Assembly: GCA_027491295.1 (NCBI GenBank)
Contig: JAIXWK010000002.1
Coordinates: 432,032 to 496,031, forward strand
DNA: 64,000 nt
Source of the DNA: Microbacteriaceae bacterium
Lineage (GTDB): Bacteria > Actinomycetota > Actinomycetes > Actinomycetales > Microbacteriaceae
Direction: 5' to 3'
In this document: one piece after another, positions 1 to 64,000 of the stretch
Layout: each line of letters starts with the position of its first letter
Numbering within the stretch: the stretch's first letter is position 1
The notes under the pieces: generated by a model
Told to the model about the DNA's origin: nothing
Databases searched by the model: none
The model's input: only the letters and a program-made list of their open reading frames with translations
Translations under genes and position numbers: made by a program

Positions 1-438
1 CATGGAAGCAATTACCTTCACCGGCAGTGGTTCTGCAAAATCTGCAATCACATCAAATTCGCCGGCTTTTTCAACCTTTAGCTTGATCTCATCCAAAAGC
101 TTTTGGGTGATGCGCTCGACATCCGGACGCATGCTTTCGATCTTCTTCGGGTTGAACGCCTTCATCACCAGCGAGCGCAGTCTCGTGTGTTTTGGTGGTT
201 CGGAATCCAAAATCGAATCAGCGTGCAGCCAGTTGAAGGTGTCCCATTCGTTTTGCGGTTCTCTGGGTTCAAAGATTCTTCCGAGCGAGCGATTACGCAA
301 AACTGCACTCGAGTCCGCATGGGTAGCCGCTAGAAAAAGCTGCAGACCCTCGTGCCAGATCGGCTTGCCAACTTTTCTCAGCTCTGCAAGCTGTGGGTAT
401 GGGTCAACGACAAAGTCTGGGTCTTGAAAGTCGATCAT
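1..438 (-). CDS. Cytochrome P450, N-terminal part (cut by window edge)
   Basis: Haem-thiolate monooxygenase; only the first 146 residues are in the window, and the reading frame stays open to base 1. The segment DSEPPKHTRLRSLV (about residues 78-91) is the classic bacterial P450 C-helix region, with the HxxxR pair that contacts the haem propionates. It is followed by a typical helix with the pattern RPDVERITQKLLDE. The haem-binding Cys and the I-helix lie outside. The ATG at 438 overlaps the TGA of the upstream nitroreductase gene (ATGA), so the two are probably translated together. The substrate cannot be inferred. It is distinct from the complete P450 at 54264. Confidence 0.85.
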   Translation of the reverse strand, partial: MIDFQDPDFVVDPYPQLAELRKVGKPIWHEGLQLFLAATHADSSAVLRNRSLGRIFEPREPQNEWDTFNWLHADSILDSEPPKHTRLRSLVMKAFNPKKIESMRPDVERITQKLLDEIKLKVEKAGEFDVIADFAEPLPVKVIASM

Positions 439-1169
439 TTGTTTTTAAGTTTGATATCGCTAATTGGCAGGCGGTCAGCACCGAAGCCATTTACCTTGTG
501 ATCGCTTGGGTAACCAAGCGCAATACCGCAAAGTAGCTTGTAACCCTTTGGCACCTCAAACTCTTTTCTCACAGCATCTGCCCAAACTGCGCTGGCACCC
601 TGCGCGCAGCTGCCAAGGCCGTGGGCGTGAGCCGAGAGCATCAGGTTCTGCATAAACAATCCGGCATCTGAAACCGAGTACTCGCCCAATCCAGAGTGAG
701 TGAAGATAAAGAATGAGACCGGAGCACCAAAGAACTCGTAGTTTCTTGCCCACTGAGCCTGGCGGGCTTTTTGGTCCTTGCGATCGATTCCCAAAAGCGC
801 GTAAAGCTCAGCACCAACTCGGGCGCTACGTGGCTGCAGCACCTTTGGGTAAACCCGATTGACTTTGTAGTCGCTGGTTGGAAGACCGTAGCGTGTGATA
901 AACAGTTTGGCCTTAGCCAAAAATCCACCGCCTAGAGCTTTAGAAGCCTGCTCCCACCTAGCCAAAAATTCTTTTGAGATTCGGTCTCTGACTTCGCCCT
1001 GCGCCGTTGCCACCAAATATGGCCGGGTATTTGACCAGGAAGGTGCGGTCATCGCATCGGTTAGGAGCGTATCGATTAGTTCCTGTGGGACTGGCGTGGG
1101 CAGGAAATCACGAGTGGTTCGCCTAGATGCGACGAAGTCGCTAAAGGATTCTGCGTTGAATTTAGGCAC
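435..1169 (-). CDS. Nitroreductase-family FMN oxidoreductase
   Basis: 244-residue flavoprotein of the nitroreductase superfamily, which uses NAD(P)H and FMN to reduce nitro groups, quinones or similar substrates in the cytoplasm. The N-terminal SRRTTRDF (about residues 15-22) is the FMN-phosphate-binding Arg cluster. APSWSNTRPY and the C-terminal GLGSCAQGA...CGIALGYP blocks are also family hallmarks. The start is GTG at 1169, 6 nt after a TAGATT -10 box, so the mRNA is probably leaderless. It is coupled by ATGA overlap to the P450 gene, so it might act on the same substrate, but this is inference. Confidence 0.85.
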   Translation of the reverse strand: MPKFNAESFSDFVASRRTTRDFLPTPVPQELIDTLLTDAMTAPSWSNTRPYLVATAQGEVRDRISKEFLARWEQASKALGGGFLAKAKLFITRYGLPTSDYKVNRVYPKVLQPRSARVGAELYALLGIDRKDQKARQAQWARNYEFFGAPVSFFIFTHSGLGEYSVSDAGLFMQNLMLSAHAHGLGSCAQGASAVWADAVRKEFEVPKGYKLLCGIALGYPSDHKVNGFGADRLPISDIKLKNK

Positions 1170-1183
1170 CTTAGAAATCTACG

Positions 1184-1636
1184 CTAAAAACCAAGCATTA
1201 TCTTGCTCTCAGCCAGCTCTTTAGCGGTTCCCGTGAAGAAGAATTCGAGGTAGATCGGACCCTTTGGCTTCAGCTCCAACCAAATCTTCATGCCCTCACG
1301 AAGGTTTCCCGCAGGGCTATAAACCTTTGCCCAAACCTCACGTTTTCCTAGCAGTTGCCCGTGGTTCAAAACTTGAATTTTGATAGTGGTGCCAAATTCA
1401 GATTCAGCAACATCCGTGATGCCCAAAACCTCAAGACCGGCGAGTTCGGAAACGGAGGTTGCATCTTCGAGTGGATAGAAGTTGACCTCGCCAAATTGCA
1501 GTTGCGAAACAGTCGTTCTGATGGCCTCGGCTGCGAGCGTGATGCTCAGTGGAACTAACGAGAGCAAGGCCAAAATGGTGCCCAAAAGCATTGTGACGCG
1601 TTGACCGTTTGGGGTCGTGAGCCAGGGCCGCTTCAA
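1184..1636 (-). CDS. Small membrane-anchored protein of unknown function
   Basis: 150 residues with one hydrophobic segment near the N terminus (about residues 15-37, TMLLGTILALLSLVPLSI). A predicted extracytoplasmic beta-rich domain follows, with the pattern VYSPAGNLREGMKIWLELKP. I do not recognise the family. The start is TTG at 1636 preceded by GGAG with 5-nt spacing. The gene lies just upstream of the nitroreductase on the same strand (14 nt apart) and is divergent from psuG. It may be an uncleaved signal-anchor protein. Confidence 0.6.
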   Translation of the reverse strand: MKRPWLTTPNGQRVTMLLGTILALLSLVPLSITLAAEAIRTTVSQLQFGEVNFYPLEDATSVSELAGLEVLGITDVAESEFGTTIKIQVLNHGQLLGKREVWAKVYSPAGNLREGMKIWLELKPKGPIYLEFFFTGTAKELAESKIMLGF

Positions 1637-1699
1637 GCTATCTCCGAATCAAATTACTTGGTTATGAATCTACCCAAGAAACCGCAGTAGCCTTATCCG

Positions 1700-2596
1700 G
1701 TGCTCAAAATTCACCCTGAAGTCCTAAATGCCCTGCAGAACAATTTGCCGATAGTTGCCCTTGAATCAACCATCATTTCTCACGGCCTACCTCGTCCAAG
1801 AAACCACCAGGCGGCTTTGGACTTCGAGCAGATTTTGCGCGATAAGGGAGTTGTCCCTGCCACCATCGCGGTGATCGATGGCATTCCAAACATCGGTTTG
1901 GATGAGGTTGCGCTAGATGTGATTGCAAATCAGGACATCGCGAAAGCTTCGGTTCGTGACCTGCCGATTTTGGCAGCCAAGGGCATCTCGGGAGCTACCA
2001 CTGTGGCTGCCACCGCATTCCTTGCCGCTCAAGCCGGCATTCGAGTGTTTGCCACCGGAGGACTTGGTGGCGTCCACCGCGGAGCGCAGGACAGCTTCGA
2101 TGAATCAGCAGACCTAACCGTGGTCTCTCAGGTTCCGGTGACGGTGGTAAGCGCTGGTGTGAAGAGCGTTTTGGACATCGCAGCTACCTTGGAGCGACTC
2201 GAAACCTTGAGCGTTCCGGTGATTGGTTACGGCACCAAAATCTTCCCGAGCTTCTGGTTGCGCGAGTCCGATTTCACCTTGGAATACCAGGCAGATGACG
2301 CCAATGAGGTTGCGCTAATAATGGCCGCTCGCGGAGATCAGGGTGGCATCGTGGTTGCCAACCCAGTTCCAGCTCACCAGGCTTGGGAGCGCGTTGAGCA
2401 CGATCGCGTGCTTGCCATCGCATTTGAAGCAGCAGCAAAGGCCGGCGTTACCGGCAAGGCAGTGACCCCATTCTTATTGCAATACATAGTTCAGGCATCT
2501 GGCGGAGTATCGCTTGAGGTGAACCTAAATCTTGCTAAGAACAACGTTTCGGTGGCGGCAGACATAGCTACCGCTTGGTGCAGGCTGCAGGGCTAA
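1700..2596 (+). CDS. psuG: Pseudouridine-5'-phosphate glycosidase
   Basis: 298-residue enzyme that reversibly splits pseudouridine 5'-phosphate into uracil and ribose 5-phosphate, the step after PsuK. Family signatures include ALESTIISHGLPRP (about residues 20-33) and FATGGLGGVHRGAQ (about 116-129), and the length is normal. The GTG start at 1700 lies 6 nt after TAGCCT, so it is probably leaderless. The stop codon overlaps the psuK ATG by one base (TAATG), giving a tight two-gene operon for pseudouridine salvage from RNA turnover. The identification is strong because psuG and psuK are adjacent. Confidence 0.93.
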   Translation: MLKIHPEVLNALQNNLPIVALESTIISHGLPRPRNHQAALDFEQILRDKGVVPATIAVIDGIPNIGLDEVALDVIANQDIAKASVRDLPILAAKGISGATTVAATAFLAAQAGIRVFATGGLGGVHRGAQDSFDESADLTVVSQVPVTVVSAGVKSVLDIAATLERLETLSVPVIGYGTKIFPSFWLRESDFTLEYQADDANEVALIMAARGDQGGIVVANPVPAHQAWERVEHDRVLAIAFEAAAKAGVTGKAVTPFLLQYIVQASGGVSLEVNLNLAKNNVSVAADIATAWCRLQG

Positions 2597-3456
2597 TGCC
2601 TAAGGTTTTGGTGGTCGGTGATGTCATGGACGACATCTTGGTTCTCCCCAAGGGAGAGATTCGCCTGGACACCGATACCGACAGCCAGATCCAACAGCAG
2701 CCCGGCGGTTCAGCCGCAAACTTCGCCTGCTGGCTTGCGAGCCTTGGAATCGAAACCCACTTCGTGGGAAGAGTTGGTGCTGAGGACCTTGATCGTCACT
2801 CGCAGATTTTGCGAAAGTACAAAGTAGTTCCGCACCTGCAGGTGGACAACGAGCTACAAACCGGACGCATTGTGGTTTTGGTGCAGGAGCAGCAGCGCAG
2901 TTTTCTCACCGACCGCGGAGCCAACAAAAACCTCGATCTATCCGCTATCCCACAAGAGCTATTTGGTGATGCGCTTTACCTTTCCGGCTACACGGTTTTT
3001 GACCAGTCGGTTGAGGTTATGCAGGCCCTGATCAATCGAGCCAAAGCACATGGCTTTATTGCCTGCGACCCCGGCAGCGCCGGTTACATTGCAGACCACT
3101 CGGTTCACACCTTCTTGGCTGCAATTCAAGGTGTAGATCTGCTTTTGCCTTCTTTGGAAGAGGGTCGAGTCTTATCTGCCGAGTCAAGACCTGAGATTGT
3201 GGCGGCCCTGCTGGGTGAGTGGTTCCCTCAGGTCACACTCACCTTGGGCGCAGAAGGTGTTCAGTTGCAGTCGGCCGAAACCAGCGAGCACATCCCGGCT
3301 TTTGCTGCAGACGCAATTGATGTCACCGGAGCCGGAGATGCTTTTGCCGCGAAGCTGATTGCTGAGCTGCTCGGTGGCAAAAACTTGACCATGGCAGCGC
3401 AAGCTGCGGTCAGGTTTGCCGCCAAGGCGGTTACCAAACTAGGCGGTAGGCCTTAG
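2596..3456 (+). CDS. psuK: PfkB-family sugar kinase, probable pseudouridine kinase
   Basis: Ribokinase/PfkB-family kinase of 286 residues, predicted to phosphorylate pseudouridine at the 5' position for PsuG. Motifs are the N-terminal GG signature (QQPGGSAANFACWLASLG) and the C-terminal anion-hole motif DVTGAGDAFAAK with the catalytic Asp. I chose ATG 2596, which overlaps the psuG stop (TAATG). A GTG seven codons earlier is in frame but inside psuG. The substrate comes from the psuG neighbour; the fold alone would also fit other nucleoside or sugar kinases. Its 3' end overlaps the convergent aldehyde dehydrogenase by 4 bp. Confidence 0.87.
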   Translation: MPKVLVVGDVMDDILVLPKGEIRLDTDTDSQIQQQPGGSAANFACWLASLGIETHFVGRVGAEDLDRHSQILRKYKVVPHLQVDNELQTGRIVVLVQEQQRSFLTDRGANKNLDLSAIPQELFGDALYLSGYTVFDQSVEVMQALINRAKAHGFIACDPGSAGYIADHSVHTFLAAIQGVDLLLPSLEEGRVLSAESRPEIVAALLGEWFPQVTLTLGAEGVQLQSAETSEHIPAFAADAIDVTGAGDAFAAKLIAELLGGKNLTMAAQAAVRFAAKAVTKLGGRP

Positions 3457-4304
3457 TTTCCCTTTGGGTGCCAGACGGTTTTGACTTCCATCAGGTTCGT
3501 AATGTGGTTTAGCGATCCCTTGGTTCCTAGACGTGCAAAATCACCCTTGCGAATAACACGCTTTAGGTTCTGGGCTGCCTGAATCTCGAGCTCAACAAAG
3601 TTGCTGGTTCCCTCAAGGTCAATCGCATTGACATCCTGGTGAGAGGCAAGCCACGGAGCAATCTCTGCTTCTTTACCGGTCAACACATTCACAACGCCAC
3701 CCGGAAGATCGCTGGTGGCGAGCACCTCGGTCAGGGTGATCGCAGGAAGTGGCAGTGACCCACTCGAAACAACAACGATGGCATTGCCCGAGACAATCGC
3801 CGGGGCGATGGTGTTTACCAGACCTAAAAGCGCGCTGTCCTGAGGGGCAAAGGCAGCGACAACTCCGGTTGCCTGAAGGGTTGAAATGTTGAAGAACGGA
3901 CCTGCCACCGGGTTCATATTTCCCGCAACGGCGTCAATCTTGTCGGTCCAGCCCGCGTGCCAAACCCAAGAATCGATTGCGGCATCAACCTCTTGGTTGG
4001 CCTGTCGATCGCTCTTGCCGGTTAGGGCTCTAATCTCGGCAACGAACTGCTCGCGACGACCCTCAAGCATCTCCGCGATGCGATAGAGAACCTGGCCTCT
4101 GTTGTATGCGGTTGCGCCAGCCCAACCGGACTGAGCAGCGCGAGCTGCAACCACGGCATCCCTGGCATCCTTACGGGAGGCCATTGCAACATTCGCTAGG
4201 AACTCGCCCTTGGAATCTGCCACTGGGTAAACGCGACCGGATTCAGATCTTGGGAACTTGCCACCGATGAAGAGCTTGTATGTCTTTCTAACGTCTAAAC
4301 GCAT
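3453..4304 (-). CDS. Truncated, catalytically dead aldehyde dehydrogenase-like protein
   Basis: 283 residues of aldehyde dehydrogenase fold, against about 480 in normal members. The N-terminal domain and the Rossmann nucleotide-binding part are present (YKLFIGGKF at about 9-17; GVVNVLTGKE at about 205-214). The sequence then skips from the position of the TGS motif to a short C-terminal tail, so the catalytic Cys and general-base Glu are absent. It starts at TGATG with the stop of the full-length ALDH gene (one shared base). This matches the two-domain ALDH16 type, whose second domain is non-catalytic, but split here into two genes. It is probably a structural or oligomerisation partner. Confidence 0.8.
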   Translation of the reverse strand: MRLDVRKTYKLFIGGKFPRSESGRVYPVADSKGEFLANVAMASRKDARDAVVAARAAQSGWAGATAYNRGQVLYRIAEMLEGRREQFVAEIRALTGKSDRQANQEVDAAIDSWVWHAGWTDKIDAVAGNMNPVAGPFFNISTLQATGVVAAFAPQDSALLGLVNTIAPAIVSGNAIVVVSSGSLPLPAITLTEVLATSDLPGGVVNVLTGKEAEIAPWLASHQDVNAIDLEGTSNFVELEIQAAQNLKRVIRKGDFARLGTKGSLNHITNLMEVKTVWHPKGN

Positions 4305-5737
4305 CAGTAACCACCCTTCAGATAAGCGGCCAATCCTTGCTTGCCGCCCTCCCTGCCGTAGCCAGATTCCTTGAAGCCACCAAATGGGCTGGTTGGGTCA
4401 AACTGGTTGAAGGTGTTGGCCCAAACCACGCCAGCGTTTAGCTGGTCGGCAAGTTTCAGGATCCTCGAACCCTTCTCGGTCCAAATGCCAGCACTCAGAC
4501 CAAACTCGGTGTTGTTGGCCTTGGTTACAGCTTCTTGCGGGGTGCGGAAGGTCATAACCGAAAGCACCGGTCCAAAGATTTCCTCGCGAGCAACGGTATT
4601 AGCCGGGCTTACGCCAAGCATCAGGGTAGGCGCGAAGTAGAAACCATTTTTTGGAATCACACAAGCCGGAGACCAGCGCTCTGCGCCCTCTTTCTCACCC
4701 TGCTTCACAAGCGCTTCGATCTTCTTTAGCTGTGCCTGTGAGTTGATTGCACCGATGTCTGTGTTCTTGTCCATCGGGTCGCCAAGTCTTAGTGACTCCA
4801 TACGACGCTGCAGCTTCTTTAGAAGTTCGTCTTGGATTGATTCCTGCACCAAAAGTCTGGAACCTGCGCAGCAGACGTGACCCTGGTTGAAGAAGATGCC
4901 GTTGATGATTCCCTCAACCGCTTGGTCAAGTGGTGCATCATCGAACACGATGTTGGCGGCTTTGCCGCCTAGCTCCAAGGTGACCTTCTTGTTTGTTCCG
5001 GCAACCTGGCGGGCGATGATTCGACCAACCTCGGTTGAGCCGGTGAAGGCAACCTTGTTGACATCTTTGTGGCCAACCAGGGCAGCTCCGGTGTCACCAA
5101 ATCCAGTAACGATATTCACGACGCCATCTGGTAGCTCTGCCTGCTGGCAGATCTCAGCAAACAACAGTGCGGTTAGCGGAGTGGTCTCGGCAGGCTTTAG
5201 TACAACGGTGTTTCCGGCGGCAAGGGCAGGGGCAATCTTCCAGGCCAGCATCATCAACGGGAAGTTCCATGGGATGACCTGAGCTGCTACTCCGAGAGCC
5301 TGTGGGTTTGGGCCAAGACCTGCATAGTCAAGCTTGTCCGCCCAGCCGGCGTAGTAGAAGAACCAGGCTGCCACCAAAGGGATGTCCACGTCGCGGGTTT
5401 CCTTGATTGGCTTGCCATTGTTCAAAGTCTCGGCAACCGCTAGCTCGCGGGCTCGCTCCTGAATGATTCTGGCAATGCGGTAGAGGTATTTGCCGCGCTC
5501 GGAACCTGGAAGTTTTGACCAAACCTTTTCGTAAGCCTGTCTGGCGGCCTTCACGGCAAGGTCGACATCTTTCTCGGTGCCGTAGGTGATCTCTGCGAGT
5601 ACTTTCTCATTGGCCGGGTTGATGGTCTGGTAGGTCTTGCCTGGCTTTAGGAACTTGCCGTCAATAAAGTGACCGTAGCTGTCCTTGAAGTTCACAAGTG
5701 CTTGTGACTCTGGTGCTGGTGCGTATTCGAACATCAT
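4304..5737 (-). CDS. Aldehyde dehydrogenase, active partner of the deoC/ALDH pair
   Basis: NAD(P)-dependent aldehyde dehydrogenase, 477 residues. QVIPWNFPLMM is the cofactor-loop motif, VTLELGGKAANIV carries the general-base Glu, and NQGHVCCAGSR (about residues 288-298) carries the catalytic Cys. It sits between deoC (5 nt upstream) and the truncated ALDH (1-nt overlap). The likely role is oxidation of the acetaldehyde produced by DeoC, but this is inferred from position. AAGGA lies 3 nt before the first of two tandem ATG codons (5737 and 5734); either may be used. Confidence 0.88.
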   Translation of the reverse strand: MMFEYAPAPESQALVNFKDSYGHFIDGKFLKPGKTYQTINPANEKVLAEITYGTEKDVDLAVKAARQAYEKVWSKLPGSERGKYLYRIARIIQERARELAVAETLNNGKPIKETRDVDIPLVAAWFFYYAGWADKLDYAGLGPNPQALGVAAQVIPWNFPLMMLAWKIAPALAAGNTVVLKPAETTPLTALLFAEICQQAELPDGVVNIVTGFGDTGAALVGHKDVNKVAFTGSTEVGRIIARQVAGTNKKVTLELGGKAANIVFDDAPLDQAVEGIINGIFFNQGHVCCAGSRLLVQESIQDELLKKLQRRMESLRLGDPMDKNTDIGAINSQAQLKKIEALVKQGEKEGAERWSPACVIPKNGFYFAPTLMLGVSPANTVAREEIFGPVLSVMTFRTPQEAVTKANNTEFGLSAGIWTEKGSRILKLADQLNAGVVWANTFNQFDPTSPFGGFKESGYGREGGKQGLAAYLKGGY

Positions 5738-5742
5738 TTTCC

Positions 5743-6708
5743 TTAGTCCACGCTCACATAATCTGGGCCGGAGTAGTTACCGGTCTTTAGTTTCTGACGC
5801 TGCATCAAAACATCGTTTAGCAAACTCGATGCACCGAATCTAAATAGGTCTGGGTTTAGCCACTGCTCGCCAGCGGTTTCTTTCACGACCACCAAGTACT
5901 TGATGGCATCTTTTGCGGTTCTAATGCCACCGGCTGGCTTTACGCCAATGAGAACGCCGTGCTCGTCATACCAGTCGCGAACTGCCTGCAGCATCAACAT
6001 CGTGATTGGGATGGTCGCGTTCACCGTGACCTTGCCGGTTGAAGTCTTAATGAAATCTCCACCAGCCAACATCGCAAGGTAGCTTGCTCTGCGAATGTTG
6101 TCGTAGGTCTGCAGCTCGCCGGTTTCCAAGATCACCTTTAGGTGAGCGTAGGAACCATCGCTTCGCTTGCAGGCCTCTTTGACTGCCTGAATCTGCTTAA
6201 AAACCTCTAGGTAGTTGCCGCTTAGGAAAGCACCGCGGTCAATGACCATGTCAATCTCGTCTGCGCCAGCCTTGACCGCATCCTTGGTATCGAGCAATTT
6301 AACCGGGACGCTTGCGCGTCCAGAAGGAAAAGCAGTGGCAACTGCGGCGACATAGATCCCGCTATTGCCAAGGGCTTTCTTCGCATGCTTGACCATGTCA
6401 CCGTAAACACAAATAGCAGCAGGTCTTGGGCAATCTAAATCGGTTGGGTCCGGAGTCAGTGCCTTTAAGCAAAGGCTCTTTACGCGCTCCGGGGTGTCCA
6501 TACCTTCCAAGGTGGTGAGGTCCATCATCTTGATGGCGGCATCTAGTGCCCATGCCTTGGAGGAGGTCTTAATTGAACGCGTACCAAGGGAAGCGGCTCT
6601 AGCCTCAAGGCCTACTTTGTCGACGCCAGGCAGCGAGTGGAGCCAGCGTCTCAGGCTTTGATTTGTGATCCGAGAACCGACGATGGCTTCCGGGCTAAGT
6701 AGCTGCAA
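5743..6708 (-). CDS. deoC: Deoxyribose-phosphate aldolase (eukaryote-like length)
   Basis: Class I aldolase, 321 residues, converting 2-deoxyribose 5-phosphate to acetaldehyde and glyceraldehyde 3-phosphate in deoxynucleoside catabolism. GGDFIKTSTGK carries the Schiff-base Lys; GADEIDMVID and VGVKPAGGIRT-like blocks (here LIGVKPAGGIRTAKDA) are also present. At about 320 residues it resembles the long eukaryotic/actinobacterial type rather than the 250-residue E. coli form. The TTG start at 6708 is supported by AAGGAG with 5-nt spacing. It is first in a three-gene unit with the two aldehyde dehydrogenase genes. Confidence 0.93.
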   Translation of the reverse strand: MQLLSPEAIVGSRITNQSLRRWLHSLPGVDKVGLEARAASLGTRSIKTSSKAWALDAAIKMMDLTTLEGMDTPERVKSLCLKALTPDPTDLDCPRPAAICVYGDMVKHAKKALGNSGIYVAAVATAFPSGRASVPVKLLDTKDAVKAGADEIDMVIDRGAFLSGNYLEVFKQIQAVKEACKRSDGSYAHLKVILETGELQTYDNIRRASYLAMLAGGDFIKTSTGKVTVNATIPITMLMLQAVRDWYDEHGVLIGVKPAGGIRTAKDAIKYLVVVKETAGEQWLNPDLFRFGASSLLNDVLMQRQKLKTGNYSGPDYVSVD

Positions 6709-6735
6709 GATAACTCCTTGAAATCTCCAGCAAGC

Positions 6736-7593
6736 CTACCTCTTAGTTAGGAGTTTCACCCCGGTGAGCTCTTCGCTGGTGCGCCAAAGCGCAGCCATAG
6801 CCTGAGCATCGTGAGAGCGCTTAGAACCCTTGATCTTCATTGGCTTGCCCCAAAGCTCGTGGTTTGGACCTATGAAGTCGCCGCTTTGAATATCGCTACT
6901 GAGGGAGGCGTAAATCTGACTCTGGGCACCTTGCTTTGCAGTTTGTGCGAACGGGTCCAGCACGTGAGGAAAGTTTTCCTGCAGTCCGGTTACTGCCCAG
7001 CCAGGGTGCGCGGCTATCGATTTAATTTGACCGCCTTCGGCGGTAATGCGGTTGTGCAGCTCGCGTGCAAACCAAAGGCATGCCAATTTCGAATCCGCAT
7101 AACGCTGCCAGCGGTTGTACTTCGCTTCATCGGCTCCGCGAACAGTCTCGATGTTCGAGCTATCAAAGTTTCCCCTGCGGTGAACTACTGAGCTTAGTGA
7201 AATCACCTTAGGATCTGCGGCGTAGTTTAGCTGCTCCCAAAGCCCCGCGGTCAGCACGAAATGTCCTAGGTGATTGGTCGCCATCTGGATTTCGATGCCC
7301 TGTTCTGAAAGCTTGAAATCTGGACCCATAAGTCCTGCGTTGTTCATCAAAACCTCTACCGGCCTGGTGATTGAAGCGGCAAAAGTTTTGACCTGGTCGA
7401 AGTCCGAAACATCAAGCACCTTGGCGGTGATCGAGACTTGTGGGTTGTTAGCTTGGATGTCTTCGGCGGCAGCAAGAAGTCGCTTTTCACCCCTTGCCAA
7501 AAGAATTAGATCGAAGCCTTTGGCAGCTAATGCCTTGGCAGATTCAAGGCCCAGTCCGGAGCTTGCTCCGGTGATAATCGCAAGTGGTTTCAC
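6736..7593 (-). CDS. Short-chain dehydrogenase/reductase
   Basis: Cytoplasmic NAD(P)-dependent SDR of about 285 residues. The cofactor motif TGASSGLGLESAKALA is near the N terminus, NNAG is in the middle, and YADSK provides the catalytic YxxxK. It resembles retinol dehydrogenase/WW-oxidoreductase-like SDRs, and the substrate is unknown. I chose GTG 7593, which lies 6 nt after TAGCTT (leaderless pattern). TTG 7599 is also in frame and would add two residues. It is divergent from the MFS gene. Confidence 0.85.
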   Translation of the reverse strand: MKPLAIITGASSGLGLESAKALAAKGFDLILLARGEKRLLAAAEDIQANNPQVSITAKVLDVSDFDQVKTFAASITRPVEVLMNNAGLMGPDFKLSEQGIEIQMATNHLGHFVLTAGLWEQLNYAADPKVISLSSVVHRRGNFDSSNIETVRGADEAKYNRWQRYADSKLACLWFARELHNRITAEGGQIKSIAAHPGWAVTGLQENFPHVLDPFAQTAKQGAQSQIYASLSSDIQSGDFIGPNHELWGKPMKIKGSKRSHDAQAMAALWRTSEELTGVKLLTKR

Positions 7594-7649
7594 AGCCAAA
7601 AGCTACCACTGCGGTTGGCTAAACTTGAGGGAATCACATCGAGGTGTCC

Positions 7650-8852
7650 ATGCAAACCAGCACGAAGCTGACATTGAAGCTGGGCATACCTCAAATCATC
7701 ACCTGGGGATCCGGGTTCTACCTGCCGGCGATCCTCGCGGTTCCAATCTCTAAAGAGCTTGGCATTCCAACCGGAACTTTCTTTTGGGCGTTCACCATTT
7801 CACTCTTGGTTTCAGGGCTGATAGGTCCGCGAATTGGCAAGGCGATTGACCGTCTGGGAGGGCGCAGAGTTTTGCCAGTCGGCAACCTGGCTTTTGCTCT
7901 CGGGCTTTCAATGCTTGCGCTGAGCACAGAACCGGTTTTGCTTTTTGTGGCTTGGATCTTTATGGGCATTGGGGCATCGATGGGTAACTACGACTCAGCT
8001 TTTGCAACCGCCGTCTCGTTCCTGGGAACCAAAGCCAATAGGGTCATCGCCGGTATCACGGTGCTTGCCGGTTTCTCATCGACGTTTTCATGGCCGCTGA
8101 CATCTTTATTGAACGACAACTTCAGTTGGCAAACGGCGGTTTGGTTCTGGGTTCTAATGCACCTTTTGGTGGCAATGCCAATTCACCTTTCGATTCCAAG
8201 GGTCGAAACCAAGGAGGTGACAGTTGCCACAGGGCCGATTCGCAAGATCATCAAAAACCGATTCCGGTTTGATCCGCTGCTTGTGGTCTTTGCCCTGATG
8301 TTCGCCCTGGAGGGCTTCATTGTTTCTAGCGTGAACAGCACGCTGCCATTCATGTTGGGTGAGCTGGGTGCAGATGCGCAATTGGCGATTTTCGCGGCTG
8401 CCATCTTGGGTCCTTCGCAGGTGGCTGCCAGATTGCTGTTGGTTGCACTTGATCGCTACCTAACCCCGATGCGGGTTGGTGCCATTTCGATTTTGGTTCA
8501 CCCGGCGGGTGTGATTTTGCTTTTGGTTTTTGGGGCTAATGCGATTTTGCCGTTTGTGATTCTGCACGGTATTGGAGTGGGTCTAAACCCATTTATCCGA
8601 GGCTCACTGCCGCTACTTTTCTTTGGTTCTGAAAGCTATGGCCAGCGCCAGGGGTACGTGATGATGCTTAGCAAAATCGTGTCCGCGCTTAGCCCGACGC
8701 TACTGACCCTGATGCTGCTGGCAAATCCGCAAATGGCCATCACTGCAACCATGTCGATGGGTATAGCGGCAATGGCCCTTTTGATTATTCTGGCGTTTAT
8801 GCGCAGGGCTCGAAAGCAAACTAGCGTTCTAGTAAAGCCTGCGGATTATTAG
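7650..8852 (+). CDS. Major facilitator superfamily transporter
   Basis: About 400-residue integral membrane protein with 12 predicted hydrophobic segments. The loop DRLGGRRVLPVG between segments 2 and 3 is the MFS A-motif. A central cytoplasmic loop with basic residues (RKIIKNRFRFD) separates the two halves. ATG 7650 has GAGG with 5-nt spacing; a GTG at 7644 would overlap that Shine-Dalgarno sequence. A TAAACT -10 box lies at 7619-7624. The substrate cannot be read from sequence. The 3' end overlaps the convergent hydrolase gene by 32 bp. Confidence 0.85.
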   Translation: MQTSTKLTLKLGIPQIITWGSGFYLPAILAVPISKELGIPTGTFFWAFTISLLVSGLIGPRIGKAIDRLGGRRVLPVGNLAFALGLSMLALSTEPVLLFVAWIFMGIGASMGNYDSAFATAVSFLGTKANRVIAGITVLAGFSSTFSWPLTSLLNDNFSWQTAVWFWVLMHLLVAMPIHLSIPRVETKEVTVATGPIRKIIKNRFRFDPLLVVFALMFALEGFIVSSVNSTLPFMLGELGADAQLAIFAAAILGPSQVAARLLLVALDRYLTPMRVGAISILVHPAGVILLLVFGANAILPFVILHGIGVGLNPFIRGSLPLLFFGSESYGQRQGYVMMLSKIVSALSPTLLTLMLLANPQMAITATMSMGIAAMALLIILAFMRRARKQTSVLVKPADY

Positions 8853-9417
8853 TTTCGACCCAAGTTCCTAGCCCTGGCCATGCACCCCAGCCATCATCAA
8901 GCGAGAAGTGACCTGCGCCGAGAACCTCAATGGTTTCAATCCTCAATGGCTTGTAGAAATCTGTGCCATTTGGCTGCCAGCGATCTTTGTCGCTCGCAAC
9001 CGCTGTGACGCTAGCCGCCCACTTGTTCATCTGAGGCACTAGGGCCGGGTTTCTAAATTCCAGCGGCTCACCCTCGATGCCGGTGGTTTCTGAGGTCATA
9101 ACCGGATCTGGAATTGCCACCAGTAGCGCTCGGTCAAATTGCTTGTTGAATAAATCGGTCAACGCTCCATATAGGAAATTTATGGTTCCAAGGGAATGGG
9201 CAATCACTATCTTTTCCCCACCTTCAACCTCATCCATCATGCCGGACTCTTGTCGAAGCAGATCCTGCCAATCAGCTGGGTTTGGTGTTTCTGGAGCGGG
9301 AAACTGCGGATACCAAACCTGGTGACCCTGGTTGCGCAGGGCAGCTGCCGTCAGGCGCATCCAGTGACCTTCGGGGCGACGGTTGGTCCAACCGTGCAGC
9401 AGTAAGACCCGCGACAT
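8821..9417 (-). CDS. RBBP9/YdeN-type alpha/beta serine hydrolase
   Basis: 198-residue small alpha/beta hydrolase. VLLLHGWTNR at the N terminus gives the oxyanion region, IVIAHSLGT the nucleophile elbow (Ser), and EVLGAGHFS the catalytic His near the C terminus. Length and motif order fit the RBBP9/YdeN family, whose substrates are poorly known. It is the last gene of a unit that begins with copZ and continues through copA and gabD; it starts 3 nt after gabD. It overlaps the convergent MFS gene by 32 bp. Confidence 0.8.
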   Translation of the reverse strand: MSRVLLLHGWTNRRPEGHWMRLTAAALRNQGHQVWYPQFPAPETPNPADWQDLLRQESGMMDEVEGGEKIVIAHSLGTINFLYGALTDLFNKQFDRALLVAIPDPVMTSETTGIEGEPLEFRNPALVPQMNKWAASVTAVASDKDRWQPNGTDFYKPLRIETIEVLGAGHFSLDDGWGAWPGLGTWVETNNPQALLER

Positions 9418-9420
9418 TAG

Positions 9421-10896
9421 TTAGCCCATTGGGTCGGCGATGCCGACATAAACGGTCTCTAGGTATTCTTCGATGCCCTCGAGTGAACCCTCGCGGCCAA
9501 GGCCAGACTGCTTCACGCCACCAAATGGACCAGCGGGGTTGGAGACCAAGCCGGTGTTTAGCCCAAACATGCCGGTCTCTAGCCGCTCAGCAAGTCTCAG
9601 ACCGCGGTTTAGATCCTTGGTGAAGGCATAGGCAACCAGGCCATATTCGGTGTCGTTCGCCATCGCAACCGCTTCGTCTTCGGTCTTGAAAGTCACGATT
9701 GGGGCAACTGGCCCGAAGATCTCGTTCTTGAGAATGTCACTGTTCGCGGCTACTCCCTGAAGCACGGTTGGCGGGTAAAAGTAACCCTCGCCGGTTGGGA
9801 TAACTCCACCGGTGAGAATCTTTGCTCCCTTTGAGGTGGCATCGGTAACCAGTGCGTGAATCGCGTTTCTCGACTTCTCGTCGATGATAGGGCCGATGTT
9901 GGTGCCCTCTTCGACTCCTCGTGCAACCTTTAGAGCTGCAAACCTTGCGGTTAGCTTCTGAGCAAACTCATCTGCAATTGATTCGTGGATCAAAAAGCGG
10001 TTAGCTGCGGTGCAGGCCTCACCCATGTTACGAAGCTTTGCCTGCATTGCGCCTTCAACGGCCTTGTCGACATCAGCGTCTTCGAAAACCAAGAACGGCG
10101 CATTGCCACCAAGCTCCATCGAGGTGCGCAGCACCTGGTCGGCAGAATCCTTAATCAGCATCTTGCCGATTGGTGTTGAACCGGTGAAGGAAAGCTTGCG
10201 TAGCCGGGCGTCTTTAATGATCGGTCCGGTGACCTCGGAGACTCGAGAGGTCTGGATCACGTTCACCACGCCTGCTGGAACTCCAACTTCTTGCAGCACC
10301 TTTGCGAATAGCAAAGAGGTCAGCGGGGTTAGGGCTGCTGGCTTGAGGATCGAGGTGCAACCGGCTGCGATTGCTGGTCCGATCTTTCTGGTGGCCATGG
10401 CGAGTGGGAAGTTCCACGGGGTTATCAAAAGCGCAGGTCCAACAGGCTTTTTTAGAACCATCAAACGGTTCTTGCCATCAGGAGCGGTTTGGTAGCGACC
10501 GTTTACGCGGACTGCTTCCTCGGAGAACCAGCGCAAAAATTCAGATCCATAGGCAACCTCGCCCTTGGCCTCTAGAAATGGCTTACCCATTTCCAGCGAC
10601 ATCAATATTGCAAAGTCATCGCTCATTGCGGTGATCTTCTCGAATGCCGAACGAAGTAGCTCAGCCCTTACGCGAGGAGCGGTGGCCGCCCAAGACTTTT
10701 GGGTTTCGTGAGCGGCTGCCATGGCGTCTTGGCCATCTTGGTATGAGGCATCGGCAATGGTCTTGAGCAGCTTGCCGGTAGCAGGGTCAAAGACATCGAA
10801 GGTCTTACCATCGGAGGCATCACGCCAAACTCCGTTGATGTATAAACCGGTTGGAACTAGATCGAGAACGCGTTTCTCGTCGGCAGAGGTAATCAC
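9421..10896 (-). CDS. gabD: Succinate-semialdehyde dehydrogenase-like aldehyde dehydrogenase
   Basis: 491-residue NADP-type aldehyde dehydrogenase. LLITPWNFPLAMATRK, SMELGGNAPFLVFEDAD (Glu base) and NMGEACTAANRF (catalytic Cys) match the SSADH/GabD group, which oxidises succinate semialdehyde to succinate at the end of GABA catabolism. The GTG start at 10896 overlaps the copA stop (GTGA), so translation is coupled to the copper pump, which is an odd pairing. Functionally it could complete GABA breakdown fed by the amine island at 49-64 kb; that link is inference. Confidence 0.82.
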   Translation of the reverse strand: MITSADEKRVLDLVPTGLYINGVWRDASDGKTFDVFDPATGKLLKTIADASYQDGQDAMAAAHETQKSWAATAPRVRAELLRSAFEKITAMSDDFAILMSLEMGKPFLEAKGEVAYGSEFLRWFSEEAVRVNGRYQTAPDGKNRLMVLKKPVGPALLITPWNFPLAMATRKIGPAIAAGCTSILKPAALTPLTSLLFAKVLQEVGVPAGVVNVIQTSRVSEVTGPIIKDARLRKLSFTGSTPIGKMLIKDSADQVLRTSMELGGNAPFLVFEDADVDKAVEGAMQAKLRNMGEACTAANRFLIHESIADEFAQKLTARFAALKVARGVEEGTNIGPIIDEKSRNAIHALVTDATSKGAKILTGGVIPTGEGYFYPPTVLQGVAANSDILKNEIFGPVAPIVTFKTEDEAVAMANDTEYGLVAYAFTKDLNRGLRLAERLETGMFGLNTGLVSNPAGPFGGVKQSGLGREGSLEGIEEYLETVYVGIADPMG

Positions 10897-12998
10897 TTAG
10901 CCACTCCTTTGTGTACGTCTATATCTTGCCACTTCAGGCGTTGTGAATTCACCACAACCGAGACCGAGCTAAAAGCCATCGCGGCTCCTGCGAGCATCGG
11001 GTTCAAAAGCCCAAGGGCTGCAACCGGAATCAAGATTAGGTTGTAGCCAAAGGCCCAACCTAGGTTTTGCAGAATGTTGCGGTGGGTGCGCTTGGCAAGC
11101 GAGAGTGCGTAGGCAACGTTTAGCGGATTGTCATCCAAGATTGTGATCGCACTGGCCGCCTGGGCCGCGTGAGCGCCAGAACCCATTGCAATACCAATGT
11201 CTGCGCGAGCTAGCGCGGCAACATCGTTGATGCCATCGCCAACCATCGCGGTTACCTGGTCTGCACCGTGAAGAAGTTCTAGTTTTTGTTCAGGGGTCAC
11301 ACCACCGCGGAAACTCTCGATTCCAAGCTGCTTGGCGATTACCTCAACCCGAGCGGGGTGGTCGCCTGAAAGAAGTTCAACCTCAATACCCATCCTTGTC
11401 AGCGCGGAAACAGCTTCTTGGGCTCCCTCGCGAACTTCGTCGCTGAGTTCAATTAGGCCGTGTGCCCAACCTTCCCAAGCAACGACAACCAAGGTGTTGG
11501 GTCCGGCGTTAGATAGAGCCTCATCCAGCTCCTGTTGGTTTTCATACCTGCCTGGTCGTTCAACGCTTACAAGCTTGCCCTCGACCAAACCCGTAAGTCC
11601 AACACCGGCCTGCTCGGTAACCTCGGTGGCTACGAATTGTTTGCTGAGTTTGCTGATTGCTTTTGCCACCGAGTGATTCGAACCCTGCTCGACTGCAGCG
11701 GCATAGGCCAGCATGGTGGCGCTACCTACGCCACCTAGGCCACGGGAGTTCACGACTCGAAGCTGACCATCGGTGAGCGTTCCGGTTTTGTCAAAGATCA
11801 CGCGCTTTACGCGAGACGCCAACCTAAGCGCATCTGGGTTTCTAATCACCAATGACTTCTTAGTTCCCAATCCGGTAGCAACCGTCAGGCTCATTGGAAC
11901 CGCAATGCCAAGAGCACAAGGGCAAGCAATCACTAGGACGGCAACGGCTGCCGATACGGCAAAGTCGGTGCTTGCTCCAAGCAGGCTCCACACCGCGAAG
12001 GTGACTCCGGCAATGACGATCACGCTCGGCACAAAGATGCTGGAAATGCGATCCGCCAAAGAACCAAGCTGTGTCTTTTGAGCGGTCGCCTCGCGAACCA
12101 GGTCTGCGATTCGAGAAAGTCGAGAAACACTCGCGCTTCCAGTTGCTTCGAGTTCAATCTGGCCATCAAGAGACGTTGCGCCTGCAGAGAGCTCACCGCC
12201 CTGGGTAATTGCCACCGGCAAGCTTTCACCAGTCAGAGTTGAAAGATCAATCAGTGCATTCGCGGATAGCAGCTTGCCATCGACCGGGATTCGCTCACCG
12301 GCGTTTACAAATACCTTGTCGCCTTGGCGCACCTCTTGGGATGCGACCGTCAAGCGCTGACCATCACGTTCGATGTTTGCGGTTTCTGGGATGGCTGCAA
12401 GCAGCGCTCTCACCGCATCGGTTGCACTTCTTCTAGCGCGGACTTCGATGTAGCGACCAATTAGCACAACCGCTGGCACGACGGCGCTGACCTCGAAGTA
12501 GTTGTGCGGGTGGCCATCGAGAGTTAGGTAGACGCTGTACCCGTATGCCACCAACGACCCAAGCGACACCAGGGTGTCCATGGTGGAATCGAGGTGTCTT
12601 AGGTTCTTTAGGGCAGCTTTGTGGAATGGGTATGCCACATAAACAATCACGACGGTGGCCAAAGCCCAGACCAGGTATTGGGAACCGGTGAATGCAAATA
12701 ATGGCACCATGCCAAACAGCATGGTTAGCCCCGCAAAGATCGAACCGACCCAAAGCCTTGGCTTGAGGGTTTGAAGTTCTGACCTACCAGATCCGACTTT
12801 GTAACCGGCGGCTTCAACGGCTTGAGATAGCTCGGCCTGGGTTACTTCCGGATTCAGTTGAAGGTGAGCCTTTTCGGTCGCGAAGTCGACGTAGGCAGTT
12901 ACTCCAGAGAGCTTGTTGAGATTCTTTTCAACCCGCCTAGCGCAAGCCGTGCAGGTCATCCCCTCAATTTCAAGCTCTTGAAGATTAGTTTTAGGCAT
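10893..12998 (-). CDS. copA: Copper-exporting P1B-type ATPase
   Basis: 701-residue heavy-metal pump. One N-terminal HMA domain carries GMTCTAC (Cys16/Cys19). The transmembrane CPC motif (IACPCALGIAVP), the phosphorylation site DKTGTLTDG and the hinge GDGINDVAALA follow. CPC plus MxxSS-type C-terminal residues (MAFSSVSVVVNS) point to Cu(I). It exports copper from the cytoplasm using ATP. It overlaps the copZ 3' end by 8 nt and the gabD start by 4 nt. No CsoR-type regulator is seen nearby. Confidence 0.93.
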   Translation of the reverse strand: MPKTNLQELEIEGMTCTACARRVEKNLNKLSGVTAYVDFATEKAHLQLNPEVTQAELSQAVEAAGYKVGSGRSELQTLKPRLWVGSIFAGLTMLFGMVPLFAFTGSQYLVWALATVVIVYVAYPFHKAALKNLRHLDSTMDTLVSLGSLVAYGYSVYLTLDGHPHNYFEVSAVVPAVVLIGRYIEVRARRSATDAVRALLAAIPETANIERDGQRLTVASQEVRQGDKVFVNAGERIPVDGKLLSANALIDLSTLTGESLPVAITQGGELSAGATSLDGQIELEATGSASVSRLSRIADLVREATAQKTQLGSLADRISSIFVPSVIVIAGVTFAVWSLLGASTDFAVSAAVAVLVIACPCALGIAVPMSLTVATGLGTKKSLVIRNPDALRLASRVKRVIFDKTGTLTDGQLRVVNSRGLGGVGSATMLAYAAAVEQGSNHSVAKAISKLSKQFVATEVTEQAGVGLTGLVEGKLVSVERPGRYENQQELDEALSNAGPNTLVVVAWEGWAHGLIELSDEVREGAQEAVSALTRMGIEVELLSGDHPARVEVIAKQLGIESFRGGVTPEQKLELLHGADQVTAMVGDGINDVAALARADIGIAMGSGAHAAQAASAITILDDNPLNVAYALSLAKRTHRNILQNLGWAFGYNLILIPVAALGLLNPMLAGAAMAFSSVSVVVNSQRLKWQDIDVHKGVAK

Positions 12999-13212
12999 CT
13001 AGAGGGGTGAATTCCTTGGCGGTGTAACCGGCTGCGGTAATGGCCTCGGAGAGTTGGTCATTGGAAAGACCGTTTTGCTCAACAGTCGCAATACCCTTGG
13101 CGTGATCTACCTGCACGTTGGCAACTCCAGCAAGGCCACTGAGTTCCTTGGTGATGGTCATGGCGCAGTGACCACAGGTCATGCCCTCAATCTGAATCTC
13201 GATCTTGCTCAA
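12991..13212 (-). CDS. copZ: Copper chaperone, single HMA domain
   Basis: 73-residue cytosolic metallochaperone with GMTCGHC (Cys13, Cys16), which delivers Cu(I) to CopA. The start is TTG at 13212, supported by GAGGAG with 5-nt spacing. It is the first gene of the copZ-copA-gabD-hydrolase unit and overlaps copA by 8 nt. The 69-bp gap to arsR presumably holds its promoter; I see no obvious copper operator in it. Confidence 0.9.
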   Translation of the reverse strand: MSKIEIQIEGMTCGHCAMTITKELSGLAGVANVQVDHAKGIATVEQNGLSNDQLSEAITAAGYTAKEFTPLDA

Positions 13213-13281
13213 TCTGTCTCCTCTATTTGCTGCTTCTGCTACTAGGACAACCCATGAAGGTTGCTAGAAAATTTCACGCCA

Positions 13282-13620
13282 CTAGGCGTTGAACAGGTTG
13301 GCTATTTGGGCCCAACGCTCTCGGTTCAGTGAATACCAAACCCAGGTTCCGCGGCGCTCGCCGCTGATTAGACCAGCCTCGGCGAGCTTTTTTAGGTGGT
13401 GACTAATGGTTGGCTGGGTGAGGTCAAGTGGTTCGGTTAGGTTGCAAACACAGGCCTCTTGGTTTTCACTGGCGGCAATCATCGCCAAGATCTGAAGCCT
13501 GGTTGGATCTGCCACTGCCTTGAGTGCGGTTGCCATCGACTCCGCGGTCGTGCGAGCAAGCGGCTCTGTGCCCGCCTTTGGAAGGCAGTCCAGCAGCTGC
13601 AATGGAATTTGGGTAACCAC
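13282..13620 (-). CDS. arsR: ArsR/SmtB-family repressor
   Basis: 112-residue winged-helix repressor. The metal/arsenite-sensing motif EACVCNL (about residues 55-61) sits at the start of the recognition region, followed by TQPTISHHLKKLAEAGL, the DNA-reading helix. Binding of As(III) to the Cys pair would release DNA. The start is GTG at 13620. It is divergent from the channel-arsC unit, with two palindromes in the 68-bp gap as likely operators. It could in principle also read Cu or Cd, but the arsC neighbour favours arsenic. Confidence 0.88.
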   Translation of the reverse strand: MVTQIPLQLLDCLPKAGTEPLARTTAESMATALKAVADPTRLQILAMIAASENQEACVCNLTEPLDLTQPTISHHLKKLAEAGLISGERRGTWVWYSLNRERWAQIANLFNA

Positions 13621-13635
13621 GTGTTAACCTGTCTG

Positions 13636-13653
13636 TATAGATACTTATCTATA
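13636..13653. promoter_or_regulatory. Operator O1 for ArsR
   Basis: Perfect inverted repeat TATAGATA-CT-TATCTATA (8-bp arms, 2-bp spacer) between arsR and the channel gene. It has the size and AT-rich form of ArsR operators and lies over the arsR-proximal promoter region. Confidence 0.7.
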
Positions 13654-13673
13654 ATCTCAATCAGTCGACAAAA

Positions 13674-13687
13674 TAGATAGGTATTTA
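13674..13687. promoter_or_regulatory. Operator O2 for ArsR, overlapping the channel promoter
   Basis: TAGATA-GG-TATTTA, one mismatch from a perfect palindrome and the same 6-2-6 layout as the core of O1 (TAGATA-CT-TATCTA). The two centres are 36 bp apart. It ends one base before the GTG of the channel gene and probably covers its -10 region. Confidence 0.6.
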
Positions 13688-13688
13688 A

Positions 13689-14357
13689 GTGAAGTTTACG
13701 CTAGCGCAGCGCCTGTCTGCCGAGTTCTTGGGCACCGCAGGCATTGTCGCGGTGGTGCTTGGAACCAGCCACATGGCAGCACAGCTGTCAGCAGTTCCTT
13801 CTGTTGACCTCGTGATGAATGCGCTGGCAACTGCTGGAGCGCTTTTCGTTCTCATCTCACTCTTTGCCCAAGTCTCCGGATCTCACTTCAACCCGGTGGT
13901 GACGATGGTTTTTTGGCTTCGCAAGGAAATCGCAATTGCTGACGCGGCAGGTTATGTGGTCGCTCAAATTGCCGGTGCAATTTCTGGAGCACTGCTGGCG
14001 AATCTAATGTTTGGCGAAGCGGTCTTCACTCAAAGCCAGAACATCCGATCAGGCCTTGGTATCCATGTCGCAGAGGTAGTTGCAAGCTTTGGGCTGTTGT
14101 TGGTAATTCTCCTGCTGGCCCAGCAGGGCAAGAACAGCCTGATTCCGATCGCGGTCCCGCTTTGGATCTTGGCAGGTTACTTTTTTACCTCATCAACCTC
14201 TTTCGCTAACCCAGCGGTGACCATCGGGCGCGGCTTCTCTGACGCCGGAAGCTCAATTGCTTGGGAGTCAGTTCCAATCTTCATAGTTACTCAAGTGCTT
14301 GGAGCGCTGCTTGCTCTTGGCGTTGCAACTTTTTTCAAATCAAAGACCGAAGGGTAG
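13689..14357 (+). CDS. MIP/aquaglyceroporin-family channel, probable arsenite channel
   Basis: 222-residue membrane channel with the two pore half-helix motifs, HFNPVV (about 67-72) and FANPAV (about 174-179), and six hydrophobic segments. It lies between the arsR operators and arsC (4-nt gap), the arrangement of AqpS-type arsenite exit channels that replace ArsB. Arsenate would be reduced by ArsC and arsenite would leave through this channel. GTG start. Glycerol or water transport is the alternative, but the context argues for arsenic. Confidence 0.85.
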   Translation: MKFTLAQRLSAEFLGTAGIVAVVLGTSHMAAQLSAVPSVDLVMNALATAGALFVLISLFAQVSGSHFNPVVTMVFWLRKEIAIADAAGYVVAQIAGAISGALLANLMFGEAVFTQSQNIRSGLGIHVAEVVASFGLLLVILLLAQQGKNSLIPIAVPLWILAGYFFTSSTSFANPAVTIGRGFSDAGSSIAWESVPIFIVTQVLGALLALGVATFFKSKTEG

Positions 14358-14361
14358 AAAC

Positions 14362-14778
14362 ATGTCCACTCCAATTGCCTCAGTAATGTTTGTCTGCGTC
14401 CACAACGCCGGTCGCAGCCAGATGGCTGCCTCCTACCTTCAGCACCTAGCTGGAGACCGAGTTGAGGTTCGCTCTTCTGGAACTGCGCCTGCCGACACCG
14501 TGAACCCTGCGGTGGTTGAGGCAATGCTTGAAGAAGGCATCGACATCTCTGGCAACACTCCAAAGATTCTCACCGACGAGGCTGTTTTGGCCTCTGACTA
14601 CGTAATCACCATGGGTTGCGGCGACAAGTGCCCGTTCTACCCAGGCAAGACCTATCTGGACTGGAAGCTTGCAGACCCAGCCGGTCAGGGTGTCGACTTT
14701 GTGCGACCAATTCGCGATGAGATCCGCGGCATGGTGGAAGATCTGATTTCTCAGATCGATGCCAAGTTTGGTAACTAG
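14362..14778 (+). CDS. arsC: Arsenate reductase, low-molecular-weight phosphatase type
   Basis: 138-residue thiol-dependent arsenate reductase. The P-loop is VCVHNAGRSQ (nucleophile Cys12 to Arg18, CX5R). MGCGDKCP (about 92-99) gives the resolving Cys, and LADPAG carries the general-acid Asp of this fold. The electron donor may be mycothiol or thioredoxin. ATG 14362 follows the channel stop by 4 nt with a weak AGGG Shine-Dalgarno, so it is co-transcribed. Confidence 0.92.
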   Translation: MSTPIASVMFVCVHNAGRSQMAASYLQHLAGDRVEVRSSGTAPADTVNPAVVEAMLEEGIDISGNTPKILTDEAVLASDYVITMGCGDKCPFYPGKTYLDWKLADPAGQGVDFVRPIRDEIRGMVEDLISQIDAKFGN

Positions 14779-14841
14779 CCGTTCAATTGACATTCACCTT
14801 GTGAACAGCTAGCTGAAAGCTGGGGGCGTTATTTTCGCCCC

Positions 14842-15990
14842 ATGCTCAAGCGCGTCGCCATTGTCACCGAGTCATTTTTGCCTCAGATTAATGGCGTCAC
14901 CAACTCCGTTGTGAGAGTTCTAGAGACTCTGAAGCAAAACGAAATTGAAGCGATGGTCATCGCTCCTTCCTCGCAATCTCCTAAGCACCTAGGTTTTGAC
15001 GTTCACACAACAGCCGCCATCTCGGTCCTACAGTTTCCGGTAGCGATGCCAGGACCTGGAATCTCAAAGCTGCTTGAGGACTTTGCTCCAGATGTGATTC
15101 ACGTCGCGGCCCCATTTATGATCGGCGCTCAGGCTATTGCCTGGGGGCAGAGAAACAATGTGCCAACGGTAGCGATCTACCAAACCGATGTTGCAGGTTA
15201 CCTAGAGCGCTACAACCTAGCTTTTGCAAAGCCAATTCTGGAGAAAATCGTCGGCGGTATTCACTTTGGCGCGACTTTGAATTTGGCACCAACCAAAGAG
15301 ACCGCACAGTACCTGCGCCAGATTGGTGGCGGCAAGGTAGAAGTTTGGGGGCGTGGGGTCGACCTAGACCTTTTTAGTCCCAAGAATGTGGGCGATGCCG
15401 AGACCCAGATGATTAGGTCTCGCATCGCACCACCTCACCACAAGGTGATTGGCTTTGTGGGGAGGTTGGCCGCTGAGAAGCAGGTCAATCGCATGATTGA
15501 ACTGATGGATCTGCCAAACACCAGTTTTGTGATCGTGGGCGATGGTCCAGAGCGTGCGAAGCTAGAAGAACTGTTTAGGGGTAGGCCGGTGCTTTTCACC
15601 GGAGCGCTAAGTGGTTTGGAATTGGCCAGAACCTATGCGGCCATGGATATCTTTGTTCACTTTGGAACCGAGGAAACCTTCGGCCAGACCATCCAGGAGG
15701 CACAGGCGACTGGGCTTGCGGTGGTTGCACCAAACATGGGTGGTCCTAGACACCTTATTGAACACAAGAAATCCGGCATGCTGGCTGACCCATTTGTGCC
15801 AAACGGATACCGAAACTTGGTTGCTCAGCTCTTGGCGAGCAAGGGGCTTCGTCAGGAGATTGCCTTGGGGGCAGCAAGAAGCGTTGAGGGCCGTTCTTGG
15901 GCCGCCAACAACGCTAAACTCTTGCAGTACTACCAAGACGCCCTGACTGCTTCTGGCGCGCTAAGACTGGAGCGAATTGAACTGGCTTGA
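14842..15990 (+). CDS. GT4-family glycosyltransferase (MgtA-like mannosyltransferase)
   Basis: 382-residue GT-B glycosyltransferase. The N terminus IVTESFLPQINGVTNSV and the C-terminal EETFGQTIQEAQATGLAVVAP block (with the E-x7-E sugar-nucleotide motif) resemble the actinobacterial GDP-mannose-dependent MgtA/PimB-type enzymes that mannosylate glycolipids at the membrane. The exact acceptor is unknown. ATG 14842 lies 6 nt after TATTTT, so it is probably leaderless. That box is the loop of a 6-bp GC hairpin (GGGGCG / CGCCCC) ending at the start codon. It overlaps the DedA gene by 14 nt. Confidence 0.85.
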   Translation: MLKRVAIVTESFLPQINGVTNSVVRVLETLKQNEIEAMVIAPSSQSPKHLGFDVHTTAAISVLQFPVAMPGPGISKLLEDFAPDVIHVAAPFMIGAQAIAWGQRNNVPTVAIYQTDVAGYLERYNLAFAKPILEKIVGGIHFGATLNLAPTKETAQYLRQIGGGKVEVWGRGVDLDLFSPKNVGDAETQMIRSRIAPPHHKVIGFVGRLAAEKQVNRMIELMDLPNTSFVIVGDGPERAKLEELFRGRPVLFTGALSGLELARTYAAMDIFVHFGTEETFGQTIQEAQATGLAVVAPNMGGPRHLIEHKKSGMLADPFVPNGYRNLVAQLLASKGLRQEIALGAARSVEGRSWAANNAKLLQYYQDALTASGALRLERIELA

Positions 15991-16612
15991 CGCCCAACAG
16001 ATAATTAACGCCTTTGGCGACTATGTGGCCTTGGCCGTCACTCTGATCATCTTTTTAGAGACCGCCTTTATATTCACCTCGTTCTTACCGGGTGATTCGC
16101 TACTGTTTTTGACTGGCCTTGCCCTTGCCACCAGCACCTCTTGGCTTCCGGACTGGCTGGGCTTTATCTTGATTTGGTTGGCAGCCTTTATCGGCACCCA
16201 GGTCGGTTATTGGGTCGGTTACAAAATCGGTCCGCCACTCTTTGAGCAGAACCGCAATTTCATACTCAACGAGAAGGTGCTGGCCCGCACCCACGAGTTC
16301 TTTGAGAAGTACGGAACCCGCGCGGTCGTGCTGGCTCGCTTCGTGCCAATCCTCAGAGCATTGATTCCGATGCTGGCCGGTATCTCCCGGATGGACATCA
16401 AGCGCTTCACCCAGCTAAACCTGATTGGCGCAACCGTCTGGGTTGGCGTTTTTATGCTTGCCGGTTACTGGTTGGGTCAGATCCCATACGTCAAGGAAAA
16501 CCTTGAGACCACGGTTATCTTGATCATCATCTTCACGTCGCTACTTTTGCCTGTTGAGCTGTTGCGAGATCGAATCTCAAAGGGCATTAAATCAAAGCGT
16601 TCTAACGGATAG
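15977..16612 (+). CDS. DedA/SNARE-associated-family membrane protein
   Basis: 211-residue polytopic membrane protein of the DedA family, now regarded as lipid scramblases or flippases. Family signatures are FLPGDSLLFLTGLA (about 34-47) and ARFVPILRALIPMLAG (about 116-131). The start is TTG 15977 with GGAG 4 nt upstream, inside the end of the glycosyltransferase gene, so the two are coupled. The window has a second DedA at 18909. The 3' end overlaps the convergent GDSL hydrolase by 11 bp. Confidence 0.85.
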   Translation: MNWLDAQQIINAFGDYVALAVTLIIFLETAFIFTSFLPGDSLLFLTGLALATSTSWLPDWLGFILIWLAAFIGTQVGYWVGYKIGPPLFEQNRNFILNEKVLARTHEFFEKYGTRAVVLARFVPILRALIPMLAGISRMDIKRFTQLNLIGATVWVGVFMLAGYWLGQIPYVKENLETTVILIIIFTSLLLPVELLRDRISKGIKSKRSNG

Positions 16613-17408
16613 TCATTTCCCAGTTGGGGTGATTTACCCTTGGGCTGTATGGGCTAAGCGCACTGTGCTTAGGCTGCATGCCATCTCCGGAGGTAACACC
16701 CTTGAGCTTGCGATCAAAAAATGGCAGTACGTCTCTTGTGACCCACTTTGCGGTCTCCACCAGTCCACGAGACACGGCTGTCAGCTCCGGGTTTACGTAT
16801 CGGTAATTTAGGTCTAGCAGAGCAGCCGCATCATTTGCGACTCGGATGTGGCCCTGACCGGAGAAGTGGACCATGTCCTCGGCCCAGTAGGCCAAGTTCT
16901 CAAAATCTTGAATACCAAAGACATCGAGCATCGGAATTTCAAACTCGTCCGCAACGGTCTCGATCAGGGTGGAGAAAAGCTCAGCCTTTTGCCTCATCGG
17001 CTTGAAAAGCTTCAGGTGGATTGGGTTGATGGTGTTTGCCAACATAACATCGCAACCGGCTGCTAGCAGCTGGTGGACCCCGTCGCGCAGGCTATCGCGC
17101 AGCTGTGGCAGTGAGCTCGGGCGGGTCATGATGTCATTTGAACCGGCCATCACGGTCACCAGGTCCGGCTGCAGGTAAAGTGCTTGCGGCAACTGACCCT
17201 GAATGATCTTCTGCAGCTTTGCTCCCCTGAGGGCAAGATTTGCGTATTGAAACTCATAACCTGAGTCGGCGGCCTCTTGAGCCAGTAGCCCTGCCAAGCG
17301 GTCGGTCCAGCCGTTGTGGTGGCGAGAGTTTTTGAAGGTGAAGTCACCAAGTCCTTCGGAGAGCGAGTCTCCGATTGCAACGTATGAGCGGTAAGGCTTT
17401 CCAATCAC
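16602..17408 (-). CDS. SGNH/GDSL-family hydrolase
   Basis: 268-residue hydrolase. Block I is AIGDSLSEGLGD (catalytic Ser15), block III is VMAGSNDI, and block V is EDMVHFSGQGH (Asp/His). No signal peptide, so it is probably cytoplasmic. Esterase, lipase or carbohydrate acetylhydrolase activity is possible; the substrate is unknown. GTG start at 17408. Confidence 0.85.
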   Translation of the reverse strand: MIGKPYRSYVAIGDSLSEGLGDFTFKNSRHHNGWTDRLAGLLAQEAADSGYEFQYANLALRGAKLQKIIQGQLPQALYLQPDLVTVMAGSNDIMTRPSSLPQLRDSLRDGVHQLLAAGCDVMLANTINPIHLKLFKPMRQKAELFSTLIETVADEFEIPMLDVFGIQDFENLAYWAEDMVHFSGQGHIRVANDAAALLDLNYRYVNPELTAVSRGLVETAKWVTRDVLPFFDRKLKGVTSGDGMQPKHSALSPYSPRVNHPNWEMTIR

Positions 17409-17493
17409 GAGTTCATCAAATGATGGCTAATCGAACAAAAGGCAAACCAACGGTGACGTGTTTGGTTCGGATTGGTGAATTAGCGTGCTCAAG

Positions 17494-17522
17494 TTGACAA
17501 ACCCGATGAAAGAATGCAAAAT
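17494..17522 (+). promoter_or_regulatory. Promoter of the leader ORF and winged-helix regulator
   Basis: TTGACA (17494-17499), 17-bp spacer, CAAAAT (17517-17522). Seven bases later is the ATG of a 29-codon ORF at 17530, so transcription would begin at or next to that ATG. The -35 is consensus; the -10 is weak. Confidence 0.5.
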
Positions 17523-17529
17523 TCTTCTA

Positions 17530-17619
17530 ATGTCTACTCGAGCCTCTTCCAGCGCGTTGGTTACCACCAACGCAATGATGTGCTGCTCGATGTGCATGTG
17601 CATGCTTTCGTGCCGCTAA
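17530..17619 (+). CDS. Candidate Met/Cys-rich leader peptide
   Basis: 29-codon ORF in an otherwise gene-free 313-bp gap (17409-17721). The peptide begins MSTRASSSALVTT and its second half is MMCCSMCMCMLSCR: five Cys and five Met in 14 residues, directly before the stop. It sits 7 nt after a promoter and 102 nt before a winged-helix regulator. This is the layout of actinobacterial leader peptides that sense amino-acid supply or metal through ribosome stalling. The rest of the gap holds only a short repeat (GCACG-N5-CGTGC near 17670). Translation is unproven. Confidence 0.45.
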   Translation: MSTRASSSALVTTNAMMCCSMCMCMLSCR

Positions 17620-17721
17620 TCGAAACAGCTATTTCGATTCCCCTTCGGCACCAGCACCCCAACAAACGCACGTGATTCGTGCATTCAAAATCGCACACAC
17701 ATCGACGAAGGATTAGATCAA

Positions 17722-18318
17722 ATGACTCAGCTACTAACCAACCAAATAACCGAAGCCAAGGGCTTCGCGCTATACGTCGGAATCTCAGAATCTGAGGCTC
17801 AGGCTGCCGGGATCTCGCTAGCCGAGATTGCCACCAAGCTGCGCGAGACAATCGCAGAGCTTTTACCAGAAAAGGCAAGCGAAACTTACGCAACTGTGGC
17901 TATCGCGCCTGTCACCGCAACCGGTCGCAACCTAGACATCACCCGCATTGCACTAAAGGAGCCAAAGGCGACTCAAATCAAGTCGGGTAAGCACCATGAG
18001 GTGAAGGCCGCAAAGGGATTGGTGGTTGACCTAACCCGTCGTCGCCTCTTTATCGATGGCCAGAACGCAAACCTCACCTGCAAGGAGTTTGAACTTCTCG
18101 CATTCTTGATCGAGAACACTGGCAAGACGGTTTCTCGCCAGGAAATTGCGCAAATCTCAGACCGTTGCGGCGAATCGACTCCAAATGCTCGAACCATCGA
18201 CGTTCACGTTCGTAGGTTGCGCAGCAAGATTGCCGGTTACGAAGATGTGGTTCGCACCGCCAGGGGTCAGGGCTACCGCTTCGATAGGCACCCAGACGTG
18301 CTTATCGAACAGCTCTAG
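17722..18318 (+). CDS. Winged-helix (OmpR/PhoB-type) DNA-binding regulator without receiver domain
   Basis: 198 residues. The C-terminal half (about 103-190) is an OmpR-type winged helix: the beta strands precede LTCKEFELLAFLIENTGKTV, then the recognition helix ARTIDVHVRRLRSKI and the wing VVRTARGQGYRF. The N-terminal 100 residues are not a phospho-receiver and I do not recognise them. It is therefore an orphan transcription factor whose input is unknown. ATG 17722 has GAAGGA upstream. The leader ORF at 17530 is its most likely regulatory element. The P-loop kinase gene follows 9 nt downstream. Confidence 0.8.
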   Translation: MTQLLTNQITEAKGFALYVGISESEAQAAGISLAEIATKLRETIAELLPEKASETYATVAIAPVTATGRNLDITRIALKEPKATQIKSGKHHEVKAAKGLVVDLTRRRLFIDGQNANLTCKEFELLAFLIENTGKTVSRQEIAQISDRCGESTPNARTIDVHVRRLRSKIAGYEDVVRTARGQGYRFDRHPDVLIEQL

Positions 18319-18327
18319 ACTGAGCTA

Positions 18328-18912
18328 ATGCAAGATTTCCACCAGGCGGTTACTGCCATAACCAAGCAGGTAGTTAGCCTGGTGGATAAAAATCCAACGC
18401 CAATTATTTTGATTGACGGTCGAGCAGCCAGCGGGAAATCCAGCCTCGCTGCGCAGCTCAAAAACGTTCTGTTTAAAGAACTAGAACAAGCCCCTCGGCT
18501 TATCCACATGGACGATCTTTATCCAGGCTGGGAGGGCTTGCAGCTCGGTTCCTTCTACCTAAACCAGCAGATCCTGCAGCCGTTAGCTGCCGGCAAACCC
18601 GCACACTGGCAATTGTGGGATTGGCAAGAAGGTGAACGCGGTAGAGCCGAGGAACCGGGTAATGGCTGGCGCGAATTCTCCGGGGGCACTCCACTGATTG
18701 TTGAGGGCTGCGGCGCAATCTCCCGTGTTTCCAGCGAGCTAGCCGACCTTCGGGTCTGGATCGAAGCACCAAAAGAGATTCGTCACGCTCGATGGCTTGA
18801 GCGCGATGGTGAAAAGTTCAACGACTTTTGGCACATTTGGGCAGCCCAGGAAGATGAGTTCTACCAGCAGGAAAAATCTCAGCAGCTGGCTGATTTGGTA
18901 ATTGAAAACTAA
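18328..18912 (+). CDS. P-loop kinase-like protein (uridine kinase-like)
   Basis: 194 residues with Walker A GRAASGKSS (31-39) and HMDDLYPGWEG, the Asp-rich substrate segment of the uridine kinase/AAA_18 group. LIVEGCGAIS is the second strand block. Nucleoside or small-molecule phosphorylation is likely, but the substrate is not defined. It lies 9 nt after the winged-helix gene on the same strand; its end overlaps the convergent DedA gene by 4 bp. Confidence 0.7.
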   Translation: MQDFHQAVTAITKQVVSLVDKNPTPIILIDGRAASGKSSLAAQLKNVLFKELEQAPRLIHMDDLYPGWEGLQLGSFYLNQQILQPLAAGKPAHWQLWDWQEGERGRAEEPGNGWREFSGGTPLIVEGCGAISRVSSELADLRVWIEAPKEIRHARWLERDGEKFNDFWHIWAAQEDEFYQQEKSQQLADLVIEN

Positions 18913-19547
18913 CTGTCGCGGTTTAGACGCCAGGTTCGAACGCCGGCGATGATGCTCAGGCCAATCACGACCAAGGCGATGATGTAGACAAAAGACCTCA
19001 CCCACTCAATCGAGTATGTGAAGTAACCGGCAACCGTAAGGCCGGTTCCCCAAAGCACCGCTCCAACAAAGTTGGCTGAGAAGAATTGGTAGTAGTTCAT
19101 TTTGCCAATGCCCGCTAGCGCCGGAATGATCACTCTGGCCCAGGGGATAAAGCGGGCAACCACCACCGACCACCAGCCATAGCTTTGGTAGAACTGCTCC
19201 GAGCGAACAATCGCCTTTTTGAGCCAGCTACCTTTTCGCTTGTCGAGGTATGGCCTGCCGTAGTGTCGACCTAAGGTGTAGCCCACCTGGTCACCGAGCC
19301 AGGCTGCGATGCCGACACCAATTGCCATGACGTAAATGTTTATCGAGTCTGTGTGAGCGGCTGCAATAAGGCCCGCTGCAAATACCAGTGAGTCACCGGT
19401 GATAAAGGGTATGAATGCGCCTATAAACAAGCCGGTCCCTGCGAATACCAAACCGAATACCGCAACGTAAAAAAGCACCGGACCAATCACATCGAACCAG
19501 CCAACGATATCGTCGGTAACAGAGGTACGAATATTGATTAGATTCAC
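18909..19547 (-). CDS. DedA-family membrane protein (second copy)
   Basis: 212 residues with several hydrophobic segments. FIPFITGDSLVFAAGLIAA and ARFIPWARVIIPALAGIG are the DedA signatures, including the proline-rich ARFIPW re-entrant motif. It shares family but only moderate similarity with the copy at 15977, so it is not a recent duplicate. The GTG start at 19547 lies 6 nt after TAAACT (leaderless pattern). Divergent from the DUF3048 gene. Confidence 0.85.
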   Translation of the reverse strand: MNLINIRTSVTDDIVGWFDVIGPVLFYVAVFGLVFAGTGLFIGAFIPFITGDSLVFAAGLIAAAHTDSINIYVMAIGVGIAAWLGDQVGYTLGRHYGRPYLDKRKGSWLKKAIVRSEQFYQSYGWWSVVVARFIPWARVIIPALAGIGKMNYYQFFSANFVGAVLWGTGLTVAGYFTYSIEWVRSFVYIIALVVIGLSIIAGVRTWRLNRDS

Positions 19548-19614
19548 CGCTCAAGTTTACCCGCCTGACGGCAATGGCCAAATCGAGTCAGATCGCCTGA
19601 GTAAACTTGGGGGA

Positions 19615-20703
19615 ATGCGTATCGGTATGAAGATCTCCTCCCTGTTTTTGCTTAGTGCTTTGGTGCTAACCGGCTGCTCGGCAAGCCCTGAAGTAATCCC
19701 AAGTGCCACCCAAACCCCAACCGAGGAACCGGCTCCGGAGCCGGTTTACCTAACTGCCCCATTGACTGGCGTGCAGTATCTGGAGGGCACCAATCAGTTC
19801 CTAGCGCTCCCTGCAGTCTCCGCGAAGATCGACAACACCTACGCCGGTCGCCCACAGCTTGCGCTGAATGATGCTGACATTGTCTACGTCACCAGAGTCG
19901 AAGGTGGCATGACCAGGTTGGTACCGGTTTGGCACTCTCGCATGCCGGAGAACATTGGGCCTGTGCGTTCGGTTCGCCCGGTAGATGCCAGCATCATCGA
20001 TCAGTACGGCGGCGTATTTGTTTACTCCGGTGGTCAGAGCCCATTCAAGAACGCGGCTCGCGACACCGGTTTGGTGATGAGCGATGAGGACACCGAGAAC
20101 GGCAACGACACCTATTTCCGAGAGCCTTCTAGAAACGCTCCGTGGAACCTGTTCTTCCGCGCTCAGAAATTGCAGTCGATCCACGTCGAGCAGCCAGCCC
20201 CAATCCAGTCTCTGGTCTTTGATGCCTCACCAAGTGCCGTTGAACTAGGCGAAGCGGTGACCGAGATTGACGTGAAGTACACCTCATTGCGCTCAACCTG
20301 GAAGCCAGGCACCGCAGCTCTGCCATGGACTGCGACCTCAGAGCCAGTTTGGTTGCGCTGGATGGACAAGACCGAGCACCTGCAAGAAGGTGGCGAGCAG
20401 GTAATCGCGAAGAACGTGATCGTGATGGAGGTTGAGCACGACCTCAGCTTTATCGATCCAAAGTACGGAGCAATCCCTAAGGCCAAGATCAACGACAATA
20501 CCGGCGTTGCCCACATCTTTAGCGATGGCTTTTACCTCAAGGCTGTTTGGACCAAGGCCGGTAACGACCAGCCGATTCGCTACACCCTAACTACCGGTGA
20601 GCCGGTAAAACTTGCGATGGGTAACACCTGGGTTGAAATGATGGATCTTCCGCGTTCGAAGCTGACCATCACCAAGCCTGAGGTTGTAGAGGAGACCGAG
20701 TAG
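19615..20703 (+). CDS. DUF3048-domain lipoprotein (YerB-like)
   Basis: 362-residue exported lipoprotein. The N terminus MRIGMKISSLFLLSALVLTGCSAS is a type II signal peptide with lipobox LTGC, then a Pro/Glu/Thr-rich linker, then the DUF3048 N- and C-terminal domains (GPVRSVRPVDASIIDQYGG; NTWVEMMDLPRSK). The biochemical role of this family is unknown. ATG 19615 is 7 nt after TAAACT (19602-19607); an earlier in-frame start would place sequence before the signal peptide and was rejected. Confidence 0.85.
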   Translation: MRIGMKISSLFLLSALVLTGCSASPEVIPSATQTPTEEPAPEPVYLTAPLTGVQYLEGTNQFLALPAVSAKIDNTYAGRPQLALNDADIVYVTRVEGGMTRLVPVWHSRMPENIGPVRSVRPVDASIIDQYGGVFVYSGGQSPFKNAARDTGLVMSDEDTENGNDTYFREPSRNAPWNLFFRAQKLQSIHVEQPAPIQSLVFDASPSAVELGEAVTEIDVKYTSLRSTWKPGTAALPWTATSEPVWLRWMDKTEHLQEGGEQVIAKNVIVMEVEHDLSFIDPKYGAIPKAKINDNTGVAHIFSDGFYLKAVWTKAGNDQPIRYTLTTGEPVKLAMGNTWVEMMDLPRSKLTITKPEVVEETE

Positions 20704-20706
20704 CCC

Positions 20707-20850
20707 TTGCGCGGAGTAAAAAAGGAAAACCTTCCCGAGAAACTCTGCCTACGCTGCCAAAAGCCAATGGTCTGGCGCAAAAAGTGGGAAAAGACTTGGG
20801 ACGAAGTGAAGTACTGCTCAGAAAAGTGCCGTCGCACTAAAGATCAGTAG
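20707..20850 (+). CDS. DUF2256 small zinc-ribbon-like protein
   Basis: 47 residues: CLRCQKPMVWRKKWEKTW then DEVKYCSEKCRR, with two CxxC-type pairs as in DUF2256. It starts at TTG 20707, three bases after the lipoprotein stop, with GGAG 12 nt upstream (a long spacing). Its last 14 bases overlap galU on the other strand. The function of DUF2256 is unknown; the Cys pattern suggests metal binding. It is easily missed because of its size and TTG start. Confidence 0.75.
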   Translation: MRGVKKENLPEKLCLRCQKPMVWRKKWEKTWDEVKYCSEKCRRTKDQ

Positions 20851-21736
20851 CAAACTCTTTCAGCCAGGACCTCAGGTCCTTACCAATGTCATCGCGATCG
20901 ATACCGATCTTTAGAGTCGCCTTTATAAAGTCGAGCTTGTCACCGGTGTCATAGCGTCTTCCGGTGAAGACCACACCACGAACCCCGCCTGCAACTTCTG
21001 GGTGCGCAGCCGCATGCTGCAGAGCATCCGTGAGCTGAATCTCGCCACCGCGACCCGGGTCAGTCTTTTCCAAGATGTCGAAGATTTCCGGGCGAAGCAC
21101 ATAGCGTCCAATGACGGCAAGGTTCGATGGAGCTTCCTCTGCAGATGGCTTTTCAACCAGGCCGTTGACCTGAACGACATCCGACTGGTTTGTGGCATCA
21201 GCCGATGCACAACCGTAGAGGTGAATCTGATCCTTTGGAACAACCATCAGTGCGATGACGTTATCGCCGGTCTGCTCGTGAACCTCAAGCATGCGAGGCA
21301 GGATCGGGTCGCGATTGTCAATGACATCGTCGCCCAATAGCACCGCAAAGCTGTGCTCGCCAACGTGCGATTTTGCTCGCAAGACTGCGTGACCTAGACC
21401 GCGTGGGTCGCCCTGGCGGGTGTAGTGAATATCCGCCAGTTGAGAGGACTCCTGAACGGCAAAAAGCTTTTTCTCATCGCCCTTTTTTGCCAGCACCTGC
21501 TCAAGTTCGGCAACTCGGTCGAAGTGGTTTTCAAGAGCGTTCTTGTTGCGACCGGTGATCATCAACAGATCAATTAGTCCGGCCTCTACGGCTTCCTCAA
21601 CCACGTACTGGATGACTGGCTTGTCGACGATCGGCAGCATCTCTTTTGGCATGGCCTTGGTGGCTGGTAAAAAACGTGTTCCCAGACCTGCTACTGGAAT
21701 AACGGCCTTGCTGACCTGAAAGCGGGGATTAGACAT
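20837..21736 (-). CDS. galU: UTP-glucose-1-phosphate uridylyltransferase
   Basis: 299-residue nucleotidyltransferase making UDP-glucose from UTP and glucose 1-phosphate. VIPVAGLGTRFLPATKAMPK (about 13-32) is the nucleotide-binding signature with the catalytic Lys, and LLGDDVID is the metal-binding motif. UDP-glucose is the substrate of the Ugd encoded 4.3 kb away on the same strand, so it opens the surface-glycan cluster. ATG start. Confidence 0.93.
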   Translation of the reverse strand: MSNPRFQVSKAVIPVAGLGTRFLPATKAMPKEMLPIVDKPVIQYVVEEAVEAGLIDLLMITGRNKNALENHFDRVAELEQVLAKKGDEKKLFAVQESSQLADIHYTRQGDPRGLGHAVLRAKSHVGEHSFAVLLGDDVIDNRDPILPRMLEVHEQTGDNVIALMVVPKDQIHLYGCASADATNQSDVVQVNGLVEKPSAEEAPSNLAVIGRYVLRPEIFDILEKTDPGRGGEIQLTDALQHAAAHPEVAGGVRGVVFTGRRYDTGDKLDFIKATLKIGIDRDDIGKDLRSWLKEFATDL

Positions 21737-21807
21737 GTAACAAGCCTAGGGGGATAACTCGAACTAGTCACTTAGGGCTAGTCCCACATCTCAGTGGTTG
21801 CGAACTT

Positions 21808-22584
21808 CTAGCGACCCAAAACAAAAAGCAGCAGGTTCTTTAGCGACCCAAGCTCCCTGAAGCGCCTGATTCCAAAAGGCAATCTCACAAATGGCGCTAA
21901 TGCTCCAAAGACTCTCGTAAAGATGATTGCCCTGGCCCTGCGGTCCTGAGCTCCGCCCCATCTCGAGCCGGAGGATTCGGTTGGGTGTTGAGCCAAAGTA
22001 ATGGGAGCAAAAACTGCCTTGCCACCGGCTTTGATTAGGTCAACCACAAAGATGTACTCATCACCGAGGTAATTCTTTGCCCCAGCCCCGAAGTCCTCGT
22101 CAAACCGCACGCCAAGCCTGCGGACCTCTGAGACTCGAATGATCATTTCGTAGGTGGCGGCCCTTGCAGAGTTGAGGCTTCCGAGTGTTTCGATAGTTGT
22201 CGGGTAGCGCTTTCTTAGCGCTCCAGATTCATCTGTTGCCTGACCCAATAGCAGTGAGACCTCGGGATGTGAATCTAGGTATTCAATTGCCTGGCGAAGC
22301 CCAAATGCGTCAAAGGTTATGTCGTCATCGCTGAAGATCAGGTACTCACCAAGGGCTAGGTCAATTGCCTTGTTTCGGCTCTTTGCAACGCCTTTGCTAA
22401 TTAGCTCATGGTGGCGGAAGTCTTTGCGGGTCGATAGCTCTTTGAACCTTTGACCTTGCCAATCGATTTGGTTTGGGTTCTGCACCACCAGCAGGGTTTC
22501 CCACTCTGGATTGCTTGGGGGTTCGACCAGGGTCGCGACGCGCTCAGCGAGGGTCGAATAACCCAGGGTCAGCTTGGGGCTCAT
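21808..22584 (-). CDS. GT2-family glycosyltransferase
   Basis: 258 residues of GT-A fold. KGVAKSRNKAIDLALGEYL precedes FSDDDITFD, the DxD-type metal/nucleotide site (about residues 87-89). AGAKNYLGDEYIFVVDLIKAGG is the acceptor-side motif. It would add a sugar to a surface glycan on the cytoplasmic face. It starts at TAATG with the stop of the membrane-protein gene (1-nt overlap). A 71-bp gap separates it from galU. Confidence 0.8.
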   Translation of the reverse strand: MSPKLTLGYSTLAERVATLVEPPSNPEWETLLVVQNPNQIDWQGQRFKELSTRKDFRHHELISKGVAKSRNKAIDLALGEYLIFSDDDITFDAFGLRQAIEYLDSHPEVSLLLGQATDESGALRKRYPTTIETLGSLNSARAATYEMIIRVSEVRRLGVRFDEDFGAGAKNYLGDEYIFVVDLIKAGGKAVFAPITLAQHPTESSGSRWGGAQDRRARAIIFTRVFGALAPFVRLPFGIRRFRELGSLKNLLLFVLGR

Positions 22585-23354
22585 TAGAAGCTGTTGGCCT
22601 TGGCTCTGGCAAAGCGCATTAGGGATGAGGAAACCGAGCTAAAGGTGGTGTTCTGGATTCGAAGCGCGAGGAACAGCACGATTGCATTTGAAAGCGACAC
22701 CCAACCCTCAAGGCTGAACCAGATCAAAACTGCAAGCAGCACCACGACACCAAAAGATGCCATCAGGGTTGCAAACTCGGCCTGCTGAATTCTTGAACCC
22801 AAGCGCTCAGCGGGGGTCACGGTCTTCTTGGCACGCTTTTTCTCTACAAACCCGCGCTGCTTCTTGAGCTGGCGCTTGAATATCACGCCCATTAGCTGCA
22901 GCACCAAGACGATGAGCAACAGGTTTAGTAGCCCAAAGTTTGGGGTGAGCACAATTAGCATCGAGGCAATCACAAACATCTGGGTTATGAAGGAAAGCGC
23001 ATTTACAAGCTCAAGCCCCATTGCCCACTCCCAAGACTCCTTGGTCGAGCTCTTCTCTCTTGTGTCAGCGCCAAAGGCCTTGTCGAAGAACTTCACGCGA
23101 TAGGTCTTCTGCATGTAGTTCGCGATTCTGGTGGAGACAAACAAGACTGCAAACAAAAGCAGCTGCAAAATAATCTCGGTGATCGGTCTGGAGTTGCCGG
23201 CGATAACCAAATCGGTAAAGAGCTTCGCCACCAACAGCTCGGTCACCGGAATCATGGCTGCAATTAGAACCAGCAGCATTAGTTGCCAGCGATGGCGCTT
23301 GGTTGGAACCAAGAGCTTGGTGGCAGCGAACAGCTGGGTAAAGATTGTGCGCAA
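22584..23354 (-). CDS. Orphan ABC-transporter-like transmembrane domain protein
   Basis: 256 residues with five or six predicted transmembrane helices and a basic cytoplasmic stretch (KRQLKKQRGFVEKKRAKK). The helix pattern resembles the six-helix domain of exporter-type ABC proteins, but there is no nucleotide-binding domain and none is encoded next to it. It lies between glycosyltransferases (2-nt gap on one side, 1-nt overlap on the other), so it probably serves the same glycan. It could be a structural or regulatory remnant. Confidence 0.6.
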   Translation of the reverse strand: MRTIFTQLFAATKLLVPTKRHRWQLMLLVLIAAMIPVTELLVAKLFTDLVIAGNSRPITEIILQLLLFAVLFVSTRIANYMQKTYRVKFFDKAFGADTREKSSTKESWEWAMGLELVNALSFITQMFVIASMLIVLTPNFGLLNLLLIVLVLQLMGVIFKRQLKKQRGFVEKKRAKKTVTPAERLGSRIQQAEFATLMASFGVVVLLAVLIWFSLEGWVSLSNAIVLFLALRIQNTTFSSVSSSLMRFARAKANSF

Positions 23355-23356
23355 GG

Positions 23357-25114
23357 CTACTTCTTCCCAAACCTTTGCAGGGCTTGGCGAATGTGGTCTT
23401 CGACCTCATCCTTCTTCGCCTCGGATACTCGGATGTCTTTGATTAGCGCATCGAGGTTTTCTTTTCTTAGGTCAAGCCCAATAACCTGCGGGTTCATAAC
23501 CTCTACCCCGGCACCCAGGGCGTAGTCCTCGTATTTGATGCCAGAACCGTGCACGTTTTCCTCGTAGCCGGCGAAGGTCACCAAGCCACATGGAATGCCA
23601 TATGACTGGCAGGTGATCATCACGTGCATGGCGCTGGTTAGCACCTTGTCGTATTTTGCAAGCTCTGCCACGAATTCTTTAATGGCCTCCGGCTTTGACA
23701 TCAGGACCGACAGCTCGTCCATGTTTGCCGGAAGCTGCATAGGTATAGAGGTGTGAGAGAAGTGACGCACAAACGCAATGCGACCGTTGGTCTTATCTCT
23801 TTTCACCGGGATGATTCGGCTGATTGCTATGCCTGGGTCACCAAAGGCGGTAACGGTAGGGCCGCCAGATTCCTTTAGCACGCGGGCGGTGATCGGTCCG
23901 CGGACCGAAACGTAGTCGGCCTTGGTATTTAGCTCAAGGTCGTCGGTAGAGATACCGGTTCCCAAAACCACCGAGTTGGATTTGATGAATCTTCCAATTG
24001 AACCAAGCGCGATGATGTGCTTTTTGCCAGCAGGCTTCACTGGTGCCTGAATGGTCAAGGCTGCATCGGTGTAGTGCGAGACAATCAGCGGGCTTAGCCA
24101 GTCACCAAAGTTTCCAGGGAACGGCTTTGACCACCAGGCCAGCTTGATCTTCTTCTCAGACTCTTTTGCGGAGTAGCTCAAGAAAGCCTCGGCTGCGTGA
24201 ATGATCGACTCTTCACCGTAGGAGGCGATGTACTTGTTATCGAACTCGGCCTTGGCCTTTACATACAGTTCACCATCGCCCTTGATGCTGCCACCTAGAA
24301 TCTCGCCAATCATGCGAGAACGCGCCGGATCAATACTTCTGGTGCTACCCGCGGTGAGGATGCCGGTGAGTCCGGTGGAATCTGCGATGCGGCGAAGCGG
24401 CTTCTTGATGGAATCTGGCAGTGCCTTCTCCAACTTCTTAGCCTGCTTGAGCAGCTTCTTTTTTGGAGATAGTTTTGCGCCGGTGCCGTGCTGCACAACC
24501 TTGTCCTTGAAATCTGCCACGTTTCCGGAAGAACCAAATGCGAAGAATGGCTCGCGAGCCCCAGGCTCTAGTTGCTTGCGGTCGCGAACGATTGCGGTTG
24601 AAGGAATCATCTGGAAGGTGATCTTGCGGGCGTTAGCCCGCCATGCTTCTTCCAGGAAGTAGTCGTCGGTTGCCTTCAGAACTGCGCGCTGCTCTAGCTC
24701 ATAGGCATCGTCAACAATCTTGCGACCCTGCTCGGTGGCGTTTACGCCCCAGAAACTGGGCTCCCAGAATCTGGTGCGGTTGTGGTAACCGATCTGAAGT
24801 GGCGAACCAAAGCTGCGCTGGAAGCCAATGAAGTCAGCGGTGGAGTTGGTGATGTAATCCGGTAGGTGAGTGATGCGGCAGTCAACATCGATCCAGAACA
24901 CCATCTTGTCTGGGTGCTTGTGGCAGATGTCGCGGATAAAGCCAATCTTGCGGCGAGTGACATCAGCCCAGTCCTCACCGGGACGCTTTTGAATTTCTAA
25001 AAGCTCGTGGCCAATGCCCAGAGATTCGAGTTGCTCCCTGAGCTCTCGGGCATGACCCCCGTAATACTCGTCTGGGGTATAGAAGCTACAGATCACTGCG
25101 TCGCGGTTACTCAC
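23357..25114 (-). CDS. Bifunctional glycosyltransferase / polysaccharide pyruvyltransferase
   Basis: About 585 residues. The N-terminal part (about 1-210) looks like a GT-A glycosyltransferase with DVDCRITHLPDY as the DxD region. After a Lys-rich linker, residues about 320-560 form a polysaccharide pyruvyltransferase domain (GNFGDWLSPLIV, ALGSIGRFI, VRGPIT, LTSAMHVMITCQSYGIPC). The product would be a pyruvylated sugar in a cell-surface glycan, with phosphoenolpyruvate as donor. I chose GTG 25114, 6 nt after TAGATT; TTG 25120 is two codons earlier. Position in the ugd-galU cluster supports the role. Confidence 0.78.
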   Translation of the reverse strand: MSNRDAVICSFYTPDEYYGGHARELREQLESLGIGHELLEIQKRPGEDWADVTRRKIGFIRDICHKHPDKMVFWIDVDCRITHLPDYITNSTADFIGFQRSFGSPLQIGYHNRTRFWEPSFWGVNATEQGRKIVDDAYELEQRAVLKATDDYFLEEAWRANARKITFQMIPSTAIVRDRKQLEPGAREPFFAFGSSGNVADFKDKVVQHGTGAKLSPKKKLLKQAKKLEKALPDSIKKPLRRIADSTGLTGILTAGSTRSIDPARSRMIGEILGGSIKGDGELYVKAKAEFDNKYIASYGEESIIHAAEAFLSYSAKESEKKIKLAWWSKPFPGNFGDWLSPLIVSHYTDAALTIQAPVKPAGKKHIIALGSIGRFIKSNSVVLGTGISTDDLELNTKADYVSVRGPITARVLKESGGPTVTAFGDPGIAISRIIPVKRDKTNGRIAFVRHFSHTSIPMQLPANMDELSVLMSKPEAIKEFVAELAKYDKVLTSAMHVMITCQSYGIPCGLVTFAGYEENVHGSGIKYEDYALGAGVEVMNPQVIGLDLRKENLDALIKDIRVSEAKKDEVEDHIRQALQRFGKK

Positions 25115-25130
25115 GCCCAAAATCTACCAG

Positions 25131-26072
25131 CTAGGTTGTTTTATTGCCCCGAAATAGCCCCCACCAAAAACCTGTGCCCCAGGCGTAGTGCATGGTCGGT
25201 AGCACAACCATCAGCCAGAGCTTCTGGCGCTTGGTGATCTCTTTGGCACTTCCAGCCAAGATCGCAATAGCTATTAGATAGATCCAAATCGGGAACCAGA
25301 ACAGTGTGCCAAGCACCAGTAGCGGCGGAATCCAGTACCGCACCGAAGAACCGGCTGGGTTCTCGCGGGTCAGCGCTCCGCGCCAAACACCGGTCTTGAA
25401 AAACTGCTTTGCAAGCGACTCCCAGTCGCTTCTCGGGTAGTAGCTCACTTGAAGTCTTGGGTCAAACCAAACAATCAGCCCGGCTTTCCTAAGTCTTTGG
25501 TTTAGCTCCCAGTCTTGCCCGCGAACCCAGGCTTCCGAGAAACCACCAACCTGCTCGAGAGCAGCTTTTCTAAAGACGCCCAAATACACAGTGTCGGCGG
25601 GACCCGCCTCACCGCCAACATGGAAAGAGCCACCGCCGAGACCAACTTTGTTGTTATAGCCGTAGGCAACTGCAGACTGGAAATCGTTCTTACCCTTGGC
25701 AACCATTATTCCGCCGACATTGGCTGCGCCGGTGTCATTCAAAAGCTTTACCGCAAGAGCTGCGTAACCTTCGGAAAGCTCAGAGTGGGCATCGACTCGA
25801 AGCACGACCTCGTACTTAGCCTTTGCGATCGCAAGATTTAGCGAGATAGAGGTAAGGCCGGGGGAGCGAACCAGTTGCAACTTGGCGCCGTATTTGCGCT
25901 TTAGCTTCTGCGCCACATCGTCGGTGTTGTCTTTGGATGGGCCAAGAGCAACAACCAATTCCATCTCGCCCGGAACCACCTGGCTAAACACAGACTCAAC
26001 TGCGGTGGCTAGGTAGGCCTCTTCGTTTAGCACCGGCATCACGAAGCTGATGTTTTTTAGAGCTTTAGCCAT
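25131..26072 (-). CDS. GT2-family glycosyltransferase, membrane-attached
   Basis: 313 residues. FVMPVLNEEAYLATAVESVF is the GT2 N terminus, LRVDAHSEL the DxD-type site, and RGQDWELNQRLRKAG the acceptor-side motif of ExoA-like enzymes. The C-terminal 80 residues have two hydrophobic helices (IPPLLVLGTLFWFPIWIYL). It probably elongates a polysaccharide at the membrane. ATG 26072 overlaps the ugd stop by 8 nt; an upstream in-frame ATG lies inside ugd and was not used. Confidence 0.82.
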   Translation of the reverse strand: MAKALKNISFVMPVLNEEAYLATAVESVFSQVVPGEMELVVALGPSKDNTDDVAQKLKRKYGAKLQLVRSPGLTSISLNLAIAKAKYEVVLRVDAHSELSEGYAALAVKLLNDTGAANVGGIMVAKGKNDFQSAVAYGYNNKVGLGGGSFHVGGEAGPADTVYLGVFRKAALEQVGGFSEAWVRGQDWELNQRLRKAGLIVWFDPRLQVSYYPRSDWESLAKQFFKTGVWRGALTRENPAGSSVRYWIPPLLVLGTLFWFPIWIYLIAIAILAGSAKEITKRQKLWLMVVLPTMHYAWGTGFWWGLFRGNKTT

Positions 26073-27381
26073 TGTGGACGTTTCTACCCAGCGCAATTAC
26101 GCGCCAGCCGGCTGCCTGCCACTTTGCTACGTCCAAAACATTTCGACCATCGATGATGGTCTTGGTTGCCACTACCTTGCCAAATTCGACCGGGTCGATA
26201 TCGCGATACTGCTTCCACTCTGTGCCAAGAATTACTAGGTCTGCACCAGCGGCTGCTTTGAGTACATCTTCTTCGCGATAAAGCTCAGGGGAGCGGGTGG
26301 CAAGCGGAATCAGCGACACCGGATCGTGCACGGTCACCTTTGCACCCAAGGCAGTTAGTCGCTGAGAGATCTCCAAGGCAGGAGAGTCCCTTAGGTCATC
26401 ACTGTCTGGCTTGAAGGAGATACCAAGCATGGTTACTGCCTTGCCAATTAGTGATCCAAGTTCCGCTTTGGCAAGTTCGACAACCTTGTCGCGCCTACGC
26501 AGATTCACGGCGTCTACATCTTTCAGGAAGTCAACGGCAGAACCAACACCAAGTTCTTCGGCTCTTGCCACAAAGCCACGGATGTCCTTTGGCAGGCAAC
26601 CGCCACCAAAGCCAATGCCGGTTCTTAGGAACTTATTACCAATGCGCTCGTCATAACCAATCGCCCTGGCAAGAGCCACCGCATCAGCTCCTGACACTTC
26701 GGCCACCTCGGCCATGGCGTTGATAAAGCTGATCTTGGTTGCCAAAAAAGCGTTAGCGGCAACCTTCACCAGCTCAGCGGTTGGGACATCGAGCTCTAGA
26801 AACGGAGTGCCGGTTTGAAGAATCGGTGCGTAGACCTCGCGCAGCACATCGACCGAGTGCTGACTCCAGGTTCCAACCACAATGCGGTCAGGCCTAAGTG
26901 AGTCCTCTAGGGCAGTGCCCTCTCTTAGAAACTCCGGGTTCCAAGCCAGGTGAACATCAAAGCCGGCAATCTCAGTCATCGCAGTCTTGAGTGTTGCAGC
27001 GGTGCCAACCGGAACGGTGGACTTGCCCGCAACCACCGCAGTTGGCTTGATCCATTTCGCGAGTTCTTTGGCTGCGGCAACTACATAAGTGGTGTCGGCA
27101 GCATCGCTGCCTTTGGTTTGCGGGGTGCCAACGCAGATGAAGTGGAGGTCGGCGCTCGCGGAATCGTTGTTGTGCTCAGACTGGAATGTGAGCTTTCCGC
27201 TCGAGATTGTCTTGGGCAAAGCGGCATCTAGGCCTGGTTCGTGGAATGGCAATATACCGGCTGCGAGCGATTCAAGTTTCTTGGAATCTGGCTCAATACC
27301 TATGACTTCGTGGCCCAATTCAGCCATCGCAACAGCGTGTGTTGCACCCAGATATCCAAGACCAATAACAGTTACCTTCAC
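26065..27381 (-). CDS. ugd: UDP-glucose 6-dehydrogenase
   Basis: 438-residue NAD-dependent enzyme oxidising UDP-glucose to UDP-glucuronate. VIGLGYLGATHAVAMAELGH is the N-terminal NAD site, and GIGFGGGCLPKDIRG carries the catalytic Cys. Together with galU it supplies UDP-glucuronate, so the linked glycan likely contains glucuronic acid. It is the first gene of the galU-side unit and divergent from the sigma factor gene, with a 77-bp gap between start codons. Confidence 0.93.
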   Translation of the reverse strand: MKVTVIGLGYLGATHAVAMAELGHEVIGIEPDSKKLESLAAGILPFHEPGLDAALPKTISSGKLTFQSEHNNDSASADLHFICVGTPQTKGSDAADTTYVVAAAKELAKWIKPTAVVAGKSTVPVGTAATLKTAMTEIAGFDVHLAWNPEFLREGTALEDSLRPDRIVVGTWSQHSVDVLREVYAPILQTGTPFLELDVPTAELVKVAANAFLATKISFINAMAEVAEVSGADAVALARAIGYDERIGNKFLRTGIGFGGGCLPKDIRGFVARAEELGVGSAVDFLKDVDAVNLRRRDKVVELAKAELGSLIGKAVTMLGISFKPDSDDLRDSPALEISQRLTALGAKVTVHDPVSLIPLATRSPELYREEDVLKAAAGADLVILGTEWKQYRDIDPVEFGKVVATKTIIDGRNVLDVAKWQAAGWRVIALGRNVHNG

Positions 27382-27458
27382 AAGCCCAGAGTTTATCTGT
27401 CAAACCGAAACTCGCTGGGACCGTAACGCCTATTGACAGCAAGCGTATATTGGAGTTG

Positions 27459-28925
27459 ATGGCACACGAACCGAACGAAGATCTTTATAAAGAAGATCCA
27501 CTCGAGCAGCTCTTGGATCAAGAGACTGACGAGGAGTTTGGCCTGCCTGAATTCAAAGAGCACTTTGCTGACTCTTTGACCCCTGCCGTCCTAAAAGACT
27601 GGACCGCGCAAGACTTCGCGAGCATCTATGTTCGTTTTCGCCCACACCTAGAGCGTCACGCTCGTCGCTTCCTAAACAACCGCTCACAGGTTGAAGAGGT
27701 TGTGCAGGACGCCTTCCTATATCTAATGACCACACTTCCGGAGCTTGACTCCGAGGTTGGCGTGCTGCGCTTTTTGAAGTGGAAGACCAGGCTTTTGGCC
27801 CTCGATGTAATTCGTGCCAACTCCAGAGCTAGCTTTGCTCCTATTGATGACCAGCCAGAGTTTGCAGCGAACCTACCTGAGATGAGCGACTCGCTTGAGC
27901 AGGCAGACGATGCGGCCATCGTGAGCTTGGCTCTTGCGAAACTGCAACCGCGTCAGCGCGAAGCATTGATTGCAACTTTGTATGAGGAGAAGAGCGCTGA
28001 GGTTGTAGCCGCTCAGATGAACCTCTCCGACAACGCCTTCCGTCAGCTGTTGTTCCGCGCTCGATCTGCCTTCAAGAAGGCTTTGGTCGGAGAAGCGGCA
28101 ACCGCAGGCAAGACCGTTTCACAGATTCTTTCCATCGCAGCCCGCAAGGCAGCCGCCGAAAGCGGCAAGTACATCTCGGCTGCCGGTGCATTCCTACTAG
28201 TTCTAGCAATCGCCATTGGCGTGGTTCCAAACCTCTCCAACGATGTTGTGAGCGAACAGGTTGCGTTGCCAGAACCAACCATCACCTCGCCTGAGAACCC
28301 TGTGGCCGAGACCGAGGCTGGAGTTCTACCAACTGAAGAGCCAGGACCAGGCGCTGAGCTAGTTGAAACCCAAGACCTCGCAGTTGCTACCAGCACTCAG
28401 TTGACTATCGCTCCTGCAAGCAACATCACTCCAAAGCCAAGACCTGTCCCAACCGCCGAAGCGGTTGCCCAGAAGCAGGCTGAGACCGCGATGCGCAACG
28501 CATTGAGCGTCACCACCGTGAAGATGCTTAGCCGCGAAGGTCAGGTCAGTGCTGACGCCACCGCGAGCAACGCGAACCAGGGAACTGTCACCCTGGCTGG
28601 CTCAAACGGTCTTAGGGCAATCATTTCCTACGACCTAGCCAGCACCCGCGGCGTCAGCGGTGCTTGGATCTCATTTGATGTTTCTGGAACCACCTTTGTG
28701 GCTGGTACCAAGGTTGATCACGCTGAGAAGACCGTGAACTCGGATGGCTCAGTAACCCTTACCTACCTAGCCACTGACCTTTTAGTTGGCGACACTTCTG
28801 GAACCTATGGTTACCTTGCAATTGGCGACACCAAGGTGTCCTCAGCTGCCGTAAAAGTGGTTGTAACGCTCACGGCTGAGGGCGAAATCGTCTCCTCAAG
28901 CCTGAATTTCATCCCTCGTAGCTAA
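27459..28925 (+). CDS. ECF-like sigma factor fused to a membrane anchor and external domain
   Basis: 488 residues. About 55-122 is sigma region 2 (YVRFRPHLERHARRFLNN, VEEVVQDAFLYLM) and about 157-207 is region 4 (LQPRQREALIATLYEEKSAE, LSDNAFRQLLFRARSAF). A transmembrane helix follows (AAGAFLLVLAIAIGVVP, about 241-257), then a Pro/Thr/Glu-rich linker and a beta-rich extracytoplasmic domain of about 150 residues. So the sigma factor itself is membrane-tethered and could sense envelope conditions. ATG 27459 is 7 nt after TATATT. No separate anti-sigma gene is visible. It precedes the S-layer-like gene. Confidence 0.82.
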   Translation: MAHEPNEDLYKEDPLEQLLDQETDEEFGLPEFKEHFADSLTPAVLKDWTAQDFASIYVRFRPHLERHARRFLNNRSQVEEVVQDAFLYLMTTLPELDSEVGVLRFLKWKTRLLALDVIRANSRASFAPIDDQPEFAANLPEMSDSLEQADDAAIVSLALAKLQPRQREALIATLYEEKSAEVVAAQMNLSDNAFRQLLFRARSAFKKALVGEAATAGKTVSQILSIAARKAAAESGKYISAAGAFLLVLAIAIGVVPNLSNDVVSEQVALPEPTITSPENPVAETEAGVLPTEEPGPGAELVETQDLAVATSTQLTIAPASNITPKPRPVPTAEAVAQKQAETAMRNALSVTTVKMLSREGQVSADATASNANQGTVTLAGSNGLRAIISYDLASTRGVSGAWISFDVSGTTFVAGTKVDHAEKTVNSDGSVTLTYLATDLLVGDTSGTYGYLAIGDTKVSSAAVKVVVTLTAEGEIVSSSLNFIPRS

Positions 28926-29094
28926 AACCTTCAAGTTCTTATTTAAAGAATCTTGCGTTTCGAGCGTAATGTCCGGACAACAAGTTCGTTACCCTTAACT
29001 AGAGAGTTTGTATCCTCCTGCTTGGTTGGTGGTTGCACGCTCTCAAACCAGGCGCTCCATATGGGTTCCTGGAAACCAAGAAGAAAGAGAACGA
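28926..29094 (+). promoter_or_regulatory. Leader region of the S-layer-like gene
   Basis: 169 bp between the sigma gene and the surface-protein ATG, with no coding signal of its own. It would give a fairly long 5' untranslated region, common for abundant surface proteins. A purine-rich AAGAAAGAGA just before the ATG acts as a weak Shine-Dalgarno sequence. I cannot place the promoter with confidence. Confidence 0.4.
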
Positions 29095-31491
29095 ATGTTC
29101 AAGAACACGACTCGTAGGGGTCTTGCGATTGGCGCGGCTATTGCCATTGCCTTCTCTGGTCTGGTGACTTCACCAGCTCAGGCTGCAGGCGAGGTAGTAC
29201 TAGCTCCATCTGCAGGTACCACTTATAACACGTTCGTGACTGAGGACTTCACACTGCAGGCATCTTTGGCCCCGGGCCAGAACTCCGCTCAGGCGCAGCA
29301 GTTGAAGTACAAGATCGACAAGGCAGCTGGAGCAACCGTTTCCTACGGTGTTTCAACTTCCGCATCAGTCACCACCGCATCAGGCACCCTGAACGCTGCT
29401 TCTACCTCTGTGGTAGTTGCTGCTGACGGCGCTGGCGCTCTAACCCAGAACTTCGTGAAGCTAGCCGTAACCGGTGCTACTTCAGTTTCTGCGACCACTG
29501 ACGTAACCGTTACCGCGTTCGTTGACGCAAACAACAACGGCACCCTGGACACTGGCGAGTTCGCTACTGCTCAGACTGTTAGCTTCAAGAAGTACTCTGA
29601 AGTTGCAGCCGCTGTTGCTCTAACCCAGCCAGCTGAGGGCGACACCTCCCTAAAGGGAACCGCTTCTCTAACTGGCATCAACACCAACCAGGTTCAGAAG
29701 ACTGTAACCTTCGTTGCTTCGATTGGTGGAACCGCAACTGGTTCTGCGACTCTAGCTTCGGGCGTTTACAGCACCGCAGTTTCAGCTCTAGCTGGCGCTG
29801 CAACTGTTTCTGCTGTTGTTAACGTTGGTGGCGTTCAGGTTGGTGCTGCATCTGCGACCCTAACCGTTACCTCTTCGACCGTAAAGGCCATCACTGGCTC
29901 TGCAGTCGCTGGTGACAACGCACTAAACGTTAGCTCTGGTGTTGCATCTGCGCGTCTAAACAGCGCGTTTGCTGTCCAGGCAAACGTTAAGAACAGCACC
30001 TCTGCAACCGCAGTTGCTGTTGCCGGTGCTGCAGTTACCGCAGCAGTTACCTCAGGAGCAACCCTAAGCTCTACCAAGACCCTGTCGCTAAACGGCACTG
30101 TTTACACCACTAACGCTTCGCTTCCTACTGCACTTGCAGTTACCTCGGACGCTAGCGGAAACGCAGTTGTAAACGTTGTAACCGTAGGCTTCGCGGCTTC
30201 AGAGACGATCACCTTCGTGTTCACGTCTCAGAACCTAGCTGCTGGCAGCTTGGTAGTAACTCAGGTTGACGCTGCTTACACCGTCAAGTCTGTTGGAGTG
30301 AACAACTTCCGCACTGTCGCAACTTCGAGCGCATTCGCGATCGACTACACCGTTGCTGACCAGTTCAAGGTTGCTCTTCCTGCAGGTCACCGACTAGTAG
30401 TTGCTTACGACGGCACCACCAAGTACGTACCTGTATCTGGCGGAGCTGCTAAGGCTGAGTTCACCTCAACCGCTTCGGCAACTACCTTGGACGTAACTAA
30501 CTCAGGCCTAGAGAAGCAGAACACCACCACCCTTAACTGGGCGACTGTGTCTGCTACCACTGCGTCTGCTGTTGCTGTCAAGTCGACCACTGTTGCAGCT
30601 AAGTTCGACACTGCACCTACCCACTCAGCAACTGCAACCATTGCACGCGCTACCACCAGCAACACTGCTGGTTACCTAAGCGTTGTTTCCATCAACGGTA
30701 AGGTCAACCACGCAGGTCAGTCTGTAACCGTTACCTCGACCGGAGTTCAGTTCTCAACTGCTGCTCAGGACGCGAAGGCTGTTGCAAACACCATCACTAC
30801 CCTTGCTGATGGCGCTGGTTGGTGGACTGTTTCTGCTTACGTAGTAAAGGCTGGCGCTGCCACCTTCACCTACGCAGCTGGAACTGCTACCGCTTCAACC
30901 ACCGTGACTGCTGCTGCCGCTCTAGGTAACCAGGGAACCGTTCTAACTATCGTCTCTGTTGACACCATCTTGCCTGGCAAGACCCTGGTTGCAACCGTGA
31001 AGCTAGTTGACGAGCACGGTAACGCTGTTGCTGCAGACGATGCTGCAACTGAGTCCTTCGCTGTAACCGTTACTGGTCTAGGTTTCGTTGGAGCAATTCC
31101 AACCAAGCTAAACGCCAGCGGTGAGGCTACTGTTGCTGTTCTACTAGGTTCTGCGGACGAGGGCAGCGTTGTTATCACCGCTACCTACGACCAGGACGGC
31201 GCTGGAACTGCTAAGGCAGCTATCACCACCACCAAGACCGTTGCAGTAGCTCCTGCTGTTGCAACCGAGGTCAACGCAGTCGTTGGTTCGTTCAACGGCC
31301 GTTGGGCAGTACGTGTTGAGAACGCTAAGGGCTCAGCCGTAACCGTCAAGGTTGGTGGCAAGTGGTTCAAGGCAACCGCAACCGGCGACAACTTTGTTAT
31401 CTCTCGTAAGAGCAAGGTTGGCGCTACCGTACTTGTAAAGGTATGGGTTGCAGGCGACCTACAGAACGAGCAGACCATTACTGTTAAGTAA
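29095..31491 (+). CDS. Large secreted Ala/Thr/Val-rich surface protein, S-layer-like
   Basis: 798 residues. A Sec signal peptide (FKNTTRRGLAIGAAIAIAF...SPAQA) is cleaved about residue 30. The mature protein has no Cys and almost no Met, and is rich in Ala, Thr, Val and Ser, with beta-strand repeats of Ig-like type. DANNNGTLDTGE (about 144-155) fits a calcium-binding EF-hand loop. The C-terminal RWAVRVENAKGSAVTVKVGG and KWFK region may be an anchoring module. Codon use is as biased as in ribosomal genes, implying very high expression. No SLH domain or LPXTG is seen. S-layer function is inferred. Confidence 0.7.
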   Translation: MFKNTTRRGLAIGAAIAIAFSGLVTSPAQAAGEVVLAPSAGTTYNTFVTEDFTLQASLAPGQNSAQAQQLKYKIDKAAGATVSYGVSTSASVTTASGTLNAASTSVVVAADGAGALTQNFVKLAVTGATSVSATTDVTVTAFVDANNNGTLDTGEFATAQTVSFKKYSEVAAAVALTQPAEGDTSLKGTASLTGINTNQVQKTVTFVASIGGTATGSATLASGVYSTAVSALAGAATVSAVVNVGGVQVGAASATLTVTSSTVKAITGSAVAGDNALNVSSGVASARLNSAFAVQANVKNSTSATAVAVAGAAVTAAVTSGATLSSTKTLSLNGTVYTTNASLPTALAVTSDASGNAVVNVVTVGFAASETITFVFTSQNLAAGSLVVTQVDAAYTVKSVGVNNFRTVATSSAFAIDYTVADQFKVALPAGHRLVVAYDGTTKYVPVSGGAAKAEFTSTASATTLDVTNSGLEKQNTTTLNWATVSATTASAVAVKSTTVAAKFDTAPTHSATATIARATTSNTAGYLSVVSINGKVNHAGQSVTVTSTGVQFSTAAQDAKAVANTITTLADGAGWWTVSAYVVKAGAATFTYAAGTATASTTVTAAAALGNQGTVLTIVSVDTILPGKTLVATVKLVDEHGNAVAADDAATESFAVTVTGLGFVGAIPTKLNASGEATVAVLLGSADEGSVVITATYDQDGAGTAKAAITTTKTVAVAPAVATEVNAVVGSFNGRWAVRVENAKGSAVTVKVGGKWFKATATGDNFVISRKSKVGATVLVKVWVAGDLQNEQTITVK

Positions 31492-31504
31492 TTATCTGTA
31501 AACC

Positions 31505-31534
31505 GAGAACCCCCTGGCATGCCAGGGGGTTCTC
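31505..31534. terminator. Strong terminator hairpin after the surface-protein gene
   Basis: Perfect 30-bp palindrome: arms of 15 bp beginning GAGAACCCCCTGGCA, meeting at CATG. It lies 13 nt after the stop codon. The T-run after it is poor (CCATTT), so it may act bidirectionally or as an mRNA 3'-end stabiliser. Confidence 0.75.
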
Positions 31535-31581
31535 CATTTAAGTTGATTGCTGTGGCTCGGAATGTAGAGCTCTTAGTTCAG

Positions 31582-32232
31582 CTAGTTAGCTGCAGTTCCG
31601 TATAGGCGATCGCCAGCATCACCAAGACCTGGAACGATGTAGCCGATCTCGTTTAGCTTCTCATCGAGGGCTCCGAGAACGACATGTACGTTGCGGCCAG
31701 GCCACTTGCTACCTAGGTGTTGCTTTACATTCTCGACTCCCTCAGGCGCTCCAATTAGGCAGACGCATGTGACACTCGATGCCCCGCGTTCAAATACGTA
31801 GTCGATGGAATCGTTTAGCGTTCCGCCGGTGGCAAGCATCGGGTCAATGATGTAGACCTGTCGATCTGCCAAGTCATCTGGGAGCCTGTTGGCATAGGTG
31901 TATGGCTGAAGAGTCTCTTCGTCGCGTTTGATACCCAGGAAGCCGACCTCGGCGCTTGGCAAAAGCTTGGTCATGCCCTCAAGCATGCCTAGACCTGCTC
32001 GCAATACCGGCACGATTAGAGGTCTTGGCTTTGACAGCTTCTCACCCTCTGTGATTGCTAACGGGGTCTTAATCTTTACCTTGGTGATGCGCACATCTCT
32101 GGTGGCCTCATAGGCCAGAAGTGTGACCAGCTCTTCAACCAGCAATCGGAAGATTGGGCTTGGGGTTGATTCATCCCTGAGGATGCTGATCTTGTGCTTA
32201 ATCAAAGGGTGGTCGGCTACAGACAATCGCAT
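31582..32232 (-). CDS. upp: Uracil phosphoribosyltransferase
   Basis: 216 residues. Converts uracil and PRPP to UMP, and so would reuse the uracil released by Psu[17 protein letters not shown] is the PRPP-binding loop, and [10 protein letters not shown]-type (here [14 protein letters not shown]) and [16 protein letters not shown] complete the family. The start is ATG 32232; longer in-frame starts would run through tadA. The -10 box TAGGCT lies in the 12-bp gap to tadA, giving a leaderless mRNA. Confidence 0.94.
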
Positions 32233-32245
32233 AAGCTCAAGCCTA
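32232..32245. promoter_or_regulatory. Back-to-back -10 boxes of upp and tadA
   Basis: The gap between the two start codons is only 12 bp. Plus strand: TAAGCT (32232-32237), 7 nt, ATG of tadA at 32245. Minus strand: TAGGCT (32245-32240), 7 nt, ATG of upp at 32232. Each -10 box shares one base with the opposite start codon. Confidence 0.65.
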
Positions 32246-32691
32246 TGGATTTCGAGCACTTTATGCACATCGCGCTCAAGACTGCTTCGCAGTCTGGCGA
32301 TGAGGTGCCGGTTGGTGCTGTGTTGGTTAGTGCTACCGGTGAGGTGCTCGCTACCGCACACAACCTGCGGGAAGTGAAGTCTGATCCAACCTCCCATGCC
32401 GAGATTGAGGTCATTCGTAAGGCGGCTTCGGATTTGAGCGACTGGCGTTTAGAGAACACCACGCTGTTTGTGACTTTAGAGCCGTGCGTGATGTGTGCAG
32501 GTGCGATTGTTGCGGCTCGAATTCCCCGAGTGGTCTTTGGTGCTTGGGATGAACGCGTTGGAGCTGCAGGGTCGATCTATGACGTGCTGAGGGACTCCAG
32601 GTTGGGTAAGCCGGTAGAGGTTATTCCTGGAGTCTTGGAGGAAGAGTGCTCGGCTCTGCTGAAGACGTTCTTTGAGGCCAAACGTTCATAG
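32245..32691 (+). CDS. tadA: tRNA adenosine(34) deaminase
   Basis: 148-residue zinc deaminase that converts A34 to inosine in tRNA-Arg(ACG). The zinc/catalytic motif is HAE (51-53) plus PCVMC (80-84), and VPVGAVLV is the N-terminal core. ATG 32245 is 7 nt after TAAGCT. It is divergent from upp with overlapping promoter elements. A free nucleobase deaminase is the alternative, but length and motifs fit TadA. Confidence 0.9.
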
Positions 32692-32727
32692 TGTGCGACA
32701 AGGGCCCTGTTTGCTAAGCTATCGGGC

Positions 32728-32817
32728 GGTGACGTGTCCGAGCGGCCGAAGGTGCAACTCTCGAAAAGTTGTGTGGGTGAAAGTCCACCGTGGGTTCAAA
32801 TCCCACCGTCACCGCCA
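32728..32817 (+). tRNA. tRNA-Ser (anticodon CGA)
   Basis: Cloverleaf: acceptor GGTGACG / CGTCACC, discriminator G and encoded CCA. The anticodon stem is CAACT/AGTTG with loop CTCGAAA (anticodon CGA). The long variable arm expected for Ser and the T-loop GGTTCAAATCC are present. Confidence 0.95.
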
Positions 32818-32848
32818 TTATCAGCTCTCAAGGTTTAGATATCAATCA

Positions 32849-32880
32849 AGCGTGTTGCGTGTAGCGCAACACGCTATACT
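32849..32880 (+). promoter_or_regulatory. higBA promoter with overlapping operator
   Basis: Perfect inverted repeat with 11-bp arms, AGCGTGTTGCG (32849-32859) and CGCAACACGCT (32865-32875), spacer TGTAG. The right arm runs into the -10 box TATACT (32875-32880), and HigB ATG follows 6 nt later. This is the expected layout for autorepression by HigA. Confidence 0.75.
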
Positions 32881-32886
32881 TACCTA

Positions 32887-33165
32887 ATGATTGTCTCGAT
32901 TCGCCACAAGGGTCTTCGAGATCTCTTTGAAACGGGACATTCGAAAAGCATCAAACCGAACCACGCATCAAAAGTGAGGATGCAAATGTTTGCTTTGGAC
33001 ACTGCGGTCACAATCGAGGACATGGATATTCCCGGCTATCGGTTGCATGCCTTGAAGGGCAATCACCAAGATCGTTGGTCGATATCCGTGGATAAAAACT
33101 GGCGGCTGACTTTTGAGTTTCAAGACGGAAATGTTTACCTACTGGATTACGAGGACTACCACTGA
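32887..33165 (+). CDS. higB: HigB-type toxin (RelE superfamily mRNA interferase)
   Basis: 92 residues with the HigB pattern: IRHKGLRDLFETG at the start, DIPGYRLHALKG in the middle and DRWSISVDKNWRLTFEF at the end, including the basic catalytic residues of the ribosome-dependent nuclease. The toxin precedes the antitoxin, typical of higBA. It shares one base with higA (TGATG). It lies 69 bp after tRNA-Ser, a common integration spot, but I saw no duplicated tRNA end. Probable leaderless ATG. Confidence 0.92.
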   Translation: MIVSIRHKGLRDLFETGHSKSIKPNHASKVRMQMFALDTAVTIEDMDIPGYRLHALKGNHQDRWSISVDKNWRLTFEFQDGNVYLLDYEDYH

Positions 33166-33473
33166 TGAAAGTTAACGGTTCAATGTTCAACCCTCCGCAT
33201 CCTGGAGAGTTCATAGCTCAAACCTATTTAGAGGGCACCGCACTCAGTGGACGAGTGTTGGCGGGAAAGCTCGGCGTTACACCGTCTACTCTGCAGCGCA
33301 TCCTTAGTGGCAGCAGCGGTATCAGTCCTGAGATGGCGCTAAGGCTTTCAATCGTCTTGGGGCGCTCAGCGGAAAGCTGGCTCGCCATGCAAGACACTTA
33401 CGACCTTTGGCAGGCTCGCACTCGACTGAATTTAGATCAACTCAAGCCTCTCAGCTTTGAGGCCGCTTCCTAG
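33165..33473 (+). CDS. higA: HigA-type antitoxin (HTH repressor)
   Basis: 102 residues, XRE-type helix-turn-helix. FNPPHPGEFIAQTYLEG is the HigA N terminus; LAGKLGVTPSTLQRILSG is the DNA-binding motif; SPEMALRLSIVLGRSAESWL follows. It neutralises HigB and represses the operon through the palindrome upstream of higB. Confidence 0.92.
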   Translation: MKVNGSMFNPPHPGEFIAQTYLEGTALSGRVLAGKLGVTPSTLQRILSGSSGISPEMALRLSIVLGRSAESWLAMQDTYDLWQARTRLNLDQLKPLSFEAAS

Positions 33474-33545
33474 TCCAAGATGTATCAAAGCTAAACTTGG
33501 CAAGCTGCACCGACCCGGTCAGCAAAGGTTTTGGAGAAACACCCA

Positions 33546-34652
33546 ATGGCAGAGCTCGATCTCTCAAGTGAACTGGCAGGACTCGAAGAAGTTCTAGCCT
33601 CGGTTCTTGCCGTCACTCGTCCGGCCGAAGTTGCTGCCGAGATTGCCTCCTTGGAGGCCGAAGCTGCCAACCCAGATATCTGGAATGACCAGGAGACCGC
33701 GCAGCGAGTCACCAGCCAGCTCTCTCGCCTGAAATCCAAGAAGCAAAAACTAGACGATGTTGCAGCTCGACTTGATGACCTCAAGGTTTTGATTGAGATG
33801 GCAAACACCGAGGACGATGCGGGAACCAAGCTAGAAGCCAGGGGAGAGCTCAAAGCAATTGCCACCATGGTGGACTCGCTAGAGGTTGAGACGCTTCTAA
33901 ATGGTGAGTACGACCCTCGCGGGGCAATCGTGACAATTCGCTCGGGTGCCGGTGGCGATGACGCCACCGACTTTGCCGAGATGCTGATGCGCATGTATTT
34001 GCGTTACTGCGAGAAGCAGCAATACAAGACCACGGTTTTGGATATCTCCTACGCCGAAGGTGCTGGCATCAAGAGCGCGGTTTTTGAGGTCGATGCTCCT
34101 TTTGCTTACGGGCAGCTTTCGGTGGAGTCCGGCACGCATCGCCTGGTTCGCATGAGTCCATTCAACGCCGCCGGTAAAAGGCAGACCTCTTTTGCAGCTG
34201 TTGAGGTAGTTCCTTTGATTGAGACCACAGACGTGGTGGACATTCCGGAGAACGACATCCGCATCGACGTCTTTAGATCTTCTGGACCCGGTGGCCAGTC
34301 GGTAAACACCACAGACTCAGCGGTAAGAATTACACACCTTCCCTCCGGCATTGTGGTTTCTTGTCAGAACGAAAAGAGCCAGTTGCAAAACAAGGCGGCA
34401 GCGCTGAGGGTTTTGCAATCTCGCTTGCTACTGGTGAAGAAGCAAGAAGAAGATGCCAAGAAGAAAGAGCTTGCCGGAGACGTGAAAGCAAGCTGGGGGG
34501 AGCAGATGCGCTCCTATGTCCTTGCCCCGTATCAAATGGTGAAGGACCTTAGAAACAACTACGAGGTCAACAACCCGGATGCGGTTTTTGATGGCGAGAT
34601 CGAAGGCTTTATCTCTGCCGGTCTTCGCTGGCGAGCCAATCCAGACAAATAG
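33546..34652 (+). CDS. prfB: Peptide chain release factor 2
   Basis: 368-residue class I release factor reading UGA and UAA. SPF (204-206) is the RF2 stop-codon-recognition tripeptide and GGQ (249-251) the hydrolysis motif. Continuous frame: no in-frame UGA/programmed frameshift as in E. coli. ATG 33546 has GGAG with 9-nt spacing; a TAAACT -10 box lies at 33492-33497. First gene of prfB-ftsE-ftsX-smpB. Confidence 0.95.
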
Positions 34653-34710
34653 CCATTTCCAGTCGTGGCAGGCTGGCACATGTCTTTGCTCGGCTTAGGC
34701 TTTGAGGGAC

Positions 34711-35460
34711 ATGATCCGCTTAGAAAATGCAACCAAGACCTATAAGGGCGCAGACGCTCCTGCGCTGGATTCGGTATCGCTGGATATCCAGCGCGGAGAG
34801 TTCGTCTTTTTGGTTGGAACCTCAGGTTCTGGTAAATCCACAATGCTTCGTCTGATGCTTCGCGAAGAGCGCGTTGATCAGGGCGAGGTTCTTGTTCTGG
34901 GAGAAAACCTAAACCAGCTCTCTGCCAGCAAGGTTGCGCAGTTTCGCCGCAAGCTAGGCGTGGTGTTTCAAGACTTCAGACTTTTGCCAAATAAGACCGT
35001 TTATCAGAACGTCGCTTTCGCATTGCAGGTAATCGGCAGACCAAAGGCATTTATTGAGACCGCAGTCCCAGACGTATTGGAACTGGTTGGCCTTAGCCAA
35101 AAAGCAGACCGACTGCCATCTGCACTATCCGGTGGCGAGCAGCAGCGAGTTGCGATTGCCAGGGCACTGGTAAACCGCCCAGAGGTATTGCTGGCCGATG
35201 AGCCAACTGGAAACCTAGACCCTGCAACATCGAATGAGATCATGACGCTGCTTGATCGCATCAACCTTTCTGGCACCACGGTGGTGATGGCAACTCACGA
35301 TCGCGGGATTGTGGACCGCATGCAAAAGCGTGTGGTTGAAATAAAGGCCGGTCACATCATTCGCGATGCCCAGACCGCTTCCTATAGAGAAATCCCATCG
35401 GACTCGATGCCGATCATCCCGGATAGCCCTGCGGATATTGACTTTGGCGGTCAGGCATGA
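34711..35460 (+). CDS. ftsE: Cell-division ATP-binding protein FtsE
   Basis: 249-residue ABC-type ATPase. Walker A GTSGSGKS (36-43), signature [15 protein letters not shown], Walker [10 protein letters not shown]. With FtsX it regulates peptidoglycan hydrolases at the division site. ATG 34711 with GAGGG upstream; ATGA overlap with ftsX. The C terminus has a 40-residue extension rich in Pro/Asp. Confidence 0.95.
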
Positions 35461-36371
35461 AGCTAGGTTTCATCCTCTCCGAGATGTGGGCGGGGATTCG
35501 CAGCAATATCTCGATGATCGTTTCGATCATTTTGGTTTCTTTCGTTTCGCTCACTTTTGTGGCCGTCACTCTTTTGCTGCAGCTGCAAATTGGCGAGATG
35601 AAGACCTACTGGTATGACAGAGCACAGGTTGCGATCTACCTCTGCAGTGATTACTCACCAGAGGAAGCCTGCCCAGCCGGTGGTGCGACAGACGCTCAAA
35701 AGGCAGCCATTGAAGAGCAGCTAGCGGGCCAGACTCTGACCCCCTATGTCGATACCTACTATTTCGAGAACCAAGATGCTGCTTACGAGAAATTCGTCGA
35801 GCAGTTCGCAGACTCACAAGCCGCGCAGTACATCACGGCAGACCAGCTAAATGAAGCGTTTTGGGTAAACCTCAAGGACCCAACCCAGTCCGAGCTGATC
35901 CTGGAGAGCTTCTCCGGTCTTGATGGTGTTGAGGAGATCAAGGACCAGCGCAGCTACCTCGATGAGATCTTCAACTTCCTAAACGCCGGTAGCTTGCTAG
36001 CCGCCGGAGTTGCGTCGGTGATGCTTCTTAGCGCAACGCTTTTGATTGCCACCACCATCCGCCTGAGCGCTCACTCCAGAAGACGCGAGATCTCGATCAT
36101 GAGATTGGTTGGAGCATCGCGCTTTTCGATTCAGCTGCCGTTTGTGCTGGAGGGTTTGCTAGCTGCGGTTTTGGGTGCGCTGCTTGCGACTTCGGTCACA
36201 GTCGCCATCACGCACTACTTTGTGACCGGCTACCTGGCTAAGCAGCTGGCATTTACGTCCTTCTTTACTGTGGCGGATTCGCTTATGATTACTCCCTACC
36301 TACTAGGTATCGGCGCCACTCTTGCGATCATCTCTTCAAGTGTGTCTATCCACCGTTACCTCAAGGCCTAA
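35457..36371 (+). CDS. ftsX: Cell-division membrane protein FtsX
   Basis: 304 residues: one N-terminal membrane helix ([20 protein letters not shown]), an external domain of about 130 residues with two Cys near 60-66, then three helices near the C terminus. [20 protein letters not shown] is the conserved FtsX cytoplasmic loop. Partner of FtsE, overlapped by ATGA. Confidence 0.95.
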
Positions 36372-36385
36372 TCAAGGGAAACACC

Positions 36386-36862
36386 ATGCCAAGGGAACGT
36401 GGGCAAAAAGTTATTGCTCAGAACCGCAAGGCCCGACACGATTACCACATCGAGGACGTGTACGAGGCCGGCATTGTGCTAACCGGAACCGAAGTCAAAT
36501 CCCTTAGAGCAGGCAGAGCCTCGCTAATCGATGGCTTTGCCTCGGTGGAGCGCGGCGAGGTCTGGCTTGAGAATGTCCACATCCCGGAGTTTTTCGAGGG
36601 ATCTTGGACCAACCACTTCACCAGGCGTAAGCGCAAGCTGCTTATGAACCGCCAGGAAATCGGAAAGCTAGCCGGCAAGGTTCGCGAGTCCGGTTACACG
36701 CTGGTGCCTTTGAGCATGTACTTCAAAGATGGCTACGCCAAGGTCGAGATCGCACTGGCCAAGGGTAAAAAGGACTACGACAAGCGCCAGACTCTAAAAG
36801 AGCACGACGCTAAGCGCGAGATGAACCAAGCGGTTCGAGAGCAAAAGACCCGAAACTTTTAA
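36386..36862 (+). CDS. smpB: SsrA-binding protein SmpB
   Basis: 158 residues. Binds tmRNA for trans-translation of stalled ribosomes. [18 protein letters not shown] and [19 protein letters not shown] are family hallmarks, and the C-terminal tail is basic. ATG 36386 with AAGGGA upstream. I did not find ssrA next to it. Confidence 0.95.
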
Positions 36863-37057
36863 CATCACAAAAAAGTAAAGTTTCTGCGCAAATTTAAGTT
36901 GCGGTGCATAATTCGCACCCCTTAGGATAGAGGTTTACTTCCCTAACCTTTGCCGAACCTCATATATAGGTCGTTTGGCGCGTAGCAAATTGTGGCTCGC
37001 TGTGTCTAGGAACGTGAATTTCCCGACTACAACATCAATTCCCTAGGGGTTATTACT
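36863..37057 (+). promoter_or_regulatory. Promoter and leader of rpoBC
   Basis: 195 bp with no coding signal. A likely promoter is TTGCGG (36899-36904), 18-bp spacer, TAGGAT (36923-36928), giving a leader of about 120 nt. AGGGG (37045-37049) precedes the rpoB TTG by 8 nt. A TATATA at 36963 is AT-rich but has no -35 at the right distance. Confidence 0.55.
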
Positions 37058-40000
37058 TTGGCTGCTGCGAAAAACGCTAAGAACCTAAAGTCCGCAAAGA
37101 ACTCTCGCTCCGCACTAAGACCAACTTTTGCGAAGCACCCAGACCCGATCGAGATCCCAGATCTTCTCTCACTTCAGACTGAGAGCTTTGACTGGTTGGT
37201 TGGTGCACCTGCATGGCGTGCAATCGCCGGAGCAGATGCTCGCACCGGTCTAGACGAGGTCTTCGAAGAGATCAGCCCAATCGAGGACAGCTCGAACGCT
37301 GCCCAGGATGCCAAGATGGGTCTGTCGTTCTCCGAGCCAATGTTGTTCGACCCGCCTTACACCCCTGACGAGTGCAAGGAAAAGGGCAAGAGCTTTACCC
37401 AGCCGCTATACATCAAGGCTGAGTTCACCAACTACCTAACCGGTGAGATCAAGAGCCAGACCGTCTTCATGGGTGACTTCCCTGTGATGACCGGCAAGGG
37501 CACCTTCATCATCAACGGAACCGAGCGCGTTGTGGTTTCACAGCTAGTTCGCTCCCCAGGTGTTTACTTCTCGGTGTCCACCAACACCACCGGTAACCTC
37601 GACGTCAAGAACAACAAGGCTCAGATCATCCCGAGCCGTGGTTCTTACCTAGAGTTTCTAACCGAGTGGGTAAAGGACGAGCGTAAGCCGGCCGCCCGCT
37701 TCGGCCAGCCAATTTTGCAGGTCCAGGTTGACCGCAAGACCAAGGTCTCCGCAACCATCTTCCTAAAGGCACTTGGAATGTCAAAGGAAGAGATCCGCGC
37801 AGAATTCTCTGACCTAAAGTCTTCGGTTGAGGCCAGCCCACTAAACCTACGTTTCGATGAGGACATCATCGAGCGCACCTTGGAGTACGACGAGTCCAAG
37901 GTTTTCGCATCCCCAATCTTGTCTAAGGAAGACGCGCTTCGCGAGGTCTACCGCAAGGTTCGCGGCGAGACCGCAGGTAGCGAAGTTGCAGAAGCTTGGT
38001 TGCGTTCCACCTACTTCGAGCACAAGCGCTACAACCTAGCTCGCGTAGGCCGTCACAAGCTAAACCGCAAGCTCACCATCGAGCAGGGTGCAGACATCAC
38101 CACCTTGACCCTGGCTGACATCGTGGCAACTTTGAAGTACCTGTTGCTATTCGACATCACCTTGGCAAACGGCGTGCAGGCAACTGCTCAGACCGTTGAG
38201 TTCGGTATCAAGATGAACGGCAAGAAGGTCAACCTAGTTGTCCGTCCAGACGACATCGATGACTTCTCTAACCGTCGTATCCGCTCGGTAGGCGAGCTAA
38301 TTCAGAACCAGGTTCGAATTGGTCTTTCCCGTATGGAGCGCGTGGTTCGCGAGCGTATGTCGACTCAGGACATTGAGGCAATTACTCCTCAGACCCTGAT
38401 CAACCTGCGTCCGGTGGTTTCTGCCATCAAGGAATTCTTCGGTGCAAGCCAGCTTTCCCAGTTCATGGACCAGAACAACCCACTTGCAGGCCTGGCACAC
38501 AAGCGCCGTCTTTCGGCACTTGGACCTGGTGGTATCGCTCGTGAGCGTGCCCAGATGGAGGTACGTGACGTACACCCATCGCACTACGGTCGCATGTGTC
38601 CGGTTGAGACTCCAGAAGGCCCGAACATTGGTCTTATCGGATCGCTAACCGCATTCAGCCGCATCAACACCTTCGGTTTCATCGAGACCCCTTACCGCAT
38701 CGTTAAGGGCGGCAAGGTCACCTCGAAGATTGAGTACCTAGACGCAGCAAGCGAAGACGGCAAGGTCATCGCAGCAGCTGAGACTCCTTTGAAGGAAGAC
38801 GGTTCGCTAGTTGGTCCTCGTGCATTCGTTCGCTTCCGCGGCGACATGGTTGAGGTTCCAGCCGAGGATGTTGACTACATCGACATTTCCCCTCGTCAGC
38901 TAGCTTCGGTTTCCACCTCGCTAATTCCATTCCTAGAGCACGACGACTCGTCGCGTGCACTTATGGGTGCAAACATGCAGCGTCAGGCAGTTCCACTGCT
39001 ACGCGCTCAGAGCCCATATGTTGGAACCGGTATGGAGCGCATCGCCGCTATTGACTCCGGTGCTGTGGTAATCGCAGGCAACGCCGGTGTAATCGAGGAG
39101 ATCGACGCAGACACCATCACCGTGATGAACGATGATGGCACTCGCTCTTCCTACTTCCTACGTAAGTTCGACCGCTCTAACCAGGGCACCGCAATCAACC
39201 AGCGCGCAATCGTTGAGGTTGGTCAGCGCGTTGAGCTTGGTGAGGTGCTAGCCGATGGTCCTTCGACCGAGAACGGTGAGCTAGCGCTTGGTAAGAACCT
39301 TTTGGTTGCATTCATGCCTTGGGAGGGTTACAACTTCGAGGACGCAATCATTCTTTCTCAGGAGATCGTGAAGCACGATGTGCTTTCTTCGATCCACATC
39401 GAGGAGTATGAGGTTGACGCTCGCGACACCAAGCTAGGTGCCGAAGAGATCACCGCCGACCTACCGAACGTCTCCCCAGAGGCAATTGCTCAGCTAGACG
39501 AGAGCGGAATCATCCGCATCGGTGCTGAGGTTCGCCCGGGAGACATCCTGGTTGGAAAGGTTACCCCTAAGGGTGAGACCGAGCTTTCTGCAGAAGAGCG
39601 CCTACTACGCGCAATCTTCAACGAGAAGAGCCGCGAAGTTCGCGACACCTCTTTGAAGGTGCCACACGGTGAGCAGGGAACCATCATCGGCGTCAAGGTA
39701 TTTGACTCCGAGGCTGGCGATGAGCTAGGTGCTGGCGTAAACAAGCGCGTAGTGGTCTACATCGCTCAGAAGCGCAAGATTACCGAGGGTGACAAGCTTG
39801 CTGGTCGTCACGGTAACAAGGGTGTTATTGCCAAGATCCTGCCGGTTGAGGACATGCCATTCATGGAGGACGGAACTCCAGTTGACATCGTGCTGAACCC
39901 ACTAGGTATCCCAGGTCGTATGAACTTTGGTCAGGTACTTGAGTCTCACCTAGGTTGGGCTTGCCGCCAGGGTTGGGATGTCAAGGGCGTTGCCAAGTGG

Positions 40001-40681
40001 GCAGACAACATGGCCAAGGAGCTTTACGCAGCCGAGCCAGGCACCAAGGTTGCTACCCCGGTATTCGACGGTGCGACCAAGGACCAGGTTGCTGGAATCT
40101 TGGACCACACCACTCCAGGTGCAAATGGCAAGCGTCTAATCGACCGCTCCGGTAAGGCCCGTCTATTCGACGGCCGCTCCGGTGAGCCATATCCTGAGCC
40201 AATCGCAGTCGGTGTGAAGTACATGCTGAAGCTGCACCACCTTGTTGATGACAAGATTCACGCCCGTTCCACCGGCCCTTACTCCATGATTACTCAGCAG
40301 CCACTTGGTGGTAAGGCTCAGTTCGGTGGACAGCGCTTTGGAGAGATGGAGGTGTGGGCACTTCAGGCTTATGGAGCAGCGCACACCCTGCAGGAATTGC
40401 TAACCATCAAGTCTGACGACATTGCTGGCCGCGTTCGCACCTACGAGGCAATCGTTAAGGGTGAGAACATTCAGGCTCCTGGTATTCCAGAATCCTTCCG
40501 CGTGCTAGCCAAGGAAATGCAGTCCCTTGGTCTAAACGTCGAGGTTCTAGATGGCGAGGGTCGCGTAGTTGTTCTCAAGGATGAAGAGTTCGAGAACGAC
40601 CGTGCCGCTGAGGAGCTGGGTATCAACCTGTCTCGCAACGAGAACTCCGCAGCCGATCTCGACTACAACACTTTCCAGTAA
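37058..40681 (+). CDS. rpoB: RNA polymerase beta subunit
   Basis: 1207 residues. The rifampicin-pocket segment is [20 protein letters not shown] then LSALGPGG, with susceptible-type residues. [10 protein letters not shown] and the C-terminal [12 protein letters not shown] are conserved catalytic blocks. It carries a Lys/Ala/Asn-rich N-terminal extension ([17 protein letters not shown]). TTG start with AGGGG 8 nt upstream. Followed by rpoC after 33 nt. Confidence 0.97.
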
Positions 40682-40714
40682 CCGCCCAAGAATTCTGAAT
40701 AAGGAACTAACGAA

Positions 40715-43700
40715 ATGTCAGTAAAAGTAGAGAACTTTAGTGCCCTTCGCGTGGGTCTTGCGACCAGCGAGGACATCCGTTCGTGGTCATCCGGTGAGGT
40801 AAAGAAGCCGGAGACCATCAACTACCGCACCCTAAAGCCAGAGAAGGACGGCCTTTTCTGCGAGAAGATCTTCGGTCCTACCAAGGACTGGGAGTGCTCT
40901 TGTGGAAAGTACAAGCGCGTTCGCTTCAAGGGAATCGTCTGTGAGCGCTGTGGCGTTGAGGTGACCAAGTCATCTGTTCGTCGTGAGCGCATGGGTCACG
41001 TGGAGCTTGCAGCTCCGGTTACCCACATCTGGTACTTCAAGGGTGTTCCTTCTCGCCTGGGCTACTTGCTCAACATGGCGCCAAAGGACCTAGAGAAGAT
41101 CATTTACTTTGCCGCTTACCGCGTCATGGACATTGACCACGAGCTAAAGACCGGCGAGTACGACCTAGTTCGCGAGGAGTACGTGTCTCGTATTCGTTCG
41201 CTAGTTGACGGTCGCGACGAGGAGTTCGAGGCTGCAGCCGGTAGCGAGCTTGCAGAACTTCGCGAGCTTGGCCTAGAGCTTCAGGTTTCCAACAAGTTCT
41301 GGGAGACCCCACGCTGGGTTGAGAAGCAGTTCGCTAAGAACGTTGAGCAGCTAATCATCACCGAGGAGAAGGACGCTGACGCATTCTGGTCGGCTCGTGC
41401 CCTAGGTGCAGAGACCGATGAGGAGCAGGACGACGCAGTTGTTCGCACCTCGGACGAGACCAAGAAGATCAAGAAGCTAATGGCGGACTTCAAGAAGAAG
41501 ACCGACAAGATCGTTCGTGAGTACGCTCGCCTGGAGCGCCCATCCAACCTCCACAAGGAGCAGTTGGCATGGCGCATGTTCCTCAAGGCTGAGGTTGGCC
41601 AGCTACTTCCTAACGACGTAGTGTTTGACCACTTCGACTACTACTTCTCGGACTACATCATCACCGAGATCGGTGCCGAGGCTGTGCTTCAGGTTCTTGC
41701 AGCATTCGACCTAGAGTCTGCAGCCGCAGAACTACGTGCCGAGATTGCAACCACCAAGGGCTCAAAGCAGACTCAGGCAATCAAGCGTCTAAAGGTTGTA
41801 AACAGCTTCCTGTCTTCAGGAACTCCTCCAACCTCAATGGTGCTTTCGGTGCTTCCAGTATTGCCTCCGGAGATCCGCCCAATGGTTCAGCTAGACGGTG
41901 GTCGCTTTGCAACCTCCGACCTAAACGACCTTTACCGCAGGGTGATCAACCGCAACAACCGCCTAAAGCGATTTGTTGACCTGGGTGCTGTTCCTAAGAC
42001 CATTTTGAACAACGAGAAGCGCATGCTTCAGGAGGCTGTTGACGCACTGTTTGACAACGGTCGCCGTGGTCGTGCGGTAACCGGTACCGGTAACCGTGCA
42101 CTGAAGTCACTCTCTGACCTACTAAAGGGTAAGCAGGGTCGTTTCCGCCAGAACCTACTGGGTAAGCGCGTTGACTACTCGGGTCGTTCGGTAATCGTGG
42201 TTGGTCCTCAGCTGAAGCTGCACCAGACCGGTCTTCCTAAGCTGATGGCACTTGAGCTATTCAAGCCATTTGTTATGAAGCGCCTGGTTGACCTAGGTCT
42301 TGCTCAGAACATCAAGAGCGCTAAGCGCATGGTTGAGCGTTCTCGCCCACAGGTTTGGGGTGTTCTAGAAGAAGTTATTCGTGAGCGTCCGGTGCTACTA
42401 AACCGTGCACCGACCCTGCACCGTCTAGGAATCCAGGCATTCGAGCCAGTACTTGTTGAGGGTAAGGCTATTCAGCTTCACCCACTTGTATGTACTGCGT
42501 TCAACGCCGACTTCGACGGTGACCAGATGGCTGTTCACCTACCGCTTTCGGTAGAGGCTCAGGCTGAGGCTCGCATCTTGATGCTGGCTTCGAACAACAT
42601 TCTGAAGCCATCGGACGGTCGTCCAGTTGCTACTCCTACCCAGGACATGATCATTGGTCTATTCCACCTAACCGCTTTGGTTGAGGGTGGAATTGGTGAG
42701 GACCGCGCCTTCACCTCGATGGCTGAGGCTCAGATGGCGTTCGACCTACACCAGCTAGATCTAGGTGCCAAGGTTCGTATCCGCCTCGAGGGTGAACTGA
42801 AGGAGACCACTTTCGGTCGCGCTTTGTTCAACGAGACCCTGCCAGCCGCCTACCCATACGTGGAGCAGCAGGTTGGCAAGAAGCAGTTGGGCCAGATCGT
42901 TTCCGACATGGTTGAGCTGTTCTCTCGCACCGAGGTCGCTCAGGCACTGGACAAGCTAAAGGATGCCGGTTTCTACTGGGCAACTCGCTCCGGTGTATCG
43001 ATGGCAATCTCGGACGCAAACTTCGACCCTAAGGGGGAATTTGACAAGGAGCGCGCATCTCGAATCCTCAAGGCCGAGAAGCTACACACCAAGATTCAGG
43101 AAGCCTTTGACAACGGTCTAAAGACCGACCTTGAGCGTCGTGATGAGCTAGGTGCACTGTGGTTCAAGGAGACCAACGAGATGCAGGAGCTACTGCAGAA
43201 GGCAATCCCGACCGACAACGCCATCTACAAGATGGTTACCTCGGGAGCTCGTGGTAACTGGCTACAGATTCGTTCGATCATGGGCATGCGTGGACCGGTT
43301 GCAACCTCTTCCGGTGACTTCGCTCCGATGCCTGTAAAGGGTAACTACCTGCTGGGCCTAACCCCGCACGAGTACTTCATTAATGCCACCGGTGCCCGTA
43401 AGGGTAACGCTGACACCGCGATGAAGACCGCTGCTGCTGGTTACCTAACCCGCCGCCTAGTTGACGTCGCTCAGGATGTCATCATCCAGATCGATGACTG
43501 TGGCACCAGCCGCGGTCTAGACAAGGACCTGCTAGACGACGACCAGGTAGAGCTATCTATCGTGGGCCGTACCAATTTGGTTGACGTAAAGGTTGGCAAG
43601 GACGTACTGGTCAAGGCCGGCGTGAACATCGACCACTCAACTGCTCGCAGACTAAAGGAAGCTGGCGTTGAGACCATCACCGTTCGTTCCGTGCTTACCT

Positions 43701-44893
43701 GTGAGGCAGAGGCCGGTATCTGTGCTCAGTGCTACGGAGTATCGCTTGCTACCAACCAGAAGGTAACTGTCGGTGAGGCCATCGGTATCATCGCGGCACA
43801 GTCGATTGGTGAGCCTGGAACTCAGCTAACCATGCGTACCTTCCACACCGGTGGTGCAGCATCGAACGCTAAGAAGCAGACCATTTTGAAGTCGATCGGT
43901 GGACAGAAGGTTCGTGTAGAGCGTCTGATTTCCTACGACATCACCCAGGGTCTAAACGGTGTTACTGACCTTCTTGAGGCCCGCGTTGGTTGGCGTCAGG
44001 CTGGCAAGGTTGCCGTTATGGCCTTCTGGAACGGCCAAGTCGACATCGTAGAGAAGGTATCGGCTACCGGTGCTAAGAGCTACGAAGTTTACGTTCGTCC
44101 ACAGGGTGAGGCAGCGGAGAAGGAAGCAGAGTCATTGGCTCTGCAGTACAGCTTCTCTCGTACCGCATCGAAGACCTTCAAGAAGCTAAGCCCATACCTA
44201 CCTATCACCACCGTCAGCAACATCGGCGACCTCGTGGTTGAAAAGGGACAGGTCGTTGAGGCTGGAGACTACATCGTGGACGGAACTCCAATTCCTCACG
44301 AGGTGCTAATGATCAAGGGTGCCCGTGAGGCAGCTGCCGAGATCATTCGCGGTGTTCAGGCCATCTACGGCTCACAGGGTGTGCCACTGCACGACAAGCA
44401 CCTTGAGGTGATCGTTCGTCAGATGCTGAACAAGGTAACCGTTATCGATTCTGGTGACACCGAAATGTTGCCGGGTGAGGTAATCGACCGTCAGCGCTTT
44501 GCAGCTCAGAACCGCGCGGCAGTTGCCCAGGGTCTACGCCCAGCATCTGCTCGTCAGGAAGTTATGGGTATGACCCGTGCATCCCTTGCTGCTCAGTCAT
44601 GGCTATCGGCTGCATCGTTCCAGGAGACCACCCGAGTGCTAACTCAGGCGGCCCTAGATCGTCGCGAAGACCGCCTTGTTGGTCTAAAGGAGAACGTAAT
44701 CATCGGAAAGCTGATCCCAGCTGGTACCGGCCTAAACGCTCACCGCGACTTCGAGGTAGACGGAACCGAAGAGGCAAAGGCCGAGCGTTACCCAAACCGC
44801 ATCTGGTCAGATGCTTCGTTTGATGACGCAGACCTTGGCTCTCAGGAGCTCAGCCTCTCGCTAGCAGACCCTTTCTCACTAGATGAGAACTAA
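40715..44893 (+). CDS. rpoC: RNA polymerase beta' subunit
   Basis: 1392 residues. Zinc finger Cys at [20 protein letters not shown] near residue 62-83, catalytic NADFDGDQM near 590, and Zn2 cysteines [11 protein letters not shown] near 998. A 50-80-residue acidic insertion-like stretch (DEEQDDAVV region, near 240) seems longer than in Mycobacterium. AAGGAACTAACGAA precedes the ATG. Confidence 0.97.
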
Positions 44894-44910
44894 CCACAAC
44901 TAAAAAACCA

Positions 44911-45005
44911 TTTGACCCGCCTCGGCGACTATGAGTATGCTTGGCAAGGTTCGTGAGAAGTCACGAATCAGGCCCAGAACCTCGTGTGATTGAGGCGGGG
45001 TCAAA
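44911..45005 (+). repeat. Long inverted repeat and hairpin in the str leader
   Basis: TTTGACCCGCCTC (44911-44923) pairs with GAGGCGGGGTCAAA (44992-45005), 13 bp with one bulged G. Inside is a perfect hairpin TTCGTGA-GAAG-TCACGAA (44950-44967). No T-tract follows, so it is not an ordinary terminator. Confidence 0.55.
44912..44941 (+). promoter_or_regulatory. Promoter of the rpsL-rpsG-fusA unit
   Basis: TTGACC (44912-44917), 18-bp spacer, TATGCT (44936-44941), inside the 171-bp rpoC-rpsL gap. The start site would be near 44947, leaving a leader of about 118 nt. Confidence 0.6.
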
Positions 45006-45064
45006 AATCTTCGGAAACAGTGCGGAATCCCGCGCGCCGAAGAAAGCCTAAATAAGGAGAAATA

Positions 45065-45436
45065 GTGCCAACAATTCAGCAGTTGGTCCGCAAGGGTAGG
45101 AGCCCGAAGGTCACTAAGACCAAGGCACCTGCATTGAAGGCAAACCCGCAGCAGCGCGGTGTGTGCACCCGTGTGTACACCACCACCCCTAAGAAGCCAA
45201 ACTCTGCGCTTCGTAAGGTAGCTCGTGTCAAGCTTTCTAACGGCACCGAAGTGACCGCCTACATCCCAGGCGAGGGTCACAACCTACAGGAGCACTCGAT
45301 GGTGCTCGTGCGCGGTGGCCGTGTTAAGGACTTGCCAGGTGTTCGCTACAAGATCATTCGTGGCGCACTAGACACCCAGGCAGTAAAGAACCGTAAGCAG
45401 GCTCGTAGCCAATACGGTGCAAAGAAGGGTAAGTAA
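45065..45436 (+). CDS. rpsL: 30S ribosomal protein S12
   Basis: 123 residues, decoding-centre protein. [18 protein letters not shown] and [20 protein letters not shown] are universal; the streptomycin-target Lys residues are present. GTG start with AAGGAG 7 nt upstream. Confidence 0.97.
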
Positions 45437-45441
45437 TCTAA

Positions 45442-45912
45442 ATGCCACGTAAAGGCCCAGTCGCTAAGCGTCCAGTCGTATCTGACCCGGTTTACGGCTC
45501 CCCAGTTGTATCCCAGCTGGTAAACAAGATTTTGCTACACGGCAAGAAGTCTCTTGCCGAGTCGATCGTTTACGGTGCTCTTGAGGGCACCAACCGCAAG
45601 ACCGGTGACGACCCAGTAGTAATCCTTAAGAAGGCTCTGGACAACATCCGTCCAACCGTTGAGGTTCGCTCCCGCCGTGTTGGTGGTTCGACCTACCAGG
45701 TTCCAGTTGAGGTAAAGAGCCACCGCGCTAACACCTTGGCTATGCGCTGGTTGGTTAGCTACGCAAAGTCACGTCGCGAGAAGACCATGACCGAGCGTCT
45801 AATGAACGAGCTTCTTGATGCTTCCAACGGCCTAGGTGCTGCTGTGAAGCGTCGTGAGGACACTCACAAGATGGCAGAGTCCAACAAGGCATTCGCACAC
45901 TACCGCTGGTAA
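45442..45912 (+). CDS. rpsG: 30S ribosomal protein S7
   Basis: 156 residues, 16S-binding head protein. [19 protein letters not shown] and [15 protein letters not shown] are typical. ATG, 5 nt after the rpsL stop. Confidence 0.97.
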
Positions 45913-45921
45913 GCCAGCAAG

Positions 45922-45962
45922 CATCCGCCAGAGCTGTTTACCCAGCGTTTTTCTGGCGGATG
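45922..45962 (+). repeat. Hairpin between rpsG and fusA
   Basis: CATCCGCCAGA (45922-45932) and TCTGGCGGATG (45952-45962), perfect 11-bp stem, 19-nt loop. No T-tract after it, so it more likely tunes mRNA processing or translation than ends transcription. Confidence 0.55.
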
Positions 45963-46005
45963 TACTCATTAACCAGATAAATCAACTCAAACTTCGGAGG
46001 CAACC

Positions 46006-48108
<2,103 letters not shown>

Positions 48109-48210
48109 TCAATACTCGCAACTTTCACTAAGATAGAAAGTCTGTAAACCCCAAATCAGAGTCGACCTGGTGGTCGATGATTTACTACGGATCCATCAGG
48201 AGGACCCAAA
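48109..48210 (+). promoter_or_regulatory. Leader of tuf
   Basis: 102 bp. Contains TAAGAT (-10-like) inside ACTTTC-N9-GAAAGT (48121-48141) and a hairpin TCGACC-TGGT-GGTCGA (48162-48177). AGGAGGA precedes the ATG. A separate tuf promoter is likely but not certain. Confidence 0.45.
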
Positions 48211-49401
48211 ATGGCTAAGGCGAAATTCGAGCGCACCAAGCCGCACGTCAACATCGGAACCATTGGTCACGTTGACCACGGTAAGACGACTCTGACTGCG
48301 GCTATCACCAAAGTACTTCACGACAAGTACCCAACCCTGAACGCTTCTTACGCGTTCGACCAGATTGACAACTCCCCAGAGGAGAAGCAGCGCGGTATTA
48401 CCATCAACATCTCTCACGTTGAGTACCAGACTGAGAAGCGCCACTACGCACACGTAGACGCTCCAGGTCACGCTGACTACATCAAGAACATGATCACCGG
48501 TGCGGCACAGATGGACGGTGCGATCCTTGTGGTTGCAGCAACCGACGGCCCAATGCCTCAGACCAAGGAGCACGTGCTTCTTGCTCGCCAGGTTGGCGTT
48601 CCTTACATCGTTGTGGCTCTAAACAAGTCCGACATGGTTGACGACGCTGAGATCCTTGAGCTAGTAGAGGTTGAGGTTCGCGAACTTCTATCTATGTACG
48701 AGTTCGATGGCGACAACGCACCTGTTGTTCAGGTTTCCGCACTAAAGGCACTTGAGGGTGACGCTAAGTGGGGCGAGACCGTTCTAGCTCTTATGGATGC
48801 AGTTGACAACAACGTTCCTGAGCCTGTTCGTGACACCGATAAGGCATTCCTTATGCCTGTTGAAGACGTTTTCACCATCACTGGTCGTGGAACCGTTATC
48901 ACCGGCAAGATCGAGCGTGGCCAGATCAAGGTGAACGAAGAAGTTGAGATCGTTGGAATCCGCGACAAGCAGAAGACCACCGTTACCGGTATCGAGATGT
49001 TCCGCAAGCTTTTGGACTACGCAGAAGCCGGTGAGAACGTAGGTCTACTACTACGTGGAACCAAGCGTGAAGACGTAGAGCGCGGCCAGGTTGTTGTAAA
49101 GCCTGGTTCGGTTACTCCTCACACCAACTTTGACGCCAACGTCTACATCCTTTCCAAGGATGAGGGTGGCCGTCACAACCCGTTCTACGCGAACTACCGT
49201 CCACAGTTCTACATCCGTACCACTGACGTAACCGGTGTTATCACCCTGCCAGCTGGTACCGAGATGGTTATGCCTGGTGACACCACCAACATGACCGTTG
49301 ACCTAATTCAGCCGATTGCGCTTGAAGAGGGACAGCGTTTCGCTATCCGTGAGGGTGGCCGCACTGTAGGTGCTGGTACCGTCACCAAGATCAACAAGTA
49401 A
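48211..49401 (+). CDS. tuf: Elongation factor Tu
   Basis: 396 residues delivering aminoacyl-tRNA. G1 [11 protein letters not shown]3 DAPGHADY, G4 NKSDMVDD. Leu codons by my count: 12 CTT, 9 CTA, 3 CTG, 1 TTG of 25, a marked CTT/CTA preference. Followed by a strong terminator. Confidence 0.98.
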
Positions 49402-49419
49402 TTCTGTAAAGAATTAGTC

Positions 49420-49449
49420 AAAACCCCCTCGGTTCTCCGAGGGGGTTTT
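49420..49449 (+). terminator. Rho-independent terminator after tuf
   Basis: Stem AAAACCCCCTCGG / CCGAGGGGGTTTT with loop TTCT, ending in TTTTGCTTTG. Confidence 0.9.
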
Positions 49450-49484
49450 GCTTTGCCTGTTTGAGCGAAAGACCTGCCAAAAGA

Positions 49485-49520
49485 ATCAAACCCACCCAAA
49501 TTGCTTTGGGTGGGTTTGAT
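49485..49520 (-). terminator. Terminator of the APC permease gene
   Basis: Perfect 16-bp stem ATCAAACCCACCCAAA / TTTGGGTGGGTTTGAT with loop TTGC. On the minus strand it is followed by TCTTTT, so it ends the permease transcript and insulates it from tuf. Confidence 0.85.
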
Positions 49521-49533
49521 CGCAGTGCTGCTA

Positions 49534-51039
49534 TTAGGAGAGCATGTCCTTGGTTAGTTCGTTCTTCTCGCTCTTGTTGATTAGAGCCCATACATAACCG
49601 ATTACTCCGGCGATGAATGGCAGCAAGACGAGGAACCAGCCAAGACCGTTGAGCTGCCATGCGCTCTCAGGTAGTGATGGGTCAACCCCGTCTGGCACGG
49701 TGCCAGCGAGCAGGTTGAAGCGGCTCATCAATAGGTAGAGCGCTAGTAGCAACAGAATTGCCGAGGCTACAGGTGCGATGGTTGACCTCCAGAGGTTCTC
49801 GCCACCGTTCTGCTTGAAGAAGCGCACAACTGCCACGGAGACCAGGACCTCAACAATCAAAAGGCTGATAACCGTAACTGCGCTCATCCAGAAGAACAAG
49901 TTGAGAACTGGGTCCAGACCGGCAATTGCGAAGATGATCATGACAGCTGCGGCGAGCACCGAGGTTGCAATTACACCATTCGATGGAGCACCAGCAGCGT
50001 TGGTCTTTCCGAAGCTAGCCGGTAGAACACCGCCACGACCCATTGCAAAGAAGTAGCGAGCGCTGGCGTTCTGGAATGCCAATAGACCGGCAAACAAGCT
50101 AGTGAGTACCAACCAGCCCATAACAGTGGTCATCCATGGGCCAACGTATTGGTTCGCCAGCGAGAAGAGCACAGCGGCTGGGTCGGCAAGTGGGACGCCA
50201 TCGATTGCTGAACGAGCAATAACCTCATCAAAAATCTTGGAGGCTCCCATACCGGTGACCATTGCGAATGAGGTGAATGCGAATACCACGGTGATTAGTC
50301 CGATAGCCCAGTAGGTTGCCTTAGGCACTGAGCGCTTAGGATCAATCGACTCTTCACCGTAGATTGCGGTTGCCTCGAAGCCAATGTATGAAGCGACAGC
50401 AAAGGCTAAAGCGATACCGGCACCACCAGCAAAGCCACCAGCAAGAATCTGATCAGGTGAGAAGGAAGCTCCGAAGTTTAGGCCTTCTGGTCCGCCATCA
50501 ATCAAAATCACGGCTGCGGTAATCAGCAGTGCAGTTAGCTCGACTACAAGCAAGACTCCCAGAACCTTGGCGCCGATGTCGACACTGAGTAGTGAAAGTC
50601 CAGTTACTAGCGCCCAGGCAATCAAAGACCATACATACCAGGGAAGTTCAATACCCATGGCACCCATTTGGCCAGCCAGTACGCCTCCGAAGAAGCCATA
50701 GATAGCCAGCTGAATGGTTACGTAAGAGACGATTGATACAAAGGCGGAAGCAACACCTGCGTTAGCACCAAGACCTCTGCCAACGTAGGCGAAGAAGGCG
50801 CCTGTATTTGTGACCCGACTGCTCATGGCGGCGTAGCCGACACTGAACAACATCAGGATTAAGCCAACTGCTAGGTAAGCACCTGGAGCAGCAGCTCCGT
50901 TGCCTGCGAGCATTGCCACTGGAACCGCACCGGTCATTCCCACAAGAGGGGCGGAGGCGGCTACTACGAAGAAGACAATACCTAAAACACCTAGTTTTCC
51001 GGATTTAAGTGACCCGGCCGATCCGTTTTTCTGCGACAT
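49534..51039 (-). CDS. APC-family amino acid/amine permease
   Basis: 501 residues, 12 or more hydrophobic segments; VFFVVAASAPLVGMTG is the APC helix 1 motif and ASYIGFEATAIYGEESIDPKR the conserved consensus loop. It is the likely uptake system for the island substrate (amino acid, polyamine or aromatic amine). ATG with GGAG upstream; the palindrome at 51060 lies 21 bp before the start. Confidence 0.85.
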   Translation of the reverse strand: MSQKNGSAGSLKSGKLGVLGIVFFVVAASAPLVGMTGAVPVAMLAGNGAAAPGAYLAVGLILMLFSVGYAAMSSRVTNTGAFFAYVGRGLGANAGVASAFVSIVSYVTIQLAIYGFFGGVLAGQMGAMGIELPWYVWSLIAWALVTGLSLLSVDIGAKVLGVLLVVELTALLITAAVILIDGGPEGLNFGASFSPDQILAGGFAGGAGIALAFAVASYIGFEATAIYGEESIDPKRSVPKATYWAIGLITVVFAFTSFAMVTGMGASKIFDEVIARSAIDGVPLADPAAVLFSLANQYVGPWMTTVMGWLVLTSLFAGLLAFQNASARYFFAMGRGGVLPASFGKTNAAGAPSNGVIATSVLAAAVMIIFAIAGLDPVLNLFFWMSAVTVISLLIVEVLVSVAVVRFFKQNGGENLWRSTIAPVASAILLLLALYLLMSRFNLLAGTVPDGVDPSLPESAWQLNGLGWFLVLLPFIAGVIGYVWALINKSEKNELTKDMLS

Positions 51040-51059
51040 AAATTCTCCTCATTGAGTTT

Positions 51060-51083
51060 TAGTCGTTTTGACACAAACGACTA
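51060..51083. promoter_or_regulatory. Island operator 1
   Basis: TAGTCGTTT-N6-AAACGACTA, 9-bp perfect arms (core 51062-51081), between the permease and the acetoacetate-decarboxylase-like gene. Confidence 0.7.
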
Positions 51084-51178
51084 CGTTCTACATTGGCGCA
51101 AATCAAGCCGAATGTGTGAAGGATTTAGGCACTTGAGAAAGTTCTAAATCAAATCGTTATAAAGCGATAAATAGGAAA

Positions 51179-51198
51179 ATCGTTTGAAAGCAAATGAT
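51179..51198. promoter_or_regulatory. Island operator 2
   Basis: ATCGTTTG-AAAG-CAAATGAT, one mismatch in 8-bp arms; covers the promoter of the gene starting at 51215. Confidence 0.65.
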
Positions 51199-51214
51199 TG
51201 CTATTCTTGACTAC

Positions 51215-52027
51215 ATGACCGAACTAAGTGGGTTTCTCGCCCCAAAGACGCCTTCAGGCAAAAGCGCAATCATTCCTCACATGCCGTGGTTCTATTCTGG
51301 AACCCTGCTGACTGTTGAGTATTTGACAGATCCTAAGAATGTCCGAGCAATCCTCCCCCCAGAGCTTGAGTTGGCAGATGAAGAGCCAGGAGCAGTCGCA
51401 TTGATTTGGGCCGATTGGCAGTCATGTAGCACCGATAAGGAAGAGCTACTCGATCCAGTGAGATCGCAATACATGGAAGCCTTCGTGGTTGTTAGGTGCA
51501 AGTTCGAGGGGGTCACCTATTCAAGGTGTGTAGCCATCTGGGTTTCTAAGGACTTCGCAATTGCCCGAGGTTGGTTCCAGGGTTACCCAAAGAAGTTGGG
51601 TTCAATTCACGCGACTCGCGTTTACAACCGTGGGCAAGCGACCCCGAGGCTAGAAGCCGGGGCCAAGTTTGGAGCAAGCATCGCAGCCAACGACCACAGA
51701 TTGGCAGAGGCGGTTGTCACACTTCGTGCGAAGTCGGAGCACAACGGATTTGTAAATGGACACAAGATGCTGCACAGTCGTTGGATGCCGTCAATCACAC
51801 CTGGACTGGGAAACTCCATGGATCAGCTGATCACCATGGGTGGCGTCGACGCTGATCTGGGAACTCCTTGGGTTGGCGATGCAGAGCTCAATCTTTTCGA
51901 TTCACGTTGGGACGAGCTCGGTTCGATTCTTCCGGTTCAGGAAATTCTCGGGGGCTATTTCCGTGAGGTTGGAGTGACCTTCAACGGCGGTACCCTAGTC
52001 AAGGACTTCTCGAACCCCAACATCTAA
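51215..52027 (+). CDS. Acetoacetate decarboxylase-family protein
   Basis: 270 residues. GWFQGYPKKLGSIH (Lys126/127) is the ADC Schiff-base Lys motif. Members decarboxylate acetoacetate or act on other oxo acids in catabolic or biosynthetic pathways; here probably a ring-fission or oxo-acid intermediate. ATG 51215 is 7 nt after TATTCT; an ATG at 51194 lies inside operator 2 and is less likely. Confidence 0.75.
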   Translation: MTELSGFLAPKTPSGKSAIIPHMPWFYSGTLLTVEYLTDPKNVRAILPPELELADEEPGAVALIWADWQSCSTDKEELLDPVRSQYMEAFVVVRCKFEGVTYSRCVAIWVSKDFAIARGWFQGYPKKLGSIHATRVYNRGQATPRLEAGAKFGASIAANDHRLAEAVVTLRAKSEHNGFVNGHKMLHSRWMPSITPGLGNSMDQLITMGGVDADLGTPWVGDAELNLFDSRWDELGSILPVQEILGGYFREVGVTFNGGTLVKDFSNPNI

Positions 52028-52073
52028 ATCCAACTGACCTTAGCCCTCAAGGTCTGAGGACGGTGACTTTGGT

Positions 52074-53426
52074 TTAGAAGTCCTCCATGTATTCGCGGAT
52101 TTCCCATTCGCTCACGGTGCGACCGTGGAGTTGTCCGACTTCTGAGTTGTAGCGTTCGAGCTCATCTCGCTTCAGGGTCAGGAAAATCTCAATAAGGCTG
52201 TCCGAAATCAGACCGCGAAGTTCGTTGTCTTGTTCAAGTGCCTCGAGTGCATCGGTAAAGGTGGTTGGCAGAACCGGAGCACCTTCGTTTTCGTATGCCA
52301 TTCCCTCGGCAGGCTCTGGGCACTCAAGCTTGTTGAGAATACCCAGCAGTCCAGCACCCAGAATTCCAGCGATCATTAGGTACGGATTAGCTGCGCCGTC
52401 TCCAACGCGCACTTCAAGGCGCGTTCCACTGCCACGCTCAGGAGGTATTCTCACCATGCAGCTGCGGTTGTCATAACCCCAGTTGGCGCGGAATGGAGCC
52501 AGGGTGTCCGGTCCGAGACGCTTGAAGGCGTTGATCGATGGGTTGGTCAAAGCGGTTAGGCCGGAAGCGTGCTCGGTGATACCGGCGATTAGGCGCTGGG
52601 CCACCTCGGAAAGCTCACCACTGCCGTTATCCATCAAGTTCTTGCCGTTGGCGTCAACCACCGAGAAGTGAAGGTGGAAACCACTGCCGCCCTCATCGCT
52701 CCATGGCTTACCCATAAAGGTGGCGTGCTGACCGGTGCGGTGCACGATGTCTTTGATTGCGGCCTTGAACATCAAGGTACGGTCTGCAGCGTCTAGCGCG
52801 TCAGAGTGCCAAATGTTGATTTCGTACTGACCTGGGCTGAATTCGTGGTTACCGGCGTAAACGCCAATATCCATCTGGTCGAGCATTCGCATCAGGTGAA
52901 GGAATGTGCCGTGAGGGTCTACCAGCGATCCGGTGGTGTAGGCCCTGCCGGTGCGGTCCAGCGATCGCTTGAAACCACCTTCCGGGGTTCGATCAGCGAT
53001 GTAGAACTCGAGCTCGGGGCCAACAATCGGACGCAAACCCAGCTCTTGGTATTTGGCGATAATTAACTGTAGAGCTGTGCGCGGTGAGAAGAGGTTCGGG
53101 TTACCGTTTGGTTCGCGTGCGTCCATAATGACGTAGGCCACCCCCGGCTCCCAGGGCATGGGTGTGATGGTCTCGGGTTCGATACGCCCGACTAGGTCCT
53201 GAAGTCCGTCGCTGAGGATGTTTGCTGCATCCAGCACGCCACCCTGAGTATTGGTGTTCCAAATTCCCTGACAAAAGGTCGGTCCACCATGGGCGGAACG
53301 ATCTATGTTGCTTACCAGCAGGTCTTTGGACCGAGGGATTCCCAGCACATCCGAATACAAAACTCGCAGAACGTCGATTCCGCGCTGGCGTAGGGACTCT
53401 TTCAGTGCGCCTAAGTCGAGAGCCAA
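52074..53426 (-). CDS. Glutamine-synthetase-like gamma-glutamyl-amine ligase
   Basis: 450 residues of type I glutamine synthetase fold: GPELEFYI, GNHEFSPGQYEINI, EGGSGFHLHFSV and NRSCMVRIP are the catalytic blocks (Glu metal ligands, His, Arg). Beside a PuuD homologue, an amidotransferase and a permease it is more likely a gamma-glutamylation enzyme for amines (as PuuA, GlnA3 or aniline TdnQ) than the assimilatory GlnA. TTG 53426 has AAAGGAG, 5-nt spacing; an in-frame TTG at 53477 lies inside operator 3. Confidence 0.8.
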   Translation of the reverse strand: MALDLGALKESLRQRGIDVLRVLYSDVLGIPRSKDLLVSNIDRSAHGGPTFCQGIWNTNTQGGVLDAANILSDGLQDLVGRIEPETITPMPWEPGVAYVIMDAREPNGNPNLFSPRTALQLIIAKYQELGLRPIVGPELEFYIADRTPEGGFKRSLDRTGRAYTTGSLVDPHGTFLHLMRMLDQMDIGVYAGNHEFSPGQYEINIWHSDALDAADRTLMFKAAIKDIVHRTGQHATFMGKPWSDEGGSGFHLHFSVVDANGKNLMDNGSGELSEVAQRLIAGITEHASGLTALTNPSINAFKRLGPDTLAPFRANWGYDNRSCMVRIPPERGSGTRLEVRVGDGAANPYLMIAGILGAGLLGILNKLECPEPAEGMAYENEGAPVLPTTFTDALEALEQDNELRGLISDSLIEIFLTLKRDELERYNSEVGQLHGRTVSEWEIREYMEDF

Positions 53427-53460
53427 TGTAACTCCTTTGTCACTTTTTGGACCAACCAAA

Positions 53461-53484
53461 CTGTCGTTTGGGAACAAACGACAG
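53461..53484. promoter_or_regulatory. Island operator 3 (best copy)
   Basis: CTGTCGTTTG-GGAA-CAAACGACAG: perfect 10-bp arms, between the ligase and the divergent amidotransferase. Confidence 0.8.
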
Positions 53485-53556
53485 AATAGTATCTGAATCT
53501 ACTCAATTGCAGATTAGAGCGCAAAAGTTATCTTTGCGTGATTTAGGAGGAGTTCC

Positions 53557-54267
53557 ATGAGGGCACTGTTTATTCAGCATGACCATGTGAGCCCAACTGG
53601 CCCGGTTTCTCAGCGCTTGCGCCACCATGGATTTGAGATTGAAGAGCGAACTGTTGTGCCTGAGCAGCTGTTCAGCACGCCAAACCAGGCCAGCTTTCAG
53701 TTTCCTGACCTTGATGATTACGACCTCATCATCCCATTGGGTGCTCCCTGGGGCGCCTGGGACGATGCCTGCATCGGAAACTGGCTGCAGCCGGAGCTCG
53801 ACTGGGTTCGCACTGCCGTAACGCAAAACAAGCCGGTGTTGGGCATTTGCTTTGGCGGCCAGCTAATAGCTAGGTCAATGGGGGGTAGCGTTGCGCGCGG
53901 CCCACAGTGTGAGATTGGATGGAAGACGATCTGGAGCGAGGCTCCGGAAATTGTGTCTAATGGTCCATGGTTCCAATTTCACTACGACCGCTGGCAGCTG
54001 CCCGAAGGCGCAGTTGAAATCGCTAGGAATCCGATTGCCTCACAGGCCTTTGTCATCAACAAATCCCTAGCGATACAGTTTCACCCTGAGATCAACGCAG
54101 CTGGTCTGCAGGACTGGTTGGCCTGGGGCGGGGATAAGAAGGTGGTTGAGGATGGACAAGATCCGGATATCATGATGCGTCAAACTTTGGCCGAAGAGGC
54201 CGAGGCCGAAAAGCGCACCTTCGCGTTGGTCGACGGATTCCTAAAGCACGTCGCCAAACTAATTTAG
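53557..54267 (+). CDS. Class I glutamine amidotransferase-like hydrolase
   Basis: 236 residues. GICFGGQ gives nucleophile Cys98 and IQFHPE the His/Glu. It resembles the stand-alone amidotransferases paired with GS-like ligases in amine degradation (for example aniline clusters), where they hydrolyse gamma-glutamyl products. ATG with TTTAGGAGGAG upstream. Overlaps the P450 3' end by 4 bp. Confidence 0.78.
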   Translation: MRALFIQHDHVSPTGPVSQRLRHHGFEIEERTVVPEQLFSTPNQASFQFPDLDDYDLIIPLGAPWGAWDDACIGNWLQPELDWVRTAVTQNKPVLGICFGGQLIARSMGGSVARGPQCEIGWKTIWSEAPEIVSNGPWFQFHYDRWQLPEGAVEIARNPIASQAFVINKSLAIQFHPEINAAGLQDWLAWGGDKKVVEDGQDPDIMMRQTLAEEAEAEKRTFALVDGFLKHVAKLI

Positions 54268-55511
54268 CGAGAACTAATCTCCACCTGCATGCGCTTGATT
54301 CCATGCACAAAATTTGACCTCAAGAAGTCGATTTCGCCGACCCGCTTGGCAGAGGAAATTCGGCCAATTAGATCTTCAAACATGACCCTTAGTTCAATTC
54401 TTGCTAGCGCATTGCCGAGGCACATGTGAGGGCCACCGCGACCAAAGGTCATGTGCTCGTTTGGATTTCTGAGCACATCCATCACATCTGCATTGTCAAA
54501 GACAGCTGCGTCACGGTTTCCGGATGCGAACCACGTAACGACCTTGTCGCCAGCTTTAATCAATTGGCCATTGAGCTCAACGTCCTTGGTCGCGGTCCTT
54601 CTGAAGTGATAGACCGGGCTGGCAAAGCGTAAGAATTCCTCCACTGCCCAAGGGATTAGCTCTGGGTTCTCCTGGAGCAACTCAAGTTGAGATGGGTTTT
54701 GCAGCAGGTTGTTGAAGGTGTGGCTGATGGTGTGACGAGTGGTCTCGTTACCGGCAACCACCAGCAGCAAGAAATTGGTGTGGAAGTCGCGCTCAGTCAA
54801 CGGCACGCCATCACTCATCGGGTTGTTTACCAGCACCGAAACTAGATCCGTGCCATCTTTACCTGCTCGCTCCCGCGCCAATTCATCGCCATACGCGAAT
54901 AGCTCAAGAGCTGCCGGTGAGCGGAATGGAATCAGGCGATACTTCTCACTGTCCGGATCGCTAATCAATACATCCGCGTGCTCTGGGTCGTCGAAACCAA
55001 TCATGCGGTTTCCCCAGTCAATTAGCTTGCCGGTATCAGACTCTGGAACATCGAGCAGCTTCGCCAGCACCTGAATTGGGAAGTCCGCCGCTACCTCGGT
55101 AACAAAATCGAAAGTGCCCTTGGCCAGGGCATTGTCTAGGGTGGTGGCCGTCAAGCCCCTAAGGAAGGTCTCGTAAACCGACACCGCCTGCGGAGTGAAT
55201 TGTCCTTGCAGCAGTCTTCGAAGCGCACGGTGCCGAGAACCATCAGTCTCCAACAGTGAGCGTCGGGCTTGCTCTTGCTCAGCATCTACTTCCTCAAGAT
55301 TTGTGAATCGCTCAGAAGTGAAGGTCTCGGAGTCTCGCAGGACTTTGACGATGTCGTGGTACCTGGTTACCGCCCAAAAGCCACTGTTGGGCGCTTCTTC
55401 CTCGCACCATTGAATCGGGGATTTCTCCCGAAGCTCTCTAAAGGCTGCCCAGGGTGCGCCCTGGGAAAAAAGGTCTAGATCTGCGAGGTTGATACTCGAC
55501 GCTGAGCTCAT
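54264..55511 (-). CDS. Cytochrome P450 monooxygenase
   Basis: 415 residues, complete. I-helix VVAGNETTRH, ExxR EEFLR, haem loop HMTFGRGGPHMCLGNALAR (Cys364). A soluble bacterial class I enzyme that needs a ferredoxin and a reductase; both lie 5 kb away in the island operon. Substrate unknown; oxidation of an amine or aromatic side chain is plausible. ATG 55511, 13 nt from operator 4. Confidence 0.9.
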   Translation of the reverse strand: MSSASSINLADLDLFSQGAPWAAFRELREKSPIQWCEEEAPNSGFWAVTRYHDIVKVLRDSETFTSERFTNLEEVDAEQEQARRSLLETDGSRHRALRRLLQGQFTPQAVSVYETFLRGLTATTLDNALAKGTFDFVTEVAADFPIQVLAKLLDVPESDTGKLIDWGNRMIGFDDPEHADVLISDPDSEKYRLIPFRSPAALELFAYGDELARERAGKDGTDLVSVLVNNPMSDGVPLTERDFHTNFLLLVVAGNETTRHTISHTFNNLLQNPSQLELLQENPELIPWAVEEFLRFASPVYHFRRTATKDVELNGQLIKAGDKVVTWFASGNRDAAVFDNADVMDVLRNPNEHMTFGRGGPHMCLGNALARIELRVMFEDLIGRISSAKRVGEIDFLRSNFVHGIKRMQVEISSR

Positions 55512-55524
55512 CAGGAATCCTTAG

Positions 55525-55544
55525 GTCGTTTGGATGCTAACAAT
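55525..55544. promoter_or_regulatory. Island operator 4 (degenerate)
   Basis: GTCGTTTG-GATG-CTAACAAT: left half perfect, right half 5 of 8 matches, between the P450 and marR genes. Confidence 0.45.
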
Positions 55545-55621
55545 AATGACTCTAGCTAACTTAAGGTGCTTGGGACTAGCGGCTTTACAATAGTGATACA
55601 AACTTTGAGAATTTAGGGGCC

Positions 55622-56119
55622 ATGGCCGGGATTCATACCATCGCAGAAACCGAGCGCCAAGTCAGCCTCGTGTTGGGCTCTAAAGCGCTCGATTTCGAAT
55701 CAATGGCGGTAGTGGCTAACATTTTCCGTGCCTCGAATAATCTTCGAAACCACCTAGAGCGCTCGGTGCTGCAGGCACACAATCTTTCTTGGACTGGCTT
55801 TGTGGTGCTTTGGGTGGTTTGGATCTGGGGGCCGGTTGAGACTCGTGAGGTTGCGCGCGAAAGCGGCATTTCGAAGGGAACGCTAACCGGCGTCATGAAG
55901 ACTTTAGAAGGTAGGGGTTACCTGGTGCGAGACCGCGGAAAAACCGACGGTCGCTTGGTCGATGTCAGCCTGACCAAAGCCGGCAGTGCTCTCATGGACG
56001 GCCTGTTTCCGCAGTTCAACCAAGAAGAAGCTCAGGTTGCCAGTGTGCTCAGTAGCCAGGAGAAGGCCGATATTTCAAGGCTGCTGCGACTGATCGCTAG
56101 CCACACCGCTAAAGCTTGA
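55622..56119 (+). CDS. MarR-family transcriptional regulator
   Basis: 165 residues. Winged helix about 64-125: TREVARESGISKGTLTGVMK (recognition helix) and GYLVRDRGKTDGRLVDV (wing). Dimer helices at both ends. Best candidate for binding the island palindromes; ligand probably the amine or an aromatic intermediate. AGGGG upstream. Its 3' end overlaps the convergent PuuD-like gene by 11 bp. Confidence 0.88.
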   Translation: MAGIHTIAETERQVSLVLGSKALDFESMAVVANIFRASNNLRNHLERSVLQAHNLSWTGFVVLWVVWIWGPVETREVARESGISKGTLTGVMKTLEGRGYLVRDRGKTDGRLVDVSLTKAGSALMDGLFPQFNQEEAQVASVLSSQEKADISRLLRLIASHTAKA

Positions 56120-56804
56120 AAGCACTCGCTTCGTGTACGAAGCGCTTGAGCATTGCTAGTTGCCCCGCCTCAGAATCGTAGTTGTCCTCTGGGTGCCACT
56201 GCACCCCGTAAGCCCAACCCGCAGATGGGTATCGAACCGCCTCTACGTAGCCGTCGGTGGACTTGCCGAGCACCTCAATACCATCCCCTAGGCGAGCAAT
56301 AGCTTGGTGGTGATAACACGAAGTCTTTAGCGGACCTGGCTCTAGGCCAAGCTGCACCACTGATTCATCGAAGTTGATTTCTGAGATGTGGTGCCGGTGG
56401 TGCTCGGTCATGTCTTGAATCAGCGAGCCACCTAGGGCAACGTTGGTCACCTGAAAGCCTCGGCAGATAGCGAAGTAGGGCATGGCCTTTTCTAGCGCGA
56501 AACGAGCGAGTGAAAAGTCCACTTCGTCTTGAAGTTCATCAATGCCGTAGAGCTCATCGTTGTTTGGCTCTTCGCCATAACGCAACGGATTGATATCTGA
56601 ACCCCCTGGCATCAGCACTCCGGAGAAACCAGCGAGGACCGTGCTCCAGTCGGAATCCTTGGTCGGCAACAGTGTGATGGGTTCGCCGCCAGCGGCGTGA
56701 ACCGCTTCGAGAAGTCTTCGAGCATTCACCAAGCCTGCGTAGCGGGTGACTGACGTCGACTCGGCAAATCGGCCAAGAATTGCGATCCGGGGTCTGAATT
56801 CCAT
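56109..56804 (-). CDS. Gamma-glutamyl-gamma-aminobutyrate hydrolase-like (PuuD-type)
   Basis: 231 residues, peptidase C26 class I amidotransferase fold. VLMPGGSDINP, AICRGFQ (Cys114) and VQWHPED fit PuuD, which frees GABA from gamma-glutamyl-GABA. With the GS-like ligase it would close a gamma-glutamyl cycle. ATG 56804 has GGAAG upstream. Other gamma-glutamyl amides are possible substrates. Confidence 0.82.
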   Translation of the reverse strand: MEFRPRIAILGRFAESTSVTRYAGLVNARRLLEAVHAAGGEPITLLPTKDSDWSTVLAGFSGVLMPGGSDINPLRYGEEPNNDELYGIDELQDEVDFSLARFALEKAMPYFAICRGFQVTNVALGGSLIQDMTEHHRHHISEINFDESVVQLGLEPGPLKTSCYHHQAIARLGDGIEVLGKSTDGYVEAVRYPSAGWAYGVQWHPEDNYDSEAGQLAMLKRFVHEASAFKL

Positions 56805-56865
56805 CGTTCTTCCTAAATTGTTATAAAGATTCACGGGGCCTGGCCAATTAGATGTTCTAGTCTAA

Positions 56866-56885
56866 ATCATTAGTGTCCAAATGAT
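56866..56885. promoter_or_regulatory. Island operator 5
   Basis: ATCATTAG-TGTC-CAAATGAT (one mismatch in 8-bp arms); wider arms TAAATCATT / AATGATTTA are perfect. Lies 14 bp before the hpaE-like GTG. Confidence 0.6.
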
Positions 56886-56899
56886 TTAAGGGAGACCCC

Positions 56900-58363
56900 G
56901 TGAGTAAAGCTCATGTTTTCGGTGTTGACATTGATACGAGACACTTTATTGGTGGGAAGCGCATTGCGTCCGCAGAAACCTACACCGACCTTTCACCGAT
57001 TGATATGTCGGAATTGGGGCAAATCTCTCGAGGCGGAAAGCAAGAGATCGACCTGGCGGTGCAGGCAGCAAAAGCAGCCTTCCCAGCTTGGGCAGCTCTT
57101 GGGCCAGAGGGCAGAGGAAAACTGCTGTTCAGACTCGCGGACCTAATTGAAGAAAATGTCGAGCTTTTGGCCAACGTCGAGACTTTGGATAATGGCTCGC
57201 TGCTTCGGTCTCATCGTCGAGGAGTCATGCCTAGAGCTGCCATGAACATTCGCTTCTTTGCCGACTGGGCAATGAATCAGCTCAGCCACCCCGACTTCGA
57301 GACCCGCGGCCACACCAACAAGATTTCTTGGGACCCTTCGGGAGTTGCGGCACTGATTACCCCGTGGAACGCCCCGCTGATGCTGGCGACTTGGAAGATC
57401 GGACCTGCTTTGGCTGCAGGAGACACCGTGGTGCTAAAGCCGGCGGAGTGGACTCCGCTCAGCGCTAGCTTGTTCGCCGACCTCACAATCGAAGCTGGAA
57501 TCCCAGCTGGAGTATTTAACGTGGTCTTTGGTTTTGGCAGCGAGGCAGGCGCAGCTCTCACAGCTCACAAGGACATCGCACGAATCTCATTCACCGGATC
57601 TGTGCCGACAGCAAAAATCATCGCCCACGCTGCTGCCGATAACCTCACCCCGGTGAGTTTTGAGCTCGGCGGAAAGAGCCCACTGCTGGTTTTCGAAGAC
57701 GCCGACCTGGAGCTTGCAGCTCAGCTAGCAGTTGAACAGTATGACAATGCCGGTCAGGTTTGCCTCTCGGGAACGCGCATCCTGGTGCACGAGTCGGTGG
57801 CTGCTCCGTTCGCCGAGAAGTTCAAGGAGCGCGCGCTAAAGATTAAGCAGGGTGACCCTCGTGATGAAGACACCGACATCGGACCACAAATTCACCCCGT
57901 TCACTTCGATCGAATCAAGGGCTTTGTGAACCGGGCAAAAGAATCTGGCGCTTCCATCGTGATGGGAGGCTCGGAAAACCAGGAGCTGGGTGGTTTGTAT
58001 TTCAAGCCGACTTTGGTTATGAATCCCGATCCGTTAAGTGAAATTGTGTCCAGCGAAGTCTTTGGTCCGGTGCTTTGCATGCAGACTTTCTCCACTGACC
58101 AGGAGGCTTTGGCAATGGCTAATGGCACCGAGTTTGGGCTTGCCGCCGTTGTGGTCTCGGGCAATCGGGAGCACGCCGAACAAATCACCAAGAACCTGGT
58201 GGCTGGAACAATTTGGGTTAACTGCTTCTTTGTTCGAGACCTACGCGCGCCATTTGGCGGCTCGAAGAAGTCTGGAATCGGTCGCGATGGTGGAACCTGG
58301 TCATTCGACTTTTACGCTGATGTGAAGAACACTGTTTACTCACCAAATGGATGGAAGGAATAG
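56900..58363 (+). CDS. hpaE: Aldehyde dehydrogenase, HpaE-like (carboxymethyl-hydroxymuconate semialdehyde)
   Basis: 487 residues. FELGGKSPLLVFEDAD (Glu base), AGQVCLSGTR (catalytic Cys) and WVNCFFVRDLRAPFGGSK near the C terminus match the HpaE/hydroxymuconic-semialdehyde dehydrogenase group. It would oxidise the semialdehyde made by the ring-cleaving enzyme encoded next to it. GTG start with AAGGGAG, 5-nt spacing. First gene of a seven-gene operon. Confidence 0.8.
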   Translation: MSKAHVFGVDIDTRHFIGGKRIASAETYTDLSPIDMSELGQISRGGKQEIDLAVQAAKAAFPAWAALGPEGRGKLLFRLADLIEENVELLANVETLDNGSLLRSHRRGVMPRAAMNIRFFADWAMNQLSHPDFETRGHTNKISWDPSGVAALITPWNAPLMLATWKIGPALAAGDTVVLKPAEWTPLSASLFADLTIEAGIPAGVFNVVFGFGSEAGAALTAHKDIARISFTGSVPTAKIIAHAAADNLTPVSFELGGKSPLLVFEDADLELAAQLAVEQYDNAGQVCLSGTRILVHESVAAPFAEKFKERALKIKQGDPRDEDTDIGPQIHPVHFDRIKGFVNRAKESGASIVMGGSENQELGGLYFKPTLVMNPDPLSEIVSSEVFGPVLCMQTFSTDQEALAMANGTEFGLAAVVVSGNREHAEQITKNLVAGTIWVNCFFVRDLRAPFGGSKKSGIGRDGGTWSFDFYADVKNTVYSPNGWKE

Positions 58364-58365
58364 AA

Positions 58366-59277
58366 ATGGGTCAAGTACTTGGCGCAGGCCTACTCGCGCA
58401 CGTGCCCACGATTATGCTCCCCGAGGCGGTTCGAAAGGACCTGAACGAGGGCAAGGAGCTAAGTCTGGTTCCGGGGCTGAAGCAGCTTCGTAAAGATGTC
58501 TTTGAGACTCTCGACTACGACACGGTGATTGTTCTGGATAGCCACTGGGCCACAACCGTCGAGTTCGTTGTCACCTCAGCCGCTGAGCGCTCAGGACTAT
58601 TTACCTCCGAAGAGCTACCAAGAGGCATGACGCAGGTCCCCTACTCATTCAGGGGAGATCCGGAGCTGGCCCAGTTAATCGCTGGCAAGGCAGAGAAGAA
58701 CGGAACCTGGATTACTCCAATTTCGGATCCGCACCTTCCAATCTTCTACGCCACTATCAACCTCTGGCACTACCTTGGTCGCGGCCTAGATGACAAGCGC
58801 TGGATCAGTGTTTCGGTCTGCCAGACCGGAACCTCGGAAGACTTCCTTCGGGCCGGCCGCGCCATTGGTGAGGCTATTGCGGAGTCCGACCGAAAGGTCT
58901 TGATTCTTGCGTCAGGTGCGCTATCCCACACCTTCCACAAGTTGCGCGATTTGCGCAAGCACGAAGCCAGTGATCCAAAGCACATCTACACTCCAGAGGC
59001 TTATGCGTATGACCTGCAGGTGCTCGATTGGATGAAGGCTGGAAACCACGGCGCAATTTTGGATGACTTCGGTACCTTCAAGAAGTACAAGCCAGAGGCA
59101 GGCTTCTTCCACTACCTTGCAATGGCCGGAGCGCTAGGGGAAGAGGAGCTGACCGCCAAGGGTGTCATGTACAGCGAGTACGAAAACTCGATTGGCACTG
59201 GCCAGGTTCACGTCTGGTTCCCCCAGCCCGAAGCCGGTTTCCCAAGCGCTAAAAATTTGGTGCTATCTCGTGATTGA
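58366..59277 (+). CDS. hpaD: LigB-type extradiol dioxygenase, HpaD-like
   Basis: 303 residues. HVPTI (His12), LDSHW (His60), LFTSEELPRG, VLILASGALSHTF and GTGQVHVWFPQP follow the order of class III homoprotocatechuate 2,3-dioxygenase. It would open a catechol ring (3,4-dihydroxyphenylacetate or relative) with Fe(II) and O2. ATG 58366 follows AAGGAA; an in-frame ATG 15 bp earlier overlaps hpaE. Confidence 0.82.
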   Translation: MGQVLGAGLLAHVPTIMLPEAVRKDLNEGKELSLVPGLKQLRKDVFETLDYDTVIVLDSHWATTVEFVVTSAAERSGLFTSEELPRGMTQVPYSFRGDPELAQLIAGKAEKNGTWITPISDPHLPIFYATINLWHYLGRGLDDKRWISVSVCQTGTSEDFLRAGRAIGEAIAESDRKVLILASGALSHTFHKLRDLRKHEASDPKHIYTPEAYAYDLQVLDWMKAGNHGAILDDFGTFKKYKPEAGFFHYLAMAGALGEEELTAKGVMYSEYENSIGTGQVHVWFPQPEAGFPSAKNLVLSRD

Positions 59278-60148
59278 AACTAGAAGAATCCTGCTGGATG
59301 GCTTTCCTGTTGAAGTTCTGAGGCAGGGCGAACAATTGGTTGCCCCAGATGGCAGAACCGTTGCCATCAAGGATGCAATCCATCTTGCTCCCGCAGAACC
59401 AACAAAAATCATTGCGGTGCATCTCAACTACGATTCCCGAACCCAAGAGTTCATGACCAAGTTGCCTTCTGCTCCAACCTATTTCCACAAGCCAATCACC
59501 GCGCTGAACTCACACCAAGGTGCAGTAGTCCGCCCCGAGGGATGTAAGTGGTTGAACTACGAGGGTGAAATCGTGATTGTGATCGGAAAAACCTGCCGCA
59601 ACATTTCACCAGCCGAAGCTGGCGAATACATCGCGGGCTACACCGTTGGCAATGACTATGGGCTGCACGACTTCCGCGACACGGATGCCGGCTCAATGCT
59701 CCGCGTCAAGGGCTCGGACACTTTGGCGCCGGTGGGCCCAGGCTTGGTTCGGGATTGGGACTTCCGCAATAAGTACATCCGAACCTATGTCAACGGTGTT
59801 TTGAAGCAGGACGACAACACCGACAACATGGAGTGGGATATGCACTACCTAGTTGCTGACATTGCCAGAACCATAACCTTGGTTCCAGGCGACATGCTTT
59901 TCAGCGGCACCCCCGCCAACTCCAGACCGGTTCAACCGGGTGATGTTGTTGAGGTCGAAGTAGAGGGACTCGGCCGACTTACAAACCACATCGTTGTTGG
60001 TCCAACGCCAATCAGGACCGACGTCGGAGCGCAGCCCACCGAGAGCGAAGAGGTTATCTCCACAGCCATGGGTGGCGATTGGGAGTTCAGAGGAATCAGA
60101 ACCCCTTCCAAAGACCTCTATCCATCGACCGTCGAGGAGAAAAAATGA
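59270..60148 (+). CDS. Fumarylacetoacetate hydrolase-family protein (HpaG-like)
   Basis: 292 residues. LNYEGEIVIVIGKTCRN (metal-ligand Glu), VGNDYGLHDFRD and MLFSGTPANSRPVQPGD are FAH-family signatures. Next to HpaD/HpaE it may be the decarboxylase/isomerase or hydratase step of the meta pathway. GTG 59270 overlaps the hpaD stop by 8 nt. Confidence 0.82.
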   Translation: MIETRRILLDGFPVEVLRQGEQLVAPDGRTVAIKDAIHLAPAEPTKIIAVHLNYDSRTQEFMTKLPSAPTYFHKPITALNSHQGAVVRPEGCKWLNYEGEIVIVIGKTCRNISPAEAGEYIAGYTVGNDYGLHDFRDTDAGSMLRVKGSDTLAPVGPGLVRDWDFRNKYIRTYVNGVLKQDDNTDNMEWDMHYLVADIARTITLVPGDMLFSGTPANSRPVQPGDVVEVEVEGLGRLTNHIVVGPTPIRTDVGAQPTESEEVISTAMGGDWEFRGIRTPSKDLYPSTVEEKK

Positions 60149-60336
60149 TCAAAATCAACGTGGACATGAATAAGTGCCAGCACTATGGACAGTGTGTTTT
60201 TGAGGCACCGAAGATTTTCAAGCTGAACGAGGACGACAAGCTTGAGTACGTTGCAACGGCAGACGATTCTGAGTTGGGAAACATCGAAGCAGCAATTGAT
60301 GTTTGCCCAATGCAGGCGATCTTCATCGTCGATTAG
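60145..60336 (+). CDS. 3Fe-4S-type ferredoxin (P450 partner)
   Basis: 63 residues. Cys11, Cys17 and Cys54 (CQHYGQC ... DVCPMQAI); the middle cluster position is Tyr14 instead of Cys, as in actinobacterial P450 redox partners. Electron carrier between the downstream reductase and a P450. ATGA overlap with the FAH gene. Confidence 0.88.
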   Translation: MIKINVDMNKCQHYGQCVFEAPKIFKLNEDDKLEYVATADDSELGNIEAAIDVCPMQAIFIVD

Positions 60337-60345
60337 TTCACGACC

Positions 60346-61536
60346 GTGTCCGAAGGAGTAGTCGTCGTTGGTGCCTCTATGGGTGGCCTGCGATTGGCAG
60401 AAAGCCTGCGGCGATTCGGATATACGGGACCAGTAAGGATCTTCGGCAACGAGGGCCATCCACCATATAACAGACCTCCGCTTTCCAAGGATCTGCTCTC
60501 AGCCGCGGAGATTGACTTTGCTGAGGTGGCATTTCCGCAACGTTCAGCTACCGCTGATGTTGAGTGGAACCTATCTGCTGCGGCAGTAGCGGCTGACCTA
60601 AGCAATCAAAACATCACCATCAGCGGGGGAGAACAAGTTTCCTTCGAACACCTCGTTATTGCGACCGGGCTAAGGTCTAAACGACTGGGATTTGAATCCT
60701 TCCCAAGCGATCGTCATGCATTGCGCAGCTTCGAGGATGCCAAGGCATTGCGCTCAAAGCTTGGAGTTGGAAGAAAGATTGTGATTGTCGGGTCCGGCTT
60801 TATTGCCTGTGAAGTGGCTGCTACCGCAACCAAGTTGGGCTGCGAAGTCCACATAGTTTCGCCTTCAAAATCCCCAATGGATCGAGCACTCGGAGAAAAG
60901 CTTTCAGCAGTCGTCAAACTCAGGCTAGAAGCACAAGGGATTACTTTCCACATGCAGGCAACCGTTATAGAACTAATTGGCTCAAATCGGCTTGAAGCCG
61001 TGGCCTTGAGTGATGGCAGCACTGTCCGCTGCGACACCTTGGTCGAAGCAATTGGCTCAGAGGCAAACTGCGAGTGGCTGGCCGGCAACGACCTTGACAT
61101 AACAGATGGCCTGCTCTGCGACGGGTCCCTGCGAGCAGTTCGGGCCTCCGGCGGATCATGGCCAAATGTTTTTGGCGTTGGGGATGTGGCTAGATTTCCA
61201 AATCCGATCTTTGACGCAACTCCGCGCCGCATTGAGCACTGGAATATCCCAACCGAGTCAGCCAAATTTGTTGGACAGCAAATTGCCGCTAGCTATAACT
61301 CGATCGAAGCGACTGTCGAAGTCTTCCGACCACTGCCCTCTTTTTGGAGCGATCAGTTTGACATGCACATTTTCGGACTTGGCATGTCATACCTTGCCGA
61401 CGAATCTAAGTTGGTGCACGGAGACATTTCAGGGGACTGCGTTTTTGAATTCACCCGAGAAGGTGTTTTAGTTGGAGTTGTCGGTATTGGACATCGATCC
61501 GTGGTCCAAAATTACAGATCAGCACTGGAAAGGTAG
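60346..61536 (+). CDS. FAD/NAD ferredoxin reductase
   Basis: 396 residues. VVVGASMGGLRLAE binds FAD, IVIVGSGFIACEVA binds NAD(P)H, and FGVGDVARFP is the second FAD site. Rubredoxin/putidaredoxin-reductase-like; passes electrons to the ferredoxin encoded 9 nt upstream. GTG start. Confidence 0.88.
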   Translation: MSEGVVVVGASMGGLRLAESLRRFGYTGPVRIFGNEGHPPYNRPPLSKDLLSAAEIDFAEVAFPQRSATADVEWNLSAAAVAADLSNQNITISGGEQVSFEHLVIATGLRSKRLGFESFPSDRHALRSFEDAKALRSKLGVGRKIVIVGSGFIACEVAATATKLGCEVHIVSPSKSPMDRALGEKLSAVVKLRLEAQGITFHMQATVIELIGSNRLEAVALSDGSTVRCDTLVEAIGSEANCEWLAGNDLDITDGLLCDGSLRAVRASGGSWPNVFGVGDVARFPNPIFDATPRRIEHWNIPTESAKFVGQQIAASYNSIEATVEVFRPLPSFWSDQFDMHIFGLGMSYLADESKLVHGDISGDCVFEFTREGVLVGVVGIGHRSVVQNYRSALER

Positions 61537-61542
61537 AGCCAC

Positions 61543-61809
61543 ATGAGCAACTCATTTTTTGATCTAGACATTTCTTTTGAGGACGACCCAGCACCGGACC
61601 TGTCGAAGATTCCGGTCGCAAAGCTGCGAGCTGCAATCGAAGAGTTGCCGGAAGCTCTCAAGGTTGTGGCGGAGGGAATCTTGCTCGAGAAGCGCACCAT
61701 GTCAGATGTCTCCCAAGCGCTTGGCATTCGTCAGGGTGAACTGGTGACCCGGCTGCACAGGGCACAGCTGGCCATCGGCATGGCCCTGATGAATTCGCCG
61801 AGAGGATAA
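61543..61809 (+). CDS. Small sigma-region-4-like HTH protein
   Basis: 88 residues. An acidic N terminus (FFDLDISFEDDPAPD) precedes a helix-turn-helix like sigma-70 region 4 (IEELPEALKVVAEGILLEK, SDVSQALGIRQGELVTRLHR). No region 2, so it cannot act as a full sigma factor. Inside the catabolic operon, after AAAGG. Function unknown; possibly an activator or sigma-like cofactor. Confidence 0.65.
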   Translation: MSNSFFDLDISFEDDPAPDLSKIPVAKLRAAIEELPEALKVVAEGILLEKRTMSDVSQALGIRQGELVTRLHRAQLAIGMALMNSPRG

Positions 61810-61813
61810 GTTA

Positions 61814-63241
61814 GTGACCATTCTGCAGAACTTCGTGGATGGCGAATATGTGCAGTCACTTTCGGATAAAGCCTTGGATGTCGTTGAACCGGCAACCGGA
61901 ATCACCTACGCAAAGGCTCCAATTTCTAACGCCGCCGAGGTACATGCGGCCTTTAAGAGCGCAGCGCGCGCCTTTGAGGTCTGGGGACAATCCACTCCAG
62001 GTGAGCGTCAGCTTGCACTGCTAAAAATCGCAGATGCCATTGAGGCTAGATCGGAAGAGATTGTTTCGGTTGAGTCGCGCGACACCGGAAAGCCTCTTGC
62101 GGCAGTCAGGGGCGAAACCCGTGCAATTCTGAATCAGATCAGATTCTTCGCTGGAGCAGCCAGGAGCCTAGAGGGCAGAGCTGCCGGTGAGTATCTTCGG
62201 AATCACACCTCTTTCATTCGCAGGGAGCCAATCGGCGTGGTTGGCCAAATCGCGCCTTGGAACTACCCGCTGGTAATGGCCACCTGGAAGTTCGCACCGG
62301 CACTCGCGGCTGGAAACACGGTTGTTCTCAAGCCCAGCGATACCACCCCCGCCGTGACATTGCTACTTGCAGAGATCGCCTCTGAGTTCTTGCCGACTGG
62401 CACATTCAATGTTGTTTTGGGAGACCGTTCTACCGGCCAAGCCTTGGTGGAGGATGCCATTCCACAGATGATTGCTATTACCGGTTCGGTCGGTGCGGGA
62501 ATGCAGGTTGCCAAGACCGCTGCCTTAGACCTCAAGCGAGTTCACTTGGAACTCGGCGGCAAAGCCCCGGTAGTTATTTTTGAAGATGCCGACTTGGAGA
62601 AAGCGGCAAACTCTCTGGTTGAAGCCGCTTTCTACAACGGTGGGCAAGACTGCACAGCGGCAACACGGTTCTTGGTGCATGAGTCGGTGGTTGCAGACTT
62701 CACCGAGTTGTTTAAGTTGGCCATCAAGAAATCCGCCAAGGTCGGAACCCCTGAGAAAGACGGCATTCTTTTCGGTGCGATCAACAACGCGGCCCAACTC
62801 GAAAGAGTCAGAGGTTTTGTCAACCGGCTCCCCGATCATGCTCGCTTGGAACTTGGCGGAGACGATCCAATTGGTAATGGTGGCTACTTCCACTCCGCCA
62901 CCCTGCTCACCGGCCTGCGACAGACCGACGAACATATTCAAGATGAAATCTTTGGCCCAGTCGTTACCGTGCAGTCTTTCAAGGATGAGGCTCAAGCCCT
63001 GACCTTTGCCAATGATGTGAAGTACGGATTGGCCGCTTCGGTTTGGACCAAGGATCACGCTAGGGCGATGAGAATGTCAAAGCACTTGAGTTTTGGAGCG
63101 GTTTGGATCAACACCCATGGACCGCTGACCCCGGAGATGCCGCACGGTGGCTATCGTCACTCCGGCTACGGCAAGGATCTGTCAATGTACGGCTTTGAGG
63201 ATTACACCCGAATCAAGCACGTCATGTCCGCTATAGATTGA
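61814..63241 (+). CDS. Aminobutyraldehyde-type dehydrogenase (PatD/YdcW-like)
   Basis: 475 residues. QIAPWNYPLVMATWKFAPAL, HLELGGKAPVVIFEDAD (Glu base), NGGQDCTAATRF (catalytic Cys) and MPHGGYRHSGYGKDLSMYGF with YTRIKHVM at the end match gamma-aminobutyraldehyde dehydrogenase. It would give GABA or a related amino acid. GTG 61814; last gene of the operon, convergent with the decarboxylase (11-bp overlap). Confidence 0.82.
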   Translation: MTILQNFVDGEYVQSLSDKALDVVEPATGITYAKAPISNAAEVHAAFKSAARAFEVWGQSTPGERQLALLKIADAIEARSEEIVSVESRDTGKPLAAVRGETRAILNQIRFFAGAARSLEGRAAGEYLRNHTSFIRREPIGVVGQIAPWNYPLVMATWKFAPALAAGNTVVLKPSDTTPAVTLLLAEIASEFLPTGTFNVVLGDRSTGQALVEDAIPQMIAITGSVGAGMQVAKTAALDLKRVHLELGGKAPVVIFEDADLEKAANSLVEAAFYNGGQDCTAATRFLVHESVVADFTELFKLAIKKSAKVGTPEKDGILFGAINNAAQLERVRGFVNRLPDHARLELGGDDPIGNGGYFHSATLLTGLRQTDEHIQDEIFGPVVTVQSFKDEAQALTFANDVKYGLAASVWTKDHARAMRMSKHLSFGAVWINTHGPLTPEMPHGGYRHSGYGKDLSMYGFEDYTRIKHVMSAID

Positions 63242-64000
63242 TGCTCTTCGCAACCTCTTCAAGCACTTCGAATAAATCGTCGACATCTTCACGTGTGGTG
63301 CGGAAGTTTGTGAAGCAGGGTCTCAACCAGGTTTCGCCATCGATTTGCGCCTCCGACAGGAAGAAGCGCCCGTCTTGAACTACGGCTTCGGTGAGCAACT
63401 GATTCAGTTTTGAAGTTTTTGCTGAATCTGCATGCTGCAGTTGGATTGGCACCACCGAGAGCTGTGGTCGGTTATCCAGCACTCTAAAGTTTCCCCTGCT
63501 GGATGCAATCGAGTAGCAGTACTGAGCTAGATCAAGGTTGCTCTCCAGTGCAGCCCTGAAGCCTTCTGCCCCAAAGGCGGCAAGCGCCATCCAAAGTTTT
63601 AGTGCACGCAAGGGTCGTGAATACTCCAGGGTGAGATCGACAGGATTTGCGGCCTGGGTGTCGTGCGGCATGTATGCCTCATCGTGACCAAACGTGCTCT
63701 GTAGGACTGAGAGGTCCTTCACCAAAAGCACGCTGCAAGCCTTGGGCACAAACATCCACTTATGGGCATCGATGGTTACCGAGTGCGCTCGGTCGATTCC
63801 GGCAAACAACGCTGCTCCGGTCAGGGTTCCAGCTGCCGGCGCACCATAGGCACCGTCCACGTGCAGCCAAACTCTAAACTCGTCTGCCAAGTCTGCAATC
63901 TGACTCATTGGATCGACCGCACCAGTCAATGTGGTGCCGGCGGTGGCGATGATTGCCATTGGCGTGAAGCCGGCTGCTAAGTCTTGCTGGATTTGAGCCC
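63231..64000 (-). CDS. PLP-dependent group II decarboxylase, C-terminal part (cut by edge)
   Basis: About 256 residues visible; the frame runs off the right edge (QQDLAAGFTP precedes AIIATAGTTLTGAVDP). DAHKWMFVPKACS carries the PLP Lys. Aromatic-L-amino-acid/tyrosine/diaminobutyrate decarboxylase group. It could supply an aromatic or aliphatic amine to the island, but the substrate-specific residues are not in view. Stop TGA-side overlaps the ALDH gene by 11 bp. Confidence 0.82.
   Translation of the reverse strand, partial: AQIQQDLAAGFTPMAIIATAGTTLTGAVDPMSQIADLADEFRVWLHVDGAYGAPAAGTLTGAALFAGIDRAHSVTIDAHKWMFVPKACSVLLVKDLSVLQSTFGHDEAYMPHDTQAANPVDLTLEYSRPLRALKLWMALAAFGAEGFRAALESNLDLAQYCYSIASSRGNFRVLDNRPQLSVVPIQLQHADSAKTSKLNQLLTEAVVQDGRFFLSEAQIDGETWLRPCFTNFRTTREDVDDLFEVLEEVAKSINL

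Follow-up and report, generated by a model that had tools for sequence, protein, structure and literature searches.

A recurrent 20-base palindrome as the probable operator of a MarR-family regulator in a catabolic gene island of Microbacteriaceae

What recognises the five similar palindromes that lie in the divergent gaps of a putative catabolic gene island? The question is raised by a 64,000-nucleotide stretch of a Microbacteriaceae genome (the window, by which we mean the whole stretch analysed), for which the initial annotation proposed the product of a marR gene in the middle of the island as the natural binder. The island comprises positions 49534-64000 of the window and positions 1-669 of locus L017, and its main genes are the following:

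49534..51039, - strand: amino-acid permease family transporter (Pfam AA_permease)
51215..52027, + strand: acetoacetate-decarboxylase-like enzyme (ADC-like; nearest NCBIfam model MppR, below cut-off)
52074..53426, - strand: glutamine-synthetase-like (GS-like) ligase
53557..54267, + strand: class-I glutamine-amidotransferase-like protein
54264..55511, - strand: cytochrome P450
55622..56119, + strand: MarR-family regulator, the candidate for binding the palindromes and regulating its own gene (41.2 bits against the Pfam MarR cut-off of 24.6)
56109..56804, - strand: Peptidase C26/gamma-glutamyl hydrolase-like protein
56900..60148, + strand: HpaE-, HpaD- and HpaG(FAH)-like genes
60145..61536, + strand: ferredoxin and ferredoxin-reductase-like genes (the reductase was identified by eye in the ORF)
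60145-60336, + strand: the small ferredoxin of this pair (Pfam)

The 'hpa' label, for homoprotocatechuate meta-cleavage, stands as a likeness to HpaE, HpaD and HpaG and not as a curated assignment, all three products scoring below the NCBIfam cut-offs (515.7 against 638.35 for HpaE, 137 against 315.95 for HpaD_Fe and 197.4 against 276.4 for HpaG-C). The HpaD-like protein has two PDB sequence matches at E ≤ 1e-10, the first a 3,4-dihydroxyphenylacetate 2,3-dioxygenase and the second a 2-aminophenol dioxygenase subunit. The ferredoxin and the ferredoxin-reductase-like gene, the latter with relatives in many of the clusters described below, are possible partners of the P450. The island also includes a second aldehyde dehydrogenase (named by eye) and a PLP decarboxylase that extends past the window end. 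Separately, a small conserved ORF of 88 aa (61543-61809) has no Pfam match and appears HTH-like by eye in its C-terminal part; its relatives show 68-71% identity and occur in three loci outside the genus.

All five palindromes were confirmed at the positions originally reported, spread over four divergent gaps of the island. The scores and ranks below refer to a symmetric matrix that was seeded with the window sites and then refined with 56 loci from other genera:

51062-51081, strand (.): candidate operator 1, GTCGTTTTGACACAAACGAC, 22 bases before the permease start at 51039 (-); score 17.5, rank 5
51179-51198, strand (.): candidate operator 2, ATCGTTTGAAAGCAAATGAT, 16 bases ahead of 51215 (+), the likely start of the ADC-like gene; score 21.7, rank 3
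53463-53482, strand (.): candidate operator 3, GTCGTTTGGGAACAAACGAC, gap between the GS-like ligase (53426, -) and the class-I amidotransferase (53557, +); score 20.6, rank 4
55525-55544, strand (.): candidate operator 4, GTCGTTTGGATGCTAACAAT, gap between the P450 (55511, -) and marR (55622, +); score 22.3, rank 2
56866-56885, strand (.): candidate operator 5, ATCATTAGTGTCCAAATGAT, gap with the gamma-glutamyl hydrolase-like gene on one side (ATG 56804, -) and the HpaE-like operon on the other (56900, +); score 24.4, rank 1

The perfect 10-base arms reported for the site at 53463 are indeed present (span 53461-53484). The site at 55525, initially described as degenerate, is not the weakest, because the refined matrix places it second and the site at 56866 first. 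A strict search for GTCGTTTG-N4-CAAACGAC with up to three mismatches matched four of the five sites and no other place in the 64 kb (shuffled controls: mean 0.27, largest 2); it missed the site at 56866, which differs at five positions. With the refined matrix, the five sites take ranks 1-5 and the next best place in the window and L017 scores 11.1, none being higher; on this measure, neither the PLP decarboxylase gene nor that of the second aldehyde dehydrogenase has an operator of its own. The first in-frame ATG of the ADC-like ORF (51194) falls within the site at 51179; because a relative in locus L081 (MSELHGF) begins at the equivalent of the ATG at 51215, we take the site to end 16 bases before the likely start.

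The motif is confined to the island at high stringency. In the whole 1.447-Mb assembly, the pattern RTCRTTN8AAYGAY occurs at four places, every one of them in the island, and the reversed control gave none; the site at 55525 is the island site that falls outside this strict form. The longer pattern RTCRTTTGN4CAAAYGAY occurs at four places with up to one mismatch, all in the island, and at six with up to two mismatches, five of them in the island; with up to three mismatches the number of places (40, against 43 in the control) corresponds to background. Confinement of good matches to the island, which had been set beforehand as the criterion, was therefore found at up to one mismatch. Ten of the 35 places beyond the island at up to three mismatches were scored with the matrix, and one reaches 14.2: this palindrome-like sequence lies between two ORFs (C1:27840; L008 1501-1520) and is possibly a weak further target, or a chance match. 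A sequence-only covariance model, scoring at most the best 150 candidates, reported only the site at 53463 in this genome at E ≤ 1.

Within the genus, the palindromes accompany the regulator. MarR was detected at E ≤ 1e-25 in four of 22 genomes, including the window's own (G000, G013, G017 and G018), and each of them carries the four strict island sites, with one extra match elsewhere in G017. The 18 genomes without MarR contain 0-2 strict matches each, nine in total against 29 in the reversed control; one of these genomes, G011, has a single similar sequence, ATCGTTTTGGGGCAAATGAT, and the profile search picked out a further place in it. When locus L080 was compared with the window, all 100 site bases were unchanged and 25 of 410 flanking bases differed (P 0.004); the same comparison gave P values of 0.80 and 0.42 for L078 and L079, two loci that are too similar to the window. 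The island is flanked by tuf (48211-49401) on one side and by ribosomal-protein genes (L017 from 4055) on the other, the latter preceded in L017 by two-component-like genes (all named by eye). This location, together with the presence of MarR in only four of the 22 genomes, suggests that the island was gained or lost as a block.

Outside the genus, the refined matrix identified 146 sites scoring at least 12 in 52 of the 56 loci, and six in the reversed control, with near-duplicate loci and shared ancestry inflating both site and locus counts; the operator consensus is the symmetric 20-mer ATCGTTYGGNNCCRAACGAT. The four loci without such a site are L092, L097, L132 and L136, with that of the MarR-bearing G303 among them, and in several loci from Acidimicrobiia the only site scoring at least 12 is at the ADC/FAH gap. 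Because the matrix had been seeded with the window sites, we also counted, with no seed, all gapped 6-mer palindromes in 46 loci, leaving out the genus and ten near-duplicate Amycolatopsis loci. GTTCGG-N2-CCGAAC ranked first (22 occurrences against 0.2 expected in shuffles, in 14 loci) and CGTTCG-N4-CGAACG third (12 against 0.6), and ATCGTT-N8-AACGAT occurred eight times against 0. Some unrelated GC-rich palindromes exceed expectation too, the second in the count being CGGCGA-N8-TCGCCG (13 against 0.6); the highest count for any palindrome in five shuffles was 11. The strict pattern is unspecific outside the genus, with four matches in G055, which has no MarR at E ≤ 1e-25, and with three and none, respectively, in the MarR-bearing G033 and G039. 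The covariance model, built from 73 of the 97 listed sites, scored at most the best 150 candidates per genome and within these gave no match in G075, G311 or G262. In G245 it reported two places that lie outside that genome's cluster. Since the model is too short for whole genomes, we relied on it for G101 only.

These data also bear on the idea that the palindromes are RNA hairpins or terminators, which we consider extremely improbable. The segment 53461-53484 did score as terminator-like on the - strand, but the palindromes occupy divergent gaps ahead of genes, and what is conserved is the sequence itself, over a symmetric 20-mer; this reading was rejected because terminator-like matches are no more numerous than in shuffles (7 against 6.4).

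Relatives of the MarR protein were gathered from named contigs in 26 loci (42-100% identity); those with the operator in other actinobacteria show 42-65% identity, and many are accompanied by the catabolic genes in a changed order. As a separate observation, a luciferase-like monooxygenase gene (Pfam) adjoins a site in L105 (12406-13341), and L122 has, next to its MarR gene, an ORF whose N-terminus is similar (10359-11300). Among 394 genomes of the class, MarR was found in 32 (E ≤ 1e-30) and the ADC-like gene in 31, with both in 29 (Fisher P 3e-38, phylogeny ignored).

Both genes need not be neighbours. They are separated along the contig by 18 kb in G262, 0.6 Mb in G245, 1.8 Mb in G311 and 6.9 Mb in G075, and they are on separate contigs in G101 and G098, the latter a fragmented assembly that provides weak evidence. 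Six cluster regions away from MarR (L168-L173), whose sites were left out of the matrix although L171 shares 1.4 kb with one of the training loci, contain 3, 4, 3, 3, 2 and 1 sites scoring at least 12, against 0 in each reversed control. In the 5.1-Mb genome G101, all 11 profile matches reported among the best 150 of 1046 candidates, corresponding to six places, are on the contig with the ADC cluster or on the one with MarR; no clear genes were found beside its orphan sites (L127 4261 and 7280). MarR also adjoins a site in genomes with no ADC-like match at E ≤ 1e-20, namely Amycolatopsis (L082), G356 and G257. Two other MarR-bearing cases with no ADC-like match at that threshold, G303 and L097, have no site scoring at least 12 near MarR, and L176 and L177, stretches near the MarR genes of G303 and G356, contain neither such a site nor a cluster gene.

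The ADC-bearing genomes G255 and G374 have no MarR at E ≤ 1e-5, and in both the permease-ADC gap has no site scoring at least 12, the left half being present and the right half changed; G390, from the same genus and with MarR, keeps such a site in this gap. G255 does retain a good site (21, in the GS/P450 gap) and a poor one (14), and the G374 contig stops within the GS gene.

Could the palindromes instead bind another regulator, with MarR as merely one of its targets? A TetR gene is found in or near several clusters and a LuxR gene adjoins one site, but TetR is limited to eight loci (L115, L123, L125, L129 and L168-L171), none of them in the window's genus, and was rejected as the common binder. 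Moreover, sites adjoin MarR even in genomes where no ADC-like match was found, and the permease-ADC operator is gone from both MarR-less genomes, which makes the intervention of another regulator quite unlikely. With TetR in only eight loci and relatives of the small ORF in three outside the genus, MarR appears to be the sole regulator in common among the genes annotated in the loci. The proposal that MarR is the natural binder thus gains support, as far as sequence comparison can provide it, from the co-occurrence across the 394 genomes, from operators both at clusters separate from marR and beside MarR where the ADC-like gene is missing, from the loss of permease-ADC sites without MarR and from the lack of any other common regulator among the annotated genes.

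The winged helix-turn-helix domain expected of a MarR protein is recognised by Pfam, by the predicted structure (a winged helix, pLDDT 92.3) and by the fold, whose best PDB match is the MftR-operator complex 8ylg (TM 0.83), and the putative palindromic operators are found at target promoters and at that of marR. The likeness to the MftR/PecS/HucR subgroup consists of the fold similarity and an N-terminal helix. In the recognition helix (85-97), T87, L88, G90, V91, T94 and L95 are invariant in 35 aligned MarR sequences, including that of the window.

The position of the palindromes relative to genes and promoters points to how they could work. A set of 60 loci, reduced to 47 by dropping 13 near-duplicates, contains 124 sites that score at least 16; none of these lies more than 30 bases inside the matched gene, and many are located 12-30 bases before its start. 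The hexamer TANNNT starts at -13/-12 from the palindrome in 18 of 109 site-gene pairs no more than 60 bases apart, against a largest value of nine in 1000 dinucleotide resamplings, and in four of 73 farther pairs; absent from most pairs in its exact form, it represents a tendency and not a rule. Because this -10-like hexamer tends to sit 12-13 bases upstream in relatives, the operator should cover the transcription start: a -10 element at -13/-12 would put +1 at about the first palindrome base, and a bound dimer would then block initiation. Of four pairs from L080, in the window's genus, three have TANNNT at -8 to -10, for which +1 would fall a few bases inside the palindrome, and one has none. 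A sigma-70 scan of 51000-57000 gave 5 promoter-like sites against 3.4 (sd 1.8), which is no excess.

In distantly related actinobacteria the palindrome is again found next to these genes, and at cluster genes even where the MarR gene is elsewhere in the genome, so the palindromes are very probably docking sites for MarR. From the computed sites, their confinement, conservation and linkage to MarR, and the -10-like phasing in relatives, we infer binding, repression and a ligand: the five palindromes would, with high probability, be operators from which the island's MarR sterically represses the cluster and its own gene until a ligand relieves it. MarR, presumably a dimer as in its family, would occupy ATCGTTYGGNNCCRAACGAT where transcription begins, or immediately downstream of that point, at the permease, ADC-like, GS-like/amidotransferase, P450/marR and hydrolase/HpaE-operon promoters; there it would block RNA polymerase and also repress marR; a substrate or intermediate of the pathway, probably aromatic, would then release it from DNA. 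That MarR activates from these palindromes is a possibility to which we give little weight. Yersinia HpaR does activate T6SS4 from a site 241 bases upstream, according to an excerpt of its description (PMC7180172), but phasing in relatives sets the palindrome over the transcription start, and many sites are only 12-30 bases ahead of the matched gene start.

In the parts of the literature consulted, repressors of the MarR family that have inverted repeats ahead of catabolic genes are a familiar type, and the window operator is unlike those of HpaR, DesR and SCO3205. HpaR from E. coli W and Yersinia is a MarR-family repressor of the homoprotocatechuate (hpa) operon, which encodes extradiol cleavage, and of its own gene, and its operator is, like the window sites, an inverted repeat with a 4-base spacer; it consists, however, of TTAA-N4-TTAA in 15 bases (excerpts of PMC7180172), compared with ATCGTTYGGNNCCRAACGAT here, and the window cluster differs in having P450, GS-like, amidotransferase and ADC-like genes. 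Orthology with HpaR was rejected on the operator and on a score of 51.7 against the TIGR02337 (NCBIfam) cut-off of 121.2. DesR from Sphingobium SYK-6, whose DNA binding is inhibited by vanillate and syringate, is likewise a MarR repressor, and similar inverted repeats precede both its own gene and several genes of aromatic catabolism, although its repeats are of 15 bases, with another sequence and other genes (excerpts of PMC6888825). SCO3205 from Streptomyces coelicolor is a MarR protein with two operators, predicted by comparing actinomycetes, in a gap that adjoins the gene for a class III extradiol dioxygenase; its operator consensus is TTnAAnnnTCAA (excerpts of PMC3737563), unlike ATCGTTYGGNNCCRAACGAT. 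Among the matches listed in open-licence literature, we recognised no description of the regulon, operator or cluster.

As for the pathway, the GS-like, amidotransferase and oxygenase set resembles the start of aniline oxidation, in which, in the excerpts available (PMC4539516), a GS-like ligase (AtdA1), an amidotransferase-like enzyme and an oxygenase feed ring cleavage; by this analogy, the P450 with ferredoxin and reductase would replace the aniline dioxygenase in the window. Operators outside the cluster offer further hints. One of them, in Amycolatopsis L082, stands ahead of a gene for a PLP-dependent decarboxylase, after which comes an amino-acid permease gene. In G356 (L131 10215-11639), a second tyrosyl-tRNA synthetase, with 77% identity to the other one in that genome, shares a divergent gap and an operator with the MarR relative, and the operator overlaps the first in-frame ATG of the synthetase ORF. 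Because of these two cases and of the PLP decarboxylase in the island, there are hints that the pathway substrate belongs to tyrosine-related compounds. We propose only tentatively, and with more doubt than confidence, that this MarR regulon of Actinomycetes and Acidimicrobiia senses an aromatic amine or amino acid, either derived from tyrosine or resembling it, and induces a pathway of gamma-glutamylation, P450 oxidation and extradiol cleavage.

The regulatory logic itself is ordinary among MarR proteins. The 20-base operator is nevertheless now ready for testing and the gene set of a catabolic pathway is defined, while the operators outside the cluster, by tying both a decarboxylase and a second tyrosyl-tRNA synthetase to this pathway, narrow the search for its inducer and substrate.
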